Below, in pieces: positions 1-33,218 of a stretch of 33,218 nucleotides of DNA. Both the position numbers and the translations under genes were made by a program. The DNA lies in the NCBI GenBank assembly GCA_020722245.1, contig DYLE01000002.1, positions 1 to 33,218 of the forward strand, given 5' to 3'. The DNA is from Desulfonema limicola (GTDB taxonomy: Bacteria > Desulfobacterota > Desulfobacteria > Desulfobacterales > Desulfosalsimonadaceae). How positions within the stretch are numbered: position 1 is the first letter of the stretch; each line of letters opens with the position of its first letter. The notes below the pieces were generated by a model. It was not told the DNA's origin and did no database searches. It saw only the letters and a program-made list of their open reading frames with translations.

Positions 1-40
1 GGTTTATTTTATTAAATGATTGATATTATTGATAAGTTAA

Positions 41-691
41 CCGGACAGCAATGATCTCCCGGATGAAGGTGAAAAAGGTCGGACATTAACTCAGGACGCT
101 CTGTATCTGTTGATGATGGTTCTGATTCTCATATTTGCCTCATTTGTTAAACCCGGCCCGGATGAAGCCGCTGTGTGGAAATTCATTTTCTCCGTCAAGT
201 GGTATGTAACCATCGGATTGCTGATCGTGCTGGCCTGGATGCTCAAATCCTGGTTTCAAAAAGACGAACTCACATCCTGGGTGGATGCTACCTGGGGTTT
301 TATGAAACAGATATTCCCCCTGCTGGCCATCGGTGTGATCGCCGCCGGATTTCTTCTCAGACGGCCCGGCCATCAAGCCCTGATCCCTGAAAAATATATC
401 GCCATGCTGGTGGGCGGAAATTCCCTGTGGGCCAACCTGTTTGCGTCGGTTGCCGGCGCGCTGATGTATTTTGCCACGTTGACCGAAGTGCCCATCCTTC
501 AGGGACTGATCGGCTCGGGAATGGGGCAGGGGCCCGCCCTGGCCCTGCTGCTCGCCGGACCCGCCCTCTCCCTGCCCAACATGATCGTCCTCGGAGGGGT
601 GCTTGGCGTTAAAAAAACCGCTGTTTTTGTTGCCATCATTGTCATCCTGTCAACCATTGCCGGTATTGGATACGGTATGTTTGCCGGATAA
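41..691 (+). CDS. Permease (COG0701/ArsP-like), C-terminal half; 5' end uncertain or truncated
   Basis: Hydrophobic ORF ending in LLAGPALSLPNMIVLGGVLGVKKTAVFVAIIVILSTIAGIGYGMF, typical of the second half of COG0701 permeases. The frame is open from ~41, but all three forward frames are closed in the first ~55 nt, so no N-terminal half is directly connected. Confidence 0.7.
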   Translation, partial: PDSNDLPDEGEKGRTLTQDALYLLMMVLILIFASFVKPGPDEAAVWKFIFSVKWYVTIGLLIVLAWMLKSWFQKDELTSWVDATWGFMKQIFPLLAIGVIAAGFLLRRPGHQALIPEKYIAMLVGGNSLWANLFASVAGALMYFATLTEVPILQGLIGSGMGQGPALALLLAGPALSLPNMIVLGGVLGVKKTAVFVAIIVILSTIAGIGYGMFAG

Positions 692-703
692 AGGAAAAAT
701 ATC

Positions 704-913
704 ATGCCTTATAACGTGAAACAAATCCGCATCGGCAAATTTGATTTCGGTATTGTCGGCCTGACAGACGCGATTGAATCTGTTGCCGGAAAACACAAAG
801 ACCTGACGGATGACCTTATCGCAGAAGCCCTGGTTCAAAAGCTTTCAAAGGATAATTACATCCCGTCCAATGTGAGAGACAATTATAAGCAGGCGTTTTT
901 GACGGAATATTAA
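704..913 (+). CDS. Small conserved hypothetical protein (69 aa) in redox cluster
   Basis: Complete ORF with upstream AAAGGAAAAAT RBS, packed between permease and thioredoxin-like ORFs. Confidence 0.6.
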   Translation: MPYNVKQIRIGKFDFGIVGLTDAIESVAGKHKDLTDDLIAEALVQKLSKDNYIPSNVRDNYKQAFLTEY

Positions 914-931
914 AAACATTTCAACCTGCCC

Positions 932-1204
932 ATGACGGTTTCCGATGACACGGATGAACTGGTCATTACCGTTGTCGGTCCCGGGCGCCCCCAGTGTGAA
1001 AAACTGAAAATGACGGTCATGATGGCGCTTTCCGAACTTTCCCTGCCGGCCCGGGTGGATCATGTCCGGAACCCGAAGGAAATCGGTCAAATGGGAATCT
1101 TTGGCACACCGGCGCTCTTGATTAACAAGGATGTCAAATGTGTCGGATCGACGCCGTCAAAATCCAAAATCATCGAATGGTTGATCCCATACCAAAAGGC
1201 ATAA
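932..1204 (+). CDS. Thioredoxin-like small protein with altered active site (GPGRPQC)
   Basis: Fold-like pattern VVGPGRPQCEK...GIFGTPALLINKDVKCVG matches the GPGCPKC...GVFGTPAVVIDG pattern of ORF 1652-1885; the first Cys is replaced by Arg. Confidence 0.7.
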   Translation: MTVSDDTDELVITVVGPGRPQCEKLKMTVMMALSELSLPARVDHVRNPKEIGQMGIFGTPALLINKDVKCVGSTPSKSKIIEWLIPYQKA

Positions 1205-1246
1205 TGCCGTTGGCCCTGGATTTGAATGAGCTGAAAGGCTATCCCC

Positions 1247-1636
1247 ATGAAACAGCTTGAAATTGAATGGCGTCATCTGGAGAAGGATGGAAGAACCTGC
1301 GATCGTTGCGGAGATACAGGATTAGAGTTACGCAGTGCTGTTTCAGCTCTCAAACATAGCCTTAACGAAGCGGGATGGGAGATTGTATTTAAGGAAACCT
1401 TTTTGACGGAAGAACAAATTCCCGATTCCAATATGATTCTTTTGAATGGCATACCCATTGAGGAAATTCTGCCGCAGGCCAAAAAATCGGAAAGCTGTTG
1501 CGTTTCATGCAAAGATTTGCTCGGCACATCCATCCTGTGCCGAGCTATTGAACGTGAAGGCATAATTTATGAGACAATCCCCTCCGCCATGATACGGGAG
1601 GCGGTGAAGCGATATATCGATCATCATCAATCATAA
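1247..1636 (+). CDS. DUF2703-type Cys-rich small protein
   Basis: Pattern LEIEWRHLEKDGRTCDRCGDTG...ILLNGIPIEEIL...ESCCVSCKDLLG, recognised as DUF2703-like from memory. Confidence 0.65.
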   Translation: MKQLEIEWRHLEKDGRTCDRCGDTGLELRSAVSALKHSLNEAGWEIVFKETFLTEEQIPDSNMILLNGIPIEEILPQAKKSESCCVSCKDLLGTSILCRAIEREGIIYETIPSAMIREAVKRYIDHHQS

Positions 1637-1651
1637 AAAGGAGAACCTTAA

Positions 1652-1885
1652 ATGGATATCAAAGTATTGGGGCCAGGATGCCCGAAATGCAAACAAACCG
1701 AAAGTATTATCATGGACGCGCTGGCTGAAGCCGGTGTGGCCGCCAACGTGGAAAAAGTCACGGATGTGATGAAAATTGCGGGTTACGGCGTGTTCGGAAC
1801 ACCGGCTGTGGTGATTGACGGCGAAGTAAAGATTGTTGGGAAAATCCCCAAAAAGGAAGACGTGCTTTCCTGGATAAAAAAGTAA
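1652..1885 (+). CDS. Thioredoxin family protein (TM0996/MTH895 glutaredoxin-like)
   Basis: MDIKVLGPGCPKCKQTE...GYGVFGTPAVVIDGEVKIVGKIP: canonical CPKC and cis-Pro segment; RBS AAAAGGAG. Confidence 0.85.
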   Translation: MDIKVLGPGCPKCKQTESIIMDALAEAGVAANVEKVTDVMKIAGYGVFGTPAVVIDGEVKIVGKIPKKEDVLSWIKK

Positions 1886-1900
1886 TAGACGGAGGCGGGT

Positions 1901-2338
1901 ATGACTGAAACATGTTGCGGCGGTGGAAGCAATGTAATGATTCTCTCCTGCTCGGGCGGCTCCAATGTCGGGCAGTTGTCCAATCAGGCGGCCGTTGAGC
2001 TGACACAGGAAGGATTCGGAAAAATGTTCTGCCTGGCCGGCATCGGCGGACAGCTTTCCGGTTTTGTACAATCCGCAAAGGATGTGCCAAAGCTGGTGGT
2101 CATTGACGGCTGCCGGATCGGCTGCGGCCGGGCGATTTTAAAGCAGGCCCATGTGCTGCTCTCCCATTACCTTGTGGTGACCGACGAGGGGATCGAAAAA
2201 AACGATGATGTTAACCTGAAACGGGCCGATATCGACCGGATCAAGGAGGCGGTCAGACGGAAGGTAAATCCGAATCTCGCCGGAGCTTTCGGGCTGCCTG
2301 CGGGCGGATGCACCTGCGGGGGAAGACCATGCTGCTGA
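1901..2338 (+). CDS. DGC-domain putative zinc-binding protein
   Basis: ILSCSGGSNVGQLSNQAAVELTQEG...VVIDGCRIGCGRAI, with CCGGG and CTCGGRPCC ends. Confidence 0.75.
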   Translation: MTETCCGGGSNVMILSCSGGSNVGQLSNQAAVELTQEGFGKMFCLAGIGGQLSGFVQSAKDVPKLVVIDGCRIGCGRAILKQAHVLLSHYLVVTDEGIEKNDDVNLKRADIDRIKEAVRRKVNPNLAGAFGLPAGGCTCGGRPCC

Positions 2339-2850
2339 ACCGCTATACCAAAAAAATATTCCGGCCGGAGTGCAATCCGAGTTTTGAGAGCGTGCATTGC
2401 ATTGCGACCTTAGAGGATGACATCTCCGCGGTTTTGCCGTATCTGAACGCTGAACTGGGCGGGACCCAGTATTACAAAGACCCACCGATGGTCATGTTTC
2501 ACACCTACGGCAAAATCATCAAAGTTTCCGGCCGGGAGATCGCAGTAAATGCGCTTAAGGATGAGGCAGAAGCGGACAAAATAATCGAATGGCTGAAAAA
2601 CGAGATCAACCGGGTATGGGAAAACCGGGAAACCATCACCCCCTGCTATACGGGTAAGGTGAAGCCCAAATTATTTGAGATCCTGAAGCTGCTTCCGAAA
2701 ACCAACTGCAAAAAATGCGGGCTTCCCACCTGCATGGTGTTTGCGGCCCAGGTGATGGAAGGCGGACGCGGAATTGAAGATTGCCCGGACGTGACCGAAG
2801 AGAACCGGGAAAAACTGGCCGCCTATCTGTCCAAATTTGAATTTGAGTAG
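2329..2850 (+). CDS. (Fe-S)-binding protein with CFeSP/ACDS gamma-type 4Fe-4S domain
   Basis: LKLLPKTNCKKCGLPTCMVFAAQVMEGGRGIEDCP matches the PF04060-type motif CxxCxxxxC...C. Start at 2329 overlaps the upstream stop. Confidence 0.75.
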   Translation: MLLNRYTKKIFRPECNPSFESVHCIATLEDDISAVLPYLNAELGGTQYYKDPPMVMFHTYGKIIKVSGREIAVNALKDEAEADKIIEWLKNEINRVWENRETITPCYTGKVKPKLFEILKLLPKTNCKKCGLPTCMVFAAQVMEGGRGIEDCPDVTEENREKLAAYLSKFEFE

Positions 2851-2874
2851 ATCTCGAGTAGTAAAATCGAAGGG

Positions 2875-3318
2875 ATGCCAATTATGACCCGAAAATTAAA
2901 AATTTTGTTTTTATGCACCGGCAATTCCTGCCGCAGCCAGATGGCCGAAGGATGGGCCATGCATTTGAAATCCGATCAAATTGACGTAAGTTCCGCGGGC
3001 ATTGAAAAGCACGGGTTGAACCCGCTTGCGGTCCGGGCCATGGCGGAAGCCGGTGCAGACATATCGGCCCACCAATCCAAAACCGTGGATGAACTGCCGG
3101 ACCTGTCTTTTGATTATGTGATCACGGTCTGCGACCATGCCCATGAATCCTGCCCGTTGTTTCCGGGAAAGGCCGTGGTGGTCCATGCGGGATTTGATGA
3201 TCCGCCCCGGCTGGCCGCGGCTGCAAAAAACGATGAGGAGGCCATGATCCATTACCGTCGGGTGCGGGATGAAATCCGAAATTTTGTGCAGCAGTTGCCC
3301 CGTGCACTCAAAAAATAA
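2875..3318 (+). CDS. arsC: Arsenate reductase, LMW phosphatase-type
   Basis: KILFLCTGNSCRSQMAEGW P-loop (CTGNSCRS) and DYVITVCDHAHESCPLFPG. Confidence 0.92.
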   Translation: MPIMTRKLKILFLCTGNSCRSQMAEGWAMHLKSDQIDVSSAGIEKHGLNPLAVRAMAEAGADISAHQSKTVDELPDLSFDYVITVCDHAHESCPLFPGKAVVVHAGFDDPPRLAAAAKNDEEAMIHYRRVRDEIRNFVQQLPRALKK

Positions 3319-3330
3319 AGGAGGCCCTGA

Positions 3331-4425
3331 ATGACGGAATCCACCATTAAAAGATTATCGTTTCTGGATCGGTATCTTACCCTCTGGATTTTTCTGGCCA
3401 TGTTCATTGGTGTGGGCAGCGGGTATTTTCTGCCGGATGTAAAAAATTTTATCAACCGTTTCACCATGGGCACCACCAATATCCCCATTGCCATCGGCCT
3501 GATTCTGATGATGTATCCGCCCCTGGCCAAGGTGAAATACGAAAAGCTACGATTTGTATTCAGGGATGTCAAAGTGCTCAGCCTTTCTCTGGTGCAGAAC
3601 TGGATCATCGGACCGATTCTGATGTTTGTGCTGGCAGTGACCCTTTTGTCCGGATATCCGGAATACATGGTGGGGTTGATTCTCATCGGCCTGGCCCGGT
3701 GTATCGCCATGGTGATTGTATGGAACGACCTGGCCCACGGGGATACGGAATACTGCGCCGGTCTGGTGGCGTTTAACTCCATTTTTCAGGTGCTGTTTTT
3801 TTCGGTTTACGCCTATGTATTTATCACCATTTTGCCTCAGTGGATGGGACTGGAAGGCATGGTGGTGGATATTACCATCGGTCAGATTGCCGAAAGCGTT
3901 TTCATCTACCTGGGCATCCCGTTTATTGCGGGTCTTCTGTCTCGCGTGATCGGTTTGAAAAGCGTGGGCGCGGAACGTTATGAAAAAGGATTTATTCCCA
4001 AAATCAGCCCCATTACGTTGATTGCCTTGCTGTTTACCATCCTGGTCATGTTTTCCCTCAAAGGAGACTATATCATTCAACTGCCCCTGCATGTGGTTCA
4101 GGTTGCCATCCCGCTCCTGATTTATTTTGTGCTGATGTTTTTCGTCTCCTTCTGGTTATCCAAAAAAGTCGGGGCCACCTATGAGCAGACCACCACGCTG
4201 TCGTTTACCGCCGCATCCAACAATTTTGAACTGGCCATCGCCGTTTCGGTTGCGGTTTTCGGCATTAATTCCGGGCAGGCGTTTGCTGCGGTGATTGGGC
4301 CCCTGGTAGAGGTGCCGGCGCTGATCATGCTGGTCAACGTGGCCTTGTGGATGAAGCCCAGGTATTTCCCCTATGCGCTCAATACGCCCAGCGGGGTATG
4401 CCACGTCACCTGCAGGCCCCAGTAA
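3331..4425 (+). CDS. acr3: ACR3-family arsenite efflux transporter
   Basis: [32 protein letters not shown] and [25 protein letters not shown] are characteristic of ACR3; directly follows arsC. Confidence 0.93.
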
Positions 4426-4433
4426 GGAAAAAA

Positions 4434-5789
4434 ATGATGCGGATTGTGGTTATCGGCGGATCGGACGCGGGGATCAGCGCGGGACTTCGGGCTAAGGAAA
4501 TCGATTCGACAGCGGAAGTGACCGTGCTGGTAAAAGACAAATACCCGAATTTTAGCATCTGCGGGCTTCCGTTTTTTATCGGCGGCGAGGTGGAGGATTG
4601 GCCCCGTCTGGCCCACCGCACCTATGATGATTTGCAGGAGGCCGGGCTTCGAGTGCTGATCCATCATGAAGCGATAAAAATAAACCCAGAGGCCCGCACG
4701 GTTTTTGCGAGAGGCCCATCCGGATCGGCCTTTGAATTTCCATACGATCGACTGATCCTTGCCGCGGGCGCGGTGTCGGCCCGGCCCCCGATTCCCGGCT
4801 GTGATCTGCCCGGGGTGTTTTTCATGCGGTTTATGGAGGACGGTTTGGCTGTTTTGGATTTTTTGGAAAAATTGAATCCCAAGCGCGCCGCCGTCATCGG
4901 CAGCGGGTATATCGGCATGGAAATGGCCGAAGCCCTGCATCGGCGGGGCATGGCCGTGACCCTGCTGGAAATGGCGGATGCCGTCATGCCGTCTTTTGAC
5001 CACCAAATGGGCGCGCTGATACAAAAAGCCCTGGCGGAGCGGGGAATCCGGGTAAAAACCGGCGTCAAAATCACGGCAATCGAAAAGCAGGCGGATCGGC
5101 TGATGGTCCGGGCCGGTGATGAAATGGTTGCCGAAGCGGAGTTTATCCTTGTTGCGGCGGGCGCAAAACCGTGCGTGGAACTGGCGGTGAAAGCAGGCAT
5201 CCCCTTGGGAAAAACCGGGGCTGTCGCGGTCAATGAAAAAATGGAGACGGGCCTGCCGGGCGTCTATGCGGCCGGGGACTGCGCGGAAACCCTGCACCGC
5301 TTGACCGGGAAATATGTCTATATGCCGTTGGGAACCACATCCCACAAGCAGGGCCGCATCGCCGGCGAGAACGCAGCCGGTGGAAGTGTGGTTTTCAAGG
5401 GCGTGGCGGGTACCCAATCCTTGAAAGTTTTTGATCGGATAGTAGCCCGGACCGGGTTTCGGGACGTGGAGGCGGTGGCCCACGGGTTTGACCCGTTGAC
5501 CATCGCGCTTGAAACGCCGGATCACAAATCCTACTATCCCGGATCATCCCCCATGCATATCCGTCTGACCGGGGAGCGCAAGACCGGCCAACTGCTGGGA
5601 GCTCAGATCATCGGGCGTCATGGCGCGGAAATATCCAAGCGCATCGACGTTGTGGCAGCCGCTCTGTATTCCGGCCGGACAGTTTCGGATCTGATAAATT
5701 TTGATCTGTCGTATACGCCGCCGCTCTCTTCTCCCTGGGACCCCTTGCAGATGGCGGCTTTTGAATGGTGTAAGCAGTTAAACAATTAA
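4434..5789 (+). CDS. FAD-dependent pyridine nucleotide-disulfide oxidoreductase (CoA-disulfide reductase-like)
   Basis: VVIGGSDAGISAGLRAKEID, NFSICGLPFFIGGEV, AAVIGSGYIGMEMAEAL, GVYAAGDCAET. ATG at 4434/4437 follows RBS AAGGA. Confidence 0.88.
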   Translation: MMRIVVIGGSDAGISAGLRAKEIDSTAEVTVLVKDKYPNFSICGLPFFIGGEVEDWPRLAHRTYDDLQEAGLRVLIHHEAIKINPEARTVFARGPSGSAFEFPYDRLILAAGAVSARPPIPGCDLPGVFFMRFMEDGLAVLDFLEKLNPKRAAVIGSGYIGMEMAEALHRRGMAVTLLEMADAVMPSFDHQMGALIQKALAERGIRVKTGVKITAIEKQADRLMVRAGDEMVAEAEFILVAAGAKPCVELAVKAGIPLGKTGAVAVNEKMETGLPGVYAAGDCAETLHRLTGKYVYMPLGTTSHKQGRIAGENAAGGSVVFKGVAGTQSLKVFDRIVARTGFRDVEAVAHGFDPLTIALETPDHKSYYPGSSPMHIRLTGERKTGQLLGAQIIGRHGAEISKRIDVVAAALYSGRTVSDLINFDLSYTPPLSSPWDPLQMAAFEWCKQLNN

Positions 5790-5825
5790 ACGAGTGACTC
5801 ACAGCAGTTGTTAAGGAGATTTTTT

Positions 5826-6287
5826 ATGCACCCTCTTTGGAAAAAAGCGTCTGTCTTCATCTGGCTTATGGTTTTCAGTTTCGCATTTCCCCTTCAAAGT
5901 GTTTTCGGGGATGATGCGGCCGATGGCTCGGCCACACAAATTCAAAAACCGTCTCATTATCTTGTCGTCACGTATTTTCACACCTCGTTTCGCTGCCCCT
6001 CCTGCTACAGGATCGAGAAATATTCCAAAGACGCCATTCACTTCAATTTCGAAGACGAACTGAAATCCGGGAAAATCGTCTGGCGGGTCATTAACGTGGA
6101 AGAACCTCCCAACAGACATTTTATCAAGGATTACAGGCTCTATTCCAAACATCTGATTGTCTCGGAAGTCCAGGACGGAAAAGAACTGCGGTGGAAGGAT
6201 CTCAAGGAGGTCTGGGTGAAGGTCAGGGATGAGGCGCAATTCAACGATTATGTCAAAACCGAAATCAGCGACTGGCTGAAGGAGTAA
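5826..6287 (+). CDS. ArsF-like secreted thioredoxin-type protein
   Basis: Signal peptide, then VVTYFHTSFRCPSCYRIEKYS...; immediately upstream of an ArsG-like permease. RBS AAGGAG at ~5815. Confidence 0.65.
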   Translation: MHPLWKKASVFIWLMVFSFAFPLQSVFGDDAADGSATQIQKPSHYLVVTYFHTSFRCPSCYRIEKYSKDAIHFNFEDELKSGKIVWRVINVEEPPNRHFIKDYRLYSKHLIVSEVQDGKELRWKDLKEVWVKVRDEAQFNDYVKTEISDWLKE

Positions 6288-6289
6288 TC

Positions 6290-6985
6290 ATGGAATTCGG
6301 AATCACGCAAATGTCATCCGTCATCTGGCTGGGGATCCTCACCTCCATCAGCCCCTGCCCCCTGGCCACCAATATCGCGGCCACCACCTATATCGGCAGG
6401 CAGATCAATTCGCCTTTTGCGACGGTCTGGGCCGCGGTCGCCTATACCCTCGGCCGCACGGCGACCTATGTATTGATCGCCTCCGCCGTCATCGCCGGGG
6501 TTTTTTCCATTCCCGGGGTTTCCATGTTTCTCCAGACCCACATGAATAAAATCCTGGGGCCGGTTCTCCTGGTCACGGGATTGTTTATCCTGGAACTGGT
6601 GCCGCTGAAACTGCCGGCCGTGAGTTTAAACGCGAACCTGATCAAACGGCTGGGCGACAGCGGCATGCCGGGTGCGGTGGCCCTGGGGTTTTTATTCGCC
6701 CTGGGATTTTGCCCGGTATCCGCGGCCCTGTTTTTTGGCGGCGTCATCCCCTTGTCTCTGGAATTGGAGTCCCGTTTTTTTCTGCCCCTGCTTTATGGAT
6801 TCGGGACCGCCGCGCCGGTGATCGGGTTTGCGGTGATCATCGCCTGGAGCGCCCGCACCGCCGGGCTGTTTTTCAACCGTCTGGCCGTGCTCGAACGCTG
6901 GTTCCGGCGCATCACCGGGGTGATGTTTGTGCTGGTGGGGGGGTATTTCTGTTTAAAGTATCTTTTCGGAATCATCAATTTTTGA
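6290..6985 (+). CDS. CcdA/DsbD-fold permease, ArsG-like
   Basis: SISPCPLATNIAATTYIGR and ALGFCPVSAALFFGGVIP motifs, multi-TM, coupled to the ArsF-like ORF. Confidence 0.7.
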   Translation: MEFGITQMSSVIWLGILTSISPCPLATNIAATTYIGRQINSPFATVWAAVAYTLGRTATYVLIASAVIAGVFSIPGVSMFLQTHMNKILGPVLLVTGLFILELVPLKLPAVSLNANLIKRLGDSGMPGAVALGFLFALGFCPVSAALFFGGVIPLSLELESRFFLPLLYGFGTAAPVIGFAVIIAWSARTAGLFFNRLAVLERWFRRITGVMFVLVGGYFCLKYLFGIINF

Positions 6986-7024
6986 GGAAAACCGTTTTTA
7001 AAAAAACAACAAGGAGACCTCGAC

Positions 7025-7513
7025 ATGGTCCCCAATATCAAAAAAATTTTGTATCTGACCGATCTTTCGGAGAACTCGCGGAAAGCGCTGATCTATGCGG
7101 CCAGTCTTGCCGATGTCTATGGCGCGGCCATCACGGCATTGCATGTTTTTGAAATCCAATCGCCAAACGCGGCGCTGATCGCTTCAGCCTATCTTGGCTA
7201 TGGGAGTATGGATGAATTCAAAACGAAAAGAGAAGCGGATATCGCTCATGAAATAAAAAACCGCATTGCACACACATGCGATGAAATCGGCTGCAAATTC
7301 CCGGCCTGCCGGTTTCGCGTTGATCAAATCCTGGTTGAGACCGGGAGGGCGAACGACATCATTTTACAACACGTCAAAAAAATGGATTTTGACATCATCG
7401 TCATGGGGAATAAACGCGGCATCAAGGAAGCGATACTGGGCGGGACGGCCCAGAAAGTCATGCGCGCTTGCCGGAAACCGGTTCTGGTGGTGCCATTGGA
7501 CCAAAACCTATGA
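7025..7513 (+). CDS. Universal stress protein (UspA family)
   Basis: ILYLTDLSENSRKALIYAASLA...DIIVMGNKRG...LGGTAQKVMRACRKPVLVVP. Confidence 0.93.
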   Translation: MVPNIKKILYLTDLSENSRKALIYAASLADVYGAAITALHVFEIQSPNAALIASAYLGYGSMDEFKTKREADIAHEIKNRIAHTCDEIGCKFPACRFRVDQILVETGRANDIILQHVKKMDFDIIVMGNKRGIKEAILGGTAQKVMRACRKPVLVVPLDQNL

Positions 7514-7585
7514 TTTTGACAAGCATATCTTGCAGACAGATGAGGGGTGGCCTTCAATCTTTAAACACCCCATGAAAGATAAAAA

Positions 7586-8260
7586 ATGTTTGAATTCAAA
7601 AAGTTGCAGAGCGACCTTGCCGGTGAAATAGAGAATGTCCTTGGGCCGTATTTTGTCAAGTCGCAATTTAAAGCAGGCCGGCTTCTATGGAATGAGGGGG
7701 AATCCGCCGGCAAAATGGTGAGCATCATTAAAGGGAAGGTCAAAATCTTTCGCCGGCTGGCCGATGGGAAACAGGTCCCGATTTACCTTTTCGGCCCGGG
7801 TGACACCTTCGGATTTCTGCCGTTTATTGACGGGTCCCCGTATCCGGCCAGCGCGGAGGTGATCGAAGACACGCAGGCGCTGGTGATGACCCGGGAAAAG
7901 CTTCATGCGGCCATGAGGCAGGATCCGGAGGTGGCTGTTTTCCTGCTGGAACACCTGGGCAAGCGGTTGCGCAGCGCCTTTGACCAGATTGAACGGCTTT
8001 CCACGCGCGGGGCTTTGCCCCGAACCGCCGCGGCCCTTATATCACTTTCAGTTCAGCCCGGTAAAAACAAAAATTCGGAAATTATTTCGCTGCCTGTCTC
8101 TTCCCGGGAATACGCCGCTTTCCTTGGGCTGACCCCGGAAAGTTTTTCCCGGGGGATTACCCGGCTTGTGGATATGGGCATTCTTCATCGTTTGGGCGGC
8201 AAATCCTTTCAAATACTGGATATGGAAAGATTATACGGAGAATCTCAAAAAGAATCCTGA
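7586..8260 (+). CDS. Crp/Fnr-family transcriptional regulator
   Basis: cNMP-binding fold (GKVKIFRRLADGKQVPIYLFGPGDTFGFLPFIDGSPYPASAEVIED) and C-terminal HTH SREYAAFLGLTPESFSRGITRL. Confidence 0.92.
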   Translation: MFEFKKLQSDLAGEIENVLGPYFVKSQFKAGRLLWNEGESAGKMVSIIKGKVKIFRRLADGKQVPIYLFGPGDTFGFLPFIDGSPYPASAEVIEDTQALVMTREKLHAAMRQDPEVAVFLLEHLGKRLRSAFDQIERLSTRGALPRTAAALISLSVQPGKNKNSEIISLPVSSREYAAFLGLTPESFSRGITRLVDMGILHRLGGKSFQILDMERLYGESQKES

Positions 8261-8389
8261 TGGCCGGAAAAAAAATCATTCAAAAATGCCGCCGATTGAT
8301 CGTGATCAATGCGCAAATGACCTTCCTGCATTAAGGTATGTCCAGAAAGCAGGAAAACGAAAATAAATAACCTGAAACAAAAGGAGTCT

Positions 8390-9001
8390 ATGATGAAAAA
8401 TTTTGAAGAACTGTTTGAAACCGCATTGAAATTTCACGGTCACAGATGCCCGGCCATGCCCATGGGACTTAAGGCGGGGCTGGCGGCAATGAAGGTTCTC
8501 GGCGTAGAACGCGCCCAGGACAAGGAGCTATCCGTGATAGCGGAAACCGGCAATGACCATGCCGCGGGCTGTTTTCTGGATGGGATCATGACCGCCACCG
8601 GCTGCACCTACGGAAAATCCAACATTGAAAAGCGTTATTATAACAAGATGGCGTTTACCTTGATTGACAATAAAACCGGCAGGTCCGTCCGGGTGTCCCT
8701 GAAACCGGATTTTTTTGAAAAAGCCCTGGCATCACCGTTTGTGCAGCAACGCAAAGCCGGTGTTCCGCCCCAGGACATTGACCCTGAGATTGCAAATCCT
8801 TTAATCGAAAAAGCCATCGGCTTAAAAGATGAGATGTTTCTCGATATCGGTGAAGTAAAAAAAGTGGATGTTAAAAAAAGGAAAGGGCTGTTTGCGGCCA
8901 GGCGTTGCGCCAGGTGCGGTGAACTGACCTTCGTGAACAAGCTGCGTTTAACCGAGGACGGCAATCAGGTATGCATTCCCTGTTCCGGATATGATGGATA
9001 G
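8390..9001 (+). CDS. FmdE-family protein with C-terminal zinc ribbon
   Basis: [20 protein letters not shown]...[11 protein letters not shown]...[12 protein letters not shown]...CIPCSGY. Confidence 0.88.
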
Positions 9002-9031
9002 AGCCAGGGATATAAAGGATGTGATGGCTTT

Positions 9032-9076
9032 AAGAGACGCCCCGAAGCAAGATGAACGCCGGGGCGTCTCTTTACG
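9032..9076 (+). terminator. Rho-independent-type terminator after fmdE
   Basis: Perfect 13-bp inverted repeat AAGAGACGCCCCG (9032-9044) / CGGGGCGTCTCTT (9060-9072), then TTTA. Confidence 0.75.
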
Positions 9077-9097
9077 GTCAAATATAGGGAGAATAGG

Positions 9098-9865
9098 ATG
9101 AGCACCACATTTCTGATCATTGCGTTTGTTACGATATTGGTCATTTCAGGCGTGTTTTCCATGTTCGGCAAGGGCGGCGGTTCGCTCTATACACCCGTGC
9201 TGGTGATGCTGGGCATGGCGGTGGGGCCGGCCATTTCCACCGCGCTTTTTTTAAATCTCGTGACAGCGTTTACCGCAACCATCGTCTTCCAGCGAAACAA
9301 GCTGGTGGACTACCGCTTCTGCCTTATTTTTCTGCCGGGGACCATCATCGGTTCATTTCTGGGCGCGGTGCTTTCCAGCATGGCCCCCAAGAATCTGCTT
9401 CTGGGGATATTTTCGGTCTTTCTCTATGCCGTGGGCCTGCTCCTGATCTTTTCGGCCAAGGAAAAACCCGGACAACAGGTGAAAAAGCTCACCGTCTGGA
9501 TGATCGCGCTCGTGACCGTATTTTCTTTCGGCGTGGGGGTGCTTTCCAGCCTTATCGGCGTGGGCGGCGGTTTGATTATTTTTCCCTTTCTCGTGCTCTA
9601 CATGAAATACGGGGCGCAGATGGCGGCCGGCGCCAATTCCTTAATCGTAACCGTCAGCTCCTTGGTGGGCACCATCGGGCATTTCGCTTTGGGCCAGGTG
9701 GACCTTCGGTTTCTTGCGGCTATGGCCGTAGCGTGCATCATCGGTTCAGCCATCGGCTCGCAGGTGACGGTGAAGGCAAATCCCGGCTTTGTCAAGGTGG
9801 CCTTCGCGTGCATTATGTGGTTTTTCGGCACGCAGATCGCGCTGAAGCTTCTGGGCGTTTTTTGA
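9098..9865 (+). CDS. TauE/SafE-family sulfite exporter-like permease
   Basis: Two internally repeated halves, GVFSMFGKGGGSLYTPVLVMLGM and GVLSSLIGVGGGLIIFPFLVLYM. Confidence 0.88.
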   Translation: MSTTFLIIAFVTILVISGVFSMFGKGGGSLYTPVLVMLGMAVGPAISTALFLNLVTAFTATIVFQRNKLVDYRFCLIFLPGTIIGSFLGAVLSSMAPKNLLLGIFSVFLYAVGLLLIFSAKEKPGQQVKKLTVWMIALVTVFSFGVGVLSSLIGVGGGLIIFPFLVLYMKYGAQMAAGANSLIVTVSSLVGTIGHFALGQVDLRFLAAMAVACIIGSAIGSQVTVKANPGFVKVAFACIMWFFGTQIALKLLGVF

Positions 9866-9929
9866 TCCATGTATTCATAATTTAAACGAATAGAAGAAAA
9901 GATGAAAGATTTAGCCATTCAAAAAAATA

Positions 9930-10073
9930 ATGAATGCCGCCATCCCCACCGGCCTGGTTTTTCAAAATAGAATGATATTAAAGGAAAAAATTAAAGCCGA
10001 AGGGATAAAGCAAATGTTCGCGGTTGTTCTTTTGGGTGTTGCCGTCAAACTGATCTGGAAACCAGATATTTGA
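9930..10073 (+). pseudogene. Possible 3' remnant of a second TauE/SafE permease
   Basis: 47-aa ORF ending IKAEGIKQMFAVVLLGVAVKLIWKPDI resembles the C-terminal helix of TauE/SafE proteins; no permease body. Confidence 0.35.
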
Positions 10074-10099
10074 GTCTATCAAGCCTGGAGCATGGAATG

Positions 10100-11533
10100 A
10101 TGCGAAAAATCATGATGACAATCGGTTCAGGGATAATCCTGCTGGTCGGATCCGGCTGCGCCGTCATCAACCCCACAAATCCCTATGATGCCGCTACCGC
10201 GGGTCTGACTATCTCACACATTCCCGCTGACGTAATGCAAGATCAGAGCGAAAATGTGAAAGAAAAAAAAGTTTCGGATCATTTGCCGCTGACCCTTGCC
10301 GATGCCGTCCGAATGGCGCTTGAAAATAATCCCGAAGTCGCGGCTGAAACGCATGAGATAGACCTGGCATCGGCCAAACATGCCCAGGCATTTGCCAGGG
10401 CGCTGCCCTCCCTTTCCGCTACGGGCGGTTACGTTCATGACATGGACGACCAGCGGCTGCTTCCTGCTCATTATAATGGGGAACCCGGGGTTTTCGGGGA
10501 TGATATTTATTCCGCCGATATCGTGCTGACACAGCCGCTGTTTGCTGGCGGCCGCTTGATTAAAGAAATCAGCGCCGCAAAGCTCCTTACCCAGGCGGCC
10601 ACCCACCGGCTTTCCCAAACGAAAAAAGAGATGGTGTTCAACGTGACCAGTACCTTCTATGCGATCCTGGCACAAAAAGAAGTCGTGGCATCCCTCGCCT
10701 TTTCCCAAAAAGCCATTGAAGAACACTTAACCCAGGTAAAAAATCTGATTGCTCAGAAAAAAGCCGCAAAGGTCGATCAGCTCCGCACCGAGGTGCGGCT
10801 TGCCGATATCATCCAGCAACTGATCAAGGCTCAAAACGTGCTGTCAGTGCAAAAAAGGGTGCTGGCCAACCTGATGGGGGTTCCGGATAGCGGCGATGGA
10901 TTCGACGTTAAAGGAGACCTTGCCTCTGAGCAGACCCTTTCTCTCGATCTTCAGGCCTCCCTTGAGAAAGCATTTAAACAGCGGTCGGACTACCTGGCCG
11001 CCCGTGCCGCCCTTGAAGCCGCGGCCGATAAAGTGGATGCCGCGCGCGCCGAGCACTGGCCGGTTGTTTCCCTGCAAGGAACCTATGGCATGCGATGGGC
11101 GGATGACCCCGCGGTTTTTCCGGACGGCACGGATAAATCCGACGACCTGGGCCGCGTCGGCGTTTTCGTCAATTTGCCGATTTTTGAAAGCGGGCTGATC
11201 ACGGCAAAGGTACGGGAACAACGTGCTGCCCTTGCCGCGGCCGGAGAAAGGCTCCGGGCGCTTGAACTCGGTATCCGCCTGGATGTGGAAACGGCCGCGC
11301 TTAACATTGAAACCGCTCAGAAACGGATCGATACAACCGAAAAAGCCGTTGATCAGTCAAAGGAAACCCTTCGCATCGAACGGGAGAAGTACGACCAGGG
11401 TAAAGGCTCAATTACCGACGTACTCGACGCCCAGTCGGCCATGCTTGACTCACAGACCAATTATTACAAGGCGCTGGCCGATTTCAACACGGCCCTTGCG
11501 CAGATGCGTCTTGCAACAGGAGAGATGAAATGA
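10100..11533 (+). CDS. TolC-family outer-membrane efflux lipoprotein
   Basis: Lipobox-like LLVGSGC; OEP repeats (LTLADAVRMALENNPEVAAE..., NLPIFESGLITAKVREQRAAL). ATGCGA start ~10100. Confidence 0.9.
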   Translation: MRKIMMTIGSGIILLVGSGCAVINPTNPYDAATAGLTISHIPADVMQDQSENVKEKKVSDHLPLTLADAVRMALENNPEVAAETHEIDLASAKHAQAFARALPSLSATGGYVHDMDDQRLLPAHYNGEPGVFGDDIYSADIVLTQPLFAGGRLIKEISAAKLLTQAATHRLSQTKKEMVFNVTSTFYAILAQKEVVASLAFSQKAIEEHLTQVKNLIAQKKAAKVDQLRTEVRLADIIQQLIKAQNVLSVQKRVLANLMGVPDSGDGFDVKGDLASEQTLSLDLQASLEKAFKQRSDYLAARAALEAAADKVDAARAEHWPVVSLQGTYGMRWADDPAVFPDGTDKSDDLGRVGVFVNLPIFESGLITAKVREQRAALAAAGERLRALELGIRLDVETAALNIETAQKRIDTTEKAVDQSKETLRIEREKYDQGKGSITDVLDAQSAMLDSQTNYYKALADFNTALAQMRLATGEMK

Positions 11534-12717
11534 AAAGCAGAAAATTCCGAATTATTATGACGATCATTGTGATTGTCGCGCTCATTGCCGGCGCTGGCGC
11601 ACTGATTAAGAAGAAAAAAGCGAAGCTGGCCACGGCCCCGAAGTACGGCCTGTCTCCCACCCTGGTTCATGTGGCGACCGCCAAAAACGGTAATCTTGAT
11701 ATTCAATTGAGTTACCTTTCCGTGGTTGAACCGTTTAATACGGCAAATGTTTCATCCCGGGTTGCGGCTTCGGTAGTGACAGTGGCCGTGGACGAGGGGG
11801 ACATGGTAAAGGCCGGCGATATACTGCTCAATCTCGATGCAAAAGACATCTACGAAAACATCGCAAGCCTGTCGGCCCAGGTCAAACAGGCCGAGGCCGA
11901 GCTTGCGGCCAACCAGGCGACGGTGGCGGCCCTTGAAAAATCCGCAAGCTATTGGAAGCGGGAGGCAAAACGGGACACGGCCCTTGCAAAAGACGGCGCC
12001 ATCCCGGAAGCCCAGGCCGAGGGGACGGTCAACAAGGCGGATGAAATAACGGGACAGTACGATGCCGCCCGCCGGAAATCAACCGCCCTGTCTGAGACCA
12101 TCCGGTCGATTAAACGAAAAAAAGCCCAGTTGCAGGCGCAGCTCGACTATTACAAACTGCGCTCCCCTTTTGACGGGGTCGTCACCAGCCGGCTGGTGGA
12201 TCCCGGCGACCTGGCATCCCCCGGAAGGCCGCTGATCACGGTGGAGGACAGAAGCCGCCTGATGCTTGCCTTTGATGTCCCCCAGCAGGATCTTGACCGC
12301 ATGCACGAGGGGCTGCCGGTGGTTTTTACGGTTTCGGGAAAATCCCTTCAGAAAAAAATCTCCCGCCTCTACCCGGCGCTGACGGCGTCGCGAATGGCGC
12401 GGGCTGAGGCCTATATCGATGGGTCGGACATGGCGGGACTTACGAGCGGGGCGTATGTGCCGGTAACCGTGCGGCTCGCACAACTTACAAACGTCACCCT
12501 CCTCCCCGCGGAGTGCCTGGTTTTCAATCAGGGCAAAAAACCGTATGCTTACCTGGTAAAAAACGGCCATATCGAGGTCCGGCCGGTTACGGTATTGGGC
12601 GATAACGGGACAGTCACGGCAATACAGGGAGTCAAGGCCGGCGAACAGGCGGTCGTCAACACCTTCCTGGGATGGGCGAACCTTGCTCAGGGAATGCCGG
12701 TGGAGGTGGCAAAGTGA
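11530..12717 (+). CDS. RND efflux periplasmic adaptor (membrane fusion protein)
   Basis: VSSRVAASVVTVAVDEGDMVKAGDILLNLD, coiled coil, LRSPFDGVVTSRLVDPGDLASPGRPL; overlaps tolC-like stop. Confidence 0.93.
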   Translation: MKSRKFRIIMTIIVIVALIAGAGALIKKKKAKLATAPKYGLSPTLVHVATAKNGNLDIQLSYLSVVEPFNTANVSSRVAASVVTVAVDEGDMVKAGDILLNLDAKDIYENIASLSAQVKQAEAELAANQATVAALEKSASYWKREAKRDTALAKDGAIPEAQAEGTVNKADEITGQYDAARRKSTALSETIRSIKRKKAQLQAQLDYYKLRSPFDGVVTSRLVDPGDLASPGRPLITVEDRSRLMLAFDVPQQDLDRMHEGLPVVFTVSGKSLQKKISRLYPALTASRMARAEAYIDGSDMAGLTSGAYVPVTVRLAQLTNVTLLPAECLVFNQGKKPYAYLVKNGHIEVRPVTVLGDNGTVTAIQGVKAGEQAVVNTFLGWANLAQGMPVEVAK

Positions 12718-15700
12718 ACCTGACAAAGTTTTCCTTAAGAAATCCATATACCATACTGGCGATAACCCTGGTCATTACAGCCTTGGGCGCATTTGCGTTT
12801 TTCCGGACCCCCACCGACCTGTTTCCCGATACCGTGCCGCCCCAGGTGGTGGTTATCACCGTGGAACCGGGAGCCGCGGCCCGGGATGTCTCGGACAAGA
12901 TCACCGAGATCATCGAAAAGGAGATCAACACCATCAGCGGGCTCAAAAGGATCGTCTCCACCTCGAGGGATGAGGTCTCATCCGTCAATGCCGAGTTCTA
13001 TTACTCAAAGAGTATCGGAGAGGCGGTCATTGACGTGCAAAACGCCATCAGTCGCATCCGGCCGGAACTGCCGAAAGATATACTGGAACCGCGCATTTAC
13101 CGGGTCACCGATGCGACCCGGCCGCTGTTGACCGTGGCCCTGTCCCCCAAAAAAAACAGCGCAAAAACACTCTCTGAAATCCGTCTTTTGGCGGAAAACC
13201 AGATCGAGGATGAAATCCTGCGGCTGCCCGGTATTGCGGATGTGGATGTATTCGGTGCGCATCAGCCTGAGGTTATGGTGAGGGTTTTTCGGGACCGGCT
13301 GAAGGCAAACCATTTATCCATCAACGACGTCATCGCAGCCCTGGCCGGGCAGAATGTCTCCAGCCCGGCCGGCACCATCTATTCTGGAAAAAATGAGTAT
13401 CTGCTGCGGACCACGGGAGAGTTCAAAAACATAAAAGAGATTTCAGATCTTTCCATCCGGCATGATGGAAAAGGGTTTTTACGGATTTCGGACGTGGCGC
13501 AGGTTTTTTTGGGTGAGCACGAACAGCGGAGCATCTATCACGGCAACGGAAAGCCCGCTATTGCGATCAATGTGCTTCGGCCGGAAAACGGGCCGACGGT
13601 GGCGGCAATCAATAGCTTCAAGAAATTGCTGCCCGAACTCGAAGCCCAGTACCCGGACATCGATTTTGCCATCACCGACGACCAGCAGCCTATAATCGAC
13701 ATCAATGTCCAAGGCATGCGCAGCAGCCTGCTCCAGGCGGTCATACTGACCGTGTTTATCATCTTCTTCTTTCTGGCCGATACCCGGGCCGCCATGGTGG
13801 TGTCGGTGAGTATTCCGCTTGCGTTTCTTGTATCCCTGGTGGTGCTCTGGTTTTCCCCGTATACCCTGAACATGGTGACCCTGTCCGGTCTGATCATCGC
13901 CGTTGGGATGGTGGTGGATGCATCCGTGGTGGTTTTGGAAAACATCTACCGGCATTTTCAGGCCATGAAGCAACCGGACGCTGTAAAAGCGGCCGAAGAG
14001 GGCGCGAGCGAGGTCTCCCTTGCCATTACCGCCGGCATGTTCACCACCGTGATCGTCCTGATACCGGTCATGTTCACCGGCGGATACACCCAGCAGGTGA
14101 TGCGGCCCTTAAACATGATGATCTCATCGACCCTGGTGGCATCCCTGCTGGTGGCTTTGACCATAATTCCGCTCATGGCGTCAAGGCTGCTTGGCCATTC
14201 CCATGAAAAGAAAAACCTGATCGAACGGGTATTTTCCTATACCGACAAGGGGGTTAACCGGCTGTCAGAATTCTATATGGCCATTCTCCGCCGGGCGCTC
14301 AAGCGGCCGATTATCACCCTGATTTTGGCAATCCTGTTTTTCATGGTCAGCATGCGCATCGTTAAACCGCTAATAGGCGGCGAATTGATGCCATTCATGG
14401 ACACCGGGATCGCCATTGTGGAGTTCGACACACCGGGTACCGACACCCCGGAACAGGTGGAATCCGTATTAAGCGAGGTGGAAAAGATGATCTATAAACA
14501 GCCCGGGGTGGAGATGGTATCCTCTGTGGTGGGGTCCGAACCCGGCCAGATCAGCTTCGGGGGGGGCGGCGCGACCACTCAATCCGCGAAAATTACCGTC
14601 AACCTGGTGGATCGACAACACCGGAATGAAACCATCTGGCAGATCGAGGACAAGTGGCGTAAAGCCTTGCGAAAAATCCCCGGCGTCCGTAGCTTTCGGG
14701 TGAGCGAATACGGCGCCACCCCGCTCTCCACCACCAAGGCGCCGCTTGACATCATCATCAGCGGCCCGGATACACGGGCGCTCAGCCGGCTGGCGGACCA
14801 ATGCATTTCGGCCTTAAAGGGGCTGCCCGGACTGGTGGATGTCAGACGGAGCTGGCACACCGACAAGGTGGAGCAGGATATTGACTTTGATCCCGCGCTT
14901 GCCCGGCTCTACCAGACCAATCCGGCCGACGCCACCCGGGAGCTCAAAGCCGCTGTCAAGGGGATCCCGGCGACACAGATGCGGCTTGAAGGTTTTCTCG
15001 ATATCCCGGTTAACGTTCAGTATGCCGATACGGACATCAACAACCCGAACAAAATCGACCAGGCGTATGTGTCCACCAAATTCGGGCCGGTCCCGCTTCG
15101 GGCCATGGCAAGGGTTGTTAAAAAGCACGACCAGCCGTTTATCACCCGGGAGCGCCTTGAAAACACCATCGATGTCACCGGCGGAAATTATATTTTTACC
15201 ATTGCCCAGGTTGCACAAATGGCGCAAAAGCACTTGGCCGAAATCCAATTGCCCCAGGGCTATTCCATTGATGTGGCCGGGTCATTTGCGGATATAAAAA
15301 CCGGGGAGGAGGAGATGGGCCGTGCCCTGATCATCGGCATCGTGCTGCTCTATTTCCTTTTGCTGGCCATGTTCCGATCCTTCGGCCATCCCGTAACCAT
15401 CATGGCCGCCATCCCGTTGGCCGTTGCAGGCGCCATGTGGGGGCTGCTGCTCTTTGACAAGCCCATGTGTAAACCGGCCACCATGGGTCTGATCCTTTTG
15501 GGCGGCACCATCGTCAACAACTCCATCCTGCTGATCGATTTCATCATAGAGGCGAGAAAGCGGGGTGTGCCGAAGACCGAGGCGATCCTCCAATCGGTGC
15601 GTTTGCGTATCCGGCCCATATTGATGACCACCGGATCCACGATCATCGGGCTTATCCCGCTGATATTTGAAATGGCGGTGGGTCTTGAACGGATGAGCCC

Positions 15701-15836
15701 ATTGGGGATCGTTGCGGCGTTTGGCCTGCTTGTAGGAACATTTTTAACCATGATCGTCATCCCGGTTGTCTACACGTCGTTGGACAGCCTGGGCGAAGGG
15801 TTCAGGCGCTTTTTTCGGCCGGAACAACAGGCATGA
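12714..15836 (+). CDS. RND efflux inner-membrane transporter (HAE1/AcrB-type)
   Basis: GTG start overlapping the MFP stop; GMVVDASVVVLENIYRH, PTDLFPDTVPPQVVV, GTIVNNSILLIDFIIEARKRG. Confidence 0.94.
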   Translation: MNLTKFSLRNPYTILAITLVITALGAFAFFRTPTDLFPDTVPPQVVVITVEPGAAARDVSDKITEIIEKEINTISGLKRIVSTSRDEVSSVNAEFYYSKSIGEAVIDVQNAISRIRPELPKDILEPRIYRVTDATRPLLTVALSPKKNSAKTLSEIRLLAENQIEDEILRLPGIADVDVFGAHQPEVMVRVFRDRLKANHLSINDVIAALAGQNVSSPAGTIYSGKNEYLLRTTGEFKNIKEISDLSIRHDGKGFLRISDVAQVFLGEHEQRSIYHGNGKPAIAINVLRPENGPTVAAINSFKKLLPELEAQYPDIDFAITDDQQPIIDINVQGMRSSLLQAVILTVFIIFFFLADTRAAMVVSVSIPLAFLVSLVVLWFSPYTLNMVTLSGLIIAVGMVVDASVVVLENIYRHFQAMKQPDAVKAAEEGASEVSLAITAGMFTTVIVLIPVMFTGGYTQQVMRPLNMMISSTLVASLLVALTIIPLMASRLLGHSHEKKNLIERVFSYTDKGVNRLSEFYMAILRRALKRPIITLILAILFFMVSMRIVKPLIGGELMPFMDTGIAIVEFDTPGTDTPEQVESVLSEVEKMIYKQPGVEMVSSVVGSEPGQISFGGGGATTQSAKITVNLVDRQHRNETIWQIEDKWRKALRKIPGVRSFRVSEYGATPLSTTKAPLDIIISGPDTRALSRLADQCISALKGLPGLVDVRRSWHTDKVEQDIDFDPALARLYQTNPADATRELKAAVKGIPATQMRLEGFLDIPVNVQYADTDINNPNKIDQAYVSTKFGPVPLRAMARVVKKHDQPFITRERLENTIDVTGGNYIFTIAQVAQMAQKHLAEIQLPQGYSIDVAGSFADIKTGEEEMGRALIIGIVLLYFLLLAMFRSFGHPVTIMAAIPLAVAGAMWGLLLFDKPMCKPATMGLILLGGTIVNNSILLIDFIIEARKRGVPKTEAILQSVRLRIRPILMTTGSTIIGLIPLIFEMAVGLERMSPLGIVAAFGLLVGTFLTMIVIPVVYTSLDSLGEGFRRFFRPEQQA

Positions 15837-15878
15837 GGGAAGAAAGAAAATTTTGAATCGGTAATATTAATAAAGAGA

Positions 15879-16115
15879 ATGCCTAGGCCATCAAAAAAAT
15901 CATTTACGTTAGTGAACTATGAAATCTGTAATCCGGCAAAATGCAACCCGGACAAAGGTCTTTGTGCCGCCGTACCCGAATGCTCACATAAAGTATTAAA
16001 ACAGATAGACGAGCTTTTGAATCGCCCATGGTATTCCAGGACCTGTGTATGGGATGCTGGGATTGCATTGAGGCCTGCCCGTTAAATGCTGTTTATGTAA
16101 AACATATTGGCTCTT
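15879..16115 (+). pseudogene. Ferredoxin-like 4Fe-4S protein with -1 frameshift at ~16013
   Basis: NYEICNPAKCNPDKGLCAAVPECSHKVLKQIDE in frame 1, continuing in another frame as AFESPMVFQDLCMGCWDCIEACPLNAVYVKHIGS*. Adding one G at GAG|CTTTT restores the ORF. Confidence 0.75.
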
Positions 16116-16305
16116 AAGGCTTTTTCGGAATAAAAAGGGACAAAACCTAATCCGAAAATGGCGCCTGTGAAAACGAAGAAGGGAACTGAATATTCAATAA
16201 CCAACAAGGGATAATCCATGAAGAAGGGACGATAATTTTTGAATACGGGATCTTCCTTGTGGGTTGCTGGATATTGAAAAATTCTGAAGACGAAAAGGAA
16301 ATACA

Positions 16306-16740
16306 ATGCAATCATCAAAACTCATTCTCATCATTACCTGTTTTTTTATGGCCCTTATGATAACGCTTCAATGTCCCGCACCCTGCCATGCGGAAGACGA
16401 TACCGCCAACCTGTCGCGCCTGTATGAAACGACGCGGATTGAGCTTCGCAATGGAGCGGCTTGCGGTATCAAAATCATGGAGACCAATGAAGAGCCCCTG
16501 GCCTTTGTTATTAAATGCCCGCAGGGGTTTGCGCTCTGCGGCAGCTTCAATATCCAGGCAATGGAGAAACGGAAAGTGACGGCGGTTATTTTTCAAAATT
16601 TCACCCCCAAGACCTTTGATGCCGCCCTGTCGGCGCCTGTTGCCGATTTGACCACTCCGGCAAAAGCCCTGGGCATTACCAGGGGGATGCGGGTCAGGGA
16701 TGCGCTGGAAAAAATGATGGCGGATGAAAAGAAGAACTGA
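16306..16740 (+). CDS. DUF1805-domain protein with signal peptide
   Basis: FVIKCPQGFALCGSFNIQAMEKRKVTAVIF...APVADLTTPAKALGITRGMRVRDALEKM; RBS AAAGGAAA. Confidence 0.75.
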   Translation: MQSSKLILIITCFFMALMITLQCPAPCHAEDDTANLSRLYETTRIELRNGAACGIKIMETNEEPLAFVIKCPQGFALCGSFNIQAMEKRKVTAVIFQNFTPKTFDAALSAPVADLTTPAKALGITRGMRVRDALEKMMADEKKN

Positions 16741-16777
16741 GTAAACAATCTATATAATTTATGTAAGAATTAGAAAA

Positions 16778-17770
16778 ATGACCCATTCCCATTTAACATC
16801 CTTTCATGATGAATTTCCAAAAGATTCTTGCCGGAGGGATGAATGCGGCGATGAACATTCCGGGCGTCATCATGTCAATATTGAGGAGACCAGCGGGGCA
16901 AGACTTTTAATCACCCTGGTCTTGAATCTGATCATTCCGATTGTCCAGATTATCAGCGGAAGCATTGCCCACAGCATGGCCCTGATTTCCGACGCCGCCC
17001 ATAATTTCAGTGATTTTACCGCTGTCCTGATTTCATACATTGCGTATCGAATCGGTAAAAAAGGGGCCACAGCGCAAAATACCTTCGGGTACCGCCGGGC
17101 CGAGATCATGGCGGCTTTATTCAATGTGGTGATTCTGGCCAGCGCTTCCCTGTTTATTTTATATGGCGCGGTGAAACGGTTCTTAGCACCTGAAATCGTT
17201 TCCGGCGGGATTGTGATATGGGCCGCGGCCATCGGCATCGCGGGAAACGGCTTTTCCGCCTGGCTGCTCCATCGTGACGCCAAACACAATCTGAATGTGC
17301 GCGGCGCTTTTCTGCACATGATGGGAGATTTTCTGACCTCTGTGGCGGTTCTGATCAGCGGCGTTGTAATGATTTTTTACCCCTGGTACTGGCTCGATCC
17401 CTTGCTTTCCATCCTGATTGTCATATTTATCCTTAAAAACTGCTGGTCCATACTCAAATCTTCCACCATGATTTTAATGAACGCCACACCCGCCAGCATC
17501 GATTTAAATAAAATTCAATCTTCTCTGTCACGCATCGAGGGAATAACGAGTGTGCACTATCTTCATGCCTGGCCCTTGAGCTCCTCGGGTATCGCTTTTT
17601 CATGCCACCTGGTTGTCTCGGATCAACTCCTCAGCCAAACGGAAAAAATATCCAAAAAAGTAAAACATTTGCTCTTTCACGAGTTCGGCATCGATCATCC
17701 GGTTTTGCAGTTTGAAACTAAATCCTGCGGCAACGGGTCCATGTTGTGCGAGATGCTGGCCGACAAATAA
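16778..17770 (+). CDS. Cation diffusion facilitator (CzcD/ZitB-like) transporter
   Basis: SMALISDAAHNFSDFTAVLISYIAYRIGKKGATAQNTFGYRRAEIMAALFN...LHMMGDFLTSVAVLISG. Confidence 0.93.
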   Translation: MTHSHLTSFHDEFPKDSCRRDECGDEHSGRHHVNIEETSGARLLITLVLNLIIPIVQIISGSIAHSMALISDAAHNFSDFTAVLISYIAYRIGKKGATAQNTFGYRRAEIMAALFNVVILASASLFILYGAVKRFLAPEIVSGGIVIWAAAIGIAGNGFSAWLLHRDAKHNLNVRGAFLHMMGDFLTSVAVLISGVVMIFYPWYWLDPLLSILIVIFILKNCWSILKSSTMILMNATPASIDLNKIQSSLSRIEGITSVHYLHAWPLSSSGIAFSCHLVVSDQLLSQTEKISKKVKHLLFHEFGIDHPVLQFETKSCGNGSMLCEMLADK

Positions 17771-17814
17771 GAGGAGACAGTTGATGGGTAAGCATTTAAC
17801 GAAAGGGAAAAAGA

Positions 17815-18021
17815 ATGAACCTGAAAACCATCCGGATTGAACTCGCACCTCAGCAAATCCAAAAGATTTTATCCATCGCCTTAGATGATGACAAAGAAGG
17901 TGCATTGGAGTTTATCAAGGGAACCCTGGCAAAACAGATCGAAAAAGAATTGACACCCCACTGAGTGCCGGTCTTCGAGGCCAGTTACGGCCCCGCCCAG
18001 GCTATGCGGTTTAAGGAATGA
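17815..18021 (+). CDS. Small conserved protein, candidate selenoprotein (in-frame TGA at 17962-17964)
   Basis: MNLKTIRIELAPQQIQKILSIALDDDKEGALEFIKGTLAKQIEKELTPH-[TGA]-VPVFEASYGPAQAMRFKE*. The post-TGA frame stays open for 18 codons, and GGCC-AGTTAC-GGCC hairpin lies 18 nt after the TGA. Confidence 0.55.
17962..17995 (+). promoter_or_regulatory. Candidate UGA-Sec codon plus bacterial SECIS hairpin
   Basis: TGA 17962-17964; stem GGCC (17979-17982) / GGCC (17989-17992) with flanking CG/CG pairs across one mismatch, loop AGTTAC (17983-17988), 18 nt from TGA to loop. Confidence 0.5.
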
Positions 18022-18048
18022 ACCTTCAAAAACTGCAAAGGAGGAATC

Positions 18049-18288
18049 ATGAAAATCGAAATCATCGGTCCGGGTTGCCCGTTTTGCAAAACGTTGTGCA
18101 AGCGGACCAAGGAGGTGGTCCAGGAAAACAACATTGACGCGGAAATAGAGCATCTGACCAATTTTAAATCCTGGATCAAGCACTTTCCCATGACCCCGGT
18201 GCTCATCGTGGATGGAGAAATCCGGCACCGGGGCAAGTGGCTGCCGAATAAAAAGAAAATATTAAAGCTGCTGACCGAAGGAAAATAA
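18049..18288 (+). CDS. Thioredoxin family protein (glutaredoxin-like)
   Basis: IEIIGPGCPFCKTLCKRTKEVV...FPMTPVLIVDGEI; RBS AAAGGAGG. Confidence 0.85.
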   Translation: MKIEIIGPGCPFCKTLCKRTKEVVQENNIDAEIEHLTNFKSWIKHFPMTPVLIVDGEIRHRGKWLPNKKKILKLLTEGK

Positions 18289-18292
18289 TCGC

Positions 18293-19096
18293 TTGTGGCA
18301 GTATCCCGAAATCAATCCGGTGGCCCTGGCCCTGGGGCCGATCAAAATTCACTGGTATGGATTGATGTATGTGGTGGGGTTTACGGTGGGCTGGCGGCTG
18401 GGGCTGTTGCGCGCCCAAACCAAATCCGATTGGAACCGGGATCGGGTCAGCGACTTGTTGTTTTATGCAGCCCTTGGGGTGGTTCTCGGCGCCCGGATCG
18501 GCTACATGCTCTTTTATGATCTGCCCGGCTTTTTAGCCCAGCCCTGGCAGCTGATCATGGTATGGCAGGGGGGAATGTCGTTTCACGGCGGATTGATCGG
18601 GGTCATTCTGGCCATGGTTTTGTTTGGGCGTAAATCCAGACTACAGTTTTTTCAGGTGGCGGATTTTATCGCGCCCATCGTACCAATAGGGCTGTTTTTC
18701 GGACGAATCGGCAATTTCATCAACGGTGAGTTGTGGGGCAAAATCACCGATTCACCTCTGGGAATGTGGGTATACGATCCGCAATTTCAGCGAATGGTGC
18801 AAAGATATCCGACCCAGTTGTTGGAAGCCTTGCTTGAAGGCCTGATATTGTTCAGTATTTTGTGGATTTACAGCATAAAGTCCCGCCCTGAAGGCGCAAC
18901 CGCCGGGTTGTTTCTTTTTTGCTATGGTATTTTTCGGATTTTTGTGGAGTTTTTTCGCGCGCCGGATATCCAGTTGGGCTATCTCTTGTGGAACTGGGTC
19001 ACCATGGGCCAGATTCTATCCCTGCCCATGGTGGCGCTTGGCGCGGTGTTTATCTTATGGGCGTATCGTCCCATAAAAATAGTTAAAAGTGAATAA
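18293..19096 (+). CDS. lgt: Prolipoprotein diacylglyceryl transferase
   Basis: WYGLMYVVGF, GGMSFHGGLIGVI, GRIGNFINGELWGKITDSPLGM; TTG start. Confidence 0.95.
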   Translation: MWQYPEINPVALALGPIKIHWYGLMYVVGFTVGWRLGLLRAQTKSDWNRDRVSDLLFYAALGVVLGARIGYMLFYDLPGFLAQPWQLIMVWQGGMSFHGGLIGVILAMVLFGRKSRLQFFQVADFIAPIVPIGLFFGRIGNFINGELWGKITDSPLGMWVYDPQFQRMVQRYPTQLLEALLEGLILFSILWIYSIKSRPEGATAGLFLFCYGIFRIFVEFFRAPDIQLGYLLWNWVTMGQILSLPMVALGAVFILWAYRPIKIVKSE

Positions 19097-19133
19097 AGTG
19101 AATCCGTGGATAACAAGATAAAAAAGGTGCTCT

Positions 19134-19307
19134 CGTAAAAAGTCGGCTGTGAGCGAGATTGAGGCTTTCGGTGGAAAAAGCGGTTTTTATTGAATGCGTT
19201 AAAAATTGCAAGCTGTTTGAGGCGCTTGCGCCGAGTTTTTGCAATTTAGCATTCAAGAAAAATCGCGCCCCGAAAGACTCACGAAGCGAACAGTTTGACT
19301 TTTTACG
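19134..19307. repeat. ~174-bp imperfect inverted-repeat (MITE-like) element
   Basis: Termini CGTAAAAAGTC (19134-) and GACTTTTTACG (19297-19307) are exact inverted repeats. Inner arms also pair (CTTTCGG/CCGAAAG; TTGAATGCGTTAAAAATTGCAA vs TTGCAATTTAGCATTCAA), with GGCGCTTGCGCC near the centre. Confidence 0.7.
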
Positions 19308-19571
19308 GTTCCATCAAAAAAAATTACCGGATACGCGGCCATTCTTATTGCCGCCCTTATAGCGCAAGTTTCGTTAGTGGCGCTCGGGCTGTTTTTGTTT
19401 TACGGCTCTTTCGAGCGAGTTGACTTGGGCATGAATGATGCCGGCAGTCTGGTTTTTGCCGGAGCGTTTCTTGAGGAACGAGACCTTGCAGTTTACTTTG
19501 GAGATGCCTATCGCCGCTTCCAGCGCCAGGTTCCGATGCTGATTCCAAAAAGCTTCCGGCCGTTGTTATGA
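19308..19571 (+). pseudogene. Internally deleted NnrU/isoprenylcysteine-methyltransferase-like gene
   Basis: In one frame, an N-terminal-type segment (ITGYAAILIAALIAQVSLVALGLFLFYGSFERVDLGMNDAGSLVF) is fused to a C-terminal-type segment (FLEERDLAVYFGDAYRRFQRQVPMLIPKSFRP). Confidence 0.55.
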
Positions 19572-19755
19572 TCAAGCAAGCAATAAATGACGAGATATTT
19601 AGAGATCACAAGCGATCATTAGAAGATATTTGGAGGGTATGATGATAAGAAGAAAATTGACGTTGCAAACAAGTAATGGATTGAAAGTGGAATGTGCATA
19701 GAGTCGTGGACTGTGGGTCAAACGATAAACAACCGAGAAGGGAGTTGTCATAAAA

Positions 19756-22251
19756 ATGGCGGTTAACCGTTTATCCGGGATTTGGATCATGTTATTGCTG
19801 GTATTCATGCTTTCAGCGTGCGAGCAAAGAGACAGCGCTGTATTGAAACCTGCAAATGAAACGAAGAATGACAACGCCATGGGCGTTTGCCCGCCATTTC
19901 CGCTTCGTGATGAATCGGGCAAGGTCATTAATCCTGTGGCCGGGATTAATGAGACAGCCCCTTATTCTTCGCGCCAGACCTGCGGCGTCAAAGGCTGCCA
20001 TGATTACGAAAAGATCACGGAGGGCTTTCACTTCACCCAGGGCAAAGGCGAGAAAGTCCCGGCGATCATGGCCGAGCGGTATGCCTGGGTGACATCGCCC
20101 GGCAATTATGGCGGCAACTGGTGCTCGCCCGCGCCGCTTTACCGGCAGCTTGCACCCAAAAAGAACTCGAGCGCCCGTGCCATCGACATGACATCGTTCG
20201 ACTTCGTGACCGCAACCTGCGGCAACTGCCACCCGGGCGGCGGCCCTCTTGAATTGGATCGGGACGGCAAACGATACGACACCCAGATGCGTGATCCGGC
20301 ATCAAACATGGTAGCGGGCGGCGAGAACGGTCTTGACGGTGATTATTATAAAGCGCGATGGTCAGAGACGGGCGTCATCGAGGCGGATTGCCTTCTGTGT
20401 CACATGCCCGAATACGATATGAAAAAGCGAAACGACGAACTGGCGAATCTGAACTTTCGCTGGGCCGCAACTGCCGGCGCGGGTTTCGGAACCGTGACCG
20501 GAAAAGTGAGCGCCAGCGAACAGCCTGCCGTTGTTTACGACAAAAACAAGTTTGATGCCGACGGCAATGTTCTTGTTCATATCGCCCCGGAACCGCGCAA
20601 TGAAACCTGCCTGAACTGCCATTTCAAGCCCGATTGGAAAAAGCGCGGCGCGGCCTATTCAGCACGCACGGACGTCCATATGGTAGCAGGGCTTCGCTGC
20701 GTGGATTGCCACGCCGCCGGCAGCAAGGCGGCGGACCCGCGCATCCGGGGCCGAGAGGTTCACCAGTTCGGCAAGGGCGACGACCCGTCCGGTTGGGTCC
20801 GCAATGATCTTGATAACACAGTACGGTCGTGCGAGAGCTGCCACCTTCAAGGCTGGCGCAATGCCCCGCGCGCAACGCACACCTGGCTCCCGCCGCTTCA
20901 CATGGAAAAAATCGCCTGCCAGACCTGTCATATTCCGGCCCGTGCGGTAAAAAGCGCCCTGGTTCAGGCGAGCGACGTTTATAATCCCGCGCCCCGGATC
21001 ATGCCGCCGCCAAAGCATATCTGGACATTTTACGACCAGGACATGGCTTTCTGGAACCACTATGGTGAGCTGGATCTGTTCACGGGAAAGGATGAGCCGA
21101 CGAACATCACCCGGCCGACACTCATCCGCTATAAAGGAAAAATCTATCCCGCTAACCGGGTTCACAGCGCATGGGTGGGCTTCGAGGAGCTGGGCAAGCC
21201 TGGCTTGAATCAGCTCTTCATGAAGGATTTCTTCCAGATGTGGACCCAACACAGGGCCGACCCCAAGAACAAATATCCGGGGCTTGATAAAATTACTGAC
21301 GACAATCAGGACGGCATCATCGAGGTGAACCGGCCGGAGGAGATCGACGCGCTTCTCGTCGCAACCAGGTCATATCTTACCGCTACGGGATTTCCGCTTT
21401 CGAACCGGCGTCTGGCATGGGTCTCCGACAACAAAGCGTATTTTTCATCAACGGAGTTTAAGGACCTGCCGCATGAGCCGTGGGAAGCAACGGCCTATGC
21501 ATCGGTATACAAATTTTCCCATGACGTGGCGCCGGCGCGGGCCGCACTGGGTGCCGGTGGGTGCACAGACTGCCATCGTGATGGTTCTCCTTTTTTCCAG
21601 GGCCATGTCCTTGAAACGACTTTTTCTTCAACCGATGGACGTCCGCATTGGGTTCCCAATTTTCAAGTTCTCGGCATATCTCCTTTATGGGTGAAACTGG
21701 GGACATTGCGGGAAGAATTCATAAAACCGGTTCTCTATGGCCTGGTTGGAGCAATGCTCTTTTTATGGCTGACTGTATTTCTGATGGATGTCGCCGTCCA
21801 AAAAAGTAGTTTCAATGCAGGTTTTGACAGGGCCCTGATTTTCGCGGTTCTGGCAGCCGGGCTGATTGGTGGTTTCATGATTGTCATGACCCCTGGCCTT
21901 ATTGAATATATGATAATCAGCCGATTCAATATGGATGCGCACCATTTCTGGGTTGCAAGCGGCGTCCTTTTGGCCGGGCTTTTGGTATTGCTGAAGGACA
22001 CATCCCCCGATCGCCTCAAACGCGGTGGTATTTTATTGATTTATTGCTGCGGCTGGTTTGCGCTGGGTCTCGCTGTCGTTTCCGGCGCCCTGATGTTGTT
22101 TAAATTTACAGCGATGGAGACTGCCGTCCGAATGGCATACACGCTTTTCGACGCGGGTCTTTTGTTGTCGGCGGCCGTGAGCTCAATCCTGTTGTTGTTG
22201 CGAATCATAAAACCGTCAACCCCAGCGGGGTTTAAACCGAAGGCGCGCTAA
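19756..22251 (+). CDS. Octaheme c-type cytochrome lipoprotein with C-terminal membrane domain (Cys paralog)
   Basis: Lipobox-like MLSAC; seven CxxCH motifs (CGNCH, CLLCH, CLNCH, CVDCH, CESCH, CQTCH, CTDCH) plus one CGVKGCH; hydrophobic helices near the C terminus. Confidence 0.9.
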   Translation: MAVNRLSGIWIMLLLVFMLSACEQRDSAVLKPANETKNDNAMGVCPPFPLRDESGKVINPVAGINETAPYSSRQTCGVKGCHDYEKITEGFHFTQGKGEKVPAIMAERYAWVTSPGNYGGNWCSPAPLYRQLAPKKNSSARAIDMTSFDFVTATCGNCHPGGGPLELDRDGKRYDTQMRDPASNMVAGGENGLDGDYYKARWSETGVIEADCLLCHMPEYDMKKRNDELANLNFRWAATAGAGFGTVTGKVSASEQPAVVYDKNKFDADGNVLVHIAPEPRNETCLNCHFKPDWKKRGAAYSARTDVHMVAGLRCVDCHAAGSKAADPRIRGREVHQFGKGDDPSGWVRNDLDNTVRSCESCHLQGWRNAPRATHTWLPPLHMEKIACQTCHIPARAVKSALVQASDVYNPAPRIMPPPKHIWTFYDQDMAFWNHYGELDLFTGKDEPTNITRPTLIRYKGKIYPANRVHSAWVGFEELGKPGLNQLFMKDFFQMWTQHRADPKNKYPGLDKITDDNQDGIIEVNRPEEIDALLVATRSYLTATGFPLSNRRLAWVSDNKAYFSSTEFKDLPHEPWEATAYASVYKFSHDVAPARAALGAGGCTDCHRDGSPFFQGHVLETTFSSTDGRPHWVPNFQVLGISPLWVKLGTLREEFIKPVLYGLVGAMLFLWLTVFLMDVAVQKSSFNAGFDRALIFAVLAAGLIGGFMIVMTPGLIEYMIISRFNMDAHHFWVASGVLLAGLLVLLKDTSPDRLKRGGILLIYCCGWFALGLAVVSGALMLFKFTAMETAVRMAYTLFDAGLLLSAAVSSILLLLRIIKPSTPAGFKPKAR

Positions 22252-22339
22252 CAGACTATGGATAAGGCATATTCCAAATTACAGAACCGGTTTTCGATAA
22301 AATGCTAAAGTAAATGTACCGTTTAAGAAGATTTAAATT

Positions 22340-22600
22340 ATGCGATTCAAAAAACAAAGAAAATCCATTGAAATCGTAAAGTCTCAGAAGCCAAATCCTT
22401 CCATGCTCCGCATGGCCGGAATTTTCCTCAAACTCGGCGCCATAATTCCGGCGATGGCAATTCCGACCGCTGCTGCTTCTTTTGTCAAGCTGGGCTTAGC
22501 TTTTTCAAGATCGGTACGATTTTTTTTGGCGGTGGATTTGTTCCCATTCCGAATCAAAAGGAGAAAATGCATGAAAAAAAGTTTGTGTCTTATATTGGTG
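22340..22600 (+). pseudogene. Probable chromate-transporter (ChrA) remnant
   Basis: SQKPNPSMLRMAGIFLKLGAI (N-terminal type) is followed closely by FVKLGLAF / FFKIGTIFFGGGFVPIP (second-half type) with a frame change at CTTTTTC. Confidence 0.4.
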
Positions 22601-22666
22601 TTAGTTGCCGCAGGCGGTACGGGGGCAAGCAACCAGTGAACGGTAATTCGTTTCCGGTAATTTTCG

Positions 22667-23287
22667 ATGGCGCATGAACCACGTTCATCCTTATGCACGC
22701 GTGCCTGGAGGGTTGCGCAGCCGCATATTGAGCCGATAATCCCCTTCCTGCCGTTTATCATGCCTTTGCTGCTCATGCCGCTGGCCGCAGGCTGGTGGTG
22801 GCGGGCAGCGGCCCCGGCGCAGTTCGCCGAGTACCGGGAAGACCTGTTGTGCGCCTATCTGATCTACATCGTCGTGGTGCGCTTTGCCCTGCTCGATCTG
22901 ATGCTGTTCTATGTCTCGCGCAAACGCAGATCGATACGCCTTGACCTCTTGTACATCGTGCTACTTTATCTGGAGATCACGGCGGTCACGTTGCTGTTTT
23001 TTGGGCTGCTCTACAACCTTTTCGGGGTATTCGATCTGTTCCGCTATAACGGCGCTGCCGCTGCTCAACACATGCAGGCCATGCAAGGGCATACCCTGCG
23101 TGTAGCGCTATACATTTCGATGGAACTATTCACCACGCTTGGGGCTGGCGACTGGATTCCGCTCACCCTCAACGCCATGCTGGCCGCCGGGATCGAGGCT
23201 CTGCTGGGTTTCATCCAGGGAGGAGTATTTTTTGCAGTGCTGATCTACGCGCATCAGGATGGCAAGAGCGGGAGCAAGACTGTATGA
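22667..23287 (+). CDS. Ion-channel-like membrane protein with pore-loop motif
   Basis: Several TM helices and ELFTTLGAGDWIPLTLNAMLAAGIEALLGFIQGGVFFAVLIY, resembling a K+-channel pore (TLGAGDW replacing T-x-GYGD). Confidence 0.6.
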   Translation: MAHEPRSSLCTRAWRVAQPHIEPIIPFLPFIMPLLLMPLAAGWWWRAAAPAQFAEYREDLLCAYLIYIVVVRFALLDLMLFYVSRKRRSIRLDLLYIVLLYLEITAVTLLFFGLLYNLFGVFDLFRYNGAAAAQHMQAMQGHTLRVALYISMELFTTLGAGDWIPLTLNAMLAAGIEALLGFIQGGVFFAVLIYAHQDGKSGSKTV

Positions 23288-23362
23288 TCCCCTGCGTGCC
23301 GGCGGGTTTTGGGTGAAAAAATCACGGAATTACCAAACAGCAAAGCAAAAGGAGATTCAGCC

Positions 23363-23795
23363 ATGGAGTTCAATTCCACTGCTCCCCTGCGTGATGAGTT
23401 CGGCGTCATCGTCGGCCTCATGGCAATCGTGGCCGACATCAGCGAGCGCAAGCGGATGGACCAAGCCCTCCGGGAAAGCCTCCAGAAGTCGCGGCGGATA
23501 TTCGATGAGACGATTCACGCCCTGGCCGGTTGCCCGGATCATCCAACAGCACCACGAACGGATGGACGGCACCGGCTACCCGTTGGGACTGCGGGGAGAG
23601 GATATACTTCCCGAGGCAAAAATTTTGACCGTGGCTGATGTTGTCGAAGCGACCGCATCGTATCGCCCCTACCGGCCGGCCAACAGGATTGATGCTGCTC
23701 TTGCGGAAATAACGGTATACAGGGGGAGTCGCTATGCTCCTGAAGCTGTTGATGCCTGTCTTGCCTTGTTCAACAAAGAATTCATTCTGGAGTAA
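23363..23795 (+). pseudogene. PAS/PAC - HD-GYP signalling gene remnant, catalytic core deleted
   Basis: PAC end (EFNSTAPLRDEFGVIVGLMAIVADISERKRMDQALRE...IDETIHALA analog) is fused at CCCTGGCCG to the HD-GYP tail in another frame (PWPVARIIQQHHERMDGTGYPLGLRGEDILPEAKILTVADVVEA). Confidence 0.8.
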
Positions 23796-23817
23796 TTATC
23801 AGAAACAGGAGATTTCA

Positions 23818-25603
23818 ATGCGGATTTTATTCATGAAAAACAAATTCCCCCCGCTCTTCATCTTTATGTTTTTTGGTGTGGTGCTGTCTGCCCATGCCTC
23901 AACGATCAATTCACTGGTCGAGGCGGTTCAACTTAAAGAATGGATCGATAACAATTACCGCACCGGGACGGGAGAACGGGTAGTCCTCATCGATGTGGTG
24001 CCGGGAATAGAGAGCCGTGAAAGCGGGTTTTCCGGTGATTTTGAAAATTTAAAAAAGCAGCTTGCCAAAAAATTCGGCAAACAGTCGCCTGCCTATAAAT
24101 TATTGGATCAGCAGAATCGGGATGGTTTGCTGGGGCATATCCCCGGAGCGATTCTCAATATCTCGCATGACGATCTGGAGACGATGAAGCGAAACGACGG
24201 TCCCATAGACGTGGATCATCAGGTCGGGAGCGGGGATCGCGTTGATGAGCTTCTCCAGTCTCACGGCATAACGCCCGACGATGTCATCGTCATCACCAGT
24301 TCCCAGCAGACTCCCTGGACGGTTTGTGCTCCGCGTCTCTGGTGGACGCTTTACTACTGGGGCTTTTCCCCTGAAAGGATCAAACTTCTGAATGGCGGCA
24401 ACAAGGCGTATGCGCTGGCCGGCTATAAACTTGAAGGCGATGTCGCGCAACCTGAAATCAAGCCGTCAACGATGACCGTCGACGCCGTTCCCACCCGTCA
24501 TTTTGAGTCAAGAATCGGATTGCAGGAGATGATTGATCTGGTTGACAGCGGCAAGACCAGCAATGGGAGGTAACTCTGCTGGATGTCCGCCAGCCTCCGG
24601 CGGCCTTTTATCTGAAAGATTCGAAAAACGCCGCCGGATTACAAAAGCCGGATGGTATTCCGGACATTTACCAGGTCAAAGGGTTCAGCTATAATGCTCA
24701 TGACAAGCTTTTTACCCGCGCATCAGACAAAAAAATTTCAATCTTAGTCAGATGCTGTTTGCAAAGGAAGCCAACGACGGAAAAACGGCCTGGCTTATTT
24801 TTGACCCTGCCGGTGATCCGCCGATTCCCCTCCCCAATGGGTTTGTGACGCTGCATATGGTTAAAACATCATCCGGCATGGGGCCTCTCCCTATCCCGAT
24901 TGGGACCCGAAGCGGCGATTTTGGCGGAATCATCAAAGGAGCGCGCCTGATCAAGTCCGATACTTACAATCTCACAGTTTCTTCAGTAACCGGCAAGGAC
25001 AATCGTTTCAAGAGCCGTGAAGAACTGATCGCCGTCTTTGAAAAAGCAGGAATCGACGGGAAAAAGCCAATTATTTTCTACTGCAACTCGGGCGCTCTCA
25101 GTTCGTTCTATTTCTATGCCCTGCATGAGATCGCCGGGTTCGAAAATGTCAGGATGTATGACGGATCATGGCAGGAATGGGCCAATCTGACTGCGTTTGA
25201 ACCGGTTGACACCCGTTATGTCCGCCGGGACGCTGAAATGCTCTACCCATCATTGCCGGCCATGAATCCGGCCGTGATGATGTTCTCCGGTGAGAACAGC
25301 TACCTGGAATGGAACGGCGCACGATTTGCCAACAGGGTAACGGATGCTCCGGCAACGGCCAAAGAGATCAAACCGGGTGGAACATTGAAGGGGGGGAATA
25401 TGCACTGGGATACGCTGCACAGATCCGAGCATGTTGTCTTCAGACCTTCAAAAACAGTCAGCTCCGCGAAGGAGCTTAAAAATTACACCTCTTCAACCGA
25501 TTGGCCGGAGATGAATACGGCCCCCGATTATAAAGGCATTGCCGAAAGAATTGCCGAGGAAGACCGCGCATTCCCGCATAAAACCCTGGAAACAGCAAAA
25601 TGA
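23818..25603 (+). pseudogene. Exported rhodanese-domain protein interrupted by two -1 frameshifts
   Basis: Signal peptide and rhodanese segments (VVLIDVVPG..., IIFYCNSGALSSFYFYALHEIAGFENVRMYDGSWQEW) run across three frames. One G near 24565 and one A in 24729-24735 restore a single ~595-aa ORF. Confidence 0.75.
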
Positions 25604-25716
25604 AACGAGAAAATTATAAAAAAGCCTATTGGCAGCCAAAATGGCCTCTCCCCCCTGTTTAAAGGCGATTCTTTATAAGAATACCCCCCCCGTTTTGTTA
25701 AAAAACGGGAGAGATA

Positions 25717-25881
25717 TCTCCAGGCCGGATATTGATTAACACCGGACTGACCCGAAGAACAGGTTTCCGGAACTGGCGAAGATCGCCGACGACAATGTGG
25801 ATTCACGGCCAAATGCGGCAATACCAGATGGCGCAAGAACATCCGGTAGAGCTGAGACTTCAGGCGCTTGATGAGAGATAG
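25717..25881 (+). pseudogene. Fragment of a third octaheme cytochrome/cytochrome-b fusion gene
   Basis: HRTDPKNRFPELAKIADDNVD (cf. HRADPKNKYPGLDKITDDNQD in ORF 19756) abuts MWIHGQMRQYQMAQEHPVEL (cf. MWMHGRMSKTEKAQEHPEE at 29710-29772). Confidence 0.75.
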
Positions 25882-25911
25882 CCTATGTGAAATCAGCTTG
25901 GGTGAAATCAA

Positions 25912-27255
25912 TTGTTAAATCATTATTCCTTGAAGATAAAGAGAAATATCATTGTGTATCGATTGCAACTGATACTGATACTTCTTATCGCCTCTCCGGC
26001 GTTTTCCGGTGAATTGCCATACAAAAACGTCAACCTCGGGCCAGCAAATATTTCTATAGGCGGCGAATACCGGCTTCGGGGAGAATATGACAACAATTTC
26101 GATATTAAGAAATACGCGCCGGAAAATGACGATTCCTTCCTTCTCTCCCGGCTCAGGCTCGAATTGAGCGCGGTGTTCCCTTCCTCTCTGAAGACCTTTT
26201 TGCAGTTACAGGATTCAAGAAGCCTGGGGGCAAAATTTGACGATTCCGACTTTAAGGAAAGCAACCCCTTTCATGACAACATGGATATCCGGCAGGCTTA
26301 TGTCGATTACAGACTTTCCAGCGGCTTTTCCTTCCAGGGGGGCCGGCAAGAGATCGCTTTTGGGGACAGGCGGATTTTCGGACCGGGCAACTGGGGAAAC
26401 ACCGGCCGATATGTCTGGGATGCGGCCAGAATACGGTATACAAATGCGTGGGTGGATTCCCATACCTTTTTCGGCCGGTTCATCATCCGGGACCCGGACA
26501 GATGGCCCAACAAGCATGCGGACGGCCCCACCGCCTATGCCAACTATACCATGATTAAAAACCTGCCCTTTGACCTGGATCTGTTTTATATCATCAAGAG
26601 CGATTCCCACGGGGATACGATCGGCGAGTCCGGGACCGGGAACCTGGCCTGTCACAACACCGGGTTTGCGTTAAACGGCACATTAAGCCGCTGGGATTAT
26701 GGCGCAACCTTTGTCTACCAGTTCGGGGACAAGGGGGATGATGATATTTCCGCCTACGGGCTTGCGGCCCGGCTCGGGTATACCTTTGCCCTGCCGTGGT
26801 CGCCCCATGTGATGATCCAGTTCATAAACGGCTCGGGCGACAAGAATCCGAATGACGGCAGAAACGGCACTTTTGACGGGGTTTTTTCAGGGGCCGACAC
26901 GGTGCTCTACGGATGGATGAACCTGTTTTTCTGGTCAAACACCAGGGAGTACCGCATCGACACGGTCCTTTCCCCCACAGAAAAACTTTCTTTCCGGGGC
27001 GAGTATCATTATTTTACCCTGGATGAAAAAAAGGATGCCTGGTATTATCCGGGCAATGCCCAGCGACGTGATCCCACGGGAAACTCGGGCCGGGACCTGG
27101 GCCAGGAGATCGATCTCACCTTGCACTACCAGGCGAAAAAATGGCTTGATCTCAGCGGCGGCTACTGCTTTTTCTTTCCCGGCGAGTTCATCCGAAATAC
27201 AGGCCCGCATCCGGATGCGTCGTGGGCGTTTCTGCAGACCGTGTTCATGTTTTAA
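25912..27255 (+). CDS. Outer-membrane beta-barrel porin (alginate-export/ExtI-like)
   Basis: Signal peptide; NISIGGEYRLRGEYDNN..., FSFQGGRQEIAFGDRRIFGPGNWGNTGRYVWDAARIRY; ends in VFMF. Confidence 0.8.
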   Translation: MLNHYSLKIKRNIIVYRLQLILILLIASPAFSGELPYKNVNLGPANISIGGEYRLRGEYDNNFDIKKYAPENDDSFLLSRLRLELSAVFPSSLKTFLQLQDSRSLGAKFDDSDFKESNPFHDNMDIRQAYVDYRLSSGFSFQGGRQEIAFGDRRIFGPGNWGNTGRYVWDAARIRYTNAWVDSHTFFGRFIIRDPDRWPNKHADGPTAYANYTMIKNLPFDLDLFYIIKSDSHGDTIGESGTGNLACHNTGFALNGTLSRWDYGATFVYQFGDKGDDDISAYGLAARLGYTFALPWSPHVMIQFINGSGDKNPNDGRNGTFDGVFSGADTVLYGWMNLFFWSNTREYRIDTVLSPTEKLSFRGEYHYFTLDEKKDAWYYPGNAQRRDPTGNSGRDLGQEIDLTLHYQAKKWLDLSGGYCFFFPGEFIRNTGPHPDASWAFLQTVFMF

Positions 27256-27266
27256 GGAGGGGTGTC

Positions 27267-29677
27267 ATGAAAAAGGATTCCCGTTTCCATTTAACTCTAT
27301 TTTGGCTTGTCATGGTATCGGTTGACAGGGCATATGAACAGGCGAAACAGGACGCCATGGGCATCTGCCCGCCGATCTTTCTGCAGGACGAGAACGGAAA
27401 CATCATCAACCCGGTTTCAGGTGTAAACGCCGATGTACCCTACAGCCCGAAACAGACCTGCGGCAAGTGCCACGATTACGATAAAATTACGAAAGGATAC
27501 CATTTCCAGCAGGGCAAGGGCGAGAAGATGACACCCGAGTATGCCGCGCGCTACCCCTGGTGCACCAGCCCGGGCCAGTACGGCGGCCGGTGGTGAAGCC
27601 CCGGCCCGATCTTTCCGCAGTTGGCGGAAAAGCATAACACATCCCCCCTTCAGATCGATTTTACTTCATATACCTTTGCGAAAATGTGCGGCCTTTGCCA
27701 TCCGGGCGGGGCTGCCTGGAGTATGATCGAAACGGCAACCGCTATGACCAGTTTGCCGAAAATCCGAAAAACGCGATTATCCCCGGCGAAACAAACGGCC
27801 TGGACGGCGATTATTTCAAGTCTGACTGGGCCAAAAGCGGCGCAATGGAGGCGGACTGCCTCATGTGCCACCTTAAGGAGTATGACAACGACGCCCGTAT
27901 GAAACAGATATCGGCCTTGAATTTCAGGTGGGCGGCCACGGCCGGGGCCGGCTTCGGGGAGGTTGTCGGCAGTGTCGCCAAAAAAGAGACACCCTTGGTG
28001 GAATACGACCCCGCCCGATTCGGACCGGACGGTACGGTGACGCTTCCGGTGATGAGAAAACCGCTCAATGAAAACTGCCTGTTCTGCCACCATGAGTCGG
28101 GATGGAAAAAGCGGGGCCAGTCGTTTTCAAAACGGACCGACGTGCATATGCGGGCCGGGCTTTTGTGCGTGGACTGCCATGTGACCGGCCGGGAGGCAAC
28201 GGACAAAAGGATTTACGGCCGGGAGGAACACCAGATCGGCAAGGGGGACGATCCCGGCGATTTTGTCCGCGACGACCTGGACAACACCATGCGCGCCTGT
28301 GAAGACTGCCATGACAAAGGGATCTTAAACGCGCCGATCCCCAAACACAAAGGATTTCCTCCGTCACACTTCGAACATATCGCTTGCCGGACCTGCCACA
28401 TGCCGTGGCACCAGGTCAAGGCGGCCCTGATCCAGGATGCCTCGGTGTTCAACACAAGCCCCCGGATTGAGCCGCCGTCCAAGCGGATCTGGTCCTTTTA
28501 CGGGCCGGACATGAAGCCATGGAACTACTACGGATTTGCCCTGGGATATCCTGAAGGGGATCAGCCCCTCACCCAGTACCGGCCGGTGCATGCGCTCTAC
28601 AAGGGGAAAATTTATCCCGTAAACCGGGTTTACACCCGCTGGGTCGGTATCAAAACCGACAGTCAGCCGGGTATCGACATGCCCCACATGACGGATATCT
28701 TCATGATGTGGAAAACCCACATGGACGATCCGAACAAAAACTACCCCCTCCTTTCCATGATCAACGACGATAATAAGGACGGGTATCCCGAGGTTAATCG
28801 GCCGGAAGAGATCCGCGCACTGATCGATTCGGTGGTTGCCATGCTCAAGAAAAAGGGGGAATCACTTGGAGGTAAAACCGTCGTGTTTGTGGACGGGGAT
28901 CGCTACACAGCAGATGGAAGCACCTGGACCGACATCCCCAAAAAACCCTATGAATACTCCCCCTACGGATCCGTGTTTAAATACTCCCACGATATCTGCC
29001 CGGCCAAAAACGCCCTGGGCGCAAAGGGCTGCACGGACTGCCACAGCGACAAATCGGACTTCTTTTTTGGAAAGGTCATGAAACAGCCCTTTGATGCGAA
29101 CGGAACACCCACCTATGAGCCGCAATACAAACTCATGGGGTATGACGGTCATGCCCGGCGCTATGCAGGCATGGCCGGCGCCACGGCCGCTTTTTTCAAG
29201 TGGCTGGCCATTATCGTGCTTGCCGGTCTTTTTATTCATATCCTGCTCGATTTTTTTGCAAGGCGCCGTGACATCAAAAAAAGAAAGGATATGGATGCCC
29301 AGGACATGGCCGGAGAATATCAGCGTTTTAATTCAAACTTTTTGGCCCAGCACCTGCTTTTGGCCGTAAGCGTTATCCTTTTGAGCGTATCGGGTGTTTT
29401 CCTGTGGGGATTGCGCTACCCCGGCGCGCACTGGGCCGCCGTCCTCACCGGCGCGGCCGGCGGTATCGACTTCTGGCGGCTGGTCCACCGGGCCGGCGGC
29501 CTTGTTTTAACCTTTACCTGTTTCTATCACCTGGTTTACTGCCTCGTCCACCCGGAAGGCCGCCGGGATTTTATCCTGATGCTTCCCCGGGCAAAGGACG
29601 TTGCCGATTTTTTCAAAAACCTGGCCTGGTTTGTGGGCCTTGCCAAGGAGCGCCCGCAATTCGGACGGTTCTCCTAA
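27267..29677 (+). CDS. Octaheme c-type cytochrome fused to cytochrome b-like domain; candidate selenoprotein, with -1 frameshift at 27708-27711
   Basis: Eight CxxCH motifs (CGKCH, CGLCH, CLMCH, CLFCH, CVDCH, CEDCH, CRTCH, CTDCH), paralogous along its length to ORF 19756. In-frame TGA at 27594-27596 aligns with the paralog's Cys. Adding one G at 27708-27711 joins ORF 27684-frame to ORF 27686-29677. Confidence 0.8.
27594..27630 (+). promoter_or_regulatory. Candidate UGA-Sec codon plus bacterial SECIS hairpin
   Basis: TGA 27594-27596; stem TTTCCGC (27612-27618) / GCGGAAA (27624-27630), loop AGTTG (27619-27623), 22 nt between TGA and loop, G at loop position 2. Confidence 0.7.
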
Positions 29678-29772
29678 TCCATTTCCGTCCCGGCCGCTTC
29701 CCCGGCTCCCTGATGTGGATGCATGGACGGATGTCAAAAACGGAAAAGGCTCAGGAGCACCCGGAAGAATAA
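29677..29772 (+). pseudogene. Detached 3' end of cytochrome b domain
   Basis: The main frame stops at QFGRFS*. Directly afterwards another frame reads IHFRPGRFPGSLMWMHGRMSKTEKAQEHPEE*, a typical FdnI/cytochrome b C-terminal tail. Confidence 0.65.
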
Positions 29773-29783
29773 AAGGAGATACA

Positions 29784-29919
29784 ATGAAATGCCCGCAGGG
29801 GTTTGCGTTGTTCGGCGCCTGTTGCCGATTTAATCACCTCAGCAAAATCCCTGGGTATCACCAAGGGGATGCCGGTCAGGGATGCGCTGGAAAAAATGAT
29901 GGCGGATCCGGCAAAATAG
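29784..29919 (+). pseudogene. Internally deleted DUF1805 gene copy
   Basis: AAATGCCCGCAGGGGTTTGCG (29787-29807) is identical to 16513-16533. TCGGCGCCTGTTGCCGATTT (29812-) is identical to 16630-. About 92 nt net are missing; tail reads APVADLITSAKSLGITKGMPVRDALEKMMADPAK*. Confidence 0.88.
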
Positions 29920-30068
29920 TATCGTGTTTAGCCTTGCCGCCCGTTGTCCAAAAGGGGCCCATTAACCATTTTATTAACGGATCTGAGAAAATATGATTCG
30001 GGTATCTATATCCTCGACTGTTTTACATGGCCGAAAAATTCGATAAAACAACTTTTTTTTCTGTAAAT

Positions 30069-30179
30069 TCAATTTGGGATTTGATCAGGCTCCACTCTCA
30101 TATAAATTTTACCTGCAGATTCCCATTCCTCGCTTACTTCCATCAGGATGGCGCTCACCAGCCGAAGCAGGAAGGACAT
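30069..30179 (-). mobile_element. 3' remnant of an IS256/mutator-type transposase
   Basis: Reverse strand reads MSFLLRLVSAILMEVSEEWESAGKIYMRVEPDQIPN*, resembling the C terminus of IS256-family transposases; no transposase body. Confidence 0.45.
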
Positions 30180-30305
30180 AAGCTTTTTTGAAATTACAGA
30201 AAGAATGTTACACTATCGATGCGGCGCGCAGCTCAAATAGGCCGCCTGAAATGCCTTAGAACTTTTGACTGTCAAGTTAAAATAACTCAGCGCAAAATTA
30301 AAAGT

Positions 30306-32459
30306 ATGACAACCCTGATCGGCACCATCGAACATATCACCTACCACAATGAGCAGACCCGGTACACGGTCGCCCGCTTAAAAACCAGCGGGGCGGCCTC
30401 GATAACGGCTGTTGGATACCTGGCCGGACCGATCGCCGGCGAAGCGGTTCGGCTGACCGGCGAATGGAACGCCCATCCCCGATACGGTCAGCAGTTTTGT
30501 TTCGATACCGCGGATATCATTCCTCCGGCAACCGAAGCCGGAATCCAGAAATACCTGTGCGCCGGTTTTCTCAAGGGCATCGGACCAGCCACGGCTGAAA
30601 AAATCGTCCGCCGGTTCGGTCCGGACACCTTCAGCGTGATCGAAGAAACCCCCGAACGGTTAACCGAGGTGGAAGGGATCGGAGGCAAAAAGGCCGCGCA
30701 AATAGGCGTGCAGTGGCGCTCCCATCACGCGGTCAGGGATATCATGCGGTTTTTGCAGGAAAACGGGGTTAAACCGGCATACGGCGCAAAAATCTTCAAA
30801 ACCTACGGAAACGATGCCCTTGACATCCTTCGCAAATCCCCTTTCCGTCTGGTAAACGATATCCCCGGCATCGGGTTTTACATCGCGGACCGGATTGCAA
30901 GCACTCAGGGGATCGAAACAGACGCCGAGGAAAGGGCCGCCGCCTGCATCCTGCACATCCTTCGGCAGGCGGCGACCGACGGCCATGTGTTTATGCCGAT
31001 GGAAGACCTGATCGAAACCGCCGGCAGGCTGTTTGAGATCGATTCAAACACCGTGCAGAACACGGCGGAAAACCTGGCCAAAAACCAGGAGCTCGTCGTC
31101 GAATCTATCGAGGGAATAAAAACGGTCTACCTTTGCGCCCTGCACCGGGCGGAAACCTCCATCGCCGAAAAAATCAAGGCCCTGCGCTCTGTTCCGGCGG
31201 ACCCCCTGCCGGTTCCGGTAAAGGAGATCCTATCCGGGATCGAACACAGGCTGGTGCTTGCGCTTTCATCAGAGCAAAGGGAGGTGCTTGAAAGCATTTT
31301 CGATCACCGGATCGCGGTCATCACCGGCGGTCCCGGAACCGGAAAAACCACCCTGATCAAATCCATCACCATGATCTGCAAACGCCTCGGCCTTAAAATC
31401 CGCCTTGCCGCGCCCACCGGACGGGCGGCCCGCAGGCTGTCCGAGGTGAGCGGGGAGCCGGCCCAGACCATTCACAAGCTGCTGGGATACAGTTTTGAGG
31501 AACAGCTTTTTGCGAAAAACGCAGTCGATCCCATCGATGCCGACATGCTCATCGTGGATGAAGCCTCCATGGTCGATACGGTCCTGATGCACCATTTAAT
31601 CACCGCTGTTCCTTTTAAGGCCAGGCTGCTTATGGTCGGAGACGCCTTTCAGCTTCCGCCGGTGGGGCCGGGCAACCTTCTTTCCGACCTCATTGCATCA
31701 AATACCATCCCGGTGTATTACCTGAAAACCATCTTTCGCCAGGCCGCCCAGGGCAGCATCGTGGCAAACGCCCACCGGGTCAGAAACGGCGACACCCCCG
31801 AGCTTCTGCCCCTCGATCGACGGTCGGATCAGGAAGGGGCGTTTTATTTCCTGGAGCAGATCGAACCCGGCCAGGTGGCCTCCACCATTGTAAACCTCTG
31901 CGTAAAAAGGCTTCCTGAGATGTTCGGCTTAAATCCCCTATCTGATATTCAGGTCTTGTCGCCCATGCACAAAGGAAAGGCTGGCACCCTGCATCTCAAC
32001 TCCAGGCTTCAGCATGAATTGAATACGGCTTCCCTGTCCATTTCCAATGGAGAAAGCCTCTTTAAGGTCGGGGACAGGGTGATGCATCTTAAAAACAACT
32101 ACCAGAAGGAGGTGTATAACGGGGATATCGGCGTCATCACCGGCATCGATAAAAAAAAAGAGGCCGTGAGCGTCGACTTCTATGGCCGGGAGGTCTGCTA
32201 TGCCTTAGACGAGCTTGATGAACTGACCCTGGGATATGCCATCTCCGTACACAAATCCCAAGGGTCTGAATACCCCGCTGTGGTCATGCCCCTGGTCACC
32301 GAGCACTACATCATGCTTCAGCGAAACCTGCTTTACACCGCCATCACCCGAGCGCGGGAGATTGTGGTGCTGGTCGGATCCAGAAAAGGCCTTGCCATCG
32401 CCTTAAACAACAACAAGCCGCAGATGAGGCGCTCAGCTCTGGCAAACCGCCTGCGATAG
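30306..32459 (+). CDS. recD2: RecD2-type SF1B DNA helicase
   Basis: N-terminal HhH/OB region, Walker A VITGGPGTGKTTLIKS, LIVDEASMVD, GDAFQLPPVGPGNLLSDL, YAISVHKSQGSEYPAVVMP, LLYTAITRAR. Confidence 0.94.
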   Translation: MTTLIGTIEHITYHNEQTRYTVARLKTSGAASITAVGYLAGPIAGEAVRLTGEWNAHPRYGQQFCFDTADIIPPATEAGIQKYLCAGFLKGIGPATAEKIVRRFGPDTFSVIEETPERLTEVEGIGGKKAAQIGVQWRSHHAVRDIMRFLQENGVKPAYGAKIFKTYGNDALDILRKSPFRLVNDIPGIGFYIADRIASTQGIETDAEERAAACILHILRQAATDGHVFMPMEDLIETAGRLFEIDSNTVQNTAENLAKNQELVVESIEGIKTVYLCALHRAETSIAEKIKALRSVPADPLPVPVKEILSGIEHRLVLALSSEQREVLESIFDHRIAVITGGPGTGKTTLIKSITMICKRLGLKIRLAAPTGRAARRLSEVSGEPAQTIHKLLGYSFEEQLFAKNAVDPIDADMLIVDEASMVDTVLMHHLITAVPFKARLLMVGDAFQLPPVGPGNLLSDLIASNTIPVYYLKTIFRQAAQGSIVANAHRVRNGDTPELLPLDRRSDQEGAFYFLEQIEPGQVASTIVNLCVKRLPEMFGLNPLSDIQVLSPMHKGKAGTLHLNSRLQHELNTASLSISNGESLFKVGDRVMHLKNNYQKEVYNGDIGVITGIDKKKEAVSVDFYGREVCYALDELDELTLGYAISVHKSQGSEYPAVVMPLVTEHYIMLQRNLLYTAITRAREIVVLVGSRKGLAIALNNNKPQMRRSALANRLR

Positions 32460-32527
32460 CCGGTCTGGTTTTTCCTTGAACGAACCCATGGATTCATATA
32501 TGTCTTTTCTAAAAGGATATACAGGAT

Positions 32528-33218
32528 ATGGAATACAGATCTGATTTTTTGGTTATCGGAAGCGGAGGCGCCGGGCTGTTATACGCCTTAAAGGTGGCGG
32601 ACTATGGCACGGTCAATATCGTCACCAAACGCGGTATCGGCGACAGCAACACCGCCCTGGCCCAGGGGGGGGTTGCCGCGGTCATGGCCGCCACCGACTC
32701 CTTTGATCTCCATATTCAGGACACCCTGGCCTCGGGCGACGGCATCTGCAACCCAACGGTGGTGGAGATGGTGGTCCGGTCAGCCCCGGAAAGGATACGG
32801 GAGCTGATCAAGCTGGGGGTCCGTTTCAATCGGAAAAGCGAAACCTCGGCAAATGACGACCTACTGGACCTGGATCTCGGGAGGGAGGGCGGGCATTCCC
32901 ACAACCGAATCGTTCACGCGGACGACCTGACCGGCGCGGCCATTGAGGACACCCTGGTCAACCGGGTGACGGCGCATAAGAACATCCGCTGGTTTGAAAA
33001 CCACATCGGCATCGATCTGATCATCCGCTCCACCCGCCTGCACCGGGGGTTGATCGTCACCACCCATGAAGACTACTGCTACGGCGCTTACGTGCTTGAC
33101 CGTAAAACGCACGAGATTCACACCTTTTTGGCGGGAACCGTTGTGCTGGCCACCGGCGGAGCCGGGAAGGTCTACACCTACACCAGCAATCCGGATATCG
33201 CCACCGGCGACGGAATCG
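32528..33218 (+). CDS. nadB: L-aspartate oxidase, N-terminal part (runs off the window)
   Basis: MEYRSDFLVIGSGGAGLLYALKVADYGTVNIVTKRGIGDSNTALAQGGVAAV...GGHSHNRIVHADDLTG...VVLATGGAGKVY. Confidence 0.92.
   Translation, partial: MEYRSDFLVIGSGGAGLLYALKVADYGTVNIVTKRGIGDSNTALAQGGVAAVMAATDSFDLHIQDTLASGDGICNPTVVEMVVRSAPERIRELIKLGVRFNRKSETSANDDLLDLDLGREGGHSHNRIVHADDLTGAAIEDTLVNRVTAHKNIRWFENHIGIDLIIRSTRLHRGLIVTTHEDYCYGAYVLDRKTHEIHTFLAGTVVLATGGAGKVYTYTSNPDIATGDGI

Follow-up and report, generated by a model that had tools for sequence, protein, structure and literature searches.

A probable small selenoprotein family of Desulfobacterales with cysteine homologs and a recurrent arsenic-resistance gene context

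The stretch of DNA analysed, here called the window, is 33,218 nucleotides long and comes from Desulfonema limicola (contig DYLE01000002.1, positions 1 to 33,218). Towards its middle lies a frame of 68 codons (Table 1), which begins with ATG at 17815, contains TGA as codon 50 and ends with another TGA at 18019–18021. An earlier note on this DNA had described an in-frame TGA (17962–17964), followed by 18 open codons and a terminal TGA, in a protein of 67 amino acids. The reading of the frame stands, with the 18 codons encoding VPVFEASYGPAQAMRFKE, but the protein is 68 residues long when the selenocysteine (Sec) is counted. The gene is flanked by a CDF transporter gene and a thioredoxin-like gene, as had been described: the former ends at 17770, 44 nt upstream of the frame, and the latter starts at 18049 and is preceded by AGGAGG, so that the terminal TGA is indeed located just before the ribosome-binding site of the next gene. 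With 60.2 bits, the thioredoxin-like protein stays below the NCBIfam cut-off of 62 bits. Eighteen open codons alone are no evidence for a translated extension; the UGA together with the downstream peptide, exactly conserved in 24 genera, is beyond chance.

Table 1. Features of the candidate selenoprotein locus, in window coordinates.
Feature	Position	Strand	Basis or remark
Predicted selenoprotein coding sequence, 68 amino acids, Sec as residue 50 (MNLKTIRIELAPQQIQKILSIALDDDKEGALEFIKGTLAKQIEKELTPH-U-VPVFEASYGPAQAMRFKE)	17815..18021	+	Frame reading and homologs
Putative Sec-UGA codon (TGA)	17962..17964	+	Always TGA among the UGA homologs of the order; 17 homologs from other lineages have TGT/TGC
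Carboxy-terminal 18-residue extension, translated only if the UGA is decoded	17965..18018	+	P-V-F-E-x-x-Y invariant in 35 aligned homologs
Amino-terminal helical hairpin (predicted helices, residues 12–24 and 27–46)	17848..17952	+	AlphaFold2 model
SECIS-like hairpin, CG-A-GGCC / loop AGUUAC / GGCC-C-CG	17976..17995	+	
Upstream neighbour, CDF (cation diffusion facilitator) transporter	16778..17770	+	
Downstream neighbour, small CPFC thioredoxin-fold protein (Thioredoxin_3, MTH895/ArsE-like)	18049..18288	+	
Arsenic-resistance cluster on the same contig	932..6985	+	About 11–17 kb upstream of the selenoprotein gene

When the sequence was read with cysteine at the TGA and compared with 98 related genomes, the gene was found in 14 of them, including the host, and each copy contains an in-frame TGA. 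Among 390 genomes of the order, a profile recovered the full gene in 32, which belong to 24 genera and 16 families. All 32 have TGA at the Sec codon, the TGAs of the UGA homologs fall in one alignment column, and the cysteine form was not found in these 390 genomes. One shortened copy (G067) has an extra TAA. An ordinary stop at this position would yield a protein of 49 amino acids ending in ...KELTPH, with the codons behind it untranslated or a chance extension. This reading would agree with the use of TGA as a standard stop in the host genome and with the existence, in several relatives, of the amino-terminal domain as a separate protein ending in ...GMKSHL, but it is very improbable, because the codons after the UGA are the best conserved of the gene in the 32 genomes, are continuous with a cysteine codon in 17 homologs (see below) and differ mainly at third codon positions (2501 differences, against 974 and 1017 at the other two). 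A chance open frame behind a real stop was rejected on the same kind of evidence, the conservation across 24 genera. Homologs all ending at ...TPH, or a lack of conservation downstream, were both looked for and neither was seen: the homologs continue past TPH and VPVFEASY is their most conserved block.

Some copies of the gene deviate from the common arrangement. In the one-contig genome G216 the homolog (C1:533358–533533) is split by a TAG and a change of frame near the Sec position, possibly as a pseudogene or through a sequencing error, and was left out of the count of 32. Two copies of the UGA gene are present on a single contig at locus L032 (at 1772 and 4828), and two also in genomes G056, G273 and G313, which suggests duplication within the family. 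A further UGA copy (L059:173–268), on a 3.1-kb contig binned as Planctomycetota, is very like the Desulfobacterales copies and may reflect binning contamination or transfer.

A scan of 84,980 species genomes, with each hit read codon by codon, gave 29 loci, 12 with TGA and 17 with TGT or TGC at the Sec position; as the scan patterns favour cysteine codons, this ratio is not an estimate of frequency. The cysteine loci read CVPVFEASY or a close variant; they belong to Actinomycetota, among them a Thermoleophilia bin, and to several deltaproteobacterial or unclassified metagenome-assembled genomes. An impression that homologs carry HC-VPVFEASY, offered in the earlier note as unverified, is correct for these 17 homologs, and the tblastn search proposed there, with U or C at the UGA, has a positive outcome (UGA homologs in 32 genomes, cysteine homologs at 17 loci). 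No residue other than Sec or cysteine was seen at this position among the homologs found. In an alignment of 35 sequences, the residues A, [U/C], P, V, F, E and Y are invariant, and a second conserved cysteine is absent. In the tree of these 35 rows, a single branch with support 100/98 separates all UGA forms from the rest; calculated from 69 columns, the tree resolves little else, and residues dictated by the SECIS-like element may add to the grouping of the UGA forms. The standard comparative mark by which a selenoprotein is recognised is the exchange of UGA and cysteine codons, and a UGA conserved in the order, with cysteine elsewhere and no other residue, constitutes this mark.

Downstream of the UGA, a hairpin is formed by two GGCC arms (17979–17982 and 17989–17992) enclosing the loop AGUUAC (17983–17988). 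The earlier note had placed this GGCC-AGTTAC-GGCC hairpin 18 nt past the TGA; the hairpin is real, but it is the loop that lies at 18 nt (spacer 17965–17982), while the stem already begins 14 nt past the TGA. In the published bacterial SECIS model (PMC13188914), the apical loop has 3–9 nt and the upper stem 4–16 bp, one of the first two loop bases is a G, after which G or U is usual, the UGA is 16–37 nt from the apical loop and the minimum free energy is at most −7.5 kcal/mol. The hairpin agrees with all five criteria. Its loop has 6 nt and its core stem 4 bp, with 2 bp more beyond an A-C mismatch, the UGA lies 18 nt from the apical loop, and the calculated energies are −8.7 kcal/mol for the 26-nt core and −14.2 kcal/mol for 42 nt. 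The second loop base is G in all 33 distinct UGA genes and is followed by T in 28 and by C in 5 of them. Compared with shuffled sequences, the energy has a z-score of −2.2 for the 26-nt core, but −0.85 and +0.40 for lengths of 42–60 nt, which is not exceptional; energy was therefore dropped as the main support for the hairpin. Compensatory covariation of the stem is almost absent: 94.4% of the cells are paired, and only one double (compensatory) change was seen.

A base-by-base comparison anchored at the UGA, of the 33 distinct UGA genes with the 17 cysteine genes, is more informative. All four core pairs are present in 29 of the 33 UGA genes, against 3 of the 17 cysteine genes. In the Ala/Val codon that lies within the stem, C occupies the third position in 33/33 UGA genes, as against 4/17 cysteine genes (p=7e-9), the G at the second loop position is found in only 6/17 cysteine genes (p=3e-7), and the glycine codon that makes up the 3' arm is present in 32 UGA genes and in none of the cysteine genes. 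Retention of the loop G means that serine is encoded by AGT (or the codon is one for cysteine or glycine) in the UGA genes, while most cysteine genes have TCN. Judging by the alignments, these synonymous-site constraints act on the RNA rather than on the protein, and exist only where the UGA exists. The case for a SECIS element thus appears to lie in the synonymous-site constraint and the contrast with the cysteine genes, in related sequences that are not independent. The split between UGA and cysteine lineages, with the SECIS-like element on the UGA side only, provides an unusually clean natural comparison.

The host genome contains a tRNA-Sec (77.6 bits, called as tRNA-SeC by ARAGORN). Because each of the 14 control genomes also gives a low-scoring match to the Rfam tRNA-Sec model, a threshold of about 73 bits was applied to the counts. 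The host SelD (G000:C203:4215–5132, locus L105) has an in-frame UGA of its own (SGUAAK; SGUAAKL), which further indicates that this genome uses Sec. The host assembly, 78% complete, yielded no SelA or SelB; incompleteness is the simplest explanation, and for the host strain we infer Sec decoding. Among the relatives with the UGA form that were tested, 22 of 23 have a tRNA-Sec of at least 73 bits and 20 of 23 have SelB above the cut-off. In genomes with the cysteine form, SelB is above the cut-off in 10 of 15, which led us to reject the idea that the cysteine lineages are simply without Sec machinery; the cysteine form is not simply the result of its loss.

Read-through of the UGA might also take place without Sec, by reassignment of UGA (to Trp), by a near-cognate suppressor or as a regulated event, and the missing host SelA and SelB would fit such a mechanism. 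It is nevertheless hardly credible, as every sense homolog has cysteine and never Trp, Arg or another near-cognate residue, the gene's own terminal stop is TGA, the host has a tRNA-Sec and a UGA-containing SelD, and the SECIS-type hairpin tracks the UGA and is lost in the cysteine genes. UGA 17962–17964 is thus almost certainly decoded as Sec; it is from comparison of sequences that we infer the incorporation of selenium itself. The Sec-decoding interpretation put forward earlier is borne out by the exchange of U and Cys among homologs, by the contrast of the hairpin with the cysteine genes and by the presence in the host of a Sec-type SelD and a tRNA-Sec. It is highly probable that the protein is a selenoprotein, leaving aside the metal(loid) mechanism discussed below.

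In the AlphaFold2 model, based on 29 sequences, the amino-terminal part is predicted to contain two helices (residues 12–24 and 27–46, block pLDDT 79–90), while the Sec-bearing tail is of low confidence (block pLDDT 57–65; pTM 0.48). The amino-terminal helical domain recurs in several relatives, near the selenoprotein gene, as a separate protein of about 50 amino acids ending in GMKSHL. This protein (...DEDKDEALRLIKEFIKRLEQQKxQGMKSHL) has no Sec/Cys tail and was seen at loci L003, L015, L065, L074, L078 and L037; two copies that were scanned match no Pfam family above the cut-off, and the window contains no copy.

Neither the Sec form nor seven cysteine forms gave a match above cut-off in Pfam or NCBIfam, the seleno-families of the latter included. 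The best Pfam match, to DUF7480, scores 20.6 bits against a 27-bit cut-off and was judged to be a chance match, like those to HesB and a T6SS lipoprotein, which are also sub-threshold. No relative was found in the PDB, either with the family profile or by fold with the predicted structure, for which the best match is an unrelated RSC chain with an E-value of 7.5. Searches of plasmids with the Sec and cysteine forms, and of phages with the Sec form, gave no match. A 2026 catalogue of 119 selenoprotein families and subfamilies (PMC13188914) lists neither the U-V-P-V-F-E motif nor the architecture of the protein, and the family is not recognisable among the nine new selenoprotein families of the deep-Sep paper. 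Searches of the openly available literature brought up no report matching the family, or of small selenoproteins in ars operons. Insertion of Sec at UGA is a known mechanism; what seems to be new is the protein family, together with its association with ars clusters. Like the catalogued bacterial selenoproteins (PMC13188914), the gene has an in-frame UGA, a SECIS-like element immediately downstream, cysteine homologs and Sec-using Desulfobacterales hosts, and it would add an apparently uncatalogued family to the bacterial selenoproteome. Such a family readily escapes notice, since ordinary gene calling ends the protein at the UGA and leaves a frame of 49 amino acids that looks like noise.

The gene neighbourhood was analysed by clustering the genes within 6 kb in 40 loci (23 UGA and 17 cysteine) and naming the cluster representatives. 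The most frequent partners are an ArsR-type regulator and ACR3 (14 loci each), followed by an ArsP_1 permease and an FeS-domain protein (13 each) and a Thioredoxin_3 protein of the MTH895/ArsE type (12). Rhodanese is found in 9 loci, all of them UGA loci, and a CcdA/DsbD-like protein and a DGC protein in 8 each. A CDF transporter is present in 12/23 UGA loci, against 0/17 cysteine loci. At least one gene of this wider partner set is present in 37 of the 40 loci, ACR3, ArsP_1, ArsF or ArsC in 24, and 29 when ArsR is added. As ACR3 is nearly single-copy per genome, about 0.14 of the 40 loci would be expected to have it nearby by chance, against the 14 observed; these statistics are based on per-genome ACR3 counts, and the relatedness of the genomes makes any formal probability too small. 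The strongest and broadest association, common to the Sec and cysteine branches, is with ACR3, ArsP and ArsR. Recurrent location in ars clusters, one of the marks expected of an ars component, is what was observed.

In the window, the ars genes are not in one operon with the selenoprotein gene, the nearest being about 11 kb away. Their cluster contains ACR3 (3331–4425, 13.5 kb upstream of the selenoprotein gene), ArsF (5808–6287), ArsG (6290–6985), a DGC protein, an FeS protein and two MTH895/ArsE-like thioredoxins, the first of which scores 61.6 bits, just under the cut-off. The frame at 2875–3318 looks like a putative ArsC-type arsenate reductase. On the other side of the selenoprotein gene, a rhodanese-like protein (24752–25603) has a sub-threshold match to ExtH (54.8 against 200 bits); ExtH belongs to a selenite/tellurite reduction operon.

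Because the ars context is common to both branches, a role of the family in metal(loid) handling is likely. The recurrence of ACR3, ArsP, ArsR and ArsE-type thioredoxin in both points to a conserved, unexplained component of arsenic or soft-metal resistance. Selenoproteins inside metal-type gene clusters are also found in the SAO/Tso operons (SaoE, TsoB, TsoR; PMC13188914, NCBIfam). The neighbours of the present family score weakly against the SaoE, TsoB and TsoR models, far below the curated cut-offs; the small selenoprotein matches no member of these operons, and the gene set here is centred on ACR3, ArsP and CDF. Thioredoxin_3 (PF13192)-type selenoproteins and the ArsE/MTH895 thioredoxins are likewise small redox proteins, the ArsE type occurring in the same clusters, but have the thioredoxin fold with a CxxC, CxU or UxC motif, while the family described here has a predicted two-helix hairpin and a tail with a single Sec or Cys. 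ArsD-type arsenic metallochaperones use several cysteine residues and differ in this from the single Sec/Cys here. The likeness is by functional analogy only, ArsD being a small ars-cluster protein able in principle to deliver a metalloid to an exporter; as no Pfam family is matched, no kinship is shown.

In the mechanism we propose, tRNA-Sec and SelB would decode the UGA as Sec, directed by the hairpin 14 nt downstream. The product would consist of the amino-terminal two-helix hairpin and a short tail with the pattern [U/C]-[VM]-P-V-F-E-x-x-Y-x-P; apart from the one selenolate or thiolate of this tail, no redox or metal-binding residue is invariant. In the tree, the Sec form takes up a single branch, with hosts of the Desulfobacterales type, and the Cys form is found elsewhere. 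The selenolate would most likely bind, or be transiently oxidised by, an arsenical or a metal species that reacts with thiols. The small CxxC (ArsE-like) thioredoxins of neighbouring genes would then take over the adduct, or reduce the Se-S bond, before export by ACR3, ArsP or CDF. This mechanism, in which CxxC thioredoxins serve one exposed selenolate or thiolate that would bind, or react with, an arsenical or soft metal, is put forward tentatively. More speculative is a one-residue selenium metallochaperone, dedicated to metalloid handling, in which the exposed selenolate of a flexible tail might bind arsenic-type species directly as a Se-As adduct and hand them to exporters or thioredoxins; it is rather doubtful, too, that we are dealing with a putative metallochaperone of this kind without known structural or sequence relative.

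Alternatively, the selenoprotein might have a general thiol-redox role, as a small selenol electron carrier or a peroxidase-like partner of thioredoxin, with the ars link reflecting incidental clustering of stress genes. Redox roles are thought to apply to most selenoproteins (PMC13188914), the neighbours include rhodanese, CcdA/DsbD-like, thioredoxin and FeS-domain genes, and the 24 loci with ACR3, ArsP_1, ArsF or ArsC are not all of the 40. Such a role is possible but somewhat unlikely, for the broadest association is with the ACR3/ArsP/ArsR set shared by both branches and the family lacks a second conserved cysteine. The protein might also be a factor for soft metals (zinc, cadmium, mercury) rather than arsenic, acting with CDF or with SaoE-like or SO_0444-like permeases. 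The CDF gene, immediately upstream in the window and within 6 kb in 12 of the 23 UGA loci, would suit this role. So would the recurrent permease, in which similarity to SaoE and to the SO_0444 Cu/Zn exporter, below cut-off in both cases, is found alongside that to ArsP_1. Its probability is low, since CDF is missing from all cysteine loci and it is ACR3, ArsP_1 and ArsR that both branches share.

Returning to the proposed Sec decoding, a second UGA candidate is present in the window. In a multiheme cytochrome-like gene (27267–27710), TGA 27594–27596 lies opposite a cysteine in a paralog (19756–22251), and the matching stretch in two other genomes (G012 and G003) contains one in-frame TGA. The TGA is followed by a UUUCCGC-AGUUG-GCGGAAA hairpin, the loop of which begins with AGUU, the feature that the earlier note had pointed out as common to both candidates. 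The cytochrome candidate therefore holds, and with the TGA conserved in G012 and G003 and the hairpin, the comparison suggests that the cytochrome-like protein is probably also a selenoprotein. Its frame shifts after ...CGLCHPGG (around 27680–27720), the remainder continuing in another frame at 27686–29677, either through an assembly or indel error or as a real frameshift.

Follow-up and report, generated by a model that had tools for sequence, protein, structure and literature searches.

A probable selenocysteine codon in an octahaem cytochrome gene

In the window, i.e. the whole 33,218-nucleotide stretch of DNA analyzed here, an in-frame UGA within the gene of an octahaem c-type cytochrome is very probably a selenocysteine (Sec) codon, and sequence comparisons point to a real family of Sec cytochromes, apparently uncatalogued and distinct from both ExtKL and the octahaem tetrathionate reductase (OTR). 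An earlier reading of this DNA, made from sequence only, had proposed a candidate Sec-containing octahaem cytochrome here; this proposal is supported, having withstood those attempts at refutation that could be run (tRNA-Sec, SelD, Sec/Cys alternation at the column and the hairpin). The features on which the argument turns are the following:

27267..29677, + strand: predicted Sec octahaem c-type cytochrome, split over two frames in the assembly and carrying a b561-type membrane domain at its C-terminus (8 CXXCH; PF01292; full-length homologs)
27594..27596, + strand: UGA as putative selenocysteine codon (28 loci have UGA at this column, 28 distinct ones have Cys)
19756..22251, + strand: intact Cys-containing paralog with TGC at 20122-20124 (8 haem motifs; groups with the Cys clade)
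27612..27636, + strand: SECIS-like hairpin, stem TTTCCGC/GCGGAAA, loop AGTTG (present in 28/28 UGA genes and in 0/28 distinct Cys genes; more stable than expected from synonymous re-encoding)
27705..27716, + strand: site of a 1-nt deletion (frameshift), from the DNA alignment to the ortholog L019, with the base missing near 27709
29676..29677, + strand: junction at which 199 nt are missing by comparison with L019 (blastn pieces 27585-29676 / L019 1-2093 and 29677-29769 / L019 2293-2385)

The TGA at 27594-27596 interrupts an open reading frame whose ATG at 27267 is in frame with it, exactly as the sequence-only reading had it, translation included, and homology continues through the TGA. The further claim that it replaces precisely a Cys codon of the paralog is likewise correct: tblastn pairs it with the TGC at 20122-20124. 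Joining both frames of the gene yields an 803-residue product with eight CXXCH motifs and, at its C-terminus, a match to PF01292 (b561-type membrane domain) at 35 bits; the Sec position lies between haem 1 and haem 2.

Sec, Cys or neither at one column across homologs

Among distinct homologous loci, the column holds UGA in 28, Cys in 28 and neither in 11, the Cys count being that of 30 rows less two duplicates (L083, which is the window paralog, and L101, which is L011). Thus, the alternation of Sec and Cys that had been anticipated among homologs was found at exactly the same column. A protein search of 146 relatives, together with a scan of the genome collection, recovered orthologs with TGA at the column from genome G012 (62% identity), two Meg22 deltaproteobacterial MAGs and Desulfococcus sp. 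4484_241 (locus L019; 85% identity and free of the frameshift), and more distant members with the same TGA from genome G003, Candidatus Tharpella aukensis and one further MAG. By profile search, 21 of 391 genomes from the order and 52 of 396 from the phylum contain relatives. No other in-frame stop was reported in the UGA orthologs; the single-contig genome G405 encodes two copies with one in-frame TGA each, the first of which is covered by the column-by-column check. Two of the Sec cytochromes (L034:2879-5355 and L035:3926-7957), from Candidatus Tharpella aukensis and another MAG, are much larger forms in which a long insert separates haems 3 and 4; the L035 protein reaches 1343 residues.

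A maximum-likelihood tree computed with the column masked requires no fewer than four changes of the Sec state on branches with good support. In it, the Sec gene of the window joins L019, and its Cys paralog joins the Cys clade; the deep placement of L010, L011, L034, L035 and L133 is unsure because of their long branches. The homologs with neither residue comprise a subclade (L090-L099, family code f36) and L133, which read LTGNLITYG...QLAKK in the region of the column and are devoid of the hairpin; SelB and tRNA-Sec are present in the seven genomes of such homologs that were tested. Since 11 homologs have neither residue, Sec or Cys is not universal in the family and some members apparently work without either.

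The hairpin downstream of the UGA

The window hairpin consists of a 7-bp stem and a loop that starts 22 nt past the TGA and has G as its second nucleotide; the window Cys paralog (19756-22251) has no such hairpin. Both the geometry and the absence from the paralog had been noted in the earlier reading and proved accurate. Hairpins with a G in the first two loop positions follow the UGA at 16 or 22 nt in all 28 UGA genes and in none of the 28 distinct Cys homologs, and the loop motif AGTT recurs in every one of the UGA genes, although in L010 the AGTT hairpin requires one stem mismatch and the scan scored another hairpin there, giving the weakest p of the set (0.10). Covariation is modest: some outer stem pairs are compensated (C-G to T-A at pair 5), others are broken, and the inner pairs are nearly fixed.

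As the hairpin overlaps a conserved peptide, QLA, it could in principle be a mere by-product of that peptide and of nucleotide composition, a reading that we regard as extremely improbable. Random synonymous re-encoding seldom reaches the observed stability (median p 0.007 for the 28 UGA genes). Moreover, the UGA genes encode the peptide under the loop as CAG-TTG/TTA-GCG; homologs of the Cys or neither type that share QLA have other codons for it (CAGCTTGCA, CAACTGGCC, CAGCTGGCC, CAGTTGGCA and others) and form no hairpin.

Selenocysteine machinery

A UGA of this kind would be decoded by SelB and tRNA-Sec together with the hairpin just downstream. The machinery that the sequence-only reading proposed to look for in the source genome (selABCD and tRNA-Sec) was recovered in part: the MAG to which the window belongs (2.25 Mb, 77.8% complete) encodes an ordinary high-scoring tRNA-Sec with a UCA anticodon and a SelD (L044, G000:C203:4215-5132) which itself has an in-frame UGA (TEKTRASGUAAK), while neither selA nor selB could be found there. 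This absence is not decisive, as the MAG is incomplete and SelB is present in 20 of the 21 UGA-carrying relatives tested (missing in G003). A tRNA-Sec was likewise detected in 20 of 21 tested UGA-carrying genomes (missing in G248). The presence of SelB was also considered as a discriminator between UGA and Cys carriers and rejected, since Cys-carrying genomes of the phylum have SelB too.

Related bacteria are known to possess a selC*-type tRNA-Cys with a UCA anticodon (PMC7609411), by which a UGA might be read as cysteine. Several Desulfobacterota do have divergent tRNA-Sec-like genes (UCA or GCA) beside a second selB. Nevertheless, the ordinary tRNA-Sec of the window's own MAG and of nearly all tested UGA carriers speaks against cysteine decoding, as does the occurrence of the second tRNAs of the UCA type (L186, L187, L192) in genomes whose homologs are of the Cys or neither type; we consider it very improbable and retain decoding as Sec. 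Divergent genes of this tRNA-Sec-like kind, with either GCA (Cys) or UCA as anticodon, lie at L184-L192 (G249, G217, G274, G623, G636, G706, G405, G162 and G182), and a second selB lies beside or near them in G249, G217, G274, G623, G636 and G706.

Integrity of the window copy

The frameshift reported downstream of the TGA is real in the assembly, which is one base short near 27709 relative to L019. A second lesion, unnoticed in the earlier reading, is the 199-nt deletion at 29676/29677, which puts the residual 3' homology (29677-29769), and hence the end of the protein, in another frame. With two lesions in the same gene, the TGA might be regarded as one more inactivating mutation, meaningless in itself; yet 27 further loci free of these lesions, among them L019 at 85% identity, retain the TGA and with it the hairpin, making this account of the TGA a most unlikely one. 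The TGA is common to the orthologs and older than both lesions.

Between the window gene and L019, the differences at codon positions 1, 2 and 3 number 71, 52 and 261 respectively, and 213 codons differ synonymously as against 100 nonsynonymously. The distribution over codon positions indicates that the window gene was under selection until recently; the lesions are either recent or artefacts of assembly. The window copy is a recent pseudogene or was damaged in assembly, and intact orthologs exist. The caveat of the sequence-only reading, that the gene might be a pseudogene, accordingly stands for the window copy, which as a whole may be one, and falls for the family, for which a plain pseudogene is rejected on the strength of the UGA column, the hairpin and the codon-position differences.

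Genomic neighborhood and the link to arsenic resistance

The genes around the window cytochrome that bear on its possible role are:

25912..27255, + strand: outer-membrane porin, Alginate_exp (PF13372), 197.5 bits; the porin family recurs beside the cytochrome elsewhere
23734..24573, + strand: rhodanese-like protein, remote relative of ExtH (NF040901 at 98.3 bits, below the cut-off of 200)
24752..25603, + strand: rhodanese-like protein, remote relative of ExtH (PF00581; NF040901 at 54.8 bits, below the cut-off of 200)
3331..4425, + strand: ACR3-type arsenite efflux transporter of the SBF family (PF01758; 75.5% identical to the ACR3 of L134)
2893..3255, + strand: gene with an ArsC-like low-molecular-weight phosphatase fold (tblastn 99 bits with an L145 protein matching TIGR02691)
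185..688, + strand: partial ArsP-type permease (103 bits by tblastn against ArsP_1 of L134)
10070..15836, + strand: RND efflux set of outer membrane protein, membrane-fusion protein and pump (PF02321, PF16576, PF00873)

The porin and the two rhodanese-like genes lie upstream of the Sec cytochrome, and the porin family is also found near the cytochrome in six other loci, with HMM support in four. Positions 1-18000 of the window constitute a metal and arsenic resistance island, which combines the ArsP part, the ArsC-like gene and ACR3 with a pyridine-nucleotide oxidoreductase and a Crp regulator, and further includes FmdE, TauE, the RND efflux set and cation efflux. Elsewhere, RND efflux genes and TauE recur at family loci, and genome G162 shows the order ArsR-type regulator, ArsP, ACR3, ArsE-like thioredoxin, porin, Sec cytochrome, ExtKL and a thioredoxin family gene.

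ArsP, ACR3 or ArsC was detected by tblastn in 10 of 26 family loci (the window included) as against 0 of 30 control regions (Fisher p 1.5e-4), a p-value to be taken as approximate: some queries come from family loci, the control regions are shorter than the window, and they were drawn in a single arbitrary sample from those target genomes that belong to the Desulfobacterota. In many of the family loci no ars gene was detected.

Proposed function

The fused b-type membrane domain suggests quinol as the donor: electrons would pass from quinol via this domain and on along the haems, so that a sulfur or metalloid substrate would be reduced in the periplasm. A metalloid substrate is a tentative proposal, somewhat more likely to be wrong than right; the genomic association with a porin, rhodaneses and arsenic-resistance genes hints, weakly, at oxyanions of arsenic, selenium or tellurium, or the thio-forms of these, as the likeliest candidates. 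The most specific version, an uncatalogued selenoenzyme family with Sec and a Lys-ligated catalytic haem that acts as a quinol-fed arsenic or thio-metalloid reductase in arsenic-resistance islands, is more doubtful still.

If correct, the family would add a further multihaem Sec cytochrome, spread over many families of the phylum, to ExtKL and OTR. Its natural Sec, Cys and neither forms would allow a direct comparison of what selenium adds to a haem enzyme, and the arsenic-resistance linkage offers a testable role in the metalloid chemistry of anoxic sediments. Such genes are easily overlooked, since gene calling that terminates at UGA splits them.

Comparison with known multihaem cytochromes

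A 2026 catalogue of prokaryotic selenoproteins includes, as multihaem cytochrome families, ExtKL and OTR/TIGR04315 (OTR from GenBank annotation), and its text has no further multihaem family under 'cytochrome' (PMC13188914). A literature search on octahaem with arsenic or selenoprotein yielded nothing on the window family. The methanogenesis multihaem cytochrome MmcA (TIGR04314) shows a weak match over several haems (33-45 bits), but its cut-off of 250 bits is unreached, and the window proteins have eight haems.

The closest parallels are with OTR (TIGR04315, including its Sec members; structure 1SP3), which like the window family has eight haems, with Sec or Cys placed between the first two. 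The family scores 32-48 bits against TIGR04315, where the curated cut-off is 375, and is thus, by sequence, a remote relative of OTR and not a member by the curated test. In an hhalign comparison (probability 98.3), haems 3-7 align one to one and OTR Lys153 falls on the invariant WKKRG of the family, with haems 1, 2 and 8 unaligned; the alignment leaves out the Sec segment, so that the Sec/Cys, lying between the same two haems as OTR Cys64, matches it by position alone. Lys153 presumably ligates the active haem of OTR, with Cys64 near that haem. The TIGR04315 members themselves show Sec/Cys alternation at NNF(U/C), which by a manual count along the printed alignment corresponds to residue 64 of 1SP3, the OTR chain of Shewanella; across the phylum this alternation is seen in many genomes, at L059-L078 and further loci of TIGR04315. 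A search of PDB sequences with the family profile gave no match, and two AlphaFold2 runs on 19 aligned sequences gave models that were too poor (mean pLDDT 52 and 50). From this remote homology, we see an even chance of an OTR-like active site, with Sec at the catalytic haem in the role of OTR Cys64. Unlike OTR, the window family has a Sec segment that is unalignable and farther from haem 2, a fused b-type membrane domain and other neighbors.

ExtKL (NF040886, from Geobacter and relatives) shares with the family a Sec in a multihaem c-type cytochrome and the proximity of a rhodanese and a porin. The operon order extH-extI-extKL (PMC5877670) resembles that of rhodanese, porin and Sec cytochrome in the window, and the family gene of G162 lies just upstream of a true ExtKL, so that the window cytochrome might be thought a selenite/tellurite-operon cytochrome of the ExtKL kind and not an OTR-like enzyme. 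We hold this to be unlikely: NF040886 has no match to the window cytochromes, and ExtKL has five haems with the Sec in a domain after them (NKAGHxIPDGUPTPNR), as against eight haems with the Sec between the first and the second. The neighbors differ as well, the window rhodaneses scoring 98 and 55 bits against the ExtH cut-off of 200 and the porin being without an NCBIfam match. Identity with ExtKL is thus rejected on model match, haem count and Sec position, whereas a role in selenite or tellurite reduction may be common to ExtKL and the window family.
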